Origin: Ruficoccus sp. ZRK36
Lineage (GTDB): Bacteria; Verrucomicrobiota; Verrucomicrobiia; Opitutales; Cerasicoccaceae
DNA length: 64,000 nt
Direction: 5' to 3'
NCBI RefSeq assembly: GCF_019603315.1
Contig: NZ_CP080649.1
Coordinates: 945,501 to 1,009,500, forward strand
In this document: in pieces, positions 1 to 64,000 of the stretch
How positions within the stretch are numbered: the stretch's first letter is position 1
How the letters are laid out: each line of letters starts with the position of its first letter
Position numbers and translations under genes: made by a program
The notes under the pieces: generated by a model
Database searches by the model: none
What the model was told of the DNA's origin: nothing
The model's input: the letters and a program-made list of their open reading frames with translations, nothing else

Positions 1-12
1 GGCTCCACCTTA

Positions 13-94
13 GTGGGGCCATCAATGCCACCGGGTGCAACCTGGCCATGGCTCTACCAGGGTGGGGCCATTAATGCTACCGGGTGCAACCCGG
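13..94. repeat. Two-copy direct repeat, 49-bp period
   Basis: A unit beginning GTGGGGCCATCAATGCCACC (13-45) recurs as GTGGGGCCATTAATGCTACC (62-94) with a few substitutions. Both copies end in a CCGGGTGCAACC-type string. The period is 49 bases. The repeat lies just downstream of the stop of the minus-strand transporter gene, and it may continue beyond the left edge of the window, so the true copy number cannot be judged. It could be an intergenic satellite or a 3' UTR element. No terminator T-run is seen. Confidence 0.75.
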
Positions 95-95
95 T

Positions 96-1703
96 TCAGC
101 CGATCAGCTTGAGCAAGAACTTGGCCAGCAGGGCCATCATGATAACGGCCACCGGATAGACTGTCGCGTAGCTGACGATAGGTGCCTGCTGATGGGTTTT
201 TGAGACGATGGCCCCGAGCGCGGGGGTACTGGTCATCCCGCCGCAGATCCCGCCCAGGCTCTGGGCGACGGTCAGCTTCATGATCTTGCGGGCGGTGATA
301 TAGCCCACGATCATCGGCACGATACTGATCAGCGCACCGACCAGAAAGATCTCCGCACCCTGCGTCTGGATGGCTGAGCCCATGGAGGCTCCGCCTTTGA
401 TCCCGGCATCGGCGAGGAAGAATACCAGCCCCATCTCCTGGAGGAGGACGCGCGTCGGCCGCGGGATGAAGCCGACCACACCGCCGACACGTCCGAAGTG
501 TCCCAGCAGGAGCGCGACGAGCAACGGGCCACCGGCTAGTCCGAGCGAAAAGGTATCCCCCCAGGGCATGGGGATGGTCAGCTTGCCCAGGGCGACCCCC
601 AGCGCCAGCCCGATAGCGAGCGAGGCGAGACTGGTTTCGGAAAAAGCCTGCGTGTGGTGACCGACTTCCTTGGCAAAGGCGGCGAGCTTGTCCTGAGCAC
701 CGACGGTGGTGAGGATGTCGCCCTTTTCCAGGCGGGTCTTCGCATCCGGGACAAAGGTAAACTCCAGGCGGTTGATGCGGGTCACGACCACGCCGTGGTT
801 ACGCAGCGGATCGATGTCGCTCAGCGTTTTGCCGATGAGCTCCTTTTTCGTCACGACGAACTGGCTGCGCTCGTTATCGGCATCGAGCACGATGTTCTGC
901 TCGCTCACCCGGCCGATCAGCTCGGTGGCGATTTTGACAGCCTTGGCGTCACCCACGAGCAGCAGGAGCTGGTCAGGCTGGAAAACGTCCTCGTAGCTGA
1001 CCGGTTCGAGTCGGTTGTTACGCCAGATGCGTGAGACCTGGCAGCCGCCCAGGTCCGCCAGTGAGCTGTCCCCGAGGCGCTTGCCGAAAAGGTTCTCGTT
1101 GCGCACTTCGACCAGCTTGCGCTCGATGACAATCGAGGACGCGCCCTTGGTTTCCGGCGTGTCTTCCTCGATCTTGAGCTTGAGGAGCTTCGGGATGAGC
1201 TGGACGAAAAGCACGACCCCGATGACCCCAAAGGGGTAGGCGATCCCGTAGCCGACGACTACATCAGTCGCTCCCGGCCCGGCACCTTCGCTGGCCGCAG
1301 CCAGTGCGGGGGTGCTCGTCATGGACCCGGCAAAAGCGCCGACGGCCATGGCCGCATCGACGTGGAAAAGCTTGGCCAGCCCCCAAGTGGTTAAGGCCCC
1401 GGCTCCGACGACGACCAGCGCCAGCTTGGCCAGCTGGCTGCCCTCTCGCTTGAGCGCCCCGAAGAACCGATTCCCCGCGCTGATGCCGACGCAGTACACA
1501 AAGAGCGCCAGCCCGATGCTGCCGATACCGGCGGGCACGGTGCAGCCAAAATGCCCGGCCAGCAGCGCCACGAATATGACGGCGGAGGAGCCCAGGGTGA
1601 TGCCCTTGATCTGGATGCTGCCCAGGGCGAGTCCGATGCCGATCAGCCCGAAGAGGGTCAGCAGCGGATTGCTCAGGATGTTTTGGAAAAAGTCGCTCGG
1701 CAT
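96..1703 (-). CDS. AspT/YidE/YbjL-type membrane transporter with RCK_C (TrkA_C) domains
   Basis: Predicted inner-membrane transporter of the aspartate-alanine antiporter (AspT/YidE/YbjL) family. The protein is a duplication: two hydrophobic halves of several membrane helices (about residues 8-190 and 360-535) flank a soluble middle with two TrkA_C-like domains, marked by 'LVEVRNENLFGKRLGDSSLADL' and 'ELIGKTLSDIDPLRNHGVVVTRI'. Both halves carry the family-typical 'GxxxGxMTSTPAL' loop (GAFAGSMTSTPAL, GGICGGMTSTPAL). The ATG at 1703 is chosen because family members begin a few residues before the first helix; a GTG at 1772 would add 23 residues without a good ribosome site. It is a single-gene unit behind a cobalamin-riboswitch-like leader, so B12 status probably controls it. 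Family members exchange dicarboxylic amino or organic acids; the substrate here is unknown. Confidence 0.9.
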   Translation of the reverse strand: MPSDFFQNILSNPLLTLFGLIGIGLALGSIQIKGITLGSSAVIFVALLAGHFGCTVPAGIGSIGLALFVYCVGISAGNRFFGALKREGSQLAKLALVVVGAGALTTWGLAKLFHVDAAMAVGAFAGSMTSTPALAAASEGAGPGATDVVVGYGIAYPFGVIGVVLFVQLIPKLLKLKIEEDTPETKGASSIVIERKLVEVRNENLFGKRLGDSSLADLGGCQVSRIWRNNRLEPVSYEDVFQPDQLLLLVGDAKAVKIATELIGRVSEQNIVLDADNERSQFVVTKKELIGKTLSDIDPLRNHGVVVTRINRLEFTFVPDAKTRLEKGDILTTVGAQDKLAAFAKEVGHHTQAFSETSLASLAIGLALGVALGKLTIPMPWGDTFSLGLAGGPLLVALLLGHFGRVGGVVGFIPRPTRVLLQEMGLVFFLADAGIKGGASMGSAIQTQGAEIFLVGALISIVPMIVGYITARKIMKLTVAQSLGGICGGMTSTPALGAIVSKTHQQAPIVSYATVYPVAVIMMALLAKFLLKLIG

Positions 1704-1783
1704 GGTCAGTAAATAGTGGTGGAGGCCCGGAAAGCCGGTCTCCAGCCTGTCCCCGGTTTTATCCGCGGGCACGCCGTGCGACC

Positions 1784-1960
1784 GACATCCCTAGCGCGAA
1801 GATGTCTGGTGATTCGGGCATTCTGGCTTCCGAGACTGAGGTCCGGTCACAGTTGCGCGTCAGCTCCTGGTTCTCACAGGATTTCCCCGAAGGTGTTCGC
1901 TATTGGAAATAGCGTGCGAGATCGTGGGAGCGAGGCGAAACTGAGTCAAGCCGTGTTTAT
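1784..1960 (-). promoter_or_regulatory. Cobalamin (B12) riboswitch-like leader
   Basis: Read on the minus strand, this leader carries the conserved landmarks of the cobalamin riboswitch in the right order. They are GGGGAAATCC (about 1888-1879), a TGTGAGAACC segment, then CGCGCAACTGTGACCGG (about 1859-1843; the consensus has CGC.ACUGU.A.CGG), and finally GGAAGCCAGAATGCCC (about 1831-1816; the consensus has AAGCCAGAAgACCxGCC). A small hairpin (CGCTATT-TCC-AATAGCG, 1914-1898) precedes the core. A downstream hairpin GACATC...GATGTC (1806-1784) could be the expression platform. The only gene downstream is the AspT-type transporter. The match was made by eye, and the outer boundaries are approximate. 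Confidence 0.82.
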
Positions 1961-2026
1961 GAATGGATTACCTGGTATGAGAGGGATTAATCGTTTGGTG
2001 AGAGAAAATGGGTCGTGATCCGCGTT

Positions 2027-2917
2027 TCAGAGCTTGCGCTGTTCCAATTTGGCGATGAGCGCGCGGGCGGAGAAATCCTGTACGGTGATAGCGGCGGTGC
2101 GGGCACCTGCCTGCATGGCCTCAAGCAGCGCCTCCGAGTCTGGGTGCGGGCATTGGGCGAGTGTGGCCATGAGCGCTCCGGCATAGCTGTCTCCGGCTCC
2201 GGTGGGGTCGACGGGGTTGTCCACGAGCTGAGCGGGCACATGCCAATCCTTACCCTGGCTGAAGCCGAGAGAGCCGCGGGAGCCGAGCTTGACCACGGCG
2301 AAGCGCGGCCCCAGCTCAAGCAGGGCGCGCCCGGCCTGGCGGGGATCTTCGCAGCCGGTGAGCAGGGCGGCTTCTTCGTCGTTGAGCAGCATGAGGCTGG
2401 TCCGCCGGATCATGTCCAGCAGCTCGCTGCGACGCTCCCGGATCCAGAAGTCAATCGTGTCCAGTGCGACGAAGGGCTCGCCCTCCATCTGCTCCAGGAC
2501 GCGCCCCTGAAAGTCCGGGCGCATGTTCGCCAGTAGCAGGTAGGGGCAGCGTCGTTGGGATGCGTTGAGCTCAGGCCGAAACGATTCCTCAACATTCGGG
2601 TGCAGCTCCAGTGTCTTGCGTTTATCCGGGTCCTGGTGATAGCGGCACTTCCAGGCAAAGGTCTTCTCGTGCGGCAGCACGGTGATGCCCGTGGTGTCCA
2701 CGCCGAGGCGTTCCAGGTGCTCACGCTCCTCCAGCGGAAAGTCACCCCCGACCGCTCCGAACAGCTGCGGCCTGAGAAAGAACGCTGCCGCCAGCGAGGC
2801 AAACCAGCCCGAGCCACCGATCTCGCGGCGCTCCGAGCCATCGGGCATGAGCAGGGTGTCCAGCCCAAGACCGCCGGCGACCAGCAAGGGTGGGGTCTTT
2901 GGCGGTTGCTCGTTCAT
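2027..2917 (-). CDS. PfkB-family carbohydrate kinase
   Basis: Ribokinase-like (PfkB) kinase of 296 residues, the usual length. The N-terminal 'GGLGLDTLLMPDG...REIGGSGWFASLAAAFF' matches the substrate-binding GG motif, and the C-terminal 'DNPVDPTGAGDSYAGALMATL' is the PfkB signature 2, with the catalytic Asp in GAGD. It lies 12 bases after the next PfkB gene in the same direction, so the two probably form an operon. Family members phosphorylate sugars or nucleosides with ATP in the cytoplasm; the substrate cannot be read from sequence. The kinase pair is not a simple tandem duplication, since the two proteins differ clearly. Confidence 0.9.
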   Translation of the reverse strand: MNEQPPKTPPLLVAGGLGLDTLLMPDGSERREIGGSGWFASLAAAFFLRPQLFGAVGGDFPLEEREHLERLGVDTTGITVLPHEKTFAWKCRYHQDPDKRKTLELHPNVEESFRPELNASQRRCPYLLLANMRPDFQGRVLEQMEGEPFVALDTIDFWIRERRSELLDMIRRTSLMLLNDEEAALLTGCEDPRQAGRALLELGPRFAVVKLGSRGSLGFSQGKDWHVPAQLVDNPVDPTGAGDSYAGALMATLAQCPHPDSEALLEAMQAGARTAAITVQDFSARALIAKLEQRKL

Positions 2918-2929
2918 ACGGAGGGGAGG

Positions 2930-3916
2930 TTAATCCTTGAGGTGCTCTTTGATCTTGAGCCAGCGATCATGCGGGATGGCGGCGCCCATCACCTGCACGA
3001 TTTCCGCGCCCAGGATGGAGCCGTAGCGTCCGCACACATCCAGCGGGCGACCACGCAGCCAGCCATAGAGGAATCCGGCTGCCCAGAGGTCTCCGGCACC
3101 CGTTGTGTCGACGGGGTTTTTGACGGTGATCGGAGAAATCTTCTCCAGATCTTCGCCCTGCTGGACGAGTGAACCGGCTTTACCGAGCTTGACCACGGCG
3201 ACGTCGCAGAGCTTTGCCAGCTTGGCGACCATGCCTTTGTAGTCTTTTCCGCCGAAGAACGCTTCGGCCTCGCCCTCGTTAGCGAAAACCAGATCCACGT
3301 ACTCTTCTAAAATGTCGGGCAGGATGTCCTTGGTCGCGCCCACGACCTCAAATGAGGCCAGGTCGAGGCTCACGGTGCAGCCGGCGGCCTTGGCCGAGTT
3401 CAGCACCTTGAACATCAGGTCGCGGTTAAACAGGATGTAGCCCTCGATGTGGGCGTGGCGGCAGCCCTTAAAGTCATCCGCGCTGATCTCGTCGGGATCG
3501 AGCGTCATGGCAGCTCCGAGGTCGGTACGCATCGTGCGCTCGGAGTCCGGGGTCACCAGAGAGAGGCAGCGCCCGTTGGGGACCTCGCCGACCTTGAAGC
3601 GCGAGCCATCGCCGCCCAGCTCCATGAAGCGGTCGCGGTAAAATTCGCCGCCGGAGTCGTTACCGATCTTCCCGAGGAAGGTCGTCGGCAGGCCCAGGTG
3701 GGCCACAGCCACGGCGGTGTTACCGGAGGAGCCGCCGGGCGCCTCTGTCATCGGTGAGTCAACCTGCGCCATGAGCTCGCCCATGGTCGTGGCATCGACC
3801 AGCTCCATGCCGCCTTTATCGCCAGGGATGGAGGCGACAAAGGCCTCCGGCACTTGGGCCAGTACGTCTACGATAGGCGATCCGACGCCGATCAGTTCAA
3901 AGGTTTTGATGTCCAT
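2930..3916 (-). CDS. PfkB-family kinase, adenosine-kinase-like
   Basis: A 328-residue PfkB kinase. It begins 'ELIGVGSPIVDVLAQVPEAFV', contains 'APGGSSGNTAVAVAHLGLPTTFLGKIGNDSGG' (GG sugar/nucleoside-binding region) and ends with signature 2, 'KNPVDTTGAGDLWAAGFLYGWLRG'. This layout resembles the bacterial adenosine kinase/ribokinase branch ('DTTGAGDLWAAGFL'), so a nucleoside or ribose substrate is likely but unproven. It lies 21 bases after the DUF6941 gene and 12 bases before the second kinase. The three may share a transcript, possibly read-through from the large operon upstream. Confidence 0.9.
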   Translation of the reverse strand: MDIKTFELIGVGSPIVDVLAQVPEAFVASIPGDKGGMELVDATTMGELMAQVDSPMTEAPGGSSGNTAVAVAHLGLPTTFLGKIGNDSGGEFYRDRFMELGGDGSRFKVGEVPNGRCLSLVTPDSERTMRTDLGAAMTLDPDEISADDFKGCRHAHIEGYILFNRDLMFKVLNSAKAAGCTVSLDLASFEVVGATKDILPDILEEYVDLVFANEGEAEAFFGGKDYKGMVAKLAKLCDVAVVKLGKAGSLVQQGEDLEKISPITVKNPVDTTGAGDLWAAGFLYGWLRGRPLDVCGRYGSILGAEIVQVMGAAIPHDRWLKIKEHLKD

Positions 3917-3937
3917 GAAAAGGGTCTGTGAGAGGTC

Positions 3938-4321
3938 TTATTGAGACACGATAAAGGAGGTGACAAGGATCGGCTCGTCGTCAACTTCAATCGCGGCTGT
4001 GTAGTCGCCCGGCTTTTGGAAGGGCACATTCTTCAGCTGGTTGATCAAGTGGATGCGATGCAGCGGGCTTTTCGACTCAAAGGGCCGCTCCACGGACATA
4101 AGGGGTGCCTCACCGGGCAGGCCCAGGCTGAGCTGCAGCCGGTGCTCGCCGATGCTGACATCTGCCAGGCTGACGAACCACACCATGTGCGGGTGCATCA
4201 TCGGATACTCCTGAGAGCGCAGATTGGAGAACACGCCCAGCAGGGTATGCTTACCGGTGGAGGGGTCGATATGGACGCCGTCGCAGGTCGCAAAGATCAG
4301 CAGTTGTGGCTTCGATTGCAT
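3938..4321 (-). CDS. DUF6941-family small protein
   Basis: A cytoplasmic protein of 127 residues with no signal peptide or membrane segment. The opening 'QLLIFATCDGVHIDPSTGKHTLLGVFSNL', a central 'WFVSLADVSIGEHRLQL' beta pattern and the C-terminal 'PGDYTAAIEVDDEPILVTSFIV' fit the DUF6941 family, small all-beta proteins of unknown function common in diverse bacteria. It sits between the TolQ-like gene (118-base gap) and the first kinase gene (21-base gap). No catalytic residues can be named. Confidence 0.7.
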   Translation of the reverse strand: MQSKPQLLIFATCDGVHIDPSTGKHTLLGVFSNLRSQEYPMMHPHMVWFVSLADVSIGEHRLQLSLGLPGEAPLMSVERPFESKSPLHRIHLINQLKNVPFQKPGDYTAAIEVDDEPILVTSFIVSQ

Positions 4322-4439
4322 GTGGGGGATACGCTGACACCCGCTCCCGCGAACCGCAACGACGAAAGCGGCTGCTGGGTGGCGCTGTTCTCCCGGCTGG
4401 CCCTCTTATCGAGATGGCATTGCCGCTAGGTAAAGCCGT

Positions 4440-5168
4440 TCAGTCCTCTCCCTCGGCCAGATCGTCAAGCAGGTCGGTAGCGGTCTGGACGGTCGTATTC
4501 ATCCGGGCAGCGAGGCGGTTTTTCATGATAAAGTACGCCACCATGGCCGGGATGCCGATGAGCAGACCGGTGGCAGTCGTGATCAGCGCCTCACCGATGC
4601 TGCCCGCAAAGGCCTGCGGCTGACCCATGCCGATGCGCTCCATAGTCTGAAAAGCGCCAATCATCCCGCTGACCGTTCCCAGCAGGCCGATCATGGGGGC
4701 CGTCGCGGCGATGACGTTGAGATAGTTGATCCACTGGCTTACCGCGCTCTCCTCGGCCTCCAGTGTCTCGACCAGCAGGGTCTCGACCTTGGCGCGGTTG
4801 GACTCGGGCAGCTCGGGGCGGGCTTTGGTCAGGGCTTTTCCCAAGGCGCGTCCCAGCATCGTGTCGTCCTCGGTGAGTAGGGAGCGAGCGCCCTCCAGAT
4901 CGCCTGTGCGCAGGCTGGATGCGATCTCAGGGAGTCGGGCGATGGGCACGAAACACCGCACGGATGTTTCCCGCCAGGCGTAAAAGAGCAGAAATAAAAG
5001 TGCCAGCGAGCACGCCCCCAAGGGCCACATCGCCCATCCACCTTCACGGATCATGGCCCACAGGCTGTGGCTGGCTGGCTCGGATGCGGCCTCCTGCGCG
5101 GAGGCGTACAGGGGGCTCAAGAGCAGAATGACGATGGCGGTCAGGCGGCGCATGGTGTAAAATGACAA
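4440..5168 (-). CDS. MotA/TolQ/ExbB proton-channel family protein
   Basis: Inner-membrane protein of 242 residues. A signal-like N-terminus (residues 6-24) is followed by a membrane helix near 'GGWAMWPLGACSLALLFLLFYA', a cytoplasmic loop, and two closing helices. These contain the family signature 'INYLNVIAATAPMIGLLGTVSGMIGAFQTM' and 'ALITTATGLLIGIPAMVAYFIM'. This is the TolQ/ExbB topology; such proteins use proton flow with an ExbD/TolR partner, and no ExbD gene is visible in the window. The stop of the preceding gene is only 3 bases away, so it is the last gene of the MoxR operon or nearly so. An internal ATG at 5153 is an alternative start. Confidence 0.9.
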   Translation of the reverse strand: MSFYTMRRLTAIVILLLSPLYASAQEAASEPASHSLWAMIREGGWAMWPLGACSLALLFLLFYAWRETSVRCFVPIARLPEIASSLRTGDLEGARSLLTEDDTMLGRALGKALTKARPELPESNRAKVETLLVETLEAEESAVSQWINYLNVIAATAPMIGLLGTVSGMIGAFQTMERIGMGQPQAFAGSIGEALITTATGLLIGIPAMVAYFIMKNRLAARMNTTVQTATDLLDDLAEGED

Positions 5169-5171
5169 AGT

Positions 5172-6071
5172 CTATTTAGCCTCCGAGGTCAAACCCGTCT
5201 TGTCGGGGGGCGGAGGAGGTTGGAGCAGTTTTTTGTACAATGGCTTGTGGTTATCCAGGCCATCATCCGTCGGCCAGGGAAGGTGCCGGGCAGCCATCTC
5301 TACCGCGAGGGCGCGCGCCTCAGTCTCGTCATCGAGGGCATCGGCGGCCAGGATGGCGACCGCGTAGCAATGCTGCAGATACGCCATCGGGTACTGGCTG
5401 GAAAAGGTGATCGGCTCCAGCGCGGTTAGTAGTGCTGCCTCGTGCTGGCCGTCGTCGAGATCGAGCCGAGCGAGGATATATGAGCCCAGCGCCGAGGTGC
5501 CATAACGCGGGTGATTCATTATCCACTCGAGGGCCAGCTGTCGAGTGTCGTCGCGTAGCGGGAGCTGATAATAACCAAGTAGAATCAGTGACTCCAGCTG
5601 GTCGCGTACGGTCTCATCCTGGATATAGGGAAGGAGGGTCTTTGCGACGCCGACGGACAGGTACGGCTCCTCGGCCTCGCGGGCGGCTACCACGAGCTTC
5701 AGGAAGTAGGCTCGGTCCGGCTCCGGGATAAACGCCAGATAGGGCGCCTGCTGCTCGTAGATCACCTGTAGCAGTGGAAGCGCTTCATCGGCACGGCCTG
5801 CCGCCAGCAGCTGAGCTGCATTGGTCTTCACGGCTGCGGTGCGGAAATCGATCCGCTCAACCTCATCCGGGGTAAAGGTGTACTCGGCCTGACCTCCTGC
5901 GCTGGGCCGTATAAATATCAGGTGGTCATCCCGAACTCCCTGCACCTGACCCTCATAGGCCTGTCCGCTGCGCAGGATGAGCGTCTGCGTTGAGGAGACT
6001 TTGCTTTCTGCGAAAATGTATGTATTCAAAAAAGAATACAAGCAAAGGGCTACGAGGTGGAAGAGCTTCAT
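5172..6071 (-). CDS. Exported hypothetical protein of the MoxR operon
   Basis: A 299-residue protein with a cleavable signal peptide ('KLFHLVALCLYSFLNTYIFAES'). A short beta domain follows ('TLILRSGQAYEGQVQGVRDDHLIFIRP'), resembling small SH3-like or LSm-type beta barrels. The rest is an all-alpha region with weak TPR character, ending in a proline-rich tail. Its start overlaps the stop of the TPR gene by an ATGA-type overlap (6068-6071), and its stop is 3 bases from the TolQ-like gene, so it is translationally coupled on both sides. No family name is recognised. It probably acts in the periplasm with the TPR protein. Confidence 0.75.
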   Translation of the reverse strand: MKLFHLVALCLYSFLNTYIFAESKVSSTQTLILRSGQAYEGQVQGVRDDHLIFIRPSAGGQAEYTFTPDEVERIDFRTAAVKTNAAQLLAAGRADEALPLLQVIYEQQAPYLAFIPEPDRAYFLKLVVAAREAEEPYLSVGVAKTLLPYIQDETVRDQLESLILLGYYQLPLRDDTRQLALEWIMNHPRYGTSALGSYILARLDLDDGQHEAALLTALEPITFSSQYPMAYLQHCYAVAILAADALDDETEARALAVEMAARHLPWPTDDGLDNHKPLYKKLLQPPPPPDKTGLTSEAK

Positions 6072-8965
6072 GGTGTTACCTCCACTGCGCTGGATGAGTC
6101 GGTGGTGTTTGGGGCCAGCTTGGTCCGCAAGTCGTCGAGCAGGGCTTGGGCGGGGGAGTGCTCGGGGGTGTCTTCCAGTCGAGGGTCGAGCATCATCTCT
6201 TCGAGCGTGCGTCGGGAGGCTTTCAAGTCGCCGAGTTGATAAAATATATTGGCGCTATGCCAATAGGCGCGCGCGATCAGACCAGGCCACGCACGGTAAA
6301 CGGTGTAGACGCGCTGGTCGCAGGCGATGGCTTCTTCGAGGTTGCCACGCGCCTCGGCGCAGGCGGCGATCATAAGTAATGCCTCGGCCTTATCCCGGCC
6401 CCGCATGAGCGGTGACTGTAGCGATTTTTTCAATACGTTTTCGGCTGCGTTTGTCTCGTTGTCCGAAATCAGTATATCGGCGTGTAGGAGCGCTGCCTGC
6501 GGGGCGTTATTGTCATAAGGCGTTTCCGCCTCGAAGCGTTTGAGCCACTTGATGGCTTGCTCGTTGTCGCCCTGGTCCGCTGTCAGCTTCGCCATGCCGT
6601 AGAAGGCTGATCCGCTACGGGGGCTACGCGGGAAGTGCTCAAGCTGGTAGGTGAAGTACTCGGTGGCGGAGGGGAGCCTCTCCTTGGCGAGCAGGCTTCC
6701 CAGCGCGGAGAGTCCATCAGCGTCGAGGCGCTCCAGAGGGACCTGTCCCATGGTTTCGTAGAGCACGGCGTCTGCCCGATCATCACGCTTGTCGCGGCGA
6801 TAGATGCGCGCCAGGTAAAGCGCGTAGCGTGAGGCCCGCGTGAGCTCACCGCGCTTCAGGGCGTTTTCGCGCTGAGCCTCCAGCCAGTGGGTGTATGACT
6901 CGGCGCGTAGCAGGCCAGCGGAGGCGGTGTTGTTTTCCTCCAGCTTCAAGTCGTCTTGTCGGGCTCGTGTATAGAGTGATTCCAGTGCTTGTAGTAACAG
7001 GCTCGTATCCCCGGCTTGCGTGTCGTTTCCGGTGCGCGCAAGGGCATCCATGAACTGCGGGAACCCCGCCGCCGGATCGCCTTGTTGCGCGTGAGCCCAC
7101 CCGACCCAGTATAACGCCTCGGCCAGACGTGGGCGGGGGCTGTCTGGCGTGTCGTTGGCATAGGCTTCGAAGTGCGCAATGAGTTTGTCGTAATTTTCCA
7201 ATACGCGGTAAATTTTGCCTGTCTGGAAAACGGCGTATGGGTAAAGCGTTCCAGCCTCTGGGCCGACCTGGGTGAACTGATCCGCTGCGGAATCGAGTTC
7301 GCCGAGCCCCATGAGGGTGTCTCCCAGCAGGACTCGAGCCTGCGCTGTGTATGGGCTGCTGGGGTATTTTAGAAGATGATTTTTAAGGGCTTCTTTTGCT
7401 CCTGCGTAGTCTCGCATCGAGTACAGGGTGGCGGCGCGGCGGTAGGCGGTCTCGCCCTCCAGCTCCGTGCCAAGCGTGTCCGGGGTGAGTGCGTCAAAGG
7501 CGGCGAGAGCGTCCGGGTAGTTGTATTCAAAAAAGTATGACAGCCCGATCCAGAGCCGGGCGCGCAGCACCAACTCGTCGTCAGGGAAATTATCAATGAG
7601 AGCGCTGAAGGTGTCGCGAGCAGCGACGTAGTCCTGGTTCAGGGCGAGCGCATAGCCGAGGCGAAATCTCCACCGTGGCTGTCGGGGATCGTCCGGGTAG
7701 GTGTCTATAAGCCAGTATAGGTCATCGATAGCCTCTGTGTATTTGCCCTGCCGTAGCTGGGTTTCAACTATGAGGTAGTATATGGTCGTCAATCGGGGGC
7801 CGACTGGGTGGGCGCCGATAAAGCGGTGCGCTCGGATGAGGGCGAGATTCCAGTCTTCGCGTGCCATGGCGCAAAGGATCCAGCGATAGTGGGCTTGCTC
7901 CCGAAGTGCCTGCGGCAGTGCTTCGTCTGTTGCTACAGCTCCGAATAGCAGCCCCGCCTCACGGCTCCGCCCTGCTCGGAGGAAGGCGTCCCCGAGTTTG
8001 AGCTGCCAGGCTGGAGTGTAGTTATCCATGGATACGAGGTCGTCGAGCTCGGCTTCCACCTTATCGATGATTCCGGAAAAATACTCCTCCCAGAAGGCTG
8101 CGGTCTGGATGCCCTCCGGGTTACGGCGTGTGCGCTCGGTGCGGATGCGCTCCAACTGTGCGAGGCGCTCGCGCTGAAGCTCGATTAATTGCTGATACGG
8201 GGGGACGTTGCGGTAGGCGAGGATGGCCTCCGTGTATTTGCCCTCACGGGCGAGTGCATCGCCTGCCCGCAGGCTGGCAAAGGCGAGCATGGCCAGCTCG
8301 GGCATGGTGGTGACGGCCCACGGCTCGCTTAGGAGAATCTCGCTTGCGCGGGTGTCCTCGCCGTTCGCCTGGGCGGCCTGGACGGCACGCAGCCGGGCCT
8401 GGGCCCGCAGGGTGGGCGGGACGCGTGGATCGGCGGCAAAGGCGAGCAGGCTGGTGATGCCCGCTTCGATTTCGCCCTGGGAAAAGTCCAGTTCGGCCTC
8501 GCGCAGGACGCTGATCAGGGCCTCGGGGCGCTCAGGGAAACGCTCGCGGTAGGCGCGGTAGGCCTCGGAGGCGCGGGCGTTTTCACCGAGTGCCTGGCAG
8601 GCCTGCGCGAGCCCGAAAAGCACATACGCGGCCTGCGTGTCGTCCTCGGGATAGCGTTCGAGAAAAGTTTCGTAGAGTTCGGCAGCGCGGGCATGGTCCC
8701 CGTTGATGCGGCAGGCATGGGCCCAGACCGGGAGCAGTTGCTGCTCGATTTTCTGATAGGCGGGCTCGCTCGCGTAGTTTTTTTCCAGATACGCAAAGCC
8801 CTCGGCGGCGCGTGCGTAGTCAGCCTCCTCAAAGGCGGTGACGGCTTCCTGCAGCGTGGCTTGCAGCCCCTGTTCACGCGCAATCAACTCGGCCTGCAGC
8901 CCGGCTGGAATGATGGCAAGCAGTAGGCAGAGGGCACAGAGAAGGACTGTGCGCGAGCGTAACAC
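6068..8965 (-). CDS. Large exported tetratricopeptide-repeat protein
   Basis: A 965-residue protein with a signal peptide ('VLLCALCLLLAIIPAGLQAEL'), then TPR-type helical repeats along nearly its full length. Examples are 'AVTAFEEADYARAAEGFAYLEKNY', 'YETFLERYPEDDTQAAYVLFGLA' and 'AKEALKNHLLKYPSSPYTAQARVLLGD'. Several repeats resemble the YbgF/CpoB and BamD type found in periplasmic scaffolds. The context (VWA, DUF4175 and TolQ genes) suggests a periplasmic scaffold of an envelope complex. The start lies 53 bases after the DUF4159 stop, and the stop overlaps the next gene. Confidence 0.85.
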   Translation of the reverse strand: MLRSRTVLLCALCLLLAIIPAGLQAELIAREQGLQATLQEAVTAFEEADYARAAEGFAYLEKNYASEPAYQKIEQQLLPVWAHACRINGDHARAAELYETFLERYPEDDTQAAYVLFGLAQACQALGENARASEAYRAYRERFPERPEALISVLREAELDFSQGEIEAGITSLLAFAADPRVPPTLRAQARLRAVQAAQANGEDTRASEILLSEPWAVTTMPELAMLAFASLRAGDALAREGKYTEAILAYRNVPPYQQLIELQRERLAQLERIRTERTRRNPEGIQTAAFWEEYFSGIIDKVEAELDDLVSMDNYTPAWQLKLGDAFLRAGRSREAGLLFGAVATDEALPQALREQAHYRWILCAMAREDWNLALIRAHRFIGAHPVGPRLTTIYYLIVETQLRQGKYTEAIDDLYWLIDTYPDDPRQPRWRFRLGYALALNQDYVAARDTFSALIDNFPDDELVLRARLWIGLSYFFEYNYPDALAAFDALTPDTLGTELEGETAYRRAATLYSMRDYAGAKEALKNHLLKYPSSPYTAQARVLLGDTLMGLGELDSAADQFTQVGPEAGTLYPYAVFQTGKIYRVLENYDKLIAHFEAYANDTPDSPRPRLAEALYWVGWAHAQQGDPAAGFPQFMDALARTGNDTQAGDTSLLLQALESLYTRARQDDLKLEENNTASAGLLRAESYTHWLEAQRENALKRGELTRASRYALYLARIYRRDKRDDRADAVLYETMGQVPLERLDADGLSALGSLLAKERLPSATEYFTYQLEHFPRSPRSGSAFYGMAKLTADQGDNEQAIKWLKRFEAETPYDNNAPQAALLHADILISDNETNAAENVLKKSLQSPLMRGRDKAEALLMIAACAEARGNLEEAIACDQRVYTVYRAWPGLIARAYWHSANIFYQLGDLKASRRTLEEMMLDPRLEDTPEHSPAQALLDDLRTKLAPNTTDSSSAVEVTP

Positions 8966-9018
8966 AACCCGTGTATTCTCAGCAGCGTCGGCTCAGGCGG
9001 CAAGCGGGAAAGCACCCG

Positions 9019-10059
9019 CTACTGCGTATAGGCGTAGACGAAGATGTTGACGCCCAGCTGGGTGTAGAAGCCGTGGGCGTAGTCGCTGATCTCCTGTGTA
9101 TAGTAGTAGCGAAACAGCCGCCAGCTGCCGTCCGGTTCGCTCACCCAGGCGGGCATGGCCTCCTCTTGGGTAAATATCTGGTCCTTGCGGCCGTCTTCAC
9201 GGGTCACCTCAAAGCTCGTGCCCGTGTAGGCCGCATCGGCCAGGCGCTCGTCGATGCCCTCGGCCCCTTCGCGGATGCGGAAGCCGATGAAGGTCGTCCA
9301 CTGCCCGAAGTCATTCTTCCCCCATCCCATGGCCAGGATCGGCATCGCCAGCACGGCCAGGCGGCCGTTGACGGTCAGCCCCATGGCGGCATAGGTGCCC
9401 TGCGGCCACTTTTCGTTGACGACGAAGTCGCGCACAGTGTCGGGCAGGATGGTGGCGTCGGGCAGGCCGGAGTAAAATGCCCGGAAAAGCGGGTGCGAGC
9501 GGGGCAGGGGCAGGAAGGCCTTGTCCGGGTAGATCGAGGAGAAAGCCTCCTGCAGCTCCGGGGTGACGCTCCACTCTGCGAAGCTGTGAAACTGGCCGTA
9601 CTGGGTGCTGTCGCGTAGAAACGAGGGCGTGATGCCCGCGTCGATATAGATGAAGCCGCCCCGGTCGAGGTACGCGTTGATGGCTTCTTTCTCGCTCTCG
9701 GAGAGCGTCCAGTCCGCCCGGTCGGCGTAGTTTACATAGATGAAGGGGTGCTCGAAAATGCGGGGGTCGTCAAAGGTCTGGATGACGAGCGGGTCCGGGT
9801 CGAGGGTGAGCGTGGTTTTGTCGTTGATCTCCTCCAGCAGGCTGGTGAGCCCTCCGGGATAGTTACGGCGCAGGGTATCGCCCTGGATGAGCTGGATGAC
9901 CTGCACCGGGTCCGGCGGAGTCAGCTCCGTGGGTTGGGGCGCAGGGGGTGTCGACTCGGGCTCTGCGAGAGTGGTCGGCTGTGCCGACACATTCAGAGCG
10001 GCTGCGAGCATGATGCAGCCGGAGATGAGCCAGTGGCGGATGTTGTGCGGCGTTTTCAC
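9019..10059 (-). CDS. DUF4159-domain exported protein
   Basis: A 346-residue protein with a signal peptide ('WLISGCIMLAAALNVSA'), a proline-rich linker and a DUF4159 domain. This is recognised from 'NYPGGLTSLLEEINDKTTL', 'FIYVNYADRADWTLSESEKEAINAYLDRGGFIYIDAG' and 'IYPDKAFLPLPRSHPLFRAFY'. The domain has a glutamine-amidotransferase-like (flavodoxin) fold and habitually occurs in MoxR/BatA-type operons of Planctomycetes, Verrucomicrobia and related phyla. Start and upstream HEAT-gene stop overlap (10056-10059). Function is unknown; a periplasmic role alongside the VWA/GATase-like protein is inferred. Confidence 0.85.
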   Translation of the reverse strand: MKTPHNIRHWLISGCIMLAAALNVSAQPTTLAEPESTPPAPQPTELTPPDPVQVIQLIQGDTLRRNYPGGLTSLLEEINDKTTLTLDPDPLVIQTFDDPRIFEHPFIYVNYADRADWTLSESEKEAINAYLDRGGFIYIDAGITPSFLRDSTQYGQFHSFAEWSVTPELQEAFSSIYPDKAFLPLPRSHPLFRAFYSGLPDATILPDTVRDFVVNEKWPQGTYAAMGLTVNGRLAVLAMPILAMGWGKNDFGQWTTFIGFRIREGAEGIDERLADAAYTGTSFEVTREDGRKDQIFTQEEAMPAWVSEPDGSWRLFRYYYTQEISDYAHGFYTQLGVNIFVYAYTQ

Positions 10060-11609
10060 AGGCGCTCCTGACGTTGGAAGATAGTGGGGTCCTCCAGGTA
10101 GAGGCGGATGAGTGGAGCCAGCGGCGTGTCCGGCTCGCTCTGCAGGAGCTGGCGGAGGGCCTCGGTACCGCCGGGCATCTGGGTGCGCATGATCAGCTCA
10201 GCGGCGCTGCGCTGGATCATGAGGTCTTCGTCATTGAGCGAGGCGAGGAGGATGTCCTGCCAGCCGGGCAGCTGCCGCCGGGCGATCTCGCGCAGACTCT
10301 GCTGGCGGATGGCGGTCTGGTCATCCAGTAATAGGTCGAGTAAAAGCTCCGTGGCAATGTCGTCCGGCATGGTTACGCTCATCGTGGCGAGGCTCTGGCG
10401 TACCTCTGGGTGGCGGCTGGTGAGCATAGCCTCCCGTAGCTCCGGTGGCATATTGCCATGGCGGCGCTCGTAGTACTTGAGGACGACGGTGCGTACCTGC
10501 TCAGAGGGATCGGCGATAAAGATCAGCACCTGCTCGGGCCGTTGCTGGGCGTAGCCCATGTCGAAGAACAGGTCGACGGCTTCGCGGCGCAGGAGCGGGT
10601 CATCCAGGCCGGTGAGTGCCTCGATGTGGCCGGGGACTTCACCTGAGTGCATACGCATCATCTGGAGAAAACGCTGCGCTTGCTCCTGCTTGAGGCGGTC
10701 CTCATTCAGCCGCGCATAGAGCTTCTCAAATGTGGCGTCCGTGCCGAGCGCGCGGAAGCGCGCGAGCATGGCCTCGGCGGCGATCTCGTCGTCTTCGTCT
10801 TCGCTTAGCATGCGCAGCAGCTCAAGCTGGGCGGTGCTGGGTCTGGGGGGCAGCTCGCGGGAGAGGCGGAGGCGCTCGGCGCGATTGCCGTTTTCTATCC
10901 AGCGCTGAGCCTCGCGGGTAAAGGCGTCCGGCTCAGCAAAGCGTGCGGCGAGGCCGACGGCTTCGAGGCGCACCTGTGGGTCTTCGTCGCCCATCAGCGC
11001 GATAAAGGTCTCTCCCGGTACCGGCAGGTTGAGATAGAAATGGTTGGTCAACATGTTGCGCCGGACGATGACATCCTCATCCAGATAGGCCTCGACCAGG
11101 GTCTGACGAACATCGTCGGGGATCACAACACGGACGCCCGGCCTCAGGGCCTCTGTGGCGGCGCGGATAGCCATCATCGGCTGAATGGCGGTGGAGGCCG
11201 AGCGGCGCAGCTCGACATCTTCGTCCCCGACCAGGCGCAGCACCGGTACGATTGCTTCGGCGGGGGCGGCCCGGTTCCACTCCATGACGGAGACCATGGC
11301 AGCCCGGCGCACACGTGTGCTCGGGTCCTCCAGCGCTTTGATCACCGCCTCGCGTGCCTGAGCGCTGTCGTATTTCCCCAGCAGCATGACGGCTCCGGCG
11401 CGGTACTCGCTGTTGTCGGATTTGAGGTCCTCCAGCGCGCGCTCGATGGTGGCTTTTTCCTCGGGGCTGAGCCGCGGCTCGGGCATGAGGCTGGGGGGAA
11501 ACAGATTGCGGGGGATGCCGGATGGCCGGTTCTGGGCGGACAGCGGGAGGGCTGCCGCGGCCAGGGCGACCGTGGAGAGAAGGACTTTGATGGAGGAGGT
11601 CAAAGGCAT
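10056..11609 (-). CDS. Exported HEAT-repeat protein
   Basis: The chosen ATG at 11609 forms an ATGA overlap with the stop of the preceding VWA gene; an upstream start at 11642 would reach into that gene. The product (about 517 residues) has a signal peptide ('KVLLSTVALAAAALPLSA') and then tandem HEAT/armadillo-like helical pairs, such as 'YRAGAVMLLGKYDSAQAREAVIKALEDPSTRVRRAAMVSV' and 'PSEQVRTVVLKYYERRHGNMPPELREAMLTSRHPEVRQSLATM'. HEAT solenoids bind other proteins, so this is probably an assembly or scaffold partner in the envelope complex. No enzymatic motif is seen. Confidence 0.85.
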   Translation of the reverse strand: MPLTSSIKVLLSTVALAAAALPLSAQNRPSGIPRNLFPPSLMPEPRLSPEEKATIERALEDLKSDNSEYRAGAVMLLGKYDSAQAREAVIKALEDPSTRVRRAAMVSVMEWNRAAPAEAIVPVLRLVGDEDVELRRSASTAIQPMMAIRAATEALRPGVRVVIPDDVRQTLVEAYLDEDVIVRRNMLTNHFYLNLPVPGETFIALMGDEDPQVRLEAVGLAARFAEPDAFTREAQRWIENGNRAERLRLSRELPPRPSTAQLELLRMLSEDEDDEIAAEAMLARFRALGTDATFEKLYARLNEDRLKQEQAQRFLQMMRMHSGEVPGHIEALTGLDDPLLRREAVDLFFDMGYAQQRPEQVLIFIADPSEQVRTVVLKYYERRHGNMPPELREAMLTSRHPEVRQSLATMSVTMPDDIATELLLDLLLDDQTAIRQQSLREIARRQLPGWQDILLASLNDEDLMIQRSAAELIMRTQMPGGTEALRQLLQSEPDTPLAPLIRLYLEDPTIFQRQERL

Positions 11610-13786
11610 CAGTTCAGGCCTGTCCTGCGGCGTAGTATCCACTCGATACCGACGGTGAGGACGAGGATCAAGGTAAAGGTAAGATTGCGGGTCCAGTAGA
11701 GGCGCGTCTCAAGCATCGGGGTATCTGCCCTTAGCGGCACGGTGTCCAGGCTGTCCACCTCCCGCCAGGAAACATACTCCCCACCGGTGACACGGGCCAG
11801 GTCGCGCAGTTCCCGCTCACGGAAGGCCAGGTCGGCGTTTTCACGGCCGAGGTGCGCCCCGGCGAACCACGCTTCCTGGCGCAGTTCTTCGCCATCCGGG
11901 AAGCTCACCCGATACTCGACATGGGCCTCACCGGGAGTGTCGAGTTGGCTTGTGCCCTGATAGCGTCCGGGCAGGCTGGGGTCGGGTACGAGGTTAACAG
12001 GCGGCCCCGGTTCGCCACTGGCGGGTGTCATCACGGCGCTCACGCGGGCGTTTTCGGCGGGCAGGAAGTCCGGTCCGCGCACGTCCACATCGAGGGCGAG
12101 CGGCTCGTCCACGGGGACGATGCGGCCCTGCAGGGGCATTTCCAGCCGTGGCTTACCGCCGCTGCCGAGCCAGCCCAGCAGGTAGCGCCAGAACAGCTCA
12201 TGCTGGCGCAGGCCGTGCTCACTGCTGAGCCGCCAGCGCCAGGTCGAGGAGGTGCCGAGGTAGGCCACCCGCCCGGCCCCGTAAGCGTGGAGCGTGAGCA
12301 AGGGCTGGTCTAGCTGGGCAGTCGATAGAACCGTGCGTGCCCCGCGCGAAAGCTCGCGGCCGACATAGGCGGTGCGACCACCGGGCAGGAAAAGCGGGGG
12401 CGGGCGAAACAGAGTGCCACCGGCCAGCGCGTCAAAGAGCGGCTCCGGGCTGAGCTTGAGCGGGGCCTGTGCCGGACGGATCAGCGTCTCGGTTTCACGG
12501 ACAGGCAGCAGGTAGCGCAGCTCGGCGGGGAGATTATCCGGCGGGCCAAAGAAAACGACACCTCCGCCGCGTCGGGTGAGGAAATCGAGCAAGGCCTGCC
12601 GCTCATCGGCGTTCATTTCGCTAACGACGGCGGTCTCGACGATCAGCACGCTGTGGTCGACCAGTCTGTTTTTGATCCAGGCATAGCCCAGGTTCTCCTC
12701 GTCGGGTGCGTCTTCAAAGCCCAGCGCGGCGAAGCGCTCGGCGTTGAGCCGGATGAGCGCGTGCAGCTCCCAGTCGGGGTCCTGCCGGAGGGCTTCGCGC
12801 AGAAAGCGGTAGGTGTCGTTGAGGTGCGTGCTCAGGTAGAGGGCCTTCATCACGCGCGGCTCGGCGACCTCGGTCGCGGCAAAGGCGAGGTCGTCACTCT
12901 GGTTGCGGTCACCGGGAATGGTTTCCACGATGCGCGCCCGGTAGCTGTGGAAGCCTGAGCGCTCGGGACGGGCTGTGGCCTCGATGCGTACAGTGGCGCC
13001 GGGCTGCAGCGTCACGTCCTGGCGGGTGAGCACGGTGTCGCCGTCAGCGATTTCGACGGTGGTGGAGACGGATTGGCTAAAGGTACTGGTCAGGGCGGCT
13101 TCCAGCTCCAGCGGCTCGCCGACGAGCGGCTCGGCGGTGCGGACAGTCAGCTCGACAGCTGCGTTTCCGCCCTCGGAGGCGTCCCCGACTCCAACCACAC
13201 TGATGGGGATACCAGCCTCGCGGTAGGCGCGGGCGGCGTCCATCAGTGGCTCGCCACGCAGGGAGATGCCGTCGCTCAGGAGAACGGCAGCCGACAGCGG
13301 TCCCTGGCCGCTGTTGTGGTTCAGGGTCTCGCGCAGGCTATCCCCGATCGCGGTTTGGCCACCCTCCAGAGAAAGGCCGGAGGTTGGCAGGGGGCTGAGG
13401 CGTTCGCTGAAGGCATAGGTGTCGAGCTGTCCGGCTTGGGCATCAAGGCGTGCGCGGAGGTTATCCGGGGTGGCTTCGTCGACCTGGCTGGCGGTGAACT
13501 CGATCCGCGCGGTGCCGTCGAGATCGCGCGTATGCATGGAGCCGGAGGCGTCGGCCAGCACTGCGATACGCAGGCCAGCCGGGTCCGGATCCTGCCGGGT
13601 GAGGTAGGGGTTCAGTGCCAGCAGGCAAATCATCAGCACGGCCAGCAGGCGCAGGACGAGGCTCGCCCACCACAGACCGCGTGGCATGTCGCCACCCTGC
13701 CGGCGGGCCAGCCGCAGGAGGGCGGCGGTCAGCAGCACGGCAGCCACTGCAATGGCCACGGGTGGGATGGGTGTCTCGAAGGGCAT
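11609..13786 (-). CDS. VWA-domain membrane protein with GATase-like C-terminal part
   Basis: A 725-residue membrane protein. Two N-terminal helices (about residues 8-25 and 42-60) precede a von Willebrand A domain with an intact MIDAS start ('IAVLADASGSMHTRD') and 'AAVLLSDGISLRGE'. A beta-rich region follows, then a class-I glutamine-amidotransferase-like fold ('DHSVLIVETAVVSEMNADERQALLDFLTRRGGGVVFFG'). A C-terminal helix ('LTFTLILVLTVGIEWILRR') closes the protein. It overlaps both neighbours by ATGA, which implies tight translational coupling. Such proteins sit beside BatA-type proteins in aerotolerance-like operons; the ligand is unknown. Confidence 0.88.
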   Translation of the reverse strand: MPFETPIPPVAIAVAAVLLTAALLRLARRQGGDMPRGLWWASLVLRLLAVLMICLLALNPYLTRQDPDPAGLRIAVLADASGSMHTRDLDGTARIEFTASQVDEATPDNLRARLDAQAGQLDTYAFSERLSPLPTSGLSLEGGQTAIGDSLRETLNHNSGQGPLSAAVLLSDGISLRGEPLMDAARAYREAGIPISVVGVGDASEGGNAAVELTVRTAEPLVGEPLELEAALTSTFSQSVSTTVEIADGDTVLTRQDVTLQPGATVRIEATARPERSGFHSYRARIVETIPGDRNQSDDLAFAATEVAEPRVMKALYLSTHLNDTYRFLREALRQDPDWELHALIRLNAERFAALGFEDAPDEENLGYAWIKNRLVDHSVLIVETAVVSEMNADERQALLDFLTRRGGGVVFFGPPDNLPAELRYLLPVRETETLIRPAQAPLKLSPEPLFDALAGGTLFRPPPLFLPGGRTAYVGRELSRGARTVLSTAQLDQPLLTLHAYGAGRVAYLGTSSTWRWRLSSEHGLRQHELFWRYLLGWLGSGGKPRLEMPLQGRIVPVDEPLALDVDVRGPDFLPAENARVSAVMTPASGEPGPPVNLVPDPSLPGRYQGTSQLDTPGEAHVEYRVSFPDGEELRQEAWFAGAHLGRENADLAFRERELRDLARVTGGEYVSWREVDSLDTVPLRADTPMLETRLYWTRNLTFTLILVLTVGIEWILRRRTGLN

Positions 13787-16700
13787 CAGGGTTCTTCGGC
13801 GAGGTTTTTAAAGTATTCTTCGACCAGTGTGCGGTACTTGTCCGGTGGCGGTGCGGACTGGCGCTTGTAGTTGACGCGTTCCTCGACCAACTGCTGGCGC
13901 AGGTACTGCTGGAGAATCGTTTCGGCCTGATTAAGCATGCCCATCGCCTCAGTCGTGTCACCCGAGGCACCATCCCCGCCCTGAGGGGCGGACATGCGAG
14001 CACCCAGCTCGTTCAGCTCGTTATTTTTCAGGTTCTTTGCTGCCTGTTGCAGGTTTTTTCCAAGTTGGTTGAGGCTGTTGTTGCCATCCTGACCGGATTC
14101 GCCTTCCTCGCCCGGAGATTCCCCCTGCTGGCCGGGAGACTGATTCTTCTGTTGGGAGAGGCGTCTCTGCTCCTGCTCGACCTGATTGATGAGCTTTTCG
14201 AGGCTGGCGGCCGACATGGACGGGATCTGGTCGCGGGCCTTGGCGAGGTTTTCGGCGAGCGCATCAAGCCCCTCTGCCGCCTCACCCTGGAGCTGCCCGG
14301 CCTTGCCGTAGCGGCCATAGAGCAGGGCGTTGGCAGAGCGCTGCATGGCGGCTCCGGTGCGGGCCTTACCGGCTTCACGGCTGGCGCGGGCGAGTTGCTC
14401 ACCGGCACCGGGAAAAGCTTCGCCCATCTGCACGGCCTGGCGCTCGATCTCGGCCATGAGCTGCTGGAACTCGTCATTAAGGCCGAGCTGCTGCTCACGC
14501 AGCGCGCCTTTAGACTCACCCTCACCTCCGGCTGTCTCGGCCTCTCCGCTGGCTTCGGCGGCTCCGGCCTGCTGTCCGGCCAGCCCCTGAGCTTGCGAGA
14601 CAAGCTCGTTCATGGCTCCGGCAGCTGCCTGACGGATGCGCTCGTCGAGAAGGGCGGCGGCATTGAGAAGGGACTCTCCGGCGCGGGCTCCGGCCTTGGA
14701 GGCCTGGCCTGCCTCACCCCCGCTGATCGCACTGGATGCGCTCTGCATGGTGCGCCCGGCCTCAGCGATTTCGCGGCGGATGTCGCCCATCCCGGCTTCA
14801 CCCTGGAGGGAGGCTGAGGCGTCACGGGCTGCCTGACGCAGCGCCTCCTGAGCTTGAGAAAGTTGCTGGCGTTCGCTCTCGCCGGGGCTGAAGCGCTCGG
14901 CCCGCTCATAACGCTCGTTCTGGGCTGCCTGATCCTCAGCGAGGCTGTTGAGCTTCGCCATCAGCTCGCGCATCTGCTGCATGCCCATCGCATCTTCGCT
15001 CTGGCTTTGGCCTTCTTTGTCACCCTGGGACTGCCCGCTCTGCTCGGAGGGCTGCCCCTGGCCACCCCCGGCGGAGGGCGGGAGCGTAGCCTGCAGAAAG
15101 CTTTCCAGCTGGATAAGATTGCTCAGCGCTTCTTCTTGAAGGGGGATCGCGGACGCGGGCCGGTCGGCGTTGATTTCTTCCTCGGCTTCGCCCAGGCGCT
15201 GGAGGGCGTTATTCACCATGAGGAAAAACTCGCCCCCCTCGACCTGCATAAGCAGTTGGCCGATATCCGCGAGCAGGGTACGCGCCTCGGTTTGGACCTT
15301 GTTCAAGTCCGCCCCGAGCTCCTGACGGGCCTGACGGCGGACGTCGCCGGTGAGCGGCTCGATCCGGTAGGTCTGGCGGATGACGCGCTTGAGCTCCACG
15401 ATGAGCGCGCGCAGATCGATTTCCTTTTTCTTGGCTTCGTCGCCTTCGCCCCCCTGGCTGTCGGACTCGGGCTGAGGCCGGTCAAGGTCCTTGACCACCT
15501 CGACGAAGTACAGCTCGGAGCGGGCGACGTTGGGCTTGGGCTCGCGGTTATCGGCTACGGTGAAGTAGTACGAAACGACGTCACCATGCTCGACGCTGAG
15601 CCGGGGGATGTCCAGCTGCGTGAGAAAGTTGCGCTCCAGCAGTGGCTCGGAGCCGGGCCGGGCAGTGAAGACCTCGATCGGGCGTCGGGGCAGACCCGAT
15701 ACCGAGACGTGCAGCTCGACCTTTGAGAGCCCGAAGTCATCCGCCCCGTACAGCTCAAGCGGGAGGATGGTGTCGGGTTGGGCATTGGTATCGTGGCCGG
15801 GATCGACGACATCGGCCACGGGTGGCTCGTCCGGCGTGACGTCGATCTTGTAGGACTCGGTCACGGCTTTGCGGTTCTCGGCGTTGGTCAGGGTGATCTG
15901 GTACTCGGCGTCCCTGTCTGCCGTAAAGGTCGTTGTCCCGAAAAAGGGCGTTTCTTCCTCGCCCACGCGGAGCGTTGTCCGGACGTTGGGGGTGGTTTTG
16001 ACGATCAGGGTGATCTGCGTGCCCTCGATGGGGAAGAGGTCCAGCAGCTTGGAAAACTCTTGGGCTTCGTGGCGGGTATAGGCGGGTGGCTCAAGTGTGA
16101 GTTGGACTGCCTCGATCCTGGGAGCGTCGTAAACGGTGACGCTGTACTCGGGCGAGTGCAGCGATGAGGTCTCAACGCGGTAGGTTGTGTCCTCCTGCAG
16201 ATCGAAGAGGGTAAACTGCCCCACGCGCTGCCCATCCAGCATCATCGGGTAGCGCACTTCGCGTCCGTCCTCGCGCAGAATGATCTGGGGGTCGCGCTCC
16301 CAGCGGTTGATGGTGGCGGTGACGGTGAGATCCGATCCGCGCGGAGCCTCGGCATCACCGGGCTCGACGATCAACCCCGTGGCCTCGCCCGTCAGCCGGT
16401 CACGCTGGTAGTATGAGGCCTTACTGTAGAGGCTGCTCTGCTGGGTAGCCTGAAAGAGCATAAACGCGCCCACCACGATTAAGATCGCGGCTACCGGGTG
16501 GAGCCAGCGCGGCAGTGTGGCTGTGCGGAAGACGATCTTCTCGGTATCGCGCTCGACTTGCCGGATGAGGGCCTGCTCCAGCGGGTTAAAGGGCTCGCCG
16601 CGTTCCAGCACCTCGACCGCGGTGGTGAGGTTTTCGCGCAGGGCAGGGTGGCGCCGCTCCACCAGCCGGGCCAGCATAGCCAGCGTCGGACGCCGAGCCA

Positions 16701-16953
16701 GAATGACGAGAATCCCCCCGACAAAGCCGATGCCCGCCAGCAGCATGAGCACGTTAAAATACAGCCAGGCGCTATGCTCCTGCCATGGGCTTGCGTAGAC
16801 ATCCAGCCCCGACCCGGCGAGAATCGCGAGGCTGAACAGCCCCAGCAGGCTGAACACATACAGCACGAGGAACAGCACGAACAGCAGCTTTCGCTGGTGC
16901 TGCAGATGGCGGTAAAACTCAGGCATGGGCAGCCTTTCGTCGAGATGGAGCAC
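13786..16953 (-). CDS. DUF4175-like large membrane protein with coiled coil
   Basis: A 1055-residue protein. Two N-terminal membrane helices ('LLFVLFLVLYVFSLLGLFSLAI', 'WLYFNVLMLLAGIGFVGGILVIL') and a third near residue 150 precede beta-rich Ig-like segments. The C-terminal 450 residues are a long Q/E/A/G-rich low-complexity coiled coil ('AEDQAAQNERYERAERFSPGESERQQLSQAQEALRQAARDAS'). This is the architecture of DUF4175/DUF4175-like proteins in MoxR operons. The start is ambiguous: 16953 or the ATG at 16926, which gives 'MPEFYRHLQHQRKLL'. The stop overlaps the next start by ATGA. The low-complexity part makes exact repeats hard to delimit. Confidence 0.85.
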   Translation of the reverse strand: MLHLDERLPMPEFYRHLQHQRKLLFVLFLVLYVFSLLGLFSLAILAGSGLDVYASPWQEHSAWLYFNVLMLLAGIGFVGGILVILARRPTLAMLARLVERRHPALRENLTTAVEVLERGEPFNPLEQALIRQVERDTEKIVFRTATLPRWLHPVAAILIVVGAFMLFQATQQSSLYSKASYYQRDRLTGEATGLIVEPGDAEAPRGSDLTVTATINRWERDPQIILREDGREVRYPMMLDGQRVGQFTLFDLQEDTTYRVETSSLHSPEYSVTVYDAPRIEAVQLTLEPPAYTRHEAQEFSKLLDLFPIEGTQITLIVKTTPNVRTTLRVGEEETPFFGTTTFTADRDAEYQITLTNAENRKAVTESYKIDVTPDEPPVADVVDPGHDTNAQPDTILPLELYGADDFGLSKVELHVSVSGLPRRPIEVFTARPGSEPLLERNFLTQLDIPRLSVEHGDVVSYYFTVADNREPKPNVARSELYFVEVVKDLDRPQPESDSQGGEGDEAKKKEIDLRALIVELKRVIRQTYRIEPLTGDVRRQARQELGADLNKVQTEARTLLADIGQLLMQVEGGEFFLMVNNALQRLGEAEEEINADRPASAIPLQEEALSNLIQLESFLQATLPPSAGGGQGQPSEQSGQSQGDKEGQSQSEDAMGMQQMRELMAKLNSLAEDQAAQNERYERAERFSPGESERQQLSQAQEALRQAARDASASLQGEAGMGDIRREIAEAGRTMQSASSAISGGEAGQASKAGARAGESLLNAAALLDERIRQAAAGAMNELVSQAQGLAGQQAGAAEASGEAETAGGEGESKGALREQQLGLNDEFQQLMAEIERQAVQMGEAFPGAGEQLARASREAGKARTGAAMQRSANALLYGRYGKAGQLQGEAAEGLDALAENLAKARDQIPSMSAASLEKLINQVEQEQRRLSQQKNQSPGQQGESPGEEGESGQDGNNSLNQLGKNLQQAAKNLKNNELNELGARMSAPQGGDGASGDTTEAMGMLNQAETILQQYLRQQLVEERVNYKRQSAPPPDKYRTLVEEYFKNLAEEP

Positions 16954-18880
16954 TCAGGAGCATCTCTGCCAGCAGGCAGGCCAGAGCCCCCGCTGCCAGC
17001 CAGGGCCACAGCGCAAGCGCAGCCGGTGCCTCCGCAGAGGAGGTTGCAGACTTTCGCTCAATAGCTTCACGGCCGAGCTGTGCCCGGATGTCGCTGAGCA
17101 TGGCCGCCTGCGCCAGTGACTCGGAGCGGTCGATGTTTGTTTGGATAATGTAGGGACCCAGCTCAATGACGCCGGGCTCGGCGCTGACCTCGGGAGCGAT
17201 TGCGCCCGGAGGCAGCGGGAAATCAGCGGGCAGCGGCTCATCCACCGTCAGGCGGATGACCGTATCGTCGGCTTTAGTCGCCTGGGAGAGGGCTTCCCGT
17301 AGCACGGGCAGGAAGGCATTCCGCAGCGGCAGGTCGCTCCAGCGGGGGTCGAGACCCAGCGCGCTGATCAGCAGCTCGCCCTTACCGAGCGTCTCGCGTA
17401 CCAGCAGGGGGTCGCCGTCTTCGGTGGCGAGCAGGACGCTCGTTTTGGCTCCGGGGCGGAGTTTTACGTACTGGTAGATCTCGGTCAGGTACAGGTCGCG
17501 GGCGGACTTTCCGGTAAAGACATCGGCCAGTGGGCTGCCCGGCTCCAGGGTGGCGATGCGGAAAGGCTCGCTACGGTCGCGGTTGCGCCCCGGCATGCCC
17601 AGAAACGCCGTCTCGGTCAGCTCGCCTTCCCGTAGCTGGCGAAACAGCCGGGAAGCGTTCTGCCCCGGGGTGATCAGGGCGACCCCTCCGTTGGCGACGT
17701 AGTCACGGAGTTTTTCCAGCTGTACGGCGTCCAGCTCGGCGGCGGTGCCGGGCAGGTAGAGCACATCAATCGCCTCCGCGACTGCCCCGAAGTCAAAATC
17801 CGGCGCCACGCCATTCAGGACGAAGGCCGGGGGCATGTCTGCGCTGGTGGCAGTGAGCGCCTTTTGCACGAAGGCCACCTCCTCGAGCTTGTCGAGCCCC
17901 TGCGCGCCGGGAAGCAGGGCGACAACCTGTGCCGGAGCTGGCGTGCCCAGCCAGACGGAAAAGCTGTTATCCCCCGCGTAGGCATCGTCAGGAAGGTTGA
18001 TAGTGCCCTGCGGGTCTTCGGCTTGATCAATAAGAAAAGCCACCGTCTGGGTCTGGCCGGGGCCAAAAGTCAGGGTCTGTTCCTCGACTTGATCGTCGCT
18101 TTGTAACTGGACGGTGACGTTTTGCGCCTTTTCGGAATCATTGCGCACACGGGCCAGCACGCGGAGGCGTCCGCCTGTGGCGGGGTAGGCCCGCGCGTCG
18201 AGGACGGCGGCGTTGGGGCGGGTGAAGTCGCCCACCTTGATCGTCTCGACCTCCACGACTTCACCGGCTGCAGGCCAGGCCGAGCTTTGCCAGGTGGTTT
18301 CTTGAAAGTCGCTGATGATAACCAGCTTGCGGAGGCCATCTGGGCCGAGCTCGTTCAAGGCGGCTTCGATGGCCGGGGCGGGATTTCCCATGCGCTGACC
18401 CGGTGGGATGTCGGCCACAATCTGCTCCAGGGTGCGGGCGGGAGAGCCGACGGGGACGGTGGCGAGTACCTCGGTATCAAACAGAATTAGTCCGGTCGGG
18501 TTTCCCTGCTCGGCGATTTCACGCACAGCATTCTCGGCTTCTTCCCAGGCACCCCAGCCGCTCATGCTGGCTGAGGCGTCCAGAACGATCACGGTGCGGG
18601 TTTGGCCGGTTGTCGAGGCGAGCGGTGCGTCCTCTGGCGGCGTCCACAGTGGTCCGGCCAGTGCCAGGGCTGCCAGCGCGATGAAAAGCAACCTGAGCAG
18701 GAGCAGGAGCAGGTCGCGCAGGTGGCGACGCTTGTCTCGGGGCAGCTGCGAGGCCCCGATATAGCGGACAGAGGGAAAGCGCAGGGGGCGGGCACGGGCG
18801 CGATTGACCAAATGCGCAAGCAGCGGCAGGGCCAGAGCAGCCAGGCCGGCGAGCAGGAGGGGCTGGGCGAAGCTCAACAT
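16919..18880 (-). CDS. BatA-domain/VWA membrane protein
   Basis: A 653-residue protein starting with the BatA N-terminal membrane unit ('FAQPLLLAGLAALALPLLAHLVNRARARPLRFPSVRYI', then a second helix near 60-75). The VWA domain has the MIDAS motif 'TVIVLDASASMSGWGAW'. Beta-rich domains and a region with GATase-like character ('DVLYLPGTAAELDAVQLEKLRDYVANGGVALITPG') follow, and a C-terminal helix ends the protein. The Bacteroides Bat proteins give the family its name and are linked to aerotolerance. It is 4 bases from the DUF58 gene and overlaps or abuts the DUF4175-like gene. Confidence 0.9.
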   Translation of the reverse strand: MLSFAQPLLLAGLAALALPLLAHLVNRARARPLRFPSVRYIGASQLPRDKRRHLRDLLLLLLRLLFIALAALALAGPLWTPPEDAPLASTTGQTRTVIVLDASASMSGWGAWEEAENAVREIAEQGNPTGLILFDTEVLATVPVGSPARTLEQIVADIPPGQRMGNPAPAIEAALNELGPDGLRKLVIISDFQETTWQSSAWPAAGEVVEVETIKVGDFTRPNAAVLDARAYPATGGRLRVLARVRNDSEKAQNVTVQLQSDDQVEEQTLTFGPGQTQTVAFLIDQAEDPQGTINLPDDAYAGDNSFSVWLGTPAPAQVVALLPGAQGLDKLEEVAFVQKALTATSADMPPAFVLNGVAPDFDFGAVAEAIDVLYLPGTAAELDAVQLEKLRDYVANGGVALITPGQNASRLFRQLREGELTETAFLGMPGRNRDRSEPFRIATLEPGSPLADVFTGKSARDLYLTEIYQYVKLRPGAKTSVLLATEDGDPLLVRETLGKGELLISALGLDPRWSDLPLRNAFLPVLREALSQATKADDTVIRLTVDEPLPADFPLPPGAIAPEVSAEPGVIELGPYIIQTNIDRSESLAQAAMLSDIRAQLGREAIERKSATSSAEAPAALALWPWLAAGALACLLAEMLLSAPSRRKAAHA

Positions 18881-18884
18881 GCGC

Positions 18885-19787
18885 TTAGCGGATGGCCTCC
18901 CGGTGGTGCAGGTAGCGGGCGAGCGCGTACCCGAGGGATTCGTGGGTGGTCAGGCTGAGTAAATCCACCTGCGAGCGGTTAAAACCCGTGGTGAGCGCCT
19001 CTCTAAAGTCACTCATTTGTGACTTATAGGTCTCGCGGGTAGACTCGGCCCAGGAAATCACTTCACGCCCGGATTCGCTGTCCTTAAACCGGGCCACACC
19101 CTCCATCGGGAGGTCCAGCTCATCGGGGTCGAGCACCTGGACGGCCAGCGTGTCGCAGTGGCGCAGGCGGAAGTGCTTCAGGAGCTCAGGCAGGAGTGAC
19201 TCGCCCTCCAGCATGTCGGATAAAAAGATCACGACGCTGCGCTGACGGAGTTGATTACCAAAAAGTTGCAGCATGGCCTCATGGTTGGCCGAGCCCTCGG
19301 GCTGGAGGCGGGTAAGGGCCTGCAGGACGCGCTCAAGCTGGCCAGCCCGGTGGCCGCAGGGGATGGCTTCACGCAGGGTGTCGTTGTAGGCGAAGAGCCC
19401 GACGTTGTCGCCCTGCCTTGTGGCGAGGTAGGCGAGGCAGGCGGCCGTGATGCACGCGTACCGGAACTTCGTACAGGCCGCGCGTGAGCCCTGATAATCC
19501 AGGGAGGCGGAGGCATCCAGCACGAGCTGGACGTTCATGTTTGTCTCCTCCTGGTACACTTTTGTGTAGAGGCGGTCCGAGCGGGCCAGGAGCTTCCAGT
19601 CGAGGTACTTGAGGTCCGCGCCCGGCGTATAGTCGCGGTACTGCAGGAACTCCGTCCCGAAGCCGTGGAAAAGACTCCGATGCATGCCCGAGAGAAAGCC
19701 CTCCACGGCGGAGCGGGCCATCAGGGCGTAGTTCCCCAACTGAGCCAGATGGGCGGGGTCGAGCAGGTCGTGAACGCTGGGCGGCAT
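18885..19787 (-). CDS. DUF58-domain protein
   Basis: A 300-residue soluble protein of the DUF58 family, which has a VWA-like fold. The hallmark is 'GTEFLQYRDYTPGADLKYLDWKLLARSDRLYTKVYQEET', followed by 'NVQLVLDASASLDYQG', a MIDAS-like strand. DUF58 proteins almost always follow a MoxR ATPase, as here: the MoxR stop is 16 bases upstream. They are thought to be clients or effectors of MoxR. Cytoplasmic location is inferred from the lack of a signal peptide. Confidence 0.93.
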   Translation of the reverse strand: MPPSVHDLLDPAHLAQLGNYALMARSAVEGFLSGMHRSLFHGFGTEFLQYRDYTPGADLKYLDWKLLARSDRLYTKVYQEETNMNVQLVLDASASLDYQGSRAACTKFRYACITAACLAYLATRQGDNVGLFAYNDTLREAIPCGHRAGQLERVLQALTRLQPEGSANHEAMLQLFGNQLRQRSVVIFLSDMLEGESLLPELLKHFRLRHCDTLAVQVLDPDELDLPMEGVARFKDSESGREVISWAESTRETYKSQMSDFREALTTGFNRSQVDLLSLTTHESLGYALARYLHHREAIR

Positions 19788-19803
19788 GGCAGGGGCCGCT
19801 TAC

Positions 19804-20808
19804 TCAGTCCTTGAGCGTGGCGAGGATGTCTTCGATCAGCCGGTCGGAGGTGACTCCTTCGGCCTCGGCGTGGAAATTCGGGATGATGCGGTGGCGCAGG
19901 ACGGGGGCGGCCAGCGCCCGGATGTCCTCGATCGATACCGCATAGCGGCCATCGAGCAGTGCGCGGGCCTTACCGGCGAGCACCAGGGCCTGCGAGGCGC
20001 GCGAACCAGCCCCCCACTTGATTTTCTCGCGGGCGATAGGCAAACAGTCGGGGTGGCTGGGTCGGGTGGCGGCGCTCAGGCGCACGGCGAAGCGTACGAC
20101 TTCCTCGGCCACCGGGACCGAGCGGACGAGCTTCTGCAGCTCCATGATCTCCTCTGCGGTGAAGACCGGCTGTGGCCCCTCTGCGCGTGGGGCGGTAGTG
20201 GCGGCGACCATGGCCACTTCTTTCTCCAGCGGGAGGTAGTCGACCTTGATGTTGAGGAGAAAACGGTCCAGCTGAGCCTCAGGGAGCGGGTACGTGCCCT
20301 CCAGCTCGATCGGATTCTGTGTGGCGAGGACGAAAAAGGGTGGCTGGAGCTTGTGAGTTTGTCCCGCAGCGGTGACTTGCCGCTCCTCCATCGCCTCCAG
20401 CAGCGCGGCCTGGGTTTTGGGAGGGGTACGGTTGATTTCGTCCGCCAGCAGCATATTTGCGAAGACCGGGCCCGGCACGAAGCGGAAGTTACGGCGGCCG
20501 GTGGCGGGGTCTTCCTCCACCACTTCGGTGCCAAAGATGTCCGCCGGCATCAGGTCGGGGGTGAACTGGATGCGCTTGAAGCTCAGCGTAAAGGTGTCAG
20601 CGATACTGCGGACCAGCAGGGTCTTACCCAGGCCGGGGACGCCGGTGAGCAGGGCGTGGCCGGAGCACAGCAGGCTGATCACGATCTGCTCGATCGCTTC
20701 CTCCTGCCCGATGATGGTGCGGTTGAGTTCTTCAAACAGGCGCTGGCGGGCGTCCTTGACGCGGGCGACGATTTCTTCGCCGCTGGCGGGCTGGGTGGTA
20801 TCGGGCAT
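19804..20808 (-). CDS. MoxR-family AAA+ ATPase
   Basis: A 334-residue AAA+ ATPase of the MoxR branch. Visible motifs are Walker A 'LLTGVPGLGKTLLVRSIAD', Walker B/sensor region 'NMLLADEINRTPPKTQAALLEAMEERQVT', sensor 1 'VLATQNPIELEGTYPLPEAQLDRFLL' and a C-terminal lid. It is the first gene of the ten-gene minus-strand operon reaching to 4440. MoxR proteins act as chaperones that activate or assemble VWA-bearing partners, which fits the three VWA-like proteins downstream. About 266 bases of non-coding DNA lie upstream and presumably hold the operon promoter; no clear consensus is readable. Confidence 0.95.
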   Translation of the reverse strand: MPDTTQPASGEEIVARVKDARQRLFEELNRTIIGQEEAIEQIVISLLCSGHALLTGVPGLGKTLLVRSIADTFTLSFKRIQFTPDLMPADIFGTEVVEEDPATGRRNFRFVPGPVFANMLLADEINRTPPKTQAALLEAMEERQVTAAGQTHKLQPPFFVLATQNPIELEGTYPLPEAQLDRFLLNIKVDYLPLEKEVAMVAATTAPRAEGPQPVFTAEEIMELQKLVRSVPVAEEVVRFAVRLSAATRPSHPDCLPIAREKIKWGAGSRASQALVLAGKARALLDGRYAVSIEDIRALAAPVLRHRIIPNFHAEAEGVTSDRLIEDILATLKD

Positions 20809-21009
20809 GACGTAAATAATACTGGCGGAAGCGCGGTGTGCGTTTCCGGGCTAAATAAGTCTGTGAGAGCGAAAAGTGCACAATTGTTCCCTTTCGCCTA
20901 AAAGGCAAGGACGTTGCCGGGTGTTGAGGTGCCACGGCCGCTGTTCCTTGCGCTATCGGGGCGAGACGGGAGGTGTGCGCGGACCCGCTATCACTGTATA
21001 AAAAAACAA

Positions 21010-21032
21010 CCGCCCGGGGGAAACCCGGGCGG
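21010..21032 (-). terminator. Intrinsic terminator of the 107-aa gene
   Basis: A 9-bp perfect stem (CCGCCCGGG, loop GGAAA, CCCGGGCGG) flanked on the plus strand by an A-run at 21000-21006, i.e. a T-run on the minus strand. It sits 43 bases beyond the stop of the minus-strand gene ending at 21075 and is oriented to terminate it. It separates that gene from the MoxR operon. Confidence 0.9.
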
Positions 21033-21074
21033 CTGCAATATGCATACCTGTATAGGTTTATTCGCTACCGGAAA

Positions 21075-21398
21075 TCATGCCTGTAACTCCATGATTTCCG
21101 AAAAAATTGACATCGTGAGCATTTCCTCCGCGTACTCGTTGAAGTCCTTGCCAGCGGTGGGCTCTGAGCTGGAGAGCAGGGCGAGCACGATGGCTGCGCG
21201 GCGCTGGAGTCTTTCCTGTACGTAGGTCTCGGGAAAGTTGGGGAGGTGGATCAGGCTGAGGGCGTCTTTGATGACGTCACCGGCAAGCGCAGAAAGCTCG
21301 CGGTGGAGTTCCGGGTTTGTTTCCCCGACAGGCCACGCGGCCGGCAGACTCTTGGTTTCAGGGGTCCTGGTCCGCTCTGCGATTGCTGTGTTGTTCAT
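21075..21398 (-). CDS. Small hypothetical protein
   Basis: A 107-residue soluble protein of no recognised family. The N-terminal 20 residues look disordered (T/P/E-rich). The rest is predicted helical ('HRELSALAGDVIKDALSLIHLPNF', 'QERLQRRAAIVLALLSS', 'EYAEEMLTMSIFSEIMEL'). It is monocistronic, with its own strong terminator immediately downstream and a 210-base gap to the divergent dehydrogenase gene. The isolated, well-terminated arrangement supports a real, possibly highly expressed gene. Confidence 0.6.
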   Translation of the reverse strand: MNNTAIAERTRTPETKSLPAAWPVGETNPELHRELSALAGDVIKDALSLIHLPNFPETYVQERLQRRAAIVLALLSSSEPTAGKDFNEYAEEMLTMSIFSEIMELQA

Positions 21399-21608
21399 GA
21401 TGTGTGAGAGAAGTTATGCGCCTATCATCGCACGAATTGGCCAAACCGCCCATCAGGTGAATCCTGTATTTTTGTTTTTTGACGGAAAAATCACGCCATT
21501 TGCGGTCACCCGAATCGCTTTTAGTCTGCTGCCCGACCTTGCCAATGATGCCTCGTCTGTGCAGGATAAAGGTACCGAGGCCGTTTAGCCTGAGCTATAT
21601 ATACTATC

Positions 21609-22586
21609 ATGAAACCGAAAGTCGTTATACTGGATGCGGGGACACTGGATTTCTCCGGGGAAGAGCCTTGGGCGCCCCTGGCAGAGCTGGCGGACGTGAC
21701 TCGCCACGACCATACCGAGCACGCGCAGGAGGCGATCGTTGAGCGCTGCGCCGAGGCGGATGTCGTTATCACCAACAAGGTGCCCTTTGATGCGGCCACG
21801 CTGGAGGCGCTGCCGCAGCTCAAGCTCATCACCCTGCTGGCTACCGGGTATAACAATATCGATACCGCGGCGGCGCGGGAGCGGGGGATCACGGTGTGTA
21901 ATGTCCCCGGCTACGGAAACGAATCGGTCGCCCAACATACACTGGCGCTGATTCTAGAACTGTGTAACCGGGTGGGCGACCATGCCATGAGCGTCCGCGA
22001 TGGCGGTTGGGTGCGGAGCCTCCATATTTGCTACTGGCTGCAGGCCCCGCGCGAGTTGGCGGAGCTGACGGTGGGCCTCGTCGGACTCGGAGAGATCGGG
22101 CGCGCCGTGGCCGAGCGGCTCTTGCCCTATGGCTGCCGCCTGCTGGCCTTCACCCCCAGCAAGCGTCGTGGCCTCGATCACCCGCGATTTGCGTGGGCCG
22201 GGTCGATGGAGGAGCTCTTTGAGCAGTCCGACATCGTTTCCCTGCACTGCCCGCAGACCCCGACCAACGCCGGATTTGTCAACGCCGACCTGTTGGCCCG
22301 CATGAAGCCCGGCTCCTACCTGATCAATACCGCCCGTGGGACGCTCGTCAACGAGGCGGACCTGGCCAAGGCTCTCCAGGACGGGCCGCTCGCTGCGGCT
22401 GCCCTTGATGTAATCGCCAAGGAGCCTATGCAGGCCGGTCACCCGCTGCAAAATCTGCCCAATGTCTACATGACGCCTCATCTCGCCTGGGCGAGCGAAC
22501 CGGCCCGTCTGCGGTTACTCACAGTCACCGCGGATAACCTGCGCGCTTTCCTCGCCGGTAAGCCCCAAAATGTAGTCAACGCCTAG
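21609..22586 (+). CDS. D-2-hydroxyacid dehydrogenase
   Basis: A 325-residue NAD-dependent D-isomer-specific 2-hydroxyacid dehydrogenase, the standard length. The Rossmann motif is 'TVGLVGLGEIGRAVAERLL', and the catalytic triad can be placed: Arg in 'LINTARGTLVNEADL', Glu in 'DVIAKEPMQAGHPL' and His in 'VYMTPHLAWAS'. Overall similarity is to the glycerate dehydrogenase/hydroxypyruvate reductase branch, so it likely interconverts hydroxypyruvate or glyoxylate and the hydroxyacid. The start ATG follows a short AT-rich stretch (TATATATACTATC). It is a stand-alone gene. Confidence 0.92.
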   Translation: MKPKVVILDAGTLDFSGEEPWAPLAELADVTRHDHTEHAQEAIVERCAEADVVITNKVPFDAATLEALPQLKLITLLATGYNNIDTAAARERGITVCNVPGYGNESVAQHTLALILELCNRVGDHAMSVRDGGWVRSLHICYWLQAPRELAELTVGLVGLGEIGRAVAERLLPYGCRLLAFTPSKRRGLDHPRFAWAGSMEELFEQSDIVSLHCPQTPTNAGFVNADLLARMKPGSYLINTARGTLVNEADLAKALQDGPLAAAALDVIAKEPMQAGHPLQNLPNVYMTPHLAWASEPARLRLLTVTADNLRAFLAGKPQNVVNA

Positions 22587-22657
22587 CCTCGGGCGGGATT
22601 TGTGCCCTGTGAATAAGTTGTGAGCGGTTGGGGATAAGTACCGGCTGCCGAGCAGTC

Positions 22658-24547
22658 TCACGCTCCGATCAGCGAGCGGCCCCGGTTCTTGCGTTCCAGG
22701 CCGTGCTCTGGCTCTTGGAGGTCTTCGGGGTCGAGTGCGGCGACGACATCCGTCCAGCTTTTTCCGGCAGCGGGCTCGGTGCTGAGCGGCAGCGGCTCGC
22801 CGTGTGCCTCGAAGCTGAAGACGCGCACAGGCTTATCGTCTCCCCAAGTACTTTTGCCGGTGAAGCGCAGGGCGGTGACTTCGCGGTCCACGGGCAGCAC
22901 GATGAGGCGTCGCCGATTATCCGTGACCTGATGAATCGTTTCCCACTGGCCGCTGGCAGTCCGGGCCTCGATCTGGAAGTCCCGCACGAGCTGCTTCGGC
23001 AGTGCCGTGTGGCGCTCCTGGTGCGGGTAGAGCACCGGCATGCGTTTCTTGTCATTGAGGTCGCTGTCGAAGAGCAGCCGCACGCACGCGGCGCGGCGCG
23101 GGTTTTTAAAGGAAAGCGTGAGCGCGGTGCCGGGTGCGGCCTCCCAGGCATGGTCTTCGCCGTCGATGGGGCGCTCGTGCCCGTCGAGCAGGGCAGCGGC
23201 GGTGTCATCGTCATAGCTGGCGGCCTCCATCAGCGCGGGCAGCGGCTTGGTGAGGCCGGGCAGCCAGCAGTCGTCCTCCATCAGCATGCGCTGCAGCTCC
23301 TGCAGGACGGAGCCGGTGATCTGCGCAGGGCGGATCGAGTCGCGGGTGCACAGGGCGGCGGCAGTACCGACGGCCTGCCCCATGAGCGAGCACGTCGCCA
23401 TGACGCGGGTGGAGGACATGGCGCAGTGCGTGGCCGAGATATTACGCCCGGCGCAGAAGAGGTTCTTTACGTTCCGCGAATACAGGCTGCGCAGCGGGAT
23501 GCCGTACGGGGAGGGCGCACGGTGGAAGATCGTGGCCTCGCCGGGGTAGTAGAGCCCGGCGGGGTGGTGGTCGTCCATGCTCCAGCCGCCGTAGGCGACG
23601 ATGTCCTCAAAGGCCCCGCCCCCCTCGATGTCGTTCTGGGTTAAAACATGCTCACCGAGATAGCGGCGGTTCTCGCGCTTACCGGGGAGTGCGCCCATCC
23701 AGCGCAGGCGCCAGTTGACCAGCTTCTCAGCCTGGGGGCCACGATTCTTCATGTAGTCCCATACGCCCCAGGCGGCTTTGTAGAGTTCGTCCCGGATCGT
23801 TTCTGAGTCGGAGATGGTATTGCTCAGCCCGCCCAGCTCCAGCCACCAGAAGTTTTCCCCGAGACCGGAGCCGACCCGGGCGGGCAAGTTCGAGTCTTTG
23901 CCGAAGTGGTAGGCCCACTGCGGCGGGGCAAAGCTCTGGGCGTACGGGGTCTGCTCAAGCTGGAGCAACACGGTGTTGCCCATGGTCTTGAGGTCGGATT
24001 TGCGCGGGGCAATCGACTCGCCGTACTCCTCCCGGCTCTCGCGACCCTCACGGGTTTCCGCGCCAGAGAGAGGGGCCAGGATCGAGTCCCCGGAGCTGTC
24101 CAGAAAGGTGCGGGCCTCGACGCGGTGGCGGGTCTGTGTCGTAAGCTGCCAACCCTCGATAGACACGAGCTGCCCGTCCTCGACCTCGGCGTCGCGGCAG
24201 GTGCAGTTTAAAAGCGTGGTCAGGCCGGGCGTCATCTTTGCGTACTCGAAGAGGACCGAATCCCACATCGCGTACATGCCCTGCGGGTTGCGGGCCTGAT
24301 TCAGCAGTTGGATCTCCTCCAGCAGGCCGGTTTCTTTCTTATGGGGGCCGTGCGCGCCGCAGATCCACATGCGGACCTCCGAGGAGGCGTTACCGCCGAG
24401 GACGGGCCGGTCGTGCATGAGAACGACCGAGCAGCCACGCCGTGCCGCAGAGACAGCCGCAATCAGGCCGGCCATGCCGCCGCCGACTACGCAGAAGTCA
24501 ACACTGTGGGTTTGCAGAGGGAAAGGGGAGGGAGTCGAGCTTGCCAT
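22658..24547 (-). CDS. FAD-dependent oxidoreductase (FAD_oxidored family)
   Basis: A 629-residue flavoprotein. The dinucleotide-binding motif is right at the N-terminus ('FCVVGGGMAGLIAAVSAARRGCSVVLMHDRPVLGGNASSEVRMWICGAHG'), typical of the PF12831-type oxidoreductases found beside carbohydrate genes in Verrucomicrobia, Planctomycetes and Bacteroidetes. The C-terminal 150 residues are beta-rich ('VRDFQIEARTASGQWETIHQVTDNRRRLIVLPV') and may be a sugar-binding module. There is no signal peptide. It is divergent from an AraC regulator across 92 bases and probably under its control. The substrate is unknown. Confidence 0.88.
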   Translation of the reverse strand: MASSTPSPFPLQTHSVDFCVVGGGMAGLIAAVSAARRGCSVVLMHDRPVLGGNASSEVRMWICGAHGPHKKETGLLEEIQLLNQARNPQGMYAMWDSVLFEYAKMTPGLTTLLNCTCRDAEVEDGQLVSIEGWQLTTQTRHRVEARTFLDSSGDSILAPLSGAETREGRESREEYGESIAPRKSDLKTMGNTVLLQLEQTPYAQSFAPPQWAYHFGKDSNLPARVGSGLGENFWWLELGGLSNTISDSETIRDELYKAAWGVWDYMKNRGPQAEKLVNWRLRWMGALPGKRENRRYLGEHVLTQNDIEGGGAFEDIVAYGGWSMDDHHPAGLYYPGEATIFHRAPSPYGIPLRSLYSRNVKNLFCAGRNISATHCAMSSTRVMATCSLMGQAVGTAAALCTRDSIRPAQITGSVLQELQRMLMEDDCWLPGLTKPLPALMEAASYDDDTAAALLDGHERPIDGEDHAWEAAPGTALTLSFKNPRRAACVRLLFDSDLNDKKRMPVLYPHQERHTALPKQLVRDFQIEARTASGQWETIHQVTDNRRRLIVLPVDREVTALRFTGKSTWGDDKPVRVFSFEAHGEPLPLSTEPAAGKSWTDVVAALDPEDLQEPEHGLERKNRGRSLIGA

Positions 24548-24610
24548 GATGTTTCCAGTCTCGCCCAGATGGCCTCACGTCTCAATGCGGTAGCGAATCA
24601 GGAATTGCAC

Positions 24611-24624
24611 ATTTTATATAAAAT
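24611..24624. promoter_or_regulatory. 14-bp palindrome in the divergent promoter region
   Basis: ATTTTATATAAAAT is a perfect palindrome lying between the divergent FAD oxidoreductase (start 24547, minus) and AraC regulator (start 24640, plus). It sits 15 bases before the AraC start codon. It may be a -10 element or an operator; the sequence alone cannot decide. Confidence 0.4.
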
Positions 24625-24639
24625 ATTCACCATCTAACT

Positions 24640-25524
24640 ATGCTTCGTGAAGCATCCAGGAGTACGCTGCCCAACTTTCGCCTGAGCCAGTGGGTCACGC
24701 TGCGCCTGCAATTGCTGTGGGTCTATGAGAAGGCCATGGTGAAAGAGGCGACCTCGACCTCGCAGAGCGAGTACGGCTTTCAGAGCGCGCTGCTAGTCCA
24801 CAAGGGCTGGGCCTTGGCTGGTGAGTCCGAGTCCGGAGCCCGCCGTGCAGGACCGGGCCAGTGGCTGTTTCTAAGGCAGGGCAAGCGCTGGCAGCGCTTC
24901 AGTGCGGACTGTGAGCTCCTCTCCATCGGCTACCGTTTCCAGTATCCCACGGGGGAGGCTGTCTACGACGAGGGGCTGCCGCTGGTGGTGGATGCGGCAG
25001 ACTGCCTACAGCTTGAGCGTGAAGCCCGAAAAGTCCTGCGCACGGTCAAGCGGCACATCGGTCTGGGCTTTTATCTGGGGGAGCGCGTGGTAGACATGCG
25101 CGCCTACCTGCTCACCCAGAATGCATTCCGTCTCTTTCTCGTCGAGCTGGCGGAGGTCTATGCCGCAGAGGGGCTCTCCCGGCGTGATCTGCGCGAACCC
25201 AGCCAGTATGTGTTGCGCGCGTTGGACCTGATTCAGGGGGTGCCATCGGGGCGGTCGGTGAAGAGTGCAGATATCGCCCATGCCGCCGGGCTCAGCCAGA
25301 CGCATCTGGACCGGCTGATGGTGCAGGATACCGGACACACCGTGCACCAGCAGATCGAGTTGAGACGGCTGCAGCTGGCGCAGGACGCCCTTCAGGCCGG
25401 AGCGGTGCCGCTCAAGACCATTGCCTACGATCTGGGGTTTTGCTCACCCTCTCACTTTCACAGCTGGTTCCGTAAGCGGCAGGGGGTCACTCCCGCCCAG
25501 TTCCGCCGTCGAAACGTGTGGTGA
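24640..25524 (+). CDS. AraC-family transcriptional regulator
   Basis: A 294-residue regulator. The N-terminal ~180 residues form a sugar-sensing cupin-like region ('ARRAGPGQWLFLRQGKRWQRFSADCELLSIGYRF'). The C-terminal two-HTH AraC domain is clear: 'SADIAHAAGLSQTHLDRLMVQDTGHTVHQQIELRRLQLAQDAL' and 'PLKTIAYDLGFCSPSHFHSWFRKRQGVTPAQFRRRN'. It is divergent from the FAD oxidoreductase gene, its likely target, with the palindrome at 24611 between them. Confidence 0.92.
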   Translation: MLREASRSTLPNFRLSQWVTLRLQLLWVYEKAMVKEATSTSQSEYGFQSALLVHKGWALAGESESGARRAGPGQWLFLRQGKRWQRFSADCELLSIGYRFQYPTGEAVYDEGLPLVVDAADCLQLEREARKVLRTVKRHIGLGFYLGERVVDMRAYLLTQNAFRLFLVELAEVYAAEGLSRRDLREPSQYVLRALDLIQGVPSGRSVKSADIAHAAGLSQTHLDRLMVQDTGHTVHQQIELRRLQLAQDALQAGAVPLKTIAYDLGFCSPSHFHSWFRKRQGVTPAQFRRRNVW

Positions 25525-25565
25525 TTTCTCTCAAGCCCGCTGCGTAGCGAAAAAACGGATACGCT

Positions 25566-26126
25566 CTAGAGCTTACCGGCCAGATGGCTTTCCAGGAAAA
25601 AGATGGAATTGATCGCTAGGGCGTGTGTGATGCCGCCCTTACGGGCCATCTGCATGGCCTCCTCTACGGTAAAGAGCCGGACCTCCAGCTCTTCATGCGG
25701 ATCAAGGTCTTGGCCGCTTTGCAGGGTGCAGCCCTCTGCCAGGACGAAATGCGTGTGGTTTCCCTGTAGCGCGGGATTGGGGTAGCACTGGGCCAGCAGG
25801 CGTGCCTGCTCACAGTGATAGCCGGTCTCCTCAGAGAGCTCACGCAGGGCGGCGGTGACGGGGTCTTCGCCGTTATCGATGATACCGCCGGGGACCTCCC
25901 AGGACAACTCCTGCGTGCCAAAGCGGTACTGCCGCACGAGGATGATCTGCCCGTCGGTGGTCAACGGGATGCACTGCACCCAGTCGTTGCACTGGATGAT
26001 GAAGAAGTCGCCGTTACGGCCGTCAACGGGGTGGCTGTAGTGACGCTTGTACACGTCATACACCTTGCACTGCGCGTGCAGGGTTTCCTCACCCGGGACC
26101 CAGTGGCTGGGGGCCTGCTTACTCAT
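25566..26126 (-). CDS. NUDIX hydrolase (ADP-ribose pyrophosphatase-like)
   Basis: The ATG at 26126 gives 186 residues. A longer frame to 26243 is rejected because it runs deep into the LysM gene. The Nudix box is intact: 'GGIIDNGEDPVTAALRELSEETGYH', i.e. Gx5Ex7REUxEExGU. The preceding 'VRQYRFGTQELSWEVPGG' is typical of ADP-ribose/nucleoside-diphosphate-sugar hydrolases. The likely role is hydrolysis of ADP-ribose or a similar nucleotide sugar in the cytoplasm. It overlaps the LysM stop by 8 bases, so the two are coupled. Confidence 0.92.
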   Translation of the reverse strand: MSKQAPSHWVPGEETLHAQCKVYDVYKRHYSHPVDGRNGDFFIIQCNDWVQCIPLTTDGQIILVRQYRFGTQELSWEVPGGIIDNGEDPVTAALRELSEETGYHCEQARLLAQCYPNPALQGNHTHFVLAEGCTLQSGQDLDPHEELEVRLFTVEEAMQMARKGGITHALAINSIFFLESHLAGKL

Positions 26127-26781
26127 CGGCGGGGAGCGGGACCTTGATCTTTTGGCCGATGCGCAGGCGGCGCGGGTCAGCCTCGGGGTTGGACTCCAGC
26201 ACCTTTTGTAAAGGCACGCCGTACTGCTGGGAGATGCTGGCAAAGGTCTCGCCGGAGGCGATCACGTGCGTGCGGAAGCCCGGTTCGGCGTCTTCACCGC
26301 TGGCGGTGTTCTGCGCCGAGGTGGATGCCCCGCTGCTCGTGCTCGCGGTAGCGGCAGGGCGGCTGGCGGCGGGGCGACTCTGCCCGCTGTTGAGCGCTTC
26401 AACGACTTTGCGTAGTGCCTCGGCATTATCCGAAATCTGGCGTCGGGTACTCAGGATCTCCTGGCCCACCTGGTTCAGGGCACTCTGCGTCTGCCCGGCG
26501 ATGGAGCGGACCTGCTTCTCCAGCGCGTCAAAGTCGTGCTGGAGCTTATCGTTCTTCGCGCTCAGCTCCGTGATGCGCTTTTCCAGCGTCGCCACCTGGC
26601 TGCCGCTCTCGCTGAGCTTTGCGCTAAACTCCTCCTCTTTGCCACCTGTCAGCGCAAAGTACAGGGCGAGACCCCCGAGGGCCACGCCGATGAGCGCCAG
26701 GGCAATGGGAACAAAGATAGGCGTACCGCCGTCGCGGTTATCGTCCGTGGCCCCCAGTAACGAGTCGGATGCATCGTCCAT
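26119..26781 (-). CDS. LysM-domain membrane-anchored protein with coiled coil
   Basis: A 220-residue protein. One N-terminal membrane helix ('GTPIFVPIALALIGVALGGLALYFAL') is followed by a coiled coil ('SESGSQVATLEKRITELSAKNDKLQHDFDALEKQ'), a Ser/Ala-rich linker and a C-terminal LysM domain ('THVIASGETFASISQQYGVPLQKVLESNPEADPRRLRIGQKI'). LysM binds peptidoglycan, so the protein likely tethers the inner membrane to the wall. It overlaps the NUDIX gene and precedes the tRNA in the opposite direction. Confidence 0.9.
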   Translation of the reverse strand: MDDASDSLLGATDDNRDGGTPIFVPIALALIGVALGGLALYFALTGGKEEEFSAKLSESGSQVATLEKRITELSAKNDKLQHDFDALEKQVRSIAGQTQSALNQVGQEILSTRRQISDNAEALRKVVEALNSGQSRPAASRPAATASTSSGASTSAQNTASGEDAEPGFRTHVIASGETFASISQQYGVPLQKVLESNPEADPRRLRIGQKIKVPLPADE

Positions 26782-26896
26782 GGCGCGAGATTAGAGGCTT
26801 CGCCGTCCGTGGGGCAAGCCGCATTCTTGCCTCCGGGCAGGTTTCCGCCCCGTGTGCTGAAGTGCCCGGTCGCCGCCACGAGGCCCCAAGTAAGCA

Positions 26897-26925
26897 TTGA
26901 CTTTGCCCCCCGCTGGCAGGATGTT
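26897..26925 (+). promoter_or_regulatory. Possible tRNA-Pro promoter
   Basis: TTGACT (26897-26902) followed after 17 bases by a weak -10-like GATGTT (26920-26925) ends 15 bases before the tRNA. The -35 is good and the -10 poor, so this is a tentative call. Confidence 0.35.
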
Positions 26926-26940
26926 TGCCGTTTCTTGTGT

Positions 26941-27018
26941 CGGGGCGTAGCGCAGCCTGGCTAGCGCATCTGCTTTGGGAGCAGAGGGTCGCAGGTTCGA
27001 ATCCTGTCGCCCCGACCA
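26941..27018 (+). tRNA. tRNA-Pro (anticodon UGG), CCA encoded
   Basis: The acceptor stem CGGGGCG (26941-26947) pairs with CGCCCCG (27008-27014), followed by discriminator A and an encoded CCA. The anticodon arm CTGCT-TTGGGAG-CAG places TGG as anticodon, and the T-arm contains GGTTCGAATCC. All arms fold normally. It marks the junction between GC-rich core DNA and the accessory region downstream, a common integration site for mobile elements. Confidence 0.96.
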
Positions 27019-27076
27019 TTTATATTCAACACTTTACGTTGTGTTGGAGCGACTTATGGAATTTAGGCCACCGGGG

Positions 27077-27165
27077 CCGAGTCTCATCCAGTCTCAATAA
27101 ATTTCGCCCAGTCTCGAAAAACCCCCTATTTTTGGGCAACTTTTTGGGCAACTATTTTTGAGCTT
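27077..27165. repeat. Short direct repeats beside tRNA-Pro
   Basis: Three near copies of (C)AGTCTC occur in a row: GAGTCTCATC (27078), CAGTCTCAAT (about 27089) and CAGTCTCGAA (about 27110). They are followed by a tandem TTTTTGGGCAAC TTTTTGGGCAAC and a partial third TATTTTTGAGC (about 27129-27162). The position, just past the tRNA 3' end, resembles integrase arm-site or att-flank DNA. No integrase gene is present in the window, so the meaning is open. Confidence 0.5.
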
Positions 27166-27213
27166 TTCAGACCTGTTTCGGACGGATAGTCCTCATGGTA
27201 GTAATCCTGCCCG

Positions 27214-27699
27214 ATGAGCGCCGCCCCGAAGTACGATCCCAACAACGAGATTTTTGTCCGACGTGAGGACTTTGACCGTGTCTTTTTGAAGGCCATCCCC
27301 AAGGCGACGTTCCACCGCTGGGTCAATGAAGGTAAGATCAAGAAGGCCCGGGATCTGGAGGGCTGGTACCTGCTGAACAAAACGCTCGTACACCAAGGGA
27401 TGGAGCCAGTGGACGTCGAGGAGTTCCGGCAGGAGCGGCAGGAGGTGCCCCAGGGCCTAAAGAATAGCCAGTTACTTTACATCGCCGTCCTGCAATCCGA
27501 CGCCGCCTTCGCGACCCTGTCCCCACCGCGTTTTAAGCTGCCCGGCACACTGACCCCGGAAGAGGTCGGCAAAATCCAAATCCTGAAGGCCGAGCACCTC
27601 AAGCTCATGGATCTCTACACGGAACGGTCCGAGCGCATCATCTACCGACATGGTTTCCTGGATGCCCTAGATGCGGCAGCTTTCGTTGATGGAGAATAA
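27214..27699 (+). CDS. Small HTH-like hypothetical protein at island edge
   Basis: A 161-residue soluble protein with no confident family. Residues about 17-45 ('DFDRVFLKAIPKATFHRWVNEGKIKKARDLEGWYLL') resemble a MerR/excisionase-like winged helix or helix-turn-helix. The middle ('GLKNSQLLYIAVLQSDAAFATL') and C-terminus are helical. It follows the tRNA and the direct repeats by less than 200 bases, so it is probably cargo or a remnant of an integrated element. Confidence 0.6.
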   Translation: MSAAPKYDPNNEIFVRREDFDRVFLKAIPKATFHRWVNEGKIKKARDLEGWYLLNKTLVHQGMEPVDVEEFRQERQEVPQGLKNSQLLYIAVLQSDAAFATLSPPRFKLPGTLTPEEVGKIQILKAEHLKLMDLYTERSERIIYRHGFLDALDAAAFVDGE

Positions 27700-28304
27700 G
27701 TGGTCGGGAGCTGGTAGGGGAGAGAGGAAGTAACCCTGTATTCGCTATCATGAAACGACATATCATCGGGCACATAACAGCCCTCTGCGCCGACTTTTTT
27801 GACCTCGTTGGCGTAAATCACGCCGAAAACAAAAACGAACGTGCACCTGGAGTGCCCTGAAATCCGGGGGGGGGAAGCTTTTGGGGTCAAATTCTAGTGG
27901 GATTAGATAGTGTGTGTATTTCTTAAATAGCTTATTGATAAGAGTTTAGGTGGTTTTTTCTTGTTATGCTGTGTTTTGATGCGTGTTTTCGATTACTAAT
28001 ATTTAGCAAAAAATCATGCGCAAAATTCTACTAAGGTGTGAATTGCGGGCGATAAGTAGGAGTTGTTGACGCTTAATAGTAACTATTTTTCCCCGAAACA
28101 GGCCTTATTACTCTTATTGCTACTAAGGCTGACCTTATTGGGAATCGATTTTGAGAGGTGGTCCGACGAGGGGGTGGGGCGTTTTTTTTGAGGAGGGCTG
28201 AAATGTGTCCCCCCGGAGGGATATTCAGGTGTAAACCATGGTTGTCATTGAGGCTATGTTAAATGCCCACATTCAGAATCTGCTTGGATATTCGCAATTC
28301 GCGA
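27700..28304. other. AT-rich intergenic stretch without a supported gene
   Basis: About 600 bases are clearly AT-richer than the core. They contain only short ORFs with no coding character, a long G-run near 27870 and one imperfect copy of the 18-bp palindrome (28230-28247). No RNA gene or terminator was recognised here. Confidence 0.5.
28230..28247. repeat. Dispersed 18-bp palindrome, copy 1 (imperfect)
   Basis: TGTAAACCATGGTTGTCA differs at two positions from the perfect copies at 45940 and 54388. It lies about 60 bases before the frameshifted HTH gene, in non-coding DNA. Confidence 0.6.
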
Positions 28305-28831
28305 ATGGCATATGCCCTCATGAAGCCACAGGATGTCGTTGTAGCCTTGAGTATGTTTGTTTCCGGCATGCCCTCCAACTATGCTGACAAGGGCAAGAGT
28401 CTGGGGATGAGCGCATCGGAAGTACATGCGGCGGAGAAACGACTGTCAGCGGCTCGCTTGTTGGAACCGCAATCGCGAGCAATCAATCGCGAGGTCTTTA
28501 TCAAATTTCTAGTGCACGGGGTTCCATACGCGTTCGCGGTTTCTCCAGCGGAGATTACGAGGGGATCCCGACAGCTTGGGCCGCTCCGGCGTTGCGTGAG
28601 CGGTTTGCCGCGAGCAATCAGATGCCTCCAGTGTGGCCAGAGCCGGAAGGGAATGTTCAGGGAAGCGCAGTCAAGCCGCTCTACCGGAGTGTTACTAAAG
28701 TTGCTCAGGCATACCCGGAGCTATACACGCTGTTGGCATTGGTTGACGCCTTGCGTATCGGTCGCGCCCGGCAAAGAAAAATGGCCGAGGAAGCATTGAA
28801 ACAATATTTGAATCATCATGCCTCAGCTTAA
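28305..28831 (+). pseudogene. Frameshifted HTH/MarR-like protein gene
   Basis: The first part, to about 28560, reads 'MKPQDVVVALSMFVSGMPSNYADKGKSLGMSASEVHAAEKRLSAARLLEPQSRAINREVFIKFLVHGVPYAF' in one frame. The remainder, 'IPTAWAAPALRERFAASNQMPPVWPEPEGNVQGSAVKPLYRSV...', continues in the +1 frame to the stop at 28831. Inserting one G in the GGGG run at 28561-28564 restores a single protein of about 175 residues with the expected 'RGIPTAWAAP' joint. The family is a winged-helix regulator-like protein often encoded just before a nucleotidyltransferase, as here. The break may be a true mutation, slippage or a sequencing error. Confidence 0.75.
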
Positions 28832-29123
28832 CATAAGTTCTCTGCGCGCCGTTTCCGAGCAGTTGGATCAGACTGGGTTGGATTATGCCTTTACGGGAGG
28901 TTCCATCGTCAACTTGCTTTTGGACGATCCTGAATTATCGCCTGCCCGCCCAACGGATGATGTCGATGTGATTGTCGAGATCGTCAGTGGTACGCGTTAT
29001 TCCGATGTCGAGGCCGTTTTTAGGGAAAAAGGCTTTGAGCACGATATGCGGCAGGGAGCCCCGATGTGCTCCCGGAAAACAGGGAGGAGGTGCCCGAAGC
29101 GGCCTGAAAAAACCATTAGTTAA
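28818..29123 (+). pseudogene. Truncated nucleotidyltransferase (AbiEii-like)
   Basis: A 101-residue product, of which the first ~85 residues match the start of nucleotidyltransferase-fold proteins: 'YAFTGGSIVNLLLDD', then the metal-binding 'PTDDVDVIVEIV'. The similarity stops abruptly after 'RQGAPMC'; the last 17 residues are Arg/Lys-rich and unrelated. Family members are normally more than twice as long, so the 3' half is missing. It overlaps the 3' end of the frameshifted HTH gene by 14 bases, implying a former two-gene operon of toxin/antitoxin-like layout that has decayed. Confidence 0.72.
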
Positions 29124-29240
29124 CAACTTTTCTACCTTCGGAGATTGCGGAGAAAATCTTCAACTTTCCGGAGAGTGCCATGCTTGGGCAGCCAAGATTT
29201 CCTTTCGGAAACTCTCGGTGCTTCCGATTGACTCCAGAGA
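29124..29240 (+). other. Structured non-coding leader of an orphan terminator
   Basis: No ORF is supported here. The stretch contains AAATCTT (29153-29159) matching AAGATTT (about 29197-29203), and GGAGAGT matching ACTCTC further on, so the RNA could fold extensively before the terminator at 29241. It could be a small RNA, or the 3' end of a deleted gene's transcript. Confidence 0.35.
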
Positions 29241-29271
29241 CCCGAGACCACGTTTGTCTCGGGATTTTTTT
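29241..29271 (+). terminator. Strong intrinsic terminator without an intact gene
   Basis: An 8-bp perfect stem CCCGAGAC...GTCTCGGG with a short loop is followed by ATTTTTTTAA. It reads on the plus strand, 118 bases after the truncated nucleotidyltransferase stop. It may have served the complete operon or a small RNA in the preceding 117 bases. Confidence 0.85.
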
Positions 29272-29567
29272 AATCCCGCTGTCAGCAAAGACTTACGGGG
29301 TCGGGCTGCGCCGGTCCGCTCTCCCTCTCCCTGCCACCGGAGAAAACCGCTCGTTAAGCACATTTCCCCCCACCGGTCCCAAAATAGCCCTTTTTCTCCG
29401 TTTCTCCGCCAGGGACCCAAAATAAGTTAACAAGGCGTCAGCCTCGCCCCGAGCCTGACGGTTTCGGAAGTTAGTTTAGGGCAATATCGATTTCCGTAAC
29501 TACAAAAAGTATTCTACATTGGATTTACCTGGATCGATCAGTCCATTGCCATACTGGGCTCTTTCAT
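29272..29567. other. Intergenic stretch with a GC hairpin
   Basis: Nothing coding is supported. A hairpin CGTCAG...CTGACG (29436-29460) follows a GTTAAC (29425-29430); a second GTTAAC lies near 29121. The pair of GTTAAC sites frames the structured stretch, possibly by chance. Confidence 0.35.
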
Positions 29568-30611
29568 CTAATTACCAGTGGGATGTCTGAGGCTATGACC
29601 ATCCACCCACTGTCCTTTTAGCAGAACTGTTTCAGGATACAATGGCAGCCCCATATTGTTGATGAAGAGTTCACGTACTACAAGATTGACGGCTGCTCTT
29701 CCCATTTGCTCGGGAGGCGAGTATATACCGGAAACATTTTTCAATCCGCGCGTTGACAACATTGCGTAGCCACACTCTTCGGGTACGGAGATACCGACTT
29801 CATGCAGCCAATTCTTGTAATCAATAATGCTAGCTACGATGCAATCCGGTCGCCATCGATGATACCATGCCAGAAATTTTTCTTTATCCAATAGTTTCTC
29901 ACGTCCTGATACGAGAGGTAATCGACGGTTGTGTGGTTGGCTCTGCTGCCAGGCAAAAAATCGTCCACTAAAAGCATAAAGTGTTTCTGGGTCCAACCGT
30001 TTGTTAAGGGCTAGGCCGACCCGTTGGTAGCCTCTAGCAACCACTTGTTCGAGGCACTCGGCCATTCCAGAGGAATAATCCCAGGCAGAACGGTGAATAT
30101 TTAGCTCTGGTGAATGATATGCTACCGAAACAAGGCAGTGATTTTCATAATCTAGTGTTGGGAATGGGCGCTCCAGATCTCCACCGGGCATAAGAATAAC
30201 TCCGCGAATATTTCTCGCCCTTAGAATCCGTCTCAAGGCTACACTGCCGAGACCATCTGGTCCTACGGTAGGGAACTCTTGCAGTGCGAACCCCAACTCG
30301 CTGCAGCGGGCGACCATCCCGTTGTATAAATCCGAATAGAATATGTGAGGTTCACGCCAAGATTCCAGTTTCTCACCGAACTTAGTTAAAAGCGCAATTC
30401 CTTCCCGAGTTTGCGCTCGGGGGCCGCGACGCGTTGCCATGAGAGCTGAGACCATCGGATTACGACGGTAGCCGTGTTCTGCGGCAAGTTCTTGGATGCG
30501 TTTACGCGTTTCCGTTGAGACCTTGTGGCTGTTTCGCAAGGCAAGAGATACCGTCATTACGCTGCAATTAGCAATCTTAGCCAAATGCTTCATACTGGTA
30601 GCTTGCTGCAT
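29568..30611 (-). CDS. LacI-family transcriptional regulator
   Basis: A 347-residue regulator. The N-terminal HTH is 'MKHLAKIANCSVMTVSLALRNSHKVSTETRKRIQELAAEHGYRRNPMVSALMA', followed by a periplasmic-binding-protein-like sensor domain. This shares the 'LMATRRG..' and 'RGVILMPGGDLERPFPTLDYENHCLVSVAYHSPELNIHRSAWDYSSG' features of the xylose-operon-regulator-like LacI group common in Verrucomicrobia. It is divergent from a PEP-CTERM-type gene. It likely senses a sugar released by the nearby hydrolases. The start could also be the Met at 30593. Confidence 0.9.
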   Translation of the reverse strand: MQQATSMKHLAKIANCSVMTVSLALRNSHKVSTETRKRIQELAAEHGYRRNPMVSALMATRRGPRAQTREGIALLTKFGEKLESWREPHIFYSDLYNGMVARCSELGFALQEFPTVGPDGLGSVALRRILRARNIRGVILMPGGDLERPFPTLDYENHCLVSVAYHSPELNIHRSAWDYSSGMAECLEQVVARGYQRVGLALNKRLDPETLYAFSGRFFAWQQSQPHNRRLPLVSGREKLLDKEKFLAWYHRWRPDCIVASIIDYKNWLHEVGISVPEECGYAMLSTRGLKNVSGIYSPPEQMGRAAVNLVVRELFINNMGLPLYPETVLLKGQWVDGHSLRHPTGN

Positions 30612-30634
30612 GTTTTACGATTAAACCTCTGTTC

Positions 30635-30656
30635 AGATTGAGTCAACGTGCAATCT
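30635..30656. promoter_or_regulatory. Inverted repeat in LacI/PEP-CTERM intergenic region
   Basis: AGATTG (30635-30640) and CAATCT (30651-30656) form a 6-bp inverted repeat with a 10-base spacer, between the divergent LacI (minus) and PEP-CTERM-type (plus) genes. It is a possible operator for this regulator, with weak evidence. Confidence 0.35.
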
Positions 30657-30719
30657 TATTCACTCTTAAACCAACTCGTTAACCATGTTCACCAACACCT
30701 CGAAAATATGAGATTAGCC

Positions 30720-31499
30720 ATGAATAAAATGCCCCAATTCCTGTCCTTAGCTGTGATTAGTGCCTTGCTCCCCATCAGCCTGCATGCCGTCAACCTGATT
30801 GAGGAAAACCCAACGCTCTACACGGACATTTCTCCGGTTGATGGGGCGGTCGAGGTGAGCTTCAATGCAACCAATTCTGCTACAATGGCTGAATTGGAAG
30901 CCCTTTCTGGTCTCGGTGTCATCTATAATTACTCGTTTACTGGGAACATTTCGGGCTCAAATAACTACATCATCGCGTTTGATGATAATGCCCGTCCCGA
31001 TGTCCAGTTTACCTATGGTAAAAGTTATTCATCGAGCGTCGCCTTGGACAATAACGGGTTCAGCACCTCTAGCAGCACGGCTATGCGACTGCCGGGGGAC
31101 TCGAATACATTTACCCTGCGCATCGATTTTGGTTCCTATGACTCCGAGAGTGATACCTTTACGGCAGGGGCGGGGGTGTCGGCCGTTGGCTTTACCTTGG
31201 CAGGCAACCGCTTTGATCAGGTTGACGGTGACATCGCGATAACTTATCTGGACGCATCGAATGAAATCCTGAGCACACAAACCATAACTTCGTCTTCGAG
31301 CAGCACGATAGCCGGGTTCTCTGGCTATATCAGTACCGAAAATAATATTAGTGCGGTTGTTATCTCCTACGCTGGCGGCGGATTGTTCGGTCTGGATGAC
31401 GTTAGCTATACCTCGATCCCTGAGCCGAGTACCTCTAGTATGCTGCTTCCCGTCTTAATTCTGGCGTGTCTGGTAGCCTTGCGCCGTCGGAACGACTAG
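30720..31499 (+). CDS. PEP-CTERM-type exported protein
   Basis: The start at 30720 gives 259 residues ('NKMPQFLSLAVISALLPISLHAV' signal peptide). The mature part is a beta-rich adhesin-like domain ('DSNTFTLRIDFGSYDSESDTFTAGAGVSAVGFTLAG'). It ends with a PEP-CTERM sorting signal: 'IPEPST' motif, hydrophobic helix and an RRR basic tail. Such proteins are processed by exosortase and displayed with exopolysaccharide. No exosortase gene is in the window. Function is likely extracellular matrix or substrate binding for the sugar locus. Confidence 0.85.
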   Translation: MNKMPQFLSLAVISALLPISLHAVNLIEENPTLYTDISPVDGAVEVSFNATNSATMAELEALSGLGVIYNYSFTGNISGSNNYIIAFDDNARPDVQFTYGKSYSSSVALDNNGFSTSSSTAMRLPGDSNTFTLRIDFGSYDSESDTFTAGAGVSAVGFTLAGNRFDQVDGDIAITYLDASNEILSTQTITSSSSSTIAGFSGYISTENNISAVVISYAGGGLFGLDDVSYTSIPEPSTSSMLLPVLILACLVALRRRND

Positions 31500-31631
31500 G
31501 CTCTGTAAACAGTAGCCCAAGTCTTCGTTAGTCATGCTTTCACCTAACTTAGTTGGTGGGCTGTCGTTCTATACCCATACACTTGGACCCATGTGGCAGG
31601 AATGCGCTTTGTAATCAAACCACATCTTTAT

Positions 31632-32828
31632 ATGGCAAAAATCATCCTTCGTTCATCCTGGCAAACCGTCAATATTGGAGATATCGGACACACACCGGGC
31701 ATCTTGCAGTTGCTAACGAAGTATCTACCAGAGCATGAGATCGTACTATGGGCGAATGACCTGGATCACGGTGTTTACGAGATGCTTAGTGCCTCATTTA
31801 CTGAGGTGAGTCTCTACGTGAGCGCGACCGACACCGAAGGACTACCCACGAATGCTGACTTACGGGGACACTGGGATACTGCGGACTTTTTCCTCCACGG
31901 ATCTGGCCCCTATCTGGTTGCTCAGGATGCAGTGGACGGTTGGGTTCGACATGGCCGGGGACGTCCCTTTGGTGTTTATGGTATTTCGCTAGAAAGCCCA
32001 GACCCGCAAACCGTAGCGCTGTTATCCCAAGCACGTTTCGTCTTCTTTCGAGATAGTCAGTCTTTGGCGAATGCCCGCAATAGTGGTGTCGATTCGGAGT
32101 CCATGTTTTTTTCTCCAGATGCGACTTTCGCGGGCGTTAATCCTGATTTTTCTGCTGGCGATGCTTATCTGTATGACTACGGGCTGTACGATAAGCCTTT
32201 TCTGTGCGCTATTCCTCGTCTCCGCTACACTCCCTATTTCAAAATGCAAAACAGGCAGCCGACGCCTCGCGAGATTGAGAGAGAGGAGGTTAGCCTGGCT
32301 TTCCGCATGGTGGATCACCATAAGCTGCGTGGTGTCATTGAAAGCTGGATACAAGGAACCGGCAACTGGGCATTTATTTGTCCAGAAATGACCTACCAGA
32401 TCGAACTAGGTAGATCCATGCTCTATGATCACTTGTCGGAGGGGATGCAGGCAGCGACGCTCTGTCGCGACACATTCTGGAATCCGGATGAGGCAGCAGC
32501 GATCTATGCGCGTTCCAGTGTTGTCGTTAGCTACGAGATGCATTCACCCATTCTTGCGCTGTCAGTTGGTACCCCGGCTATTTACTTGCGCCAGCCCACG
32601 GACACTTGCAAAGGACAGATGTGGAGAGATATTGGTTTATCGGATTGGATTTTAGAAATCGATGAATGTGACGAGAGGGATATCTCGGCTGCTGTTGATA
32701 AGATATGGTCAAAGCCGGAATGGGCTGAATCATACGTTAAGCTTGCCCAGGAACGGATCGCTGAACTGCAAGCACAGTCTATGAGCGTGCTCAGGCGAGA
32801 AGTGTCTCAGCTGCTTTCAAGATATTAG
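31632..32828 (+). CDS. Polysaccharide pyruvyl transferase family protein
   Basis: The ATG at 31632 is used (398 residues); an upstream frame to 31593 has no family similarity. The opening '[42 protein letters not shown]' and the later '[36 protein letters not shown]' fit the polysaccharide pyruvyl transferase (WcaK-like) fold with glycosyltransferase-B-like Rossmann halves. Members add pyruvate ketals to sugars or are uncharacterised relatives in degradation loci. Here it sits among hydrolases, so the exact role is unclear. Its stop overlaps the convergent esterase gene's stop by 4 bases. Confidence 0.78.
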
Positions 32829-34840
32829 TAGCTGTTGGATAGGAGGGCCTGAAAGGGAACCATGGGAAGCCCTGCCTGGTTGTAGAGTGGTGTATCTGGG
32901 TTGTCGGCCCAGGCATAGCGGATTGCCGTCTGGTCGGATAGTTCATCCACCAGAAGGTGTATTGTCTCGCCATCGACTCTTGCTTTGGCCCAGACAAACT
33001 TGCCGTCTTGGTTTTTGACAGCAAAGCCGCCGGGGTCTTGCGTGCGACTGAGGAGGCCACCTTCGGCATGATTGAAGTGGAGGATAATCTCATTCCCCTT
33101 GCGTTCCATGTGCGAAAAGACCGGCCCGCTGTAGGTGATGTCATCCCGGCCGTAAGCTAGCGCCTGTGCGGCCAGAGAAAGGCGTGCTCCGACGTCCTGT
33201 TTGTTGGCGGGGTGGATATTCCCGGCCTCGCCAATGTCTATCGTAACGACTAATCCCGTATTTTTCTCAGTGGCAGCAGTCATCGCCTGTGCCTCACGAA
33301 GCTCTGCCCATTTGCTTTCACTTGGCTGGTTTTGATGAGGCCTGAAATTAGCCAACTGCACGATCAGGAAAGGGAAATCTTCGTGTCCCCAGCGATCACG
33401 CCAATCTGCAATGAGACTGGAGAGGAGCTTTTGGTATTGCTCCGGTCGGGAGGCGTTTGACTCTCCTTGATACCAGATGACGCCGCGTATCCCATAGGGA
33501 ATCAGGGGGGCTATCATTTGATTATACAAGACTGATGGTGTGTTAGGCGGGTGATAATATTTTGGCTTTTTCGGGAGGGCGTATTGGATTTTCATTTTCC
33601 ATGACCCGGCCAAGGGAATGCGTTCGCCTAAGGGATAATTGGCTGTAGTTAAAAACATATCATTGGATACACTCCCCCAGAGTCCACCTTCTCCACTGGT
33701 ATCTATGATTCGAATGGCAATGATGTTTGCGCCGGCTTTAACAATCTGTCCAGGGATGCTGTATGTGCGAGGTATATTCCAATAATCAACCACGCCGCCT
33801 CTCGCTCGTCCATCAGACCCAACCTCCCGACCATTAAACCATGTGATGTCGATTTCATCGACCGGCCCCAGGTTGAGTATTAGATCATGTCCAGCCCACT
33901 TTTCTGGCAAGTTTACCGTTTTGCGCATCCAGACGATCCCATCTAAGTCCTTGTAGCCGGCCTTCTCCCATGGCTGTGGTGTCAGTAGAATATCCCATTT
34001 GGAATCATCATATTTTGGGTTTGCCCAATTTGAAGCTGCATCCTTGTCGCTTTCCAACTCATACATAAGTTGGCGGGCTTTTAGATATTTTCTGTAATCC
34101 ACATAAAAGCGTGTTAGATCGCTATTGGGATCGTTGCTGGCTTGCTCCAGTGTCGCTATTGTCTCTCTAAACTCAGGGAAATTAGCATATAGCGCCTCAC
34201 CGCTAATCCATGCTTCAGCTATCGTCCCTCCCCAGTTTGAGCTAATGAGCCCAACAGGACAGTCTAGCTGATCCAAGAGGTCGCGTCCGAAGAAATAAGC
34301 GACTGCAGAGAAGTAGCGAACTGTCTGTGGTGTACAGCGCTCCCACTGCCCATGAAGCTGCGTCTGCGGGGTATAGGCTAGCTCGTTTTCAACATCAAAA
34401 TAGCGTAGTAGAGGCTGTTCACCGGCGAGTGTCTCGATGTTTGCGTTTGCGACTTTGTTTACTCGCCACTCCATATTTGATTGCCCCCCGCAGAGCCACA
34501 CCTCGCCGACAAGCACATCCTCAAAAACAATTTCTTCGCCGGAGGTATTACAAATTTTTACCTCACTGCCTTCCTTGCATGCCGACAGGGGAGGTAGGTA
34601 GGCCTTCCAGTGGCCATTCTGGTCAACCAGGACTGTCGTTGATTTACCGTGAAATGACACTTGAACACTCTCTCCCGGAGTATCCCAACCCCATACCGAG
34701 ATTTCGCGCTCTCGTTGAAGAATCATGTGAGAACCGAAAATGGCAGGGAGTTTTAATTCCGCACGGACTAACGGGGTGACCGCAAGAGCCAACGCTGCCG
34801 TTATGAATGAGCATTTGAGACAGCGTTTGAGTATGCACAT
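32825..34840 (-). CDS. Sialate O-acetylesterase-type SGNH esterase
   Basis: The ATG at 34840 (residue 11 of the open frame) precedes a signal peptide ('[18 protein letters not shown]'). The protein (about 671 residues) has the SASA-type SGNH hydrolase split around a beta-sandwich. The catalytic Ser is in '[14 protein letters not shown]', there is a second block '[32 protein letters not shown]', and the Asp/His block is '[30 protein letters not shown]'. The inserted domain ('[46 protein letters not shown]') is a GH2-type sugar-binding jelly roll. It removes acetyl groups from acetylated sugars, probably outside the inner membrane, exposing glycans for the hydrolases. Confidence 0.9.
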
Positions 34841-34925
34841 TCCATGTGTTTTCAGATTGTTAAAATACACTCTTAAAGGTGGCGTACTGTTTGTGTCGGG
34901 ATTTAGATGAGTGCATGGACTCTGT

Positions 34926-37514
34926 CTAATCCTGATCAGTGAATAGATGTAAGGTGCTGTCTCCTGTCGGGATAAAATATTGGACGTAATTTTTCAGTGG
35001 CAAAGAGCCATTGATGAATTGGCCATTGTGAGTTCCCGTTTCGTCAATAATGAGTCCATCAATTAAGATATCCTGATGGACTACTGTATCAGCCTTTTGA
35101 CTCCAGCCAGCCAGCACTATGTTGTCGTCTTTGTCGGCGAAGGCAAACAGGTTAATGCCCTGCTCTGGGTTACTAAGATCTTCAATTATTCGCTTGGTGT
35201 TCAGCAGCCTATCAAACGTAGCTGTCATCACCCCTAGAATCAACGGTCGTCCCGCATACCCGAATACCATGCGGTGGGCATCGTGGCCCGGGTAGCTTTT
35301 GGGGGCAGCAGCATAGAGATAATAGCGATCAATCCCGGCGGCAGCTCCACTGATAATGCTTTTGATTTGTGTTTGGCTGGTTTGATAGCCCTCCGTGCCC
35401 TCCTTCACCCCTTGGGGGGATAGGCAGGATTCGCTATCCCATACCGGAACGATTATGCCTTCATCTAGCATCGTATCGTCAAGCGAGTCCAAGATGCGAC
35501 TGTAAGCACTCGTGCCATTTGCCCCAGCGAGCGAAGCCCCGTAGAAATGCATGGATAAGGCGTCGCAGTAATCAAGGACGCCGAACTCAATTATCTCTTG
35601 CAAAAATTGACTAGTAGTAGCAGCCCCGGCGATGATCTTAATGTTCGGATCGATGGATTTGATTTCTTCGTAGGCTACTTTTACCAGTTCGACATATACC
35701 TCCGCTTTACTGCGTTGTTCCTGCGGTGACAGGTTAAAGAAAATGTGATCAGGCTCGTTCCATATTTCCCATTCACGGATTTCGTCTTGATAGTGTACGA
35801 CGATGGTTCGCACGTAATTGCGCCATGCTTCCATGTCTGTGGGGGCATAGCTGCCCCATCCCAGCCAGTCGCGATCAGCTTTCAAGACATCGTCGGGTGC
35901 AGAAGATGCATATTTTGCGGTGCCATCGAGCATGCCCAGTACAGTCATGTCGTTTGCTAGAATAGCATCCACAATGTCATCCGGCATCTGCCAGTTGCCT
36001 TTGGTTGGCTCAACAAACCACCACTTGGTAATTAACGGAGGGTGCGTCCTCACGGAGCGGAATCCCAAAAGCCGACCCAGTGCTAGTTTGTTATCATGAT
36101 TTAGGAATATGTCCCGGACTCCCCCCTCTGGACTCTTACGGGTTGAGGCAATATCGAAATTATGGCTCCCCATGTAGGGCGGATATTCAGTCTCTACATT
36201 TTCCAACGCGGGTAGCTTGGGCAGTATGCCAAGCTCGTAAGGCAAGGATCTTACGGCGTCTCCGTCAATATACAGACTAAAACTGTACCAACCGACATCC
36301 AAGTTGCCACAGTCAATGATTGATCCCGGTGTACCATCGGGGAGATTGCCCATGTTTACGTCGAGTCGTTTGACAAGTACACCGCGTTGGTTGGTGATAT
36401 GAACTTGGGCTGTTTGCACTTTGGCGGGCGTGTTGGCAACGCGTGTCGTCAAGACAATCGGTTCTCCTACGGTTAGGTAATGATCTTTACGCTCTGCGGG
36501 AAGTATAACCTCAAATGAAGCGCGTGGGGTTATCCTTGGCTCATTATTTTGTATACTGATGTCATCGAGCTGCGCTGTGTCCGCCGTTGATTTTAGGCGC
36601 AGCCAATAGCGATTGTCTTCAATCAATGCACCGCGATCAGGAGGGGTGGGGTTATAGGAGGTGATCCAAGTTCCATCAGTGGTGTTTACTCGCCATTCAG
36701 CGACATTCTCGGCATCCGACAAACGGTATAGACACAAAATGAGTCCCCGTGGATCCCCGTTTGCTTCGACCGATATCTGATAGTTTGATCCGTATTGGAG
36801 GGAAAAACCTTCTTCGGTGGTCAGTGATGAGCCTTTCGGCATTGTTACTATTGTTTGAGTGCCAGCGTAGTTCGGTGAAATATTGCCAGTGGGGACCCAT
36901 CCACTCATTCCTAGCGCAAAGTCATGATTTAACAGGATTTCTCTGCTTTCGTCTTGGGGAGTCTCAGGCAGGATAAAATCATCGGCTTCTGTCACGCGTA
37001 AGGAACGCACTTCAATCTGGCCGACACCCTGTATTTTCAGAAAGAAGGCGGCTGTCTTCAGGTAGTCGAGGTCACTATCTACTACTCGTGCCTGCATGCG
37101 CCAAGTCGTCCATGACTCGGATGGCGTCCACCCGATATGACCGTAATCGTGCCAAGGGTGAGGCTCCATGCGGAATTGTGCGGTGATAGTTTCAATCTGA
37201 CCGATACACCGAGCCTCCATCTCGACGGTGTATACTTTGCTGCTCACCATCCCTCTGACCGGGTAAAAGAACTGGGATGAACCGTTTATGCCGATACTTA
37301 GGAAACGCCCATCGTCTTCGTTGCTTTCGATGTTGAAGGTGGTTTCTGTCCCCATCCACGCGCTATTGTCCTTCCAGCGTATAGGTACATCATCCTGCTC
37401 GTAGTTGACGTTTACCAGGGTATTTTCGGCCTGCTCGCTGCTTTGCGAGGAGCAACTGGAACAAAAACAAAGTATTAATAGGGAGAAGGAAAGAGATCGT
37501 GTGGTATTTATCAT
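34926..37514 (-). CDS. Clan GH-A glycoside hydrolase lipoprotein
   Basis: The ATG at 37514 starts a lipoprotein signal ('[15 protein letters not shown]', lipobox cysteine in SSC). Two CBM-like beta sandwiches (about 30-400) precede a TIM barrel with acid/base Glu in '[17 protein letters not shown]' and a nucleophile candidate Glu in '[16 protein letters not shown]'. This is the clan GH-A pattern, near the GH39/GH5-like families; the exact family is not assignable by eye. It is likely outer-membrane or periplasmic lipid-anchored, cleaving the target polysaccharide. It sits between the esterase and the divergent second LacI gene. Confidence 0.82.
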
Positions 37515-37669
37515 AGAAATGTTTTCTTCGGGGTGGATTGAGATGCGTTTCTCTTCGCTACGATCATTATTTTGACTTTTCCCTTTGACGAGTCTGGACT
37601 GGTTCAATCAGTTGAAAAATCTTCCATGCAGATGTTATTCTGCGTCGCTTATAGTCAAGGTACAGCAAG

Positions 37670-38716
37670 ATGAAAAATCGAGTGACCCTAAAGCAAGTAG
37701 CCCAAGAGGCTGGCGTGCATTTATCCACCGCATCTTTGGCAATGCGTTCTGACCCTCGTCTGCGTCCAGAAACCCGTCAACGCGTTCAGGATATTGCCAA
37801 ACGCATGGGCTATGCCCCCGATGCGATGATGAGTGCCCTGGCAGCCTACCGAAGCTCTACTCGTCCTACTCACTGTCATGGGGAGCTCGCTTATTTGACC
37901 GATTATCCAAGTAATGAAAAGCACCCTTCGATGCAGGCATTTCAAGATTTCGCCCAGAAAAGAGCCGCCGATCTCGGCTATACGTTAGTTGAGTTTCCGG
38001 TTGAAAATCGTGCTATTACACCGCGACGTCTTATGGGAATTTGGAAGCAACGCTCTATCCGCGGAATACTGATAGGTCCATGGTCTGAGTCTGGAACTCT
38101 AACCGGTTTTGACTGGACCGATTTTGTCGTTGTTGCCTATGGCCATTCTACAGTGATTCCTGGTGTCAATCGTAGCAGCTCTGACCAATTCGAGAATATG
38201 CTCTGGCACCTAAATGCCTTACGCTCGTGCGGCTATCGACGTATAGGTCTGCATCTGCATCATATGACGAATATTCGCTCAGGCAGAAAATACCTCGCAG
38301 CTTACTTATGCGATCAATATAATCATCCTCAGAAGACAGCCCCCAAAATTCTGCACGAAGTAGCGCCGACTCCGAGTCAATTGCGTCAATGGATTGATTC
38401 AAACCGGTTGGACTGTGTTATTTCTCATATTGAATATTTACCCGTTCTGAGGGAACTGGGATATCGTATTCCGGATGAACTTGGATTCTCGTTGATTAGT
38501 AAATCTTCGGCCTCCTCGCCCTCGATGCCAGAGGTGGCGGGTCTGGATGAGCGAGCCGACTTATTGGCTGCCTCGGCAATAGATTTTCTAGTCTCTCTGA
38601 TTCACCAAGATTACCGAGGGCTCCACCAAAACCCACGCAACTACAGCTTGTTATGCGACTACCACTTTGGGGATACGGTCAGACGCCCTACGACTACCAC
38701 CATTAAGGAATTTTAA
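37670..38716 (+). CDS. Second LacI-family transcriptional regulator
   Basis: A 348-residue LacI regulator. The HTH is 'VTLKQVAQEAGVHLSTASLAMRSDPRLRPETRQRVQDIAKRMGYAPDAMMSALAAYRSS', followed by a sensor domain of the same group as the regulator at 29568. It is divergent from the hydrolase gene ending at 37514 across about 155 bases. It probably controls the hydrolase/esterase and, in the other direction, the pseudopilin and GH2 genes. The two LacI proteins share layout but differ throughout. Confidence 0.9.
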   Translation: MKNRVTLKQVAQEAGVHLSTASLAMRSDPRLRPETRQRVQDIAKRMGYAPDAMMSALAAYRSSTRPTHCHGELAYLTDYPSNEKHPSMQAFQDFAQKRAADLGYTLVEFPVENRAITPRRLMGIWKQRSIRGILIGPWSESGTLTGFDWTDFVVVAYGHSTVIPGVNRSSSDQFENMLWHLNALRSCGYRRIGLHLHHMTNIRSGRKYLAAYLCDQYNHPQKTAPKILHEVAPTPSQLRQWIDSNRLDCVISHIEYLPVLRELGYRIPDELGFSLISKSSASSPSMPEVAGLDERADLLAASAIDFLVSLIHQDYRGLHQNPRNYSLLCDYHFGDTVRRPTTTTIKEF

Positions 38717-38805
38717 GCGTATGAGGTAGATGTTGTAGAAGGCTTTCAACTGATTGAATAAATCTTTCGTTGCTGCGTGACTCGGCTTGTTTAAGTTTTG
38801 GCCTC

Positions 38806-39495
38806 ATGTTAACCCCAAACGGCGATTCTTCGCATGGCACACCCCTCCCTGCCTTCTCGTTGATAGAGTTGCTCGCTGCGATATCGGTGATAGCCATTAT
38901 TGCGGCAATTTTGGTCCCGATTATCAATAGCGTTCAGCGTCGTTCTTATGTCACTCAGTCAGTCAACAATCTCCGCCAACTCCAACTCGCAAACCTAACC
39001 TACGCGAGCGATCATGGTGGCGAGTATGTGCCACTCTCGACAGTAAATGACAACGGATCCATTTCAGGACAATGGATGTACAATCGCGATTTTGGGGCCT
39101 ATCTGAATTGCCCGAAGCCCGGCTACACGGACAAGACTTGGCTTCCTGTCGCGATTTCGGGCTTTCCCGCGACCCCGATTCCCGATTATCCGGGAATTCG
39201 TACGATAGGATATAATGGGAGCGATTTTGACGGCAAAGATCTGAAATCCTTCCGTACTTCGGAAATCAACTATCCAGAACGTTTGATCGCATTCGCCGAG
39301 GCAATTGACTGGCAAGTCAAGTATGGATCGAGGCATCGCTGGACAGCAGAATCTGATGAAGGAAAGAAAACCTATGGTGCGATTGCCTATCGCAATGGCG
39401 GAAACTGTATCGCCGTCATGTATAGTGGAGTCGTTACCCAATTTTCAGAGGTAGAAGCTGATGATCTCTTTCTTTGGTTCAATCAACCCCAATAA
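38806..39495 (+). CDS. Type II/IV pseudopilin-like protein (prepilin N-terminal motif)
   Basis: The ATG at 38806 gives about 229 residues. The N-terminus has the prepilin peptidase motif 'LPAFSLIELLAAISVIAIIAAILVPIINSVQRRSYVTQSVNNLRQLQLANLTYASDHGGEYVPLS', with Ala instead of the usual Gly at -1 and Glu at +5. The C-terminal globular part ends '...YRNGGNCIAVMYSGVVTQFSEVEADDLFLWFNQ', the layout of the Verrucomicrobia/Planctomycetes pseudopilins (DUF1559-like) found in degradation loci. It probably joins a pilus-like fibre or secretion machine. No prepilin peptidase gene is present here. Confidence 0.85.
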   Translation: MLTPNGDSSHGTPLPAFSLIELLAAISVIAIIAAILVPIINSVQRRSYVTQSVNNLRQLQLANLTYASDHGGEYVPLSTVNDNGSISGQWMYNRDFGAYLNCPKPGYTDKTWLPVAISGFPATPIPDYPGIRTIGYNGSDFDGKDLKSFRTSEINYPERLIAFAEAIDWQVKYGSRHRWTAESDEGKKTYGAIAYRNGGNCIAVMYSGVVTQFSEVEADDLFLWFNQPQ

Positions 39496-39506
39496 AGCAA
39501 AATACC

Positions 39507-40364
39507 ATGAATAAAATAATCCATGCATTCACACTGGCTATTCTGCCGATAGTATCAGTCAACGCGGCTACCGTATTCAATTACGGACCATCAACTGAGT
39601 ATGTAACGAATGATGCCGGTTATTCAAGAAATGTTAACAGTTCTGGAAGCGGTACTAGCGGCGACCCCTATGTCTATGAAAAGCCGTTTAGCGATACTAG
39701 CGAATTGAGTCCGGCATCCTCATATACGGGACCACAATTCTTCGGCGGATATGTCCTGACGAGTACGGATATTGCCACTGGGTACAACCGTCAACAAGTG
39801 CGCACAACGACAGGGAATCCTACGCTGGATCGAATGGTGCTGCAGTTTGACAACATAGATTATACCGGAACCACACTTTCGTTTGCTGGCGTTTACATCT
39901 TCAAGCAGGATCAGTTCAACCCTGGCTATACTTCAGGGGCTGTATCCATTGATGGTTTCTACAGTATTGATTCCCAATGCTTTTCCGGGCTTAACTGCGA
40001 TGCGCGATGGGTTGTTGAGATAGATGATGTATATTATGTTAACAATTCAGTTTTCTCACTGAACGGAACTCGAGAATTGACTGGAGAAAATCTGCAGAAT
40101 GCGCTGTGGGCAGTCTATGATCCTGCGACTAGTCTGAATTTTGACCAATCAAGCGCGGTGTTCTCGTCGCTTGCTCTCGATAATGTCGCAGCCGTTGGTC
40201 TTTATTTTGAAAAAGATTCATTTACGGTTACTGGTACTCAGGCTCCGACATTGATGATTGGTAATATTCAGGTCACCGGAACCATCCCGGAATCATCTTC
40301 ATCGGCAATCCTCATGGGGTTATTCGTTATGATCGCAGTTTTCTACAGAATGAAGCGCAGGTAA
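39507..40364 (+). CDS. PEP-CTERM-like exported protein (variant motif)
   Basis: The start at 39507 gives 285 residues with a signal peptide ('IHAFTLAILPIVSVNAA'). The mature domain is beta-rich and Ser/Thr/Asn-rich. The C-terminus 'TIPESSSSAILMGLFVMIAVFYRMKRR' is a PEP-CTERM-like sorting tail with 'PES' in place of the canonical PEP. It follows the pseudopilin gene with 11 bases between them, so they are co-transcribed. It ends at the strong terminator at 40438. Confidence 0.75.
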   Translation: MNKIIHAFTLAILPIVSVNAATVFNYGPSTEYVTNDAGYSRNVNSSGSGTSGDPYVYEKPFSDTSELSPASSYTGPQFFGGYVLTSTDIATGYNRQQVRTTTGNPTLDRMVLQFDNIDYTGTTLSFAGVYIFKQDQFNPGYTSGAVSIDGFYSIDSQCFSGLNCDARWVVEIDDVYYVNNSVFSLNGTRELTGENLQNALWAVYDPATSLNFDQSSAVFSSLALDNVAAVGLYFEKDSFTVTGTQAPTLMIGNIQVTGTIPESSSSAILMGLFVMIAVFYRMKRR

Positions 40365-40437
40365 TGCACGTCACTTGATCGAGTAGGCTACGCTTTTGAC
40401 TATTTAAAAATAATTCTGCGTTTCGATAATTTACTTA

Positions 40438-40472
40438 TGCGACTTGGTTTTACTAACCAAGTCGCATGGTTT
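40438..40472 (+). terminator. Intrinsic terminator after the PEP-CTERM-like gene
   Basis: A 12-bp perfect stem TGCGACTTGGTT-(5)-AACCAAGTCGCA (40438-40466) is followed by TGGTTTG, with only a modest T-tract. It separates the pseudopilin unit from the GH2 unit. Confidence 0.75.
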
Positions 40473-40508
40473 GTGCATGATTAATTACAACGCATACATG
40501 CTTAATAA

Positions 40509-40520
40509 GTTCACGTGAAC
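40509..40520. promoter_or_regulatory. LacI-operator-like palindrome over the GH2 start codon
   Basis: GTTCACGTGAAC is a perfect 12-bp palindrome with the central CG typical of LacI-family operators. It contains the GTG start codon (40515-40517) of the GH2 gene. Binding here would block transcription or early translation. Confidence 0.5.
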
Positions 40521-43493
40521 CATACAAAATCATCTATCGAATGCAATGATGTCTTTGCCCAAATCGGGGCGCATCAGGCTGAGAGCAAAATCGCTCTTAT
40601 CGAGCCAAGCCCCGCACCTTTGCCTGACTGCGTACTCCCGATAAGCGCGAGTGTACCGACGTGTACGCCGGTCGAACCAGTCGATGATAGTTGTTTTCGA
40701 CGTGAGTTGGAGGCACTGAAGAAGCAATTCCAGCCATTTACTCAACAGCAAGGTGCTGCTCAGGTGTCGCTTCGCCAGCGAGTCGAAATCAAGCAGGCGC
40801 GACGGCGATCACAGGATGGTGATTGGGAGTCCATAAGTATACCGCATTATGGAGGTCCCATGGGACGGGCCCTGTTCATCTATGAGATGCAGGCAGAACT
40901 GTCTGCTGCCATGTTTAAAGCAGGGCGCGTATTTTTGTGTTTCCGGGGCGTGGATTACATAGCGGAGGTATACGTAAACAATTCTTTTGTTGGAACCCAT
41001 GAAGGTTTCTTTGACGCCTTTGAATACGATGTCACGGACAAGGTCCACCCCGGCCAAAATGATCTGCGTGTGATTGTGCGTAACGATGCGATCATGGGGG
41101 GCAACAATTCCTGGGGAATGCCGATTGACGGAGATAAGATCTATGCTGCCACCGGGCCGGGATGGGATGAGCCTGGCCTTGGCTGGCATCACTGCCCTCC
41201 GGGGATGGGCATCTGGCAGCCTGTATATATTGAGTCGCGTGCGCCCCTGCATTTCGGTGACTCGTGGGTACAGCCTAACCTAAGCAACGGTACTGCCAAG
41301 CTCCATGTTCTGCTCGAAAATGCGGGAAATGAGAATACTCCTTTCCGCCTCGAAGGTGAGATGATGGGGTGGAACTTTAAAGAGTATTCTCGCCCGTTAG
41401 CAATGGCCACACCGGCACCGGCTGGGCCAGGAACAAACTGGTACAGTCTTGAGATCCCAATGCCGGATTGCCGCACGTGGTCACCGGAAACACCTTGGCT
41501 CTACGAGTGTCGCCTTCGTCTTTTTTTCGAGGATGGGCATGAACTCGACAGACAGGCTGTCCGCTTCGGAATGCGCAGTTTTGTCATCGATGAAGCCCCA
41601 CCTGTTGCCGGACGTATCTTCTTGAATGACAAAGAAATTCGGCTGCGCGGTGCCAACACGATGGGGCACGAGCAGCAGTGCGTGCTGCATGATGACATGG
41701 ATCAGCTCTACGAAGATATTCTTATCGCTAAGCATTGTGGTTTGAACTTTCTCCGCCTGACCCAGCGCCCCGTGCAGAAAGAAATCTATGAGGCATGCGA
41801 CGAACTCGGCATGATGGTTCAATCCGATTTGCCGGTATTTACCTATATTCGGCGTAGCAAGGTATCCGAATCTCTCCGTCAAAGTGCAGCCATGGAGCGG
41901 CTTGTTCGCACGCATCCTTGCTGCGTGCTTGTTAGTTTCATTAATGAGCCGTTTCCGCTCTCATGGGGTGACCGTCGGCACCGAAGTTTGGACCGTCGAG
42001 AGCTAGAGCTGTTTCTGGAGGCTGCATCCCTGGCTGTACGCCTAGAGAATCCGGATCGACAAATCAAACCGATCGACGGCGACTACGACCCTCCTGGGCC
42101 TGGTATACCGGATAATCATTGTTATACTACTTGGTATTGCGGACATGAGATTGATCTCGGTCGTTTGCACAAGGGCTATTGGAGGCCTGTCAAACCGGGC
42201 TGGCAATATGCCTGTGGCGAGTTTGGCGCTGAAGGGTTGGATTTTCCCGATTTAATGAACCGCCGCTATCCTGATAGCTGGTTACCCCGCAATGAGGACG
42301 ACAAACGTGCATGGACGCCGAACCGCGTCGCGCGGGCCCAAACCGGGAGAATGCACTCGCTCTGGATGGACCCACAAGAATCACTCGAAGCATGGGTCGA
42401 GGCCAGCCAAGCTCATCAGAGTTGGGCTGTGCGTTTCATGACGAGGGCATTTCGTCGGGACTCACGAATGGTTTCATTCGCCATCCATCTACTGATAGAT
42501 GCGTTTCCGGCAGGCTGGATGAAAACGCTACTTGATTGCGAACGCCGTCCTAAGCCAGCCTACTTTGCCTTCCGTGAGGCACTTGCGCCTTACCTGGCCG
42601 ACATTCGAATAGACCGATGGGGTTGGTGGAGTGGCGAAGATTTTCATGCTGAGCTATGGGTATGCAATGACAAGTTTCAGCCTTTGGAGGCGGCTCGTAT
42701 TCGCTACGGCCTGCAAATCGATGGGGTCACCACCGCTGGAGGACAATCCGACGCATGGGCGTCTGAAGGGCAATCGCACTGTCTGGGCATTTTTTGCGTT
42801 AAACTGCCTGATGCCCGCGTGCGAAAAGATGCGTGTATCTGGTTAGAGCTTATTTCCTCGGACGGAAAGTTGCTCAGTCGCACCGAAGAGAAAATTACGA
42901 TTTTTCCTCTGTTGAATGAGCCTGTCTTAACCATATCGGGGACGGGGACTAACGTGGATAGTTTGGTTGATGATTTGGGGGCGACTTGGGTGCCACAGGA
43001 GGACACGAATGTCTGGATACATGAAAATCCAGATGATGTTACGTCTGATATTTTATCTAGGGTCGAGCAAGGTGGTACTCTGGTACTGCTCAACTTGCCG
43101 GAGGGAGATTACGAGATTGTAGGTGAAAGCTTTTGTATCGAGAAAGCTGGTTATGCCCCACGCCATTTTGTATCTCGTGCTACTGGTCATCCTCTGGTAG
43201 CGGGTTTTGAAGCGCGTGATTTCAGTCTTTGGCACGACAGTAGTTTGGATATGATTAGCCCATTGGCTGAGACACTGATGCTCGCTGAAGGTTGGGAAGC
43301 TGTCTTGAAAACCGATCAGTGTGACTGGGGTCGGAAGCCCGAGCCAGCCTTTATTTGTGCGGAAAAACGCTATGGGAAAGGATGTATCCGTGTATGTCAA
43401 TTGCGCCTTAAGGGATCACTGGTGACAAACCCGGTCGCTAGACTGTTCGCTATGCGGCTTATTGGAAATAGTGATTCTATAGCTCATGCATAG
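40515..43493 (+). CDS. Glycoside hydrolase family 2 enzyme
   Basis: A 992-residue enzyme without a signal peptide. A GH2 sugar-binding jelly roll (about 90-200; 'FRGVDYIAEVYVNNSFVGTHEGFFDAFEYDVTDKVHPGQNDLRVIVRND') is followed by an Ig-like sandwich. The TIM barrel has 'LRGANTMGHEQQCVLHDDMDQLYEDILIAKHCGLNFLRLTQRP', the acid/base region 'HPCCVLVSFINEPFPLSWG' and a later nucleophile region 'GWQYACGEFGAEGLDFPD'. The unusual N-terminal 85 residues are Pro/Gln-rich. The GTG at 40515 is the only start after an in-frame stop at 40506. It likely works in the cytoplasm on imported oligosaccharides. Confidence 0.88.
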   Translation: MNHTKSSIECNDVFAQIGAHQAESKIALIEPSPAPLPDCVLPISASVPTCTPVEPVDDSCFRRELEALKKQFQPFTQQQGAAQVSLRQRVEIKQARRRSQDGDWESISIPHYGGPMGRALFIYEMQAELSAAMFKAGRVFLCFRGVDYIAEVYVNNSFVGTHEGFFDAFEYDVTDKVHPGQNDLRVIVRNDAIMGGNNSWGMPIDGDKIYAATGPGWDEPGLGWHHCPPGMGIWQPVYIESRAPLHFGDSWVQPNLSNGTAKLHVLLENAGNENTPFRLEGEMMGWNFKEYSRPLAMATPAPAGPGTNWYSLEIPMPDCRTWSPETPWLYECRLRLFFEDGHELDRQAVRFGMRSFVIDEAPPVAGRIFLNDKEIRLRGANTMGHEQQCVLHDDMDQLYEDILIAKHCGLNFLRLTQRPVQKEIYEACDELGMMVQSDLPVFTYIRRSKVSESLRQSAAMERLVRTHPCCVLVSFINEPFPLSWGDRRHRSLDRRELELFLEAASLAVRLENPDRQIKPIDGDYDPPGPGIPDNHCYTTWYCGHEIDLGRLHKGYWRPVKPGWQYACGEFGAEGLDFPDLMNRRYPDSWLPRNEDDKRAWTPNRVARAQTGRMHSLWMDPQESLEAWVEASQAHQSWAVRFMTRAFRRDSRMVSFAIHLLIDAFPAGWMKTLLDCERRPKPAYFAFREALAPYLADIRIDRWGWWSGEDFHAELWVCNDKFQPLEAARIRYGLQIDGVTTAGGQSDAWASEGQSHCLGIFCVKLPDARVRKDACIWLELISSDGKLLSRTEEKITIFPLLNEPVLTISGTGTNVDSLVDDLGATWVPQEDTNVWIHENPDDVTSDILSRVEQGGTLVLLNLPEGDYEIVGESFCIEKAGYAPRHFVSRATGHPLVAGFEARDFSLWHDSSLDMISPLAETLMLAEGWEAVLKTDQCDWGRKPEPAFICAEKRYGKGCIRVCQLRLKGSLVTNPVARLFAMRLIGNSDSIAHA

Positions 43494-43529
43494 TTACTTC
43501 TCGGCCATTCTCTATCGGATTGTCTTGTT

Positions 43530-45836
43530 ATGCATATCATAGACTGGCTTATTGTCCTTATGCCCGTTTCGCTAGTTTTATTTCTAGCTGTTTACAGTCG
43601 GAAATACGTACGCGGGGTGGTGGACTTTTTGGCGGCGGGTCGCGTGGCCGGACGTTACGTGATCTCAGCCGGGGACCTGACTGCTGGGCTGAGTGTGATC
43701 ACGCTGGTGGCGTTAGTTGAATCCAAATATCAGGTCGGCTATGCGTTAACGTTCTGGGAGTACCTGACGGTGCCGGTGGGTGTGATCATGGGACTGACCG
43801 GATACTGCGTATACCGCTTCCGCGAGACACGCTCGCTCTCCATCGGACAGTTTCTGGAGATGCGCTATTGCCGCTCGTTCCGTATCGTGGCGGCGACCAT
43901 CCGCACGGTCGCTGAGATGGTGACCAACGCCATCGGTCCGGCGGTGGCGGCCAACTTCTTCATCTACTTTCTGGGGTTGCCGCACCGGGTGATGCTTTTC
44001 GGGGTCAACCTGCCGACCTTCGGGCTGGTTGTGGCTTTATCGCTGTGTCTTTGTATGGTGGTGATCTGGCCGGGCGGACGCATCTCGTTGCTTATCTCCG
44101 ACGCCTTTCAGGGGCTGATGAGCTACCCGATTTTTGTCATTATAGCCGGATACATCTTTTTGCACTTTGGCTGGAGCGACACGATCGGGCCGGTCATGAT
44201 GGACCGGGTAGACGGTGAGAGCTTCATCAACCCCTTCGACATCGAAAAGCTGCGCGACTTCAATATTTTCGCGCTGTTTGTGACGATTCTGGGCAGCGTT
44301 CTGAACCGCGCCAGCTGGATCGGCAACGACACCAGCGGCAGTGGCCGGACCCCTCATGAGCAAAAAATGGCGGGCATCCTGGGAACGTGGCGGGTGCTCT
44401 ACGCGCAGCTCATGATGCTGCTGGTGGCTGTGATGCTGATTGCGCTGATGACGCACCGCAAGTACGCGGAGCAGACGCACGAGATCCGTCAGGAGCTGAC
44501 GGCAAAGGTTGCGCAGGAGGCCGTGTCGGACCCGATCTTGCGCGAGCAGCTCAACTCCAGCCTGGCACAAATTCCGATCCAGGGCCACGAGATCGGCGAG
44601 GATGCGCCGCTCTCGCGTGAGGACAACATCGACACCCCGTACATCGAGACCGCTCGTCAAACGCTGACCGGCACCCCGGAGGGCAACCTCGAGTTCCAAA
44701 AATTCCGCACTCTTTACCAACAGATGATGCTGCCGGTGGCCCTGAAAAACATCCTGCCGGTCGGGCTGATGGGCTTGTTCTGCCTGCTGATGATCATGCT
44801 GCTGATCTCGACCGACGACTCGCGCGTGTTCAACGCCTCCTCGACCATCGTGCAGGACATCATCATGCCGTTCCGCAAGACGTCCTTCGCGCCCAGGCAG
44901 CACCTGCGTGTGCTGCGTTTTACGTCGCTGGGGGTCTGCGTGTTTTTCTTTTTTGTATCCATTTTTTTCGTACAGCTGGACTACATCCAGATGTTCCTGG
45001 TCATCATGACCGGGCTGTGGCTGGGCGGGGCCGGGCCGATCATGATCTTCGGGCTCTACAGCCGCTTCGGTAATTCTGTGGGCGCCTTTGGGGCGCTGAT
45101 CTTTGGCTCCGGGTTTTCGCTGGCCGGGCTCATCCTCCAGCGCAACTGGGCCGAGACGGTCTACCCCTGGCTTGTCTCGCAAGGCTGGGCCGTGCCGGTC
45201 GGGCATTTTCTGGAAACGGTTTCGCACCCGTTCAGCCCCTACATCGCCTGGCAGATGGACCCGGTGAAGTTCCCCATCAACTCCTACGAGCTGTACTTTA
45301 TGGCCATGATCAGCGGGATCGCCGCCTACGTCATCGGCTCGGCCCTGACACAAAAGAAGCCCTACAACCTCGACCGTCTGCTGCACCGAGGCGTCTACGA
45401 TGTGGCCGGCGAGTACAAGCCCCCTTTCAAGTGGAGCCTGCACAGTGCCCTTCAGAAACTGATCGGCATTACGCCGGAGTATACCTTGGGCGACAAAATC
45501 ATCGCCTGGTCGGTCTTCGGCTACGCGATTGTTTACAAGTTCGGGCTGTGCTTCGGGGCCGTGCTGGTCTGGAATCTCATCTCCCCCTGGCCGACGCAGT
45601 GGTGGAGTACGTACTTCCTCATCACGAGCCTCTGGGTCACCGCCGTGCTTGGGGTTATTTCCACCGTGTGGTTCCTCATCGGCGGCGTCATCGACATCCG
45701 TAAACTCTTCCGCGACCTCGCCGCCCGCATTGATGATCCCCTCGACAACGGCATGGTCGAGGGTCACGTTTCCCTCGCCGACAAAGCCGCCTTCGAGGCA
45801 AAAGGGGCACCCGTGGACGACAATGATGAGCAGTAG
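43530..45836 (+). CDS. Sodium:solute symporter (SSS family)
   Basis: A 768-residue membrane protein with at least 13 predicted helices and SSS-family motifs ('VVDFLAAGRVAGRYVISAGDLTAGLSVITLVALVESKYQVGYALTFWEYL', 'YRFRETRSLSIGQFLEMRYCRSFRIVAA'). The central extramembrane loop (about residues 310-390) is larger than usual. It follows the GH2 gene closely, so it likely imports the released sugar or uronate with Na+. GC content rises again here relative to the genes before it. A 576-codon antisense ORF over the gene is a shadow. Confidence 0.92.
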   Translation: MHIIDWLIVLMPVSLVLFLAVYSRKYVRGVVDFLAAGRVAGRYVISAGDLTAGLSVITLVALVESKYQVGYALTFWEYLTVPVGVIMGLTGYCVYRFRETRSLSIGQFLEMRYCRSFRIVAATIRTVAEMVTNAIGPAVAANFFIYFLGLPHRVMLFGVNLPTFGLVVALSLCLCMVVIWPGGRISLLISDAFQGLMSYPIFVIIAGYIFLHFGWSDTIGPVMMDRVDGESFINPFDIEKLRDFNIFALFVTILGSVLNRASWIGNDTSGSGRTPHEQKMAGILGTWRVLYAQLMMLLVAVMLIALMTHRKYAEQTHEIRQELTAKVAQEAVSDPILREQLNSSLAQIPIQGHEIGEDAPLSREDNIDTPYIETARQTLTGTPEGNLEFQKFRTLYQQMMLPVALKNILPVGLMGLFCLLMIMLLISTDDSRVFNASSTIVQDIIMPFRKTSFAPRQHLRVLRFTSLGVCVFFFFVSIFFVQLDYIQMFLVIMTGLWLGGAGPIMIFGLYSRFGNSVGAFGALIFGSGFSLAGLILQRNWAETVYPWLVSQGWAVPVGHFLETVSHPFSPYIAWQMDPVKFPINSYELYFMAMISGIAAYVIGSALTQKKPYNLDRLLHRGVYDVAGEYKPPFKWSLHSALQKLIGITPEYTLGDKIIAWSVFGYAIVYKFGLCFGAVLVWNLISPWPTQWWSTYFLITSLWVTAVLGVISTVWFLIGGVIDIRKLFRDLAARIDDPLDNGMVEGHVSLADKAAFEAKGAPVDDNDEQ

Positions 45837-45939
45837 TGGTAGGTCCCCTCTTTTTCGGTTTTATCCGGTCCAGTGGTGCCGAATAGCGGCTTTTCCCTTT
45901 ATTCATGGGCGTTCAGGGGCGATTGGATACTTCCCGCAA

Positions 45940-45957
45940 TGTCAACCATGGTTGACA
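45940..45957. repeat. Dispersed 18-bp palindrome, copy 2 (perfect)
   Basis: TGTCAACCATGGTTGACA is a perfect 18-bp palindrome. It lies in the gap between the symporter and the sigma-factor gene, about 115 bases before the sigma-factor start. Confidence 0.8.
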
Positions 45958-46073
45958 CCCAACCCTCCGCATTGGTCGGATTACGGACTTTTTAGGGTGT
46001 TTTTTCATGGACCACGGGAAATAACCAAATAGAGATAAGGGAGTTTTCGTATCTTTATGACCCCCTGATAGCG

Positions 46074-46790
46074 ATGAATAGCACGCGCAGTGATATCCCC
46101 GAGACGACCCGTACGACGGTCGATATCCTGCTTGGCCCGGATAATCCCAGACGTCAGGCCCGTGTTGCTGAAATCGCCGCGATCTATCAGCCGGTTTTAA
46201 GAGGGGTTGCCGCCAGCTTTTTGCTCAAGCATGCGGGCAATGGCGATGGCTTATCAGAGGTGGAGGACCTTGCTGGCAATGAAGTCCTGTTGATGCTGGA
46301 CCCCGGGCGGGACTATTTCTCGACGTATGACCCGATACGTGGACGGCTGAGGCATTGGATCAAGAGCAGGATCCGCCGTCATGTGCTCGACCACTGGCGT
46401 AAGCGCAGGAAGCTGGTGGCGTCCGAACTGGACGAGGAGCACATGCACTCGGAGTCGCAAATCGTCCAGTGCATCGATGAGCTTGAGGTGAACGAAGTCT
46501 TTCGTTTGGCCATGCGTCTGACCGCCGAGCACTATGCCGAGCTGGGTCAGTCCGAGCGCTATGAGGCCTATAAGGAACTGAAGTCCGGACAGGAGCGTTC
46601 GTCCGGCGTGCAGGCGATGGGCGAGTGGGAGATGCGCACCATCAAGAGCGAGGTGGCCTCCTACATCCGTCAGCAGGCTCTCTGGCGGGCAGCCTTGACG
46701 GTGTCCGACAACCCGGAGGATGTGTACGAGCTGGCCGGGGCAGTCTGGGACCGGGCCAAGAACAAGAAAACCCTCGATCTGGATTTTTAA
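46074..46790 (+). CDS. ECF-type RNA polymerase sigma factor
   Basis: A 238-residue protein. The central block 'YFSTYDPIRGRLRHWIKSRIRRHVLDHWRKRRK' (about residues 80-112) matches sigma-70 region 2 of the ECF sigma factors that are linked to Ser/Thr kinases in Planctomycetes and Verrucomicrobia. A region 4 is not clear in the C-terminal half. The kinase gene starts 7 bases after its stop, so they form an operon. It probably redirects RNA polymerase in response to a signal transmitted by the kinase. Sigma identity is inferred from region 2 and context. Confidence 0.75.
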   Translation: MNSTRSDIPETTRTTVDILLGPDNPRRQARVAEIAAIYQPVLRGVAASFLLKHAGNGDGLSEVEDLAGNEVLLMLDPGRDYFSTYDPIRGRLRHWIKSRIRRHVLDHWRKRRKLVASELDEEHMHSESQIVQCIDELEVNEVFRLAMRLTAEHYAELGQSERYEAYKELKSGQERSSGVQAMGEWEMRTIKSEVASYIRQQALWRAALTVSDNPEDVYELAGAVWDRAKNKKTLDLDF

Positions 46791-46797
46791 GGGTGTC

Positions 46798-48276
46798 ATG
46801 GATTTTTCCGACGACGAGTTGAAGGGCCTGATCGCAGGAGACGGCGGTGCTTTTGACCCCGGAGAGATTATCGGCAATAACTTCGAGGTCCTGGAGTTTA
46901 TCAAGGAGGGAGCGGACGCGGAGGTGTACCGCGTCAGGAACCTGACAGACGGGCAGGAGTATGCGGCCAAGGTGCCGAAGGATGCGAATGCCTATGGGCA
47001 GTTCGAGCACGAGATCGAGTTGTATAATATTTTGAGTCGTCGGCATCGTTCGGAGCACTTGGTGCGGGTGCACCCCTCGATCGACCACCATGGCTGCCCG
47101 GTCTTCATTATGGAGTATTTGCACGGTCATACCTTGGCCGAGCGTATTCAGTCCGGGAAGGCGCTTCGCCCGCGGGAGATCGTCAAGATCATCAAAGATA
47201 TCCTCAGTGGGCTGTCCGAGCTGCACCGCTCAGGGATTATCCACTGCGACGTCAACCCGAACAATGTCATGATCACGCAGCACGGGGCCGTGTTGTTCGA
47301 TCTGAGCGCGGGCGTCCTAAGCGAGAAGGTCGGTGGGCGTACGCCCAGACGCGGGACCAAGGGCTACATGCCGCCGGATGAATACCTTTCCTATGCCTGG
47401 GATGTTTATTCGGTCGGCGTGATTTACTATCAGCTGATGCTCGGAGATTACCCGGCCTGGACGCGACCGGTCGGTGTGCAGGACGAGACGACCAAATCGC
47501 TGACGATACCAGAGAAGTTCGGGCGCTACCTGGGGGCGCGTCCGATCGTGGAAAAGGCCCTGCAGCTGGACCCGGATAAGCGCTACCGCAATGCCACGCA
47601 GATGCTCGCTCAAATGCGCAACCCGGTCCACAGCCAGCGTTTGTTTGAGGGGATGAATATTTTTAAACGCCGCCACCCACTGTCGTTCTGTGTATTGGGC
47701 TTCGTGCTTGTGATCGTTGTGCTGGCTGGTGTTGGGGGCTATCTTTGGTCTACTGGACGAGCCGAGAAACTCAGGGATACCTACTCGCTGAACCTGACCC
47801 ATCAGGACCATGCCCTCGGATGGTGCTTTCTGTCGAGTGAGGCCTGGGACCTGCACAAGCAGATACAGACGCAACAAAGCGCAATGGATTCACAAGACGG
47901 GGCCATCGTAGCAATCGACGAGGTGTTGCTGCGTCTGAAGGATGATGGCAGTAAGCAGTATACGCTCACGCTTGAGTTTTCTTCGTTAGCCAGTGGCAGG
48001 TCAGAGGCGGTGGAATTTCCGTTGGAGTGGTCGGAGGTCCAGGGCGGCTACTGCCTGGACCTGAAAGATGCCAGAGTGGTTAAGGGGATCACCCCGAAAA
48101 CCCGCGTGCTTATCAAATTGAAACGTCACCGGCGTTTGTGGTTGGATAAGGAGTACGCGGCCCCTGAGCGGGCTTTCCAGAGACTTCAGCCTACCCCGAA
48201 TGGGTGGGTGAGCTGGGAGGACGATGGTACGTCCTTCAGCCTGAGAGTTGGCGGCAGCTACCTGTCCGCGAACTGA
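46798..48276 (+). CDS. Membrane Ser/Thr protein kinase
   Basis: The ATG at 46798 gives 492 residues. Kinase landmarks are in order: the Lys in 'EYAAKVPKD', the catalytic loop 'GIIHCDVNPNNVMIT' (HRD as HCD with the expected Asn), 'VLFDLSAG' (DFG as DLS) and 'RRGTKGYMPPDEYLSYAWDVYSVGVIYYQLMLGDYP'. One membrane helix ('LSFCVLGFVLVIVVLAGVGGYLW', about 300-322) leads to a beta-rich extracytoplasmic C-terminal domain, a possible sensor. It is coupled to the ECF sigma-factor gene upstream. The Lys, HCD and DLS residues suggest it is active. The ligand of the outer domain is unknown. Confidence 0.88.
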   Translation: MDFSDDELKGLIAGDGGAFDPGEIIGNNFEVLEFIKEGADAEVYRVRNLTDGQEYAAKVPKDANAYGQFEHEIELYNILSRRHRSEHLVRVHPSIDHHGCPVFIMEYLHGHTLAERIQSGKALRPREIVKIIKDILSGLSELHRSGIIHCDVNPNNVMITQHGAVLFDLSAGVLSEKVGGRTPRRGTKGYMPPDEYLSYAWDVYSVGVIYYQLMLGDYPAWTRPVGVQDETTKSLTIPEKFGRYLGARPIVEKALQLDPDKRYRNATQMLAQMRNPVHSQRLFEGMNIFKRRHPLSFCVLGFVLVIVVLAGVGGYLWSTGRAEKLRDTYSLNLTHQDHALGWCFLSSEAWDLHKQIQTQQSAMDSQDGAIVAIDEVLLRLKDDGSKQYTLTLEFSSLASGRSEAVEFPLEWSEVQGGYCLDLKDARVVKGITPKTRVLIKLKRHRRLWLDKEYAAPERAFQRLQPTPNGWVSWEDDGTSFSLRVGGSYLSAN

Positions 48277-48508
48277 GTTTTGCCCCCGGATCGAGATCGA
48301 TCGGAGAGGGTATTGCTGTGTTTAGGCCTGTGTCCATGCTGGATTTGCGGGGCCGTGCTGTCTTTGCATTTTGAATGCGGGGTAGGGGGATGAGCCTGCC
48401 CTAAAAACTTTTTTTCAAAAAAATCCCTCAGGGTGCGGGTGCTCATGCGTAACGGGTATGAAGGGTCGAAACAACTTCGGCCTAAAACTCAAAAATATAA
48501 GAAAAACC

Positions 48509-50425
48509 ATGAGTAAAGAAACTCATCCGACCTGGTGCGACAGCACCGCGAATCCCATGATGGGCGGCAAACACAGTGAACTGTTTGCTCCCGCCGACAC
48601 GATCCTCGATAGCATCGACAAGGTCGTTCATGCCCAGTGTGGCGACTGGACGGAAGGCCAGGCCCGCGAGCTCTACGCAGAGCTGATTAACGAAGCCTAC
48701 GATGCGATCGAAGCGCCCAGCGAGCATCACAGCAAAGCACTCACCACCACGAACCTCTACCACCTTCGCAAGAAATTTATCGCGAAGGTGAAAGCCGATT
48801 ACGGGAAGCATTCTTCCGCTGCTGCCCATCGGGCAATTGAGGAGCGGATCACTAGCCATGCTGCCATGCAGCATTTCAAGAAGGGCTACAGCCTGGTAAA
48901 TCCGGAACGTAAGCCGAAGAAGGGATATGCTCCCACCTTTGAGAGCGTGACCAAATTCAATGGCAGGGGCCGTAAGGCTGCTGCCCTGTCAGACCTGCTT
49001 GGCTGTCGCTCGGCAAATGAAGCATGGAAAGTACCGCTCGCCCGCATCATCTGCATCGGTGACCTCGGAGATGCCTTCAGCGATGAGGCGAATTTCGAGT
49101 TTCTCGAAGCAGAAATGAAGCAGGCAATCCGTAGTGAAGCAGGCCAGAAACACCTCTGGGTCTGGTCAACCATGTGCCCCGATGTGATGGGCAAGTTCGC
49201 TGAACGCATTGGCGGTTTTTTTACCAATGTCTGTGTGATGACGACGCTCACCCGTGTCGACGAAGTCAATCTGAAGCGCTTGGATGATCTCAAGGCCGTC
49301 AACGCAGCCATGCGGGCACTATGCCTCATGCCCGCAGCCGAGATTGAGATGGATAAGCTGAATCTCGATAGCATCGACTGGGTCATCCTCGAAGGGGAAA
49401 GCAAGCACGGCAAATATCCTCGTGCCTTGACGGTTGAGTGGGTGGAAAAGCTGCGTGCGCACTGTCAGGAGCAGGGCGTGGCTTTCTACCTGCAGCAACT
49501 GGGCGGCAATCCATCACAAAACGGCATGACGCTCGGGCTGAAGGACGGGGACGGTGCGGACTGGGACGAATGGTCCTCCACGCTACGTGTGCGCGAATTC
49601 CCGCAGGCCTTCCATGAGTTCCGAAAAGAGGAGTTGGATAGTCCGGGCACGGAGTATCCCGACCGGAGTAAGGGGCGTCCGAATACGTCCACCTTGCCCG
49701 CTCTGCCTATGGATAAGCTCAATGAAGCCGAGCGCGAGGAGCTGGAGCAGTGCGAGGAATGTATTCAGCGTGGAAAGCATGTATTCGAGAAAGTCGGCTA
49801 TGCGCTGCTGAAGATCAAGAACGACCGACTCTACCGCGAAAAATACAAAAGCTTCCAGGAGTACTGCGAACTGAAGCATGGGTTCTCGCGTCAATACGGT
49901 TACTTGGTAGCCAATGCCGTTGCAGCAAAGGAAATTATCTCTCCGAAGCTTGCCGCGCGTGGTCTGCCGTTAATCGAAACGGAGCGAGGCTTGAGGCTCT
50001 TCGGTGGCCTCAAAGGCAGTGCCTATGATGAGGTGATCGATATCGTTGCGGAGGAAATCGGTGAGGAAAAGGCATCCATTCCTTACCCGATTATCGAAAA
50101 GGCGGTCAAAACCATCAAGCAGAAGTCCAAGAAGCCGAAGGGGCCTGAACTCGATGATTCTATGGAGGACAAGGCACCGGTGAACGATGCTGTGATGCTC
50201 GGTACCGATCTGATGATCGATGAGGATGACACGCCACCGATAAGGCTGAGCAAGCCGATATTCCGGGGATTTCTCCCTCAATCGACCAGCGATAAGTGTA
50301 CTTCGTCAGGCGAGGGACTCGCTGCCAAACTGCGGCGAGCTGTATCAATGGCAGAAAAAGGTGATCTGACTCAGGTCTACGAGGTTTTGGAAGCGATCCT
50401 GAAAGAAAAGGAAGTCAGGTCCTGA
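48509..50425 (+). CDS. Gp37/Gp68 (DUF5131)-like protein with degenerate cluster motif
   Basis: The start at 48509 gives 638 residues. Residues about 160-380 show DUF5131 (phage Gp37/Gp68) blocks: 'KGYAPTFESVTKF', 'IICIGDLGDAFSDEANFEFLEAEM', 'HLWVWSTMCPDVMGKFAE' and 'DWVILEGESKHGKYPRALTVEWVEKLRAHCQEQGVAFYLQQLGG'. The N-terminal 'TWCDSTANPMMGGKHSELF' corresponds to the family's Cys-rich start, but the two cysteines of the usual GCxxCELW-like stretch are Gly and Ser here. The C-terminal half adds a phage-type DNA-binding-like segment ('LYREKYKSFQEYCELKHGFSRQYGYLVANAVAA'). Radical-SAM chemistry is therefore unlikely. The biological role is unknown. Confidence 0.75.
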   Translation: MSKETHPTWCDSTANPMMGGKHSELFAPADTILDSIDKVVHAQCGDWTEGQARELYAELINEAYDAIEAPSEHHSKALTTTNLYHLRKKFIAKVKADYGKHSSAAAHRAIEERITSHAAMQHFKKGYSLVNPERKPKKGYAPTFESVTKFNGRGRKAAALSDLLGCRSANEAWKVPLARIICIGDLGDAFSDEANFEFLEAEMKQAIRSEAGQKHLWVWSTMCPDVMGKFAERIGGFFTNVCVMTTLTRVDEVNLKRLDDLKAVNAAMRALCLMPAAEIEMDKLNLDSIDWVILEGESKHGKYPRALTVEWVEKLRAHCQEQGVAFYLQQLGGNPSQNGMTLGLKDGDGADWDEWSSTLRVREFPQAFHEFRKEELDSPGTEYPDRSKGRPNTSTLPALPMDKLNEAEREELEQCEECIQRGKHVFEKVGYALLKIKNDRLYREKYKSFQEYCELKHGFSRQYGYLVANAVAAKEIISPKLAARGLPLIETERGLRLFGGLKGSAYDEVIDIVAEEIGEEKASIPYPIIEKAVKTIKQKSKKPKGPELDDSMEDKAPVNDAVMLGTDLMIDEDDTPPIRLSKPIFRGFLPQSTSDKCTSSGEGLAAKLRRAVSMAEKGDLTQVYEVLEAILKEKEVRS

Positions 50426-50441
50426 ACGATAACTCACAATG

Positions 50442-50473
50442 GCCCGTCAGGCGTGGAAATATGCCTGGCGGGC
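50442..50473 (+). terminator. Hairpin between the DUF5131-like gene and its partner
   Basis: GCCCGTCAGGC (50442-50452) pairs with GCCTGGCGGGC (50463-50473), loop about 10, followed by AACCTTTAAC. There is no strong T-run, so it may be an attenuator or an RNA stability element. It supports the downstream start at 50493. Confidence 0.55.
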
Positions 50474-50492
50474 AACCTTTAACAAAAAAAAC

Positions 50493-51518
50493 ATGAACTA
50501 CACATCACCTTATTCCTACAACTTCAAGGAGTTGATCCGTCAGCGAAAACGATATGCCAAGGCTCTGGTTTCATTATGTGCAACGCTTCCTGGACCGAAC
50601 AAGGGGTTATACACACTGATCATTCGGGACCTGATTTATCACTTTGACCGTACCGCAGCAGGCTATTGCCGATCCTCTATCAAGCATGACGGTAGACTCT
50701 GGAATGCGGATAACTACGAGGTCCTGACGAAGCGGTATAATAGGAAACTCAAAAAGCCTGTCAGCGTAAAGACCGTGAAGCGGTACCATGCTGACATGAA
50801 GAAAAATGGGCTGCTCTATACCTCTCGCTACATTTTTCGTGGCAAGAATACCCTGCATCGAAGCATTAATATCCCGGTTATGGAGGAGGTGCTTCTGAGC
50901 GTGGATCGAGCAATTCGCCTGCGCAACGATAAAGCGTTGCAAGAGCACGAATATGACGAACTGAGGTCTATGGTTGATGAAGCGAAACGCAAAGACATAT
51001 GCCGCGAGAAATATGGCGTTGTCCCGTTTACCTATCAGACGAACGGTGAAATCGATCAGATTGTGGAATCCACGATCGAATTTGGCCACCTGTTGTTCAA
51101 CCTGGGGCGGCTTACCGACACGGCGAAACGACCGACGCAGCGAGCTCGGGCCAGAATCAGGCGATTGGTTGAGCTTCGCATTCTCGGCCCTCAGTTTCTT
51201 GTTTGTTTGCGAGCCGCAATAGACCATGGGGAGTTCGAGAACGAAAAGTCTATCATCACGCACCGTTTTTGGCCAAATTGGCTGGAGACTTTTTACCCCG
51301 AAGAAGGAGAGGAGTCTATTGAGGATGGCCTTGCCGCTTCCTGGTTCCAGTTTGATGGTGCAGAGGATTCGACATGGATGACGCCCAGCATGCGGTACAA
51401 CTTTCGGCGATGCCATGGGTTGTTCTGCGGGTATCTGGATAGTGTGAGGTACGCTGAAAGTACCAAAAAACTTGTTCAGGAAGCTACGGAGAGTACGGGT
51501 GAAAACGAGATTGTGTAA
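50493..51518 (+). CDS. Hypothetical protein partner of the DUF5131-like gene
   Basis: About 341 residues, basic and soluble, with no recognised family. Residues 'VKTVKRYHADMKKNGLLYTSRYIFRGKNTLHRSINIP' resemble a winged-helix segment, and the rest is helical. The layout (basic, HTH-like, following a phage-type gene) would fit a replication initiator or DNA-binding accessory protein, but nothing proves it. The ATG at 50439 is rejected because the hairpin at 50442-50473 lies across its first codons. The gene ends before the bidirectional terminator at 51671. Confidence 0.6.
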   Translation: MNYTSPYSYNFKELIRQRKRYAKALVSLCATLPGPNKGLYTLIIRDLIYHFDRTAAGYCRSSIKHDGRLWNADNYEVLTKRYNRKLKKPVSVKTVKRYHADMKKNGLLYTSRYIFRGKNTLHRSINIPVMEEVLLSVDRAIRLRNDKALQEHEYDELRSMVDEAKRKDICREKYGVVPFTYQTNGEIDQIVESTIEFGHLLFNLGRLTDTAKRPTQRARARIRRLVELRILGPQFLVCLRAAIDHGEFENEKSIITHRFWPNWLETFYPEEGEESIEDGLAASWFQFDGAEDSTWMTPSMRYNFRRCHGLFCGYLDSVRYAESTKKLVQEATESTGENEIV

Positions 51519-51670
51519 TGTCCCTGATCCTTCCGGATTTGTCCCTGGGAAGCCATATTTTTTCCTCAAGGCTGTCCCTAAGGAATGTCCCCAATATTAC
51601 TGAATGTGTTACTGAATTGAATATACTGAATATGTCCTGAATTCTTATCTGAACAATATAAAGAGAAAGA

Positions 51671-51700
51671 GACCTCACCTTACTGGTGAGGTCTTTCTAT
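51671..51700. terminator. Bidirectional terminator between convergent genes
   Basis: A perfect 9-bp stem GACCTCACC (51671-51679), loop TTACT, GGTGAGGTC (51685-51693), then TTTCTATG. On the other strand it is followed by a pyrimidine/T-rich TCTCTTTCTC. It can end both the plus-strand gene at 51518 and the minus-strand gene at 51760. Confidence 0.85.
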
Positions 51701-51759
51701 GTCTTTTATATTTAGCTAAACACGTAGATCCATGTCGTCCATGCTTGTCGTTCGACAGA

Positions 51760-52317
51760 TCATCCATCGGCAGTGTGCCGGTACCGTACTCCATCGAACA
51801 TATAAACATGCTGAGAGTGGGGGATTCCTGTGTTCAGGGTTTGATGTCCTTCCTCGTTCACAAACTCCAGGGAACCATCACCGTCAAAGTCCCAAAAGTA
51901 ATACACCTCTCCAGTCCCCTCTATCGGGGGCAGTTCTTTAGGCCCATCCGCTTGCAGGATAAAGACACGCATCACCCAGGCAGGGGAACCCGACACGGGA
52001 AAGGTTTTTACGCTCTCCAGAACAGCCAAGGCCGGGACCCCATCTACAGGTATCGGTTCCCAGGGTTTCAGGGGACTGAAGATCGACATAGGCTCATAGG
52101 GCAGTTCCAGGCAGGTGTCCGCGCCCAACCTCTTTGCATACCTTGGCCGAATCGTTAGGGGCACCTGATCCTCCAGGGAGATTTGGATCTCTGTGACATA
52201 CCCTTCAGCGTCTTTTTGCAGGTTCATCTCATGCCCACTGGCAGTCGGTGTTGCCATGCCACTTAGGAAGCACGTCAAGAAGGCCACCAGGAGGGCGCTG
52301 GGGAGCGTTTTAATCAT
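51760..52317 (-). CDS. Exported hypothetical protein with EF-hand-like FDGDG motif
   Basis: A 185-residue protein with a signal peptide ('TLPSALLVAFLTCFLSGMATPTASG'). The mature part is beta-rich. The string 'EVYYFWDFDGDGSLEFVNEEG' (about 140-160) resembles a calcium-binding DxDxDG loop of the VCBS/EF-hand type. It is the last gene of a minus-strand set of three exported proteins (54038-51760). No family is recognised and the role is unknown. Confidence 0.65.
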   Translation of the reverse strand: MIKTLPSALLVAFLTCFLSGMATPTASGHEMNLQKDAEGYVTEIQISLEDQVPLTIRPRYAKRLGADTCLELPYEPMSIFSPLKPWEPIPVDGVPALAVLESVKTFPVSGSPAWVMRVFILQADGPKELPPIEGTGEVYYFWDFDGDGSLEFVNEEGHQTLNTGIPHSQHVYMFDGVRYRHTADG

Positions 52318-52345
52318 CGAAGGTTAGGTGGGTTGCTTGCCGCAT

Positions 52346-52807
52346 TTAAAGAGGCTGAGAGGGCGTTTGGGCGTTGGGCTTCTTGGGGCACAGGTTGATC
52401 CCGTTTCCCAGGCGGATCGGAATGACCCGTATCGGCAGTTCGAAGCTCTGCACGACCTGTTGCAGACGCGTCAGATATTTTTCCTGATCAGGCTTTTCGA
52501 TGACCAGGATGATGGCGGCTTGTCGTCCGGTTTGAGCAGCGTAGTTCAGGCTCTGCCCGATGGCCTCGGTCCACTTGTCAGCAAAGTCCACCTCGATGGC
52601 ATAGGTATCGGTCAGGATGTCACAGCGGGTGTCGTTGGGGAGGGCGACCTCTGTCTGGCCGTTCAACTGCGTAGCCGCACGTACCTGATAAAACGCCTCC
52701 GAGTGTTCACGCGCTGCCTCCAGGGACGATACACTGATGCCTGCCAGCCCGCCCACCAGCAGGAGACGGAGCACTCTGCCCGCGCTAACTGGACTCGGTC
52801 GGCTCAT
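52346..52807 (-). CDS. Exported protein with PD-(D/E)XK-like motif
   Basis: A 153-residue protein. The N-terminus 'LRLLLVGGLAGISVSSLEA' reads as a signal sequence, with an Arg-containing n-region. The body contains 'NDTRCDILTDTYAIEVDFADKWTEAIGQSLNYAAQTGRQAAIILVIE', the D...ExD/EVDFADKW pattern of PD-(D/E)XK-like nuclease folds (D in RCD, E and D in EVDFADK). A nuclease on the outer side of the membrane is unusual. The start overlaps the end of the upstream gene by 23 bases, so it is coupled. Catalytic activity is inferred from the motif alone. Confidence 0.7.
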   Translation of the reverse strand: MSRPSPVSAGRVLRLLLVGGLAGISVSSLEAAREHSEAFYQVRAATQLNGQTEVALPNDTRCDILTDTYAIEVDFADKWTEAIGQSLNYAAQTGRQAAIILVIEKPDQEKYLTRLQQVVQSFELPIRVIPIRLGNGINLCPKKPNAQTPSQPL

Positions 52808-54038
52808 CCTCTGCCTTGGCGGGTATCGTGTGCTGTTGTTTGTAGGCGTTGATGACCTGCATGCGCCGTTGGTTCAGCTTCGCCCTCTGTTCGCACCGGT
52901 CGATCCGTTGCAGGGTGTCATCGCGCCACTCCAGCTTTTTAGCGGCAACCTCCTGCATGATCGGAAAAGTGCGCTGCGAGCCATCGGCCATCATGATGGG
53001 GTCCGAACGTCCTGCGTAGACCAGATTCCGTTCTGCCCACCCGGGGGTATAAAACACCGTCTCTTGCGTCCTGATGAAGACCAGCTGCTCTCCGACCTCG
53101 ACTAGGTAGGCCCTCCAGCCATCGCCCGTGATTTCCTGATCGATCGATATTTGGCTCAGGTAAAACCGTACCTTTTCTCCGAACTCCTCCTCGCGCTCCT
53201 TCAGCATTTCCTGCAAGCCCTTTCCGTACTTTTCGTAGGTCATAGAGGGCATGCCCGTCGTTGTCATCAGGCCCTCTTTGTCGTCCTGAACATAGGCATA
53301 CGCGTTGTCGTAGGCGATAGAGGACTCGTTTTTAGGCATCATGGTGAGTCCAGGGATTGACGGGAGTCTGTCCCATTGAGCGAACACGCTTTGGTAAATG
53401 GTTTCCTGGGTATCCACGGACAGTGCTGACAGGGCAATCCGGTAGTACCGGTCGCCGCTGCGGTAGATGATCGCGTCCAACCCATCGAGCATCACCACGC
53501 AGCCCTCGATGCTTTGCCCGGCGGCATTTTCGAGGGTCATGGGATCGGTTAAGCCCTGTCGGTGTCGCAGCGAGTCTAGACGTCCTTGCAGGTCTTTGAC
53601 CGCGTTGAGCACGCGCTCGTTTTGCTCCAGCTCACGACGAGATTTTCTCAGTAGTTGCTCCCCTCGGGCCCGTATGTCTGCCTTGCTCAGTGACCGCCCG
53701 CTGACAAAGCTTCTCATGTCGCCGGTATTGCTCATGCTTTGGGCCTCTTCGATTTTGTCCATCAGTTGCGCGTTGCGGAGCTCCAGGCGCGTCAGCAGCG
53801 AGGACCACACCGACGGATCGTCCAGGCTGTAGTTGCGGCACCATGACGCGAAGGTCGGGTCCTGCTTCAGCAGGATAAAGAGGTCGTCGCGCTCATAGCC
53901 TGATTTGTTCAAGGTCTCGTTGATGGAGAACGCGTCCGGCCCGCCGAAAGCCAGAGGGGGCACGCACATAATCAGAAGTGCACACAGGGCCAAGTGTACG
54001 AGACCTTTAACCGGCCAGTAGGAGAGGGGCGTATTCAC
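52785..54038 (-). CDS. Exported hypothetical protein with helical region
   Basis: A protein of about 417 residues. I prefer the GTG at 54038 with a following signal peptide ('GLVHLALCALLIMCVPPLAFGG') over the upstream TTG at 54074, whose extra residues break the signal layout. The middle has coiled coil ('RARGEQLLRKSRRELEQNERVLNAVKDLQGRLDSLR'). The remainder is mixed and rich in Glu. It is the first gene of the exported trio and divergent from the XRE regulator. No family is recognised. Confidence 0.62.
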   Translation of the reverse strand: MNTPLSYWPVKGLVHLALCALLIMCVPPLAFGGPDAFSINETLNKSGYERDDLFILLKQDPTFASWCRNYSLDDPSVWSSLLTRLELRNAQLMDKIEEAQSMSNTGDMRSFVSGRSLSKADIRARGEQLLRKSRRELEQNERVLNAVKDLQGRLDSLRHRQGLTDPMTLENAAGQSIEGCVVMLDGLDAIIYRSGDRYYRIALSALSVDTQETIYQSVFAQWDRLPSIPGLTMMPKNESSIAYDNAYAYVQDDKEGLMTTTGMPSMTYEKYGKGLQEMLKEREEEFGEKVRFYLSQISIDQEITGDGWRAYLVEVGEQLVFIRTQETVFYTPGWAERNLVYAGRSDPIMMADGSQRTFPIMQEVAAKKLEWRDDTLQRIDRCEQRAKLNQRRMQVINAYKQQHTIPAKAEDEPTESS

Positions 54039-54100
54039 AAACACAACCCCAGCGATCACAGGTAACAAAGGCAAGCCTATTCCCCTACAATCACTGGGGT

Positions 54101-54370
54101 ATGGATTCCGTTGAACGTGTCGCCCGCCGAACCCGTGAACTTCGTCAGAAGCACGGCCTGACTCAACAGGAGCTGGCCGAACTGGCCGACATGTCAGAGA
54201 AGTTCCTCCAGCAGATCGAGGCCTGCCGCAAAAAGGAAATCTGGGTCAGCACCGTCGAGCGTATCGCCGCCGCCTTCTGCCTGGACGTGCACGAATTCCT
54301 CGCCCCCGACCTGCCCAGCACCTCTAAGCTCGCTAAGAAAGTCCCCAGCAGCCGGGTGCATCGACGGTAG
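54101..54370 (+). CDS. XRE-family helix-turn-helix regulator
   Basis: An 89-residue protein with an N-terminal Cro/CI-type HTH ('RRTRELRQKHGLTQQELAELADMSEKFLQQIEACRKKEIWVSTVERIAAAFCLDVHEFL') and a short basic tail. It is divergent from the exported trio. A perfect copy of the 18-bp palindrome lies 18 bases beyond its stop (54388-54405), a possible binding site. It could regulate the neighbouring genes. Confidence 0.9.
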   Translation: MDSVERVARRTRELRQKHGLTQQELAELADMSEKFLQQIEACRKKEIWVSTVERIAAAFCLDVHEFLAPDLPSTSKLAKKVPSSRVHRR

Positions 54371-54387
54371 GGGGCTGCTCGGAATAG

Positions 54388-54405
54388 TGTCAACCATGGT
54401 TGACA
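54388..54405. repeat. Dispersed 18-bp palindrome, copy 3 (perfect)
   Basis: TGTCAACCATGGTTGACA is identical to the copy at 45940 and lies immediately downstream of the XRE gene in non-coding DNA. Confidence 0.8.
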
Positions 54406-54534
54406 TCTTCCCTCGGGGTAGGGGGGGGCGCCGTTTACTCGGACTGCTACCTCTCTGGAGTTTGCAGCCAAGAAACCGCACCAGACCCCTTCGCATGGGC
54501 TACACTCGAACTACGCCCTCATTCCGCCCAAGCC

Positions 54535-54564
54535 TTGACACCCTCTACAACCTAACCCTATATC
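54535..54564 (+). promoter_or_regulatory. Sigma-70-type promoter of the toroid-protein gene
   Basis: TTGACA (54535-54540) and TATATC (54559-54564) are separated by 18 bases. They lie about 90 bases before the start at 54655. The -35 is a perfect match; the -10 is fair. Confidence 0.5.
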
Positions 54565-54654
54565 ACATCATTAACTCGCTCAGACTAACTCTCAATGCGG
54601 TACAGTTTGCGTAGGCAGGTCAGAGCCGAAATCGTACCCTTTTCGCATCATCCT

Positions 54655-56508
54655 ATGAATGCCACTGAGCATAGACTATCTTACTATCCCCTCGAAGGAC
54701 GTGTGGAATCTCTGTTGGCAGAGAACTGTTCCGCATCCACGTGGCAACCGAGCGGCTATGACCGTGAGCTATATCTAGATAATTGCGAACGTATCGTACG
54801 CATGGCGGTCGAGTGGGTAAACAAAGAGGGCGCGGTCATTGACCCGGTGACGGGGGAAGAATGGAACCAAACCACTTCACGTTTTGTATCCTCGGCAGCC
54901 ATTCTCATTTCGTTTGGACGCTGTCAGGAATATCTGGACATCGTTTGCCGATCCATGGCTTATTGTTGCCGCCGACTGCGTGACGGTACGGCTCGCGATA
55001 TGTCACCAGACTTTTGGATGCGAGAGCTAATGACCGCCGATCAATGTCTGGAAGGTATCGCGCCTCCAGATTTGCAAGCAGCCTGGCGAGATGATTTGCG
55101 GGCAGTCGACGGCGAACGTAGTTACCAGTGTGTCGATCCCGCTCATGGCGAAAAATTGAAAGAACTGCACAACTGGGTTGTCTATTCCTCTGCCGGAGAA
55201 GGAATGCGAGAGCTAGCCGGACTCGGCCCCTCGGATGATCGCTTTCTTTGGGGCGCCGACTTTTTCAATGTCTATATGGAGCCGCAGCTTGAGCACATGA
55301 CCGAGTATGGCATGTACCGCGACCCTGGGGATCCGATCACCTATGACATCACGACCAGACTGCAATTTTGTGCCTCACTTGCCTACGGACTCGACACACC
55401 ACTACGCCCCACGCTGGAAGAGCTGGAGCGCCGGGGTGCGCTGACCGCGTTGTTGTTTACGAGCACGGACGGGTACGCCCCCTATGGGGGGCGCTCCAGC
55501 CAGTTCCAGTTCCAGGAAGCAATCCTTAGCGCGATTTTTGAACTGGAGGCTCAAGGCTACAAAGATAGCAATCCGCGCTTGGCTGGTGCGTTCAAAGCTC
55601 AAGCCCACCGATGCGGGAGGGTCACGCAACGCTGGCTGATGGAGATGACTCCCCCACGCCATTTGAAAAACGGCTTTGACCCAGACACGCGTCACGGTAT
55701 CGACGGTTATGGTCAGTACTCGGTTTACTCTCTGCTGTGCTCTTCGTTCTACGGACTGGCAGCCTTGTTTGCCGACGAGTCGATCTCCGAGTCTGTACCA
55801 CCGTCTGGACACTCAGGATACGTCTTTGAACTTAAGGATGCTTTTCACAAGATTTTCGCATCTTGTGGCGATACCTACGTAGAGATCGACACTAGCGCAG
55901 ACCCACACTATGATGCTACGGGTATCGGACGTTTGCTCTTCGCCGGAACTCCGGTGGAAATGGTGTTGGGGATGCCCTTTTCGGCTCATCCGCAGTACAG
56001 CTTCGCTTCAGGGGAAAAGGCTACCGATGAACCCGCAGCTCTTGCTCCTAAATGGACGACTGAGACTGGAACACTTTCTCTCGCGTCTCTGGGAACTCCC
56101 GACCTGACTTATGAGCTAGAGATACTCACAGAGAGCCCGGAAGCGGTCGCGTTCGCGATCCACTATCAGCATGCCCCCAGCGCGAGCCAAGTTGACGAAA
56201 CTCTGACTCTGAGACCGGGCGCACTTGATGTTGTCGCATCAGTAACGGTGAATCACACCTCAACGGAGCATCTGACTTATATGATCCCGATTATCGTCAC
56301 GGATGGCTCCTCGCAGAGTCATGTCGTGCTGACGGATGGACTGCTTAGCGTTGAGTACTTAGGCTTCCACTGGAGTGTGCGGTGGGGTCCAGAGCAGGCA
56401 AAAGGAAGTCTGAGCGATCAAACGGTAGCAAACCGCAATGGATGTTACCGGCTACTGGAGCTAGACTTCGGTAAAAACGCAGCAGGATTCTCAATCATCA
56501 ACCAATAA
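54655..56508 (+). CDS. (alpha/alpha)-toroid-like protein, possible polysaccharide-degrading enzyme
   Basis: The ATG at 54655 gives 617 residues with no signal peptide. The first ~400 residues are helical hairpins ('NCERIVRMAVEWVNKEGAVI', 'SRFVSSAAILISFGRCQEYLDIV', 'GRSSQFQFQEAILSAIFELEAQGY'). The C-terminal part is beta-rich. This two-part layout recalls heparinase-type or similar toroid lyases/hydrolases, but no signature confirms a family. Conserved-looking residues are Tyr/His in 'HNWVVYSSAGEG' and 'FFNVYMEPQLEHMTEYGMYRD'. The promoter candidate at 54535 lies in the gap before it. Treat the enzyme class as a guess. Confidence 0.55.
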   Translation: MNATEHRLSYYPLEGRVESLLAENCSASTWQPSGYDRELYLDNCERIVRMAVEWVNKEGAVIDPVTGEEWNQTTSRFVSSAAILISFGRCQEYLDIVCRSMAYCCRRLRDGTARDMSPDFWMRELMTADQCLEGIAPPDLQAAWRDDLRAVDGERSYQCVDPAHGEKLKELHNWVVYSSAGEGMRELAGLGPSDDRFLWGADFFNVYMEPQLEHMTEYGMYRDPGDPITYDITTRLQFCASLAYGLDTPLRPTLEELERRGALTALLFTSTDGYAPYGGRSSQFQFQEAILSAIFELEAQGYKDSNPRLAGAFKAQAHRCGRVTQRWLMEMTPPRHLKNGFDPDTRHGIDGYGQYSVYSLLCSSFYGLAALFADESISESVPPSGHSGYVFELKDAFHKIFASCGDTYVEIDTSADPHYDATGIGRLLFAGTPVEMVLGMPFSAHPQYSFASGEKATDEPAALAPKWTTETGTLSLASLGTPDLTYELEILTESPEAVAFAIHYQHAPSASQVDETLTLRPGALDVVASVTVNHTSTEHLTYMIPIIVTDGSSQSHVVLTDGLLSVEYLGFHWSVRWGPEQAKGSLSDQTVANRNGCYRLLELDFGKNAAGFSIINQ

Positions 56509-56725
56509 CGCTGACTCTGCTTCAGTCGCGCGTGTCAGGCCTCCTCTCTACGCTCGTTAACTCATTTTTGAAGTTCTTCCTGCTGTTTGGCCTTGTCGAC
56601 CTGCTGCACCCAAAACTCTTACTCCCAGCGGTAGGACGTCTGATTGTATGATGTATGCATCGGTTGCCTTTCATACTCTGAATTTTTCCTAAACACCGAC
56701 TAACTTTGCAAGTGGCTCAGTTTTC
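56509..56725. other. Gap upstream of the RHS gene; possible fragment on the minus strand
   Basis: No intact gene. Read on the minus strand, 56560-56665 gives a short open stretch 'MHTSYNQTSYRWE*' and then 'EFWVQQVDKAKQQEELQK*', two in-frame halves split by one stop. It may be a remnant of a transposase-like gene or coincidence. Confidence 0.25.
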
Positions 56726-59137
56726 GTGGACACGGTCACCTATGACAATGCGGGACGACTGAAAACCCGTACGGGTGGACGAGGTATCGTGACGACTTAT
56801 GGCTATGACCCTCTCTACGGCTATCAGACCAGTATTTCCTATGGAGATGGTGTCACGGCCTCAGTCACCTACTCAGAGTTTGATCGTGCAGGCCGAGCAG
56901 GCCAGGTCAGCGATGCGTCAGGGACGCGTATACTTGGCTTTGATGCCGGAAGGGTTGTGTCTGAGACATATTCGGCGAGTGGCGAGCCTTGGGATGGTTT
57001 TGTGGTTAATCACGACTACGATGATGCTTCGCGCCTGAGTAGCGTCTCGGTGTCCGACGGGGCCAGTAGTATGCACGCCGTTGAGTATGGCTATGATGCC
57101 AACACGGGACGTTTGGGTACGGTCAGTTTTGCTCAGGGGGGAGAGACTCACACGGCTACCTACGGCTACAAGGAGGGGACCAGCCAGATTGACTCTGTGG
57201 TGCAGACTCAGGGTTCTGCGGAAGTGCTTGCTGTCGGGAAAGATTACGATAATCTTGGACGCTTAAGGAGCCTGAGCTATGGGCAGCCCCATCAGGAGCT
57301 TGGAATGACCTACGCCTACAACATGGCCAATCAGCGGACCTACGCGACTCGCGGTAATGGCGAGTACTGGCGTTACGGCTACGATGCACTCGGGCAGGTG
57401 GTCAGCGCCACGAAGTCTCTACCCGGCGGACAGATTGTTCCTGGTTACACCTTTAGTTACGGCTTTGATGACATCGGCAACCGCTCCGCGGCGGGGCGCG
57501 ATGGAAATGCCGCTCGACGGCAGCAGTACTATGCCGGCACGGATGCGACCGGTGTCAATGGTGCCAATGCACTTAATCAATATGGCAGCCGTTCGGTGCC
57601 GCGTGTACTGGGCGTGCTCGGGATGGCCAACGCTAATGCGACCGTCACCGCAAACGCTCAGGCCGCTACCCGTACGGGGGATTATTATCAGGCGTTGCTG
57701 GATTACTCTTCGGGGGAGGCCCCAGATGCTGCCCGCTATGAGGACATCCTGCTTGTGGGCACCTATGCCGGGCAGGGTGCCAATGGCACCGATGCTGTGG
57801 CCGAGGTCGAGACTCGGGCCTATCTGCCGCCCAATCCGGAAAACTTCACCTACGACGACGATGGGAATCTGAAGTCTGACTCGCGCTGGCTCTACGCCTG
57901 GGACGGTGAAAATCGCCTCGTTACGCTGGAGCCGACCGCCACAGCCATTTCCCTCGGGCTACCCGGCCAGAAGCTCACCTTCACCTATGACTCGCAGGGG
58001 CGCCGAGTGAAGAAGGAGGTCTACGACTGGAGCGATACGACGTCGACCTGGGAAACCTCTCCTGCGGCAACTACTGCCTTCTTGTATGATGACTGGAATC
58101 TCTTGGCGGAGCTGGACTATGATGTTTCGGGGGTGCAGGTAGGCTCTCGCACCTATGCCTGGGGGATCGACCTCTCCGGATCGCTACAGGGCGCAGGCGG
58201 CGTCGGTGGCCTGCTCGCCGTGAACGTGTCGAACGGCTCCTCTGCGGGCACCTATTATCCCGCCTACGACGGCAACGGCAATGTCATGGCCTATGTGGAC
58301 GCCGCCGGTGGCGAAGTCGCTGCGCGGTTCGAGTATGGCCCCTTCGGTGAGCCCCTGCGTGCGACCGGTAGCGCCGCCGATGCTCTCACATACCGCTTCT
58401 CCACTAAATACACCGACCCCGAAACAGGCCTTCTCTACTACGGCTACCGCTACTACTCTCCCGGAATGGGGCGTTGGCTCTCAAGGGACCCGATTGAGGA
58501 AGAGGGTGGGATGAATTTATACGTGTTCGTTGGGAATAATGGAGTGAATGGATGGGACCAACTCGGAATGCTAACAGATGAAGCCGTTGCTGCTGCTCTA
58601 CTGCGGCACTGGGCCGAGCCTAACGGTAATGATACATTTGGACGCTTTGGTGGGTATTGGGGAGAATATATGAAGAGCCTCGGTGCGATTCGAGTCGAAG
58701 CGCAGAGTGCAATGCAAAAAGAAGCCCAAAAGGCTTGGGATGGGAATCGTAGCAGTGGGCAGTATAGCTCAGGTACGATACATATAAATTTAAACAGATC
58801 ATTCTCCCTCACGGCAACTCTAAACGGAATTGACTATGTAATACGCGGAGGATATGAAATTGATCGAATTAACTGCGCAATAACAATGAGGCATAATTTT
58901 CATACTATTACAGATGTTTTTGATCCACATGAAGCTGATAATCCAGAGTCAAGCTGGGCTGACTGGGTCGGTCGTAGATTGCGGAGCGGTGGCAGTGTAT
59001 ATCCTTCAGGATTTAAAACATACCAAGATTTTAATATTATAATAGTTTGGAACTCCGATGATATTAAGTTTCCTGTATCGAATGGAAAGGTACTTACGGA
59101 TGGCGGTACAAAAGCTTGGCCGTTTGCTGCGAATTAA
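56726..59137 (+). CDS. N-terminally truncated RHS-repeat protein with divergent C-terminal tip
   Basis: An 803-residue RHS protein. YD-type repeats ('YDNAGRLKTRTGG', 'YGYDANTGRLGTVSF', 'YNMANQRTYATRG') run to the hyperconserved core 'GNVMAYVDAAGGEVAARFEYGPFGEP...YGYRYYSPGMGRWLSRDPIEEEGG' (about 510-585). After 'WDQLGM' (about 614) comes a ~190-residue tip of unknown family with a sharp shift to AT-rich DNA. There is no signal peptide and the first repeat begins mid-unit; an in-frame stop lies only 33 bases upstream (56690), so the 5' part is missing. The GTG start is formal. Tips of this kind are often toxins delivered by RHS shells. Confidence 0.85.
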   Translation: MDTVTYDNAGRLKTRTGGRGIVTTYGYDPLYGYQTSISYGDGVTASVTYSEFDRAGRAGQVSDASGTRILGFDAGRVVSETYSASGEPWDGFVVNHDYDDASRLSSVSVSDGASSMHAVEYGYDANTGRLGTVSFAQGGETHTATYGYKEGTSQIDSVVQTQGSAEVLAVGKDYDNLGRLRSLSYGQPHQELGMTYAYNMANQRTYATRGNGEYWRYGYDALGQVVSATKSLPGGQIVPGYTFSYGFDDIGNRSAAGRDGNAARRQQYYAGTDATGVNGANALNQYGSRSVPRVLGVLGMANANATVTANAQAATRTGDYYQALLDYSSGEAPDAARYEDILLVGTYAGQGANGTDAVAEVETRAYLPPNPENFTYDDDGNLKSDSRWLYAWDGENRLVTLEPTATAISLGLPGQKLTFTYDSQGRRVKKEVYDWSDTTSTWETSPAATTAFLYDDWNLLAELDYDVSGVQVGSRTYAWGIDLSGSLQGAGGVGGLLAVNVSNGSSAGTYYPAYDGNGNVMAYVDAAGGEVAARFEYGPFGEPLRATGSAADALTYRFSTKYTDPETGLLYYGYRYYSPGMGRWLSRDPIEEEGGMNLYVFVGNNGVNGWDQLGMLTDEAVAAALLRHWAEPNGNDTFGRFGGYWGEYMKSLGAIRVEAQSAMQKEAQKAWDGNRSSGQYSSGTIHINLNRSFSLTATLNGIDYVIRGGYEIDRINCAITMRHNFHTITDVFDPHEADNPESSWADWVGRRLRSGGSVYPSGFKTYQDFNIIIVWNSDDIKFPVSNGKVLTDGGTKAWPFAAN

Positions 59138-59603
59138 AATAGATGCAAGGCCTTGTGCCGCCGTTCTATGTTTGATTCTGTGTGGTTGCTTGGCTCAGCG
59201 CGTGAGCGATGTTGCACAAGTTACACGCGTTTTGGAACATAAATTTAATTTTGAATTTCCAAAGGAAACCAAGATTTTAAATGCGGATCTTTTCTACGAA
59301 AAACGAAGCTCATCATGTTCAGTCTATATGCATCTTAAGATGAGCGAAGATGTCTTTAGTGACTTTAAAATAAAGCTTGGGGATCGAATGATTTCATTGG
59401 GTGAAGCTGGATGGGGTAAACAGAAGATTAGATCGAGCTTGGATTGGTGGGATGCTCATTTGATTAAGCATGAACGCCTATATGAAGTAGACTCTATTGA
59501 ATATTCTAAAGTGAAAAATTCTCGCCTTTACTTTTCCACAAGACGTGACAATGAAGACTTTGTTGATATTTATTTATATGCCCAATGGTTCGTGCCTGAA
59601 TAG
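59100..59603 (+). CDS. Lipoprotein overlapping the RHS gene; candidate immunity protein
   Basis: The ATG at 59100, preceded by GGAAAGG, gives about 167 residues. The N-terminus ends in a lipobox ('AAVLCLILCGC', Cys in LCGC), so it is a lipoprotein. The mature part is AT-rich, mixed alpha/beta, with no known family. The start overlaps the RHS stop by 38 bases and the DNA shares the RHS tip's low GC. That is the layout of RHS-toxin/immunity pairs, but no immunity family is recognised, so the role is inferred. Confidence 0.62.
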   Translation: MAVQKLGRLLRIKIDARPCAAVLCLILCGCLAQRVSDVAQVTRVLEHKFNFEFPKETKILNADLFYEKRSSSCSVYMHLKMSEDVFSDFKIKLGDRMISLGEAGWGKQKIRSSLDWWDAHLIKHERLYEVDSIEYSKVKNSRLYFSTRRDNEDFVDIYLYAQWFVPE

Positions 59604-59678
59604 AGCCGATCCGATTAATGTGACTGACATTGTGCTGATGTTTTCCTATAGATATGTCTTTTGGTTTTATTGATTTAT

Positions 59679-60344
59679 ATGGGTTGCTGTTGCTATATTC
59701 TAGGAGTTGTTGCTGGCATATCGCTGTTACCCTTGCTCACGCATGCGGGGCTTCGGTGGGAGCATACGCGTTTGACTGTGCCGGTGGAGGTGGGGCAGGA
59801 GCAAGCCGTGGGGGTATATGCCTTTAAGAATACCGGGAATGAGCCAGTGACGATTCTGGATATCCACTCCAACTGCGGCTGCACGGTGCCTGAGCTGGAA
59901 AAAAAGACTTACGAGCCGGGCGAATCCGGCGAGATCAAGGCCATCTTTACCCTCGGTGACCGTACCGGACCACAACGTAAGGTGCTGACGGTGAACGCAG
60001 ATATGCCTGGGCACCCGATCACCCGTCTTGTCCTGGAGGCCAATATCCCCAAGTTGATGACCATCGCGCCCAGAATTCTCATCTGGCGAAAAGGGGCCGC
60101 CAACGAGAATAAAGAGATCTATGTAACGACGGATCCGGCGAATAGCATCTCAATCGAAAAAAATGCCGATGGCTACGATGCTCCGTGGTATGAGCTGGTG
60201 CCGGACGAGGATAAACCCGGGCGCTACGTCGTGCTCGTGCACCCCGAGAGCACTGAAGTCAGCAAGAAGCTGAAATTCCTGATCGTCGTGACTACCCCCG
60301 AGGGGAAGCAGGTAAAAAACGGTGCCTTTATCCTCGTGCGTTGA
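59679..60344 (+). CDS. DUF1573-domain membrane-anchored protein
   Basis: The ATG at 59679 gives 221 residues; an upstream TTG at 59661 is less likely. A signal/anchor ('CCCYILGVVAGISLLPLLTHAG') precedes the DUF1573 domain, recognised by 'VGVYAFKNTGNEPVTILDIHSNCGCTVPELEKKTYEPGESGEIKAIFTLGDRTGPQRKVLTVNADM'. It is a beta-sandwich (Ig-like, ASPM-SPD-2-Hydin) domain with a typical Cys pair in NCGCT. GC content is again core-like. It probably acts in the periplasm; the partner is unknown. Confidence 0.88.
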   Translation: MGCCCYILGVVAGISLLPLLTHAGLRWEHTRLTVPVEVGQEQAVGVYAFKNTGNEPVTILDIHSNCGCTVPELEKKTYEPGESGEIKAIFTLGDRTGPQRKVLTVNADMPGHPITRLVLEANIPKLMTIAPRILIWRKGAANENKEIYVTTDPANSISIEKNADGYDAPWYELVPDEDKPGRYVVLVHPESTEVSKKLKFLIVVTTPEGKQVKNGAFILVR

Positions 60345-60462
60345 CCCTCGCGGGCGATACGTTGGCTATCGTTTCTGAGCTTGGATAAAGGATACGATGA
60401 ACTACAGAGTTCGCTACCTGCTCTGACATATCGTTTCTAATTGTCCTCGAACTCTCAGCTAA

Positions 60463-60515
60463 AAGAAAAGCCCCCGTGCCCAGCGCGAGAAGGCGGGACG
60501 GCAGGGGCTTTTCTT
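60463..60515. terminator. Bidirectional terminator between DUF1573 and DUF932 genes
   Basis: AAGAAAAGCCCC (60463-60474) pairs with GGGGCTTTTCTT (60504-60515) to form a 12-bp outer stem with further pairing inside. The arms carry A/T runs on both sides, so it works for either strand. It lies between two convergent genes. Confidence 0.85.
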
Positions 60516-60517
60516 GG

Positions 60518-60535
60518 TGTAAACCATGGTTGACA
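60518..60535. repeat. Dispersed 18-bp palindrome, copy 4 (one mismatch)
   Basis: TGTAAACCATGGTTGACA differs from the perfect copies at one position. It starts three bases after the terminator, in the gap before the DUF932 gene's stop. Confidence 0.7.
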
Positions 60536-60604
60536 TGATGGGTGATTGCACTGCTGAGAGCGTCCCTACTTGCGCAGGATGGGTGGCAGTCTCCATCGTC
60601 CCGC

Positions 60605-61375
60605 TCAATTCAGGCCGAGGGCATTATCGAGGAGCAGGTGGAGGCGGTGGGTGCGGGTGGGCAGGAGGTTGAGGTTGCCTTTGAGGGCCTCGGTGAAGGC
60701 GTTCTGAAGGCTCCAGGCGGTACGGGGATGGAAGGCCTCGTGCCGGGGTTGACGCCACTCGTGCAGGACCTTGGGGATGGTGCTGTTGGCCATGACACCG
60801 GCATCGACGGCGCGGACAATCAGGTCGTGAGCCGTGCGATCCTGAAGCGTGATGCGACGGTAGTAATCCACCCGGCGGTCATGTCGGTCCCAGTGATGCC
60901 TGAGTCCTGACACCGCCTCCTTGGCAAGACTGGGGAGATCGTGCAGGATGCGCGGAGTGTGCTTACGGGCCAGCTGGATTTCTCCTGAGAACGAGAGATT
61001 ATCGCAAACTAAAACCTGGCTCCCGGCAACGACTCCGGCGGAGAAACGCTGGTCGTGGCTGTTGCGGACGCCGACCACATAGGTGTATTCAAGTCCCGAT
61101 ACGGGGGCGTCGACTTCGAGTAGCCCGAAGTAGCGGGCGTTGTCATGGGTGAGGCCGTGGGCTTGGCCTGCGACGGTAAAGCCTTGTTCGAGCAAGGTAC
61201 GTTCGACAACTTGTAACAACCCGATGTGCGGGATCGGCTTCCAGGTGGAGGTTGCCCGGGGAGTCTTGATCTGGGCAAGGTCGCACCGGCTGACGGCATG
61301 GCTGCCACAGTGCAGGAGCAGGTTGCAGCGTTGGGGAGCTGCGGGGGAGACAGGTTCAATGGTGTCTGTTATCAT
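60605..61375 (-). CDS. DUF932-like mobile-element protein
   Basis: A 256-residue soluble protein. Blocks such as 'EYTYVVGVRNSHDQRFSAGVVAGSQVLVCDNLSFSGEIQLARKHT' and 'RTAHDLIVRAVDAGVMANSTIPKVLHEWRQPRHEAFHPRTAWSLQNAFTEALKGN' resemble DUF932-type proteins carried by phages, plasmids and integrative elements. Function is unknown. The family assignment is by eye. The start is 30 bases from a 13-bp inverted repeat (61405-61438), possibly its operator. It stands alone, as the terminator at 61581 ends the operon upstream. Confidence 0.68.
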   Translation of the reverse strand: MITDTIEPVSPAAPQRCNLLLHCGSHAVSRCDLAQIKTPRATSTWKPIPHIGLLQVVERTLLEQGFTVAGQAHGLTHDNARYFGLLEVDAPVSGLEYTYVVGVRNSHDQRFSAGVVAGSQVLVCDNLSFSGEIQLARKHTPRILHDLPSLAKEAVSGLRHHWDRHDRRVDYYRRITLQDRTAHDLIVRAVDAGVMANSTIPKVLHEWRQPRHEAFHPRTAWSLQNAFTEALKGNLNLLPTRTHRLHLLLDNALGLN

Positions 61376-61404
61376 GGTGTTGATGCGTTGAGGTTGTGGT
61401 TTTG

Positions 61405-61438
61405 AAAACTACGAAAAACGTCCTGTTTTCGTAGTTTT
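61405..61438. promoter_or_regulatory. 13-bp perfect inverted repeat upstream of DUF932 gene
   Basis: AAAACTACGAAAA (61405-61417) and TTTTCGTAGTTTT (61426-61438) form a perfect inverted repeat with an 8-base spacer, just upstream of the minus-strand DUF932 start at 61375. It could be an operator, a recombination site, or a hairpin in the transcript. Confidence 0.6.
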
Positions 61439-61580
61439 GGGAAAATGCTGATTCGCCTGTATGCTCGATAAATGCAGGCCCGAGAGGCAGTGGTGTCGTA
61501 ATCGGGTATGGGAGTGCCCAGTCCCTGTTACCGCACCGAATGGGCAGGTGGGATAGCCTCCGATGTTTGGGAAAAGTAAA

Positions 61581-61610
61581 AGCCCCGCCTCGTGTGATCG
61601 AGGCGGGGCT
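61581..61610 (-). terminator. Terminator of the nuclease operon
   Basis: AGCCCCGCCTCG (61581-61592), loop of 6, CGAGGCGGGGCT (61599-61610): a perfect 12-bp stem. On the minus strand it is followed by TTTTACTTTTCCC. It lies 27 bases beyond the stop of the last gene of the operon (61638). Confidence 0.9.
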
Positions 61611-61637
61611 GTATTGGCCGGGTATGACAGATCAGGC

Positions 61638-61874
61638 TCAGCGGTAGCGCTCACGGTCCCGTTCGTACTCGGGGTATTCCGGGACGAAGGGCGAACGTCT
61701 CACCGCTCCCACGGCATAACCGATGGATCCGATGAGGATGGCCACGGAGATGACCAGGAACGGGCTGAGCGTTTCCTTGGCCTCGTTGACGGCCCCGATG
61801 GCCACCGGCCCCACCAGCGTGCCGACGCTGTAGGCAGTCAGCGCGATGAGCACGAGCTTAAGGACGGCATTCAT
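61638..61874 (-). CDS. Small membrane protein of the nuclease operon
   Basis: A 78-residue protein with two likely membrane helices ('VLKLVLIALTAYSVGTLVGPVAIG', 'LSPFLVISVAILIGSIGYAVGAV') and a basic, Tyr/Arg-rich tail ('SPFVPEYPEYERDRERYR'). Its start overlaps the stop of the upstream small membrane gene by 17 bases. No family is recognised. Confidence 0.6.
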   Translation of the reverse strand: MNAVLKLVLIALTAYSVGTLVGPVAIGAVNEAKETLSPFLVISVAILIGSIGYAVGAVRRSPFVPEYPEYERDRERYR

Positions 61875-62130
61875 GGTGAGGCAGGCTGTTGTGTTTGCGT
61901 CTGTTTGAGCGCGGCGGGCTCAGGTGCTTATACCTGGCGGCCCGCACGATACTGCTGCCCCAGATGAGGGAACAGGCGACCGAGCAGCCCCCGACCCAGT
62001 ACAGGGCATGGGCCAGTGGCAGGAGGACGGGTTGCTCGACCGGAGGAGGGGAGGGTGGCTCGTCGTGCTCGTTGAGCATAAAAATGCCCGCGCCCACGCT
62101 GATCACGGTGATGAGGATGGCCTGGATCAT
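61858..62130 (-). CDS. Second small membrane protein of the nuclease operon
   Basis: The ATG at 62130 is chosen because it forms an ATGA overlap with the nuclease stop. The product has 90 residues with two membrane helices ('IQAILITVISVGAGIFML', 'LAHALYWVGGCSVACSLIWGSSIV') and a Pro/Ser-rich linker. Its stop overlaps the next gene's start. Partner and role are unknown; tandem small membrane proteins often belong to phage- or ICE-borne modules. Confidence 0.6.
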   Translation of the reverse strand: MIQAILITVISVGAGIFMLNEHDEPPSPPPVEQPVLLPLAHALYWVGGCSVACSLIWGSSIVRAARYKHLSPPRSNRRKHNSLPHHECRP

Positions 62131-62948
62131 CGCGCCCCTCCTGTCCATTTTGCGCACTGCGAGCGGTAGCTGCACCAGGCACAGTGCATGCCCGGTTGCG
62201 GATGAAACCGCTCATGGTAAATGCCGTCCACCGCCGCGCAGGCGATGTCCAGCACACGCTGTTTCTCTCGTTCGCTCGCCGGTTCCAACCGGTGCACGAT
62301 AACCTTCGGGACCTTGGTCTTGACGAGGAAAACCAGTTCGCGTCCCTCGACCTTTTCGCTCGTGGCCGACTCGATCAACAGTTGGTAGAGCGTGAGCTGT
62401 ACCTCGTGCTGGAAGGCTTCGAGCTGGACGTTTGGGGTGCTCGCGCAGGTCTTGTAATCGACCGGCACATTGCCCACCCGAACCAGGTCAATGTAGCCCA
62501 AAACCGGGCTGGGAAGCACCGGCAGGTCCTCCTCCAGTTGGACTTCGACACCGAGTGGAAGCTCTGTCATCTGCCCGTGCTCGGAGTCCAGATAGGCCTC
62601 GACCATCTTGATGCCTTTGTCGTGGTTGGTCTGACGCGTATCCATATCCGGATACACAGAGGTCTCCTCCGGCGCATTAAACGCCTGTGTGAAGGCCTCG
62701 ATAACCGTCGACCGCTCGTGGCACTCCCCACGCCAGCGAGCGCGGTGAAAGTGCTGCAAGGCGGCGTGGACAGCCTTACCCAGGTGCAGGCTGGGGGAGA
62801 CAGGCTCGGGCAACTTCAGGACCTTCTTGTACCAGAACTTCAGCGGACAGGTCAGGTAGAGTTTGACCGTGCTGGCCGAGATGTGGTCAAGCAAGCCATC
62901 GGTGGAGGGCTGCTGGCCGTTGCGATCGTGTTCCAGCGGCTGAATCAT
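62127..62948 (-). CDS. PD-(D/E)XK nuclease, RecB/Cas4-like
   Basis: A 273-residue nuclease of the PDDEXK_1 (RecB C-terminal/Cas4-like) type. The first cysteine is in 'LYLTCPLKFWYKK', and the C-terminal iron-sulfur cluster residues are in 'PGMHCAWCSYRSQC'. The catalytic block is 'YIDLVRVGNVPVDYKTC' (D in IDL, D and K in VDYK), with an upstream H in 'LHLGKAVHAALQHFH'. It should be an Fe-S exonuclease. No CRISPR array or other cas gene is near, so a phage- or ICE-type DNA-processing role is more likely. It is coupled by ATGA overlaps on both sides. Confidence 0.88.
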   Translation of the reverse strand: MIQPLEHDRNGQQPSTDGLLDHISASTVKLYLTCPLKFWYKKVLKLPEPVSPSLHLGKAVHAALQHFHRARWRGECHERSTVIEAFTQAFNAPEETSVYPDMDTRQTNHDKGIKMVEAYLDSEHGQMTELPLGVEVQLEEDLPVLPSPVLGYIDLVRVGNVPVDYKTCASTPNVQLEAFQHEVQLTLYQLLIESATSEKVEGRELVFLVKTKVPKVIVHRLEPASEREKQRVLDIACAAVDGIYHERFHPQPGMHCAWCSYRSQCAKWTGGAR

Positions 62949-63421
62949 GACCGGTTCCTCCCCTTGGCAGAGCCGTAGGTGCCGATCAGTTCGTCGATCA
63001 GCCCGGAGGCCTGCATCTTGTTCAGGCGGGGGAGGGGCGTCTGGAAGCGGCTTTGGGCTAACTCTTCCATCGCATCAGTTGTGATGCCGTGCTCCTTCAT
63101 CATCCGCTCGATCAGGGCCTGTTGTTTGGGCGAACAAGCCCATCGGTGCGAACTCTGTCGGATGAAGGCCGGGCGGTTGGGGTCTGCCCGTAGTGGCGAG
63201 CGTGTCGGCTCGTGTATCGATGAGCCGGATACAGGCAAAAAACCCGTCTCCTGGATGTCCCGGTCCACCGCCTCCTGCAATTGCTGGTACAGGTGCGTGC
63301 TGGCCTGCTGGATGTGGGCGAGGTCGTTAACCTCCGTGCGGACCGTGATCGAGTACTGGTGCGAAGAGAACTGCGGCAGGCCCAGCTTCTTCGAGTAGTT
63401 GGCTTCGAGGGTGATAGCCAT
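62945..63421 (-). CDS. Conserved mobile-element hypothetical protein
   Basis: A 158-residue soluble protein. The opening 'ITLEANYSKKLGLPQFSSHQYSITVRTEVNDLAHIQQASTHLYQQLQEAVDRDIQETGF' is a pattern I associate with small proteins on phages and plasmids, without a name. A C-terminal helical part ('CSPKQQALIERMMKEHGITTDAMEELAQSRF') may bind DNA or a partner. It is the first gene of the nuclease operon. Upstream lie a leader terminator hairpin and an inverted repeat. Confidence 0.6.
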   Translation of the reverse strand: MAITLEANYSKKLGLPQFSSHQYSITVRTEVNDLAHIQQASTHLYQQLQEAVDRDIQETGFLPVSGSSIHEPTRSPLRADPNRPAFIRQSSHRWACSPKQQALIERMMKEHGITTDAMEELAQSRFQTPLPRLNKMQASGLIDELIGTYGSAKGRNRS

Positions 63422-63455
63422 GAGGAATCCTTTCGAATGTGACCGTGTGGGTACG

Positions 63456-63491
63456 AAAAAGCCCGGCGACGGGTCGGTGTCTGCCGGGCTT
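63456..63491 (-). terminator. Leader terminator/attenuator of the nuclease operon
   Basis: On the minus strand, AAGCCCGGC - 15-base loop - GCCGGGCTT (arms 63491-63483 and 63467-63459) is followed by more T residues (63458-63456). It lies 35 bases before the first codon at 63421, i.e. inside the likely leader. That suggests attenuation or antitermination, unless the promoter lies between the hairpin and the gene. Confidence 0.65.
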
Positions 63492-63492
63492 C

Positions 63493-63517
63493 TGATAGCG
63501 AGATCGTCCCGCTATCA
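63493..63517. promoter_or_regulatory. 8-bp inverted repeat in divergent intergenic region
   Basis: TGATAGCG (63493-63500) and CGCTATCA (63510-63517), spacer 9 bases, lie next to the leader terminator between divergent genes at 63421 and 63612. It is a possible operator for a dimeric regulator. Confidence 0.5.
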
Positions 63518-63611
63518 CGGATATATAACGCAGGTCGAGGGCTTTTTGCGCAGGGGAGGGGGAGTGGATTCTCATTGCGGTTCTCGCCGCTGCTCTGCAT
63601 TTTTATCGTGC

Positions 63612-64000
63612 ATGGCTGCGCAGAATTTCACACCTCCATATCCGTTCGAGCATCGAGTGAGCCCGGAAGATATTCTGGCTTACAATGAGGCCGTTGACCG
63701 CGATGAGGTGCGGAAGCTCTTTCGGGCGTGGTCAGCAGAGGATGACGCCCGGGCGGTTGAGGGTGCCAAGGTCGAGGCAGAGCGAAATGAGAAGCTGGCT
63801 ATGCAGGGTGCCTTGAAGGCACTGGTGCAAAGCAGTGAGTCGCTGCAACAGGCTTCAGGGATGAACCATAAGGTCTGGCTGGATCGTCAGGAAGCTGCTC
63901 GTTACCTCGGCGTATCTACAAGAACGATTGATCGAAAGCGCGAGAGGGGCGAACTGCGCGGCTATTTGGTGGAGGGAACGAAGACGTTTCGCTTTAAGAA
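63612..64000 (+). CDS. Excisionase-like HTH protein, partial at window end
   Basis: The frame opens at ATG 63612 and is still open at 64000, so at least 129 residues are encoded and the C-terminus is outside the window. The first ~90 residues are Glu/Ala/Arg-rich and helical. The last segment 'VWLDRQEAARYLGVSTRTIDRKRERGELRGYLVEGTKTFRFK' is the excisionase/MerR-like winged HTH (DUF-type 'helix-turn-helix domain-containing') seen in integrative elements. It is divergent from the nuclease operon and may regulate it. Confidence 0.75.
   Translation, partial: MAAQNFTPPYPFEHRVSPEDILAYNEAVDRDEVRKLFRAWSAEDDARAVEGAKVEAERNEKLAMQGALKALVQSSESLQQASGMNHKVWLDRQEAARYLGVSTRTIDRKRERGELRGYLVEGTKTFRFK

Follow-up and report, generated by a model that had tools for sequence, protein, structure and literature searches.

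What can an RHS gene be for when its N-terminal half is missing, its last part departs in base composition from the rest, and a lipoprotein gene overlaps its end? Such a locus is present in Ruficoccus sp. ZRK36, within the stretch of 64,000 nucleotides that we analysed (contig NZ_CP080649.1, positions 945,501 to 1,009,500; hereafter the window). With a probability of roughly 0.6, we read it as an orphan RHS tip cassette, which would encode a colicin M-like toxin attacking lipid II in the periplasm together with an envelope-anchored immunity lipoprotein, the pair being stored for recombination. Colicin M halts cell-wall building in rival bacteria.

Anatomy and edges of the cassette

The locus is composed of the following elements.

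56726..58567, + strand: truncated, orphan RHS/YD-repeat core (PF05593 and TIGR03696 matches; alignment with L023 1476-7700)
58568..59137, + strand: C-terminal tip, a predicted colicin M-like toxin domain (AlphaFold2 model, fold search, the relatives L007 and L008, motifs)
59100..59603, + strand: candidate immunity lipoprotein of 167 aa (lipobox LCGC, mature from Cys30; model pLDDT 81)
58492..59726, + strand: cassette, 41.3% GC, with limits set by the paralogous RHS locus L020
59661..60344, + strand: gene for a DUF1573 protein (PF07610), 3' of RHS tip cassettes here and at L020 and L023

The ORF listing gives an RHS frame of 803 codons at 56726-59137, starting with GTG. RHS repeats (PF05593) were recovered in its product by a Pfam search, and an NCBIfam search placed the Rhs_assc_core model TIGR03696 above its cut-off at residues 537-615 (E 1.1e-22). 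Considering that the core motif DPIEEEGG has its last base at 58511, and that the core model extends about 20 residues beyond it, the tip proper comprises approximately residues 615-803. In an RHS cassette the core precedes a C-terminal domain that varies, and L020 and L023 similarly pair related cores with different tips. As full-length reference we used an RHS protein of 2074 aa from G005, a genome of the same taxonomic family (L023 1476-7700). The window frame aligns with it only from residue 1241 (59% identity, 620 residues), and thus the upstream part, some 1,240 N-terminal residues, is absent; no signal peptide was seen by eye in the truncated frame. The lipoprotein gene starts with the ATG at 59100, 38 bases within the RHS frame, and is preceded by the purine-rich GGAAAGG. 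The preliminary description of this DNA, which had proposed an RHS core ending at DPIEEEGG, an AT-rich tip thereafter, the loss of the upstream RHS part and an overlapping lipoprotein gene, is hence confirmed in these observations.

The GC content is 59.4% in the core, 43.8% in the tip, 39.3% in the lipoprotein gene and 54.2% in the DUF1573 gene, with GC3 values of 65.3%, 33.9%, 35.7% and 66.2%, respectively. The 1,235 bases of 58492-59726 are essentially the AT-richest segment of that length in the window, as 20 of 62,766 starts yield an equal or lower GC content. The edges were moreover set independently of composition by L020, a paralogous RHS locus of the same genome: DNA identity with the window ends at 58491, within the core (90.6%), and restarts at 59727 (92.6%), and between these shared flanks L020 has other tips and other partner genes. 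The previously claimed return to core composition at DUF1573 therefore holds as a return, whereas the edge itself is located not at the start of the gene but about 65 bases within its frame.

DUF1573-like genes are found directly 3' of RHS tip cassettes at three loci (window 59661-60344, L020 9721-10440 and L023 12607-13296). A fourth one, at L152 14591-15040, is preceded by small genes, possibly orphan immunity genes, and no RHS core was found at that locus. At L020 8823-9603, one RHS tip is followed by two overlapping lipoprotein genes that are similar by eye, possibly a duplicated immunity gene.

Predicted fold and motifs of the tip

No significant match to the tip was detected in Pfam, NCBIfam or PHROGs (stray rows E 0.11-0.29), and neither the tip nor the lipoprotein had a match worth naming among PDB sequences. 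A profile search of these residues had been proposed beforehand with an eye to a known non-toxic domain, and no such domain emerged from the three libraries.

We then turned to structure. The AlphaFold2 model of the tip, generated from a three-sequence alignment, reached a pLDDT of 66.7 and a pTM of 0.61, with the other four models at 58.5 down to 31.0. Foldseek returned colicin M-family bacteriocins at all of ranks 1-12 (probability 0.77-1.00, best E 1.1e-3), and the probability drops to 0.10 at rank 13. In VIA-align, pectocin M1 came out on top (Z 7.4, 144 residues), ranks 1-9 consisted of ColM-family bacteriocins and BtpeA, a T6SS effector of B. fragilis (Z 5.7-7.4), and the first other row had a Z of 4.8; colicin M itself scored 4.2-4.6. 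No Foldseek E fell below 0.001 and every VIA-align Z stayed below 8, and with values this modest the weight of the fold evidence rests on the uniformity of the match list. On this basis the tip has the predicted fold of the colicin M catalytic domain. The suggestion of an unfamiliar toxin-like domain, with a membrane-anchored partner that would suit protection against a periplasmic activity, is thereby supported, the predicted fold being that of a periplasm-acting antibacterial toxin family, and fold search appears able to name RHS tips that profile libraries leave blank.

Sequence comparison with colicin M was carried out in several ways. Colicin_M (PF14859) gave no match to the tip in Pfam up to E 10, and none in the own genome at E 0.1. 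With a ColM HMM, 150, 18 and 232 of 1,000 shuffles equalled or exceeded the scores of the three tips, respectively, and several other RHS tips scored above them; hhalign of the tip against ColM yielded E 0.12, a score matched by 26 of 300 column shuffles. With the profile-profile and HMM scores within the shuffle range, ColM homology is not supported by sequence, and we therefore name the tip colicin M-like rather than a member of PF14859. Our best reading is that it would work like colicin M while being filed outside that family.

Two motifs were then compared.

58607-58627, + strand: H-W-x3-N-G motif (motif comparison)
58913-58924, + strand: DVFD motif, model residues 116-119 (motif comparison)

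According to the accessible text of PMC5821083, the colicin M signature is DXYDX5HR, and degenerate versions of it are on record. The full signature is present in none of the three tips: the window tip reads D-V-F-D-PHEAD-N-P, with half of it kept, L007 reads D-K-F-D-PHEAD-H-P, and L008 has DRAD, the aromatic residue missing. Both motif aspartates, at the positions of Asp116 and Asp119, are invariant in all eight aligned sequences (three tips and five ColM domains), and the motif His-Arg is replaced by Asn-Pro in the window and by His-Pro in L007. A pattern of [HN]-aromatic-x3-[NQ]G followed by D-x-aromatic-D, picked after viewing the alignment, is present in two of the three tips and all five ColM domains, and in 0 of 56 other RHS tips and 7 of 6,000 shuffles.

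The motif data also bear on a different action of the same fold, where another envelope lipid carrier would be bound or cleaved, or where binding would be noncatalytic, the lipoprotein still serving as immunity. The window tip has no motif His-Arg, and such a reading is congruent with the degenerate motifs and with the pectocin M1 mutant that causes lysis even though its lipid II degradation is abolished, as reported in the available part of PMC5821083. The retention of both aspartates in all three tips argues against it, however, and we consider it unlikely. We regard as improbable that the tip is a periplasmic toxin of unrelated fold with lipoprotein immunity, the colicin M match being an artefact of a weak model. 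A pLDDT of 67 and the lack of ColM support from Pfam and the ColM HMM are in line with this possibility, but the top 12 of 12 Foldseek rows fall in one family before the sharp drop in probability.

A better-conserved lipid II candidate than the window tip was observed elsewhere in the phylum. An RHS-type protein from another family (L053 1178-2331) has a tip above the Pfam Colicin_M cut-off (E 2.5e-9; E 3.6e-7 against PaeM), and its gene overlaps another of 98 aa, the product of which has a hydrophobic segment at its N-terminus (by eye). Thus, the phylum does contain a ColM tip carried by an RHS protein and coupled to a partner that faces the envelope. It is the one PF14859 match over cut-off among 240 genomes of the phylum, and 116 further genomes of its family, some of them counted in the 240 already, had no match at E 0.001.

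The lipoprotein and its pairing with the tip

By eye, all three members of the lipoprotein set have a lipobox (LCGC, LGGC and ILGC), and a simple rule detects that of the window member too. The profile search suggested earlier for the 167-aa protein returned no significant family match in Pfam or NCBIfam (stray rows E 0.11-0.29). Its structure model (pLDDT 81.3) consists of a helix, two strands, a helix, a strand, a helix and three strands. Foldseek gave a best probability of 0.85 (3lyd, uncharacterised), followed by LpqN at 0.54 and DcrB at 0.47, and VIA-align listed PA1624 (Z 6.9), SciW (5.8-6.1), DcrB (5.4), PsbP (5.3) and Tsi3 (4.0-4.3). Neither method provided a clear fold match; there are hints of a PsbP/DcrB-like fold, too weak to claim.

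Relatives of the tip were identified in 3 of 88 related genomes, the own genome counted. An order-wide search of 372 genomes recovered the same three only, and a phylum draw of 387 genomes the own genome and one match in G263, which we rejected as a true copy, being weak and within a gene of another kind. One tip locus was returned by the genome_contigs search, and no relatives were found in the phages, plasmids or viral contigs searched. The L007 and L008 tips are 44% (E 3e-42) and 32% (E 1e-24) identical to that of the window; for the lipoproteins, similarity to the window member is 28% (E 1e-16) in L007 and marginal in L008 (E 0.031). In all three loci the lipoprotein gene lies directly 3' of the RHS tip, and by position it is the small downstream gene of an RHS tip cassette, with a predicted immunity role. 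In the order, a profile built from the three lipoproteins has matches in 4 of the 322 genomes searched: three of the matches are the source loci, all adjoining a tip, and the fourth, a weak one, covers the signal-peptide end of a different lipoprotein, whose gene by eye likewise lies behind an RHS-type tail. In a phylum draw of 327 genomes, it matches the own genome and, weakly, a stretch within an unrelated 273-aa gene. A lipoprotein occurring without RHS neighbours had been named as grounds against the pairing, and no convincing copy away from the tip was found in these 322 and 327 genomes. Tip and lipoprotein are inherited as a pair.

The L008 locus is part of L023, where the tip is the last unit of an RHS array (1476-12430). 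Unit 1 comprises a full-length RHS gene and a small protein, membrane-type by eye, unit 2 an orphan RHS core-tip and another lipoprotein, and unit 3 the window-type tip and lipoprotein; the array ends with a DUF1573-like gene, named from its likeness to that of the window.

These observations reflect on whether the locus has decayed, the truncated RHS gene being debris left in a mobile island and having lost any function. The signal peptide and N-terminal half are missing, and identity between the window core and the two full-length RHS proteins inspected in the own genome is only 26%, over some 250-280 residues. The frames of tip and lipoprotein are however intact and overlapping, GGAAAGG is in place before the lipoprotein gene, and the pair is kept in three genomes, rendering decay improbable. 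An ordinary non-toxic cap beside an unrelated lipoprotein, conceivable as the toxin role of the tip is a prediction, is very improbable in view of the co-occurrence of the two in three loci and of the lack of a convincing lipoprotein without the tip in the genomes searched.

Proposed role and mobile setting

We favor the toxin-immunity cassette. The tip shares its predicted fold with the colicin M catalytic domain. Like colicin M, it would most likely attack from the periplasm, its target being lipid II or a related precursor linked to undecaprenyl. The lipoprotein from the overlapping gene may sit on the periplasmic face of a membrane, and there bind and block the toxin. As the truncated carrier is without signal peptide, this gene probably does not give rise to an exported toxin. 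Rather, the cassette may represent a store, from which recombination via the shared RHS core could shift the tip onto a full-length RHS protein, and the lipoprotein would protect the cell that carries it when relatives deploy the same toxin.

Two further elements concern the mobility of the region.

60452..63562, no strand assigned: module of DUF932 and PD-(D/E)XK nuclease (repeat comparison)
26967..27018, + strand: last 52 bases of tRNA-Pro, candidate island end (repeat search)

The module recurs at L152, L153 and L154, wholly or for 2-3 kb at 92-95%, and at least partly at L020. Integrase-like genes, different from one another, adjoin three of the copies: those at L152 and L154 (Pfam sub-threshold only) and the window copy, whose neighbour lies just after the last base of the window (by eye; L159 1075-2463). 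Several such copies with different integrase-like genes resemble a family of integrative elements within one genome. The 52-base tRNA-Pro end has an identical direct repeat about 64.7 kb downstream (G000:C1 1,037,202-1,037,253; L154 12203-12254), adjoining the integrase-like gene of L154, and the two repeats bound a candidate 64.7-kb integrative island containing the RHS cassette. Aggregated, the repeated module, the integrase-like genes and the tRNA-Pro repeat indicate that the cassette probably rides in an integrative island.

Genes behind RHS tips across the order

RHS genes are present in 42 of 87 genomes of the order. We surveyed the best 60 RHS cores listed, by E-value, of which 59 were counted, one being without a stop before the end of its stretch; several share a genome or an array, the rows are not independent, and the set includes tips of 10 aa and 32 aa. 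The gene 3' of the tip looks exported or anchored in 40 of the 59 cases (27 genomes): 13 with a lipobox by a simple rule, some doubtful by eye (L075, L093, L098 and L113), and 27 with a strong N-terminal hydrophobic segment, leaving 19 with neither. The mean of the per-genome fractions is 0.65. Controls were drawn from 20 arbitrary regions of nine of the surveyed genomes. Genes following 165 ORFs of at least 350 aa were exported- or anchored-looking in 36 of 153 cases; as this set might include antisense ORFs, the control was repeated with non-overlapping ORFs, yielding 30/130 (lipobox 5, hydrophobic 25, neither 100). Neighbours of at most 240 aa gave 11/67, and neighbours that are themselves accepted ORFs 25/81 (lipobox 5, hydrophobic 20, neither 56). 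Fisher p values are 6e-9 for 40/59 against 30/130 and 1.7e-5 against 25/81, the latter control being the fairest; the difference is weakest there, yet clear.

The T6SS sheath family VipB/TssC (PF05943), the sole T6SS family searched, gave no match in any of 28 genomes, the own one among them, with E. coli matched as positive control. By this search, no sign was found in the genome of the T6SS that a T6SS-delivered Rhs effector presupposes. Three full-length RHS proteins inspected start with an apparent Sec signal peptide (by eye). Together, the envelope-type neighbours, the Sec-like N-termini and the negative VipB search suggest Sec as the export route of RHS proteins in the order, and the envelope as the site of action of many of them. 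A wider reading, which we hold tentatively and as somewhat doubtful, is that the RHS proteins of the order constitute a T6SS-independent, Sec-exported weapon system aimed mainly at the target envelope. As its toxins would be directed at the envelope, immunity would reside there too, as lipoproteins or single-span proteins, with the window pair as the lipid II branch, combining a ColM-like tip too diverged for profiles and a lipoprotein immunity unlike those in the literature considered here.

If the toxin-immunity reading is true, colicin M-like toxins gain an RHS-borne branch that is invisible to profile libraries and equipped with lipoprotein immunity. The enrichment of envelope-anchored immunity candidates 3' of RHS tips furthermore provides a testable rule on the site of action of RHS toxins. 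It would apply to an order rich in RHS genes (42/87 genomes), in which a search of 28 genomes returned no T6SS sheath gene.

Comparison with known systems

Judged by titles and abstract starts, no published description of the window pair was found among the matches listed from the literature on colicin M, Rhs, Verrucomicrobia and immunity lipoproteins. The colicin M-type bacteriocins (ColM, pectocin M1/M2, PaeM and syringacin M; PF14859) share with the window tip the predicted catalytic fold, the order of H-aromatic-x3-N-G and D-x-aromatic-D, and, as expected for the tip, the periplasmic site of action. They are however receptor-binding bacteriocins, whereas the tip is mounted on an RHS core and lacks the Pfam match and the motif His-Arg. 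Their immunity partners are membrane-associated proteins with transmembrane helices in the available text of PMC5821083, in contrast to the lipoprotein of the window. For the described families, Cmi/YebF, PmiA-C and BmiA-B, the table in the accessible part of that source gives a Pfam domain for Cmi alone; the window protein, which has a lipobox, gave no significant Pfam match.

Lipoprotein immunity has precedents. Imm65, which goes with Tox-JAB-1, is the sole lipoprotein in the immunity collection of PMC3482391 to the extent that its text is accessible; it is RHS-linked as the window candidate, but belongs to Bacteroidetes and to a JAB-type toxin. According to the available portion of PMC12419801, a polymorphic toxin resembling colicin M has a BamE-like immunity protein anchored in the membrane; the combination of polymorphic toxin and membrane-anchored immunity is one that the window pair is predicted to share. 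That immunity protein has a two-helix hairpin and three strands, differing from the succession of elements in our lipoprotein model. The same portion has the immunity proteins of Lipocone toxins all as TM proteins or lipoproteins, and some of these lipoproteins could serve a ColM-like toxin.

The closest published system among the matches listed is DUF3289/DUF943, a T6SS effector-immunity pair whose colicin M-like toxin was recognised by structure, as presented in the accessible part of PMC11148199. The carrier differs, given that the window genome has no T6SS sheath gene by our search, and neither the window tip nor the lipoprotein has a Pfam match to either family. As that part of the source further states, the effector, tested in the E. 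coli periplasm together with its immunity protein, is toxic and is neutralised by the latter.
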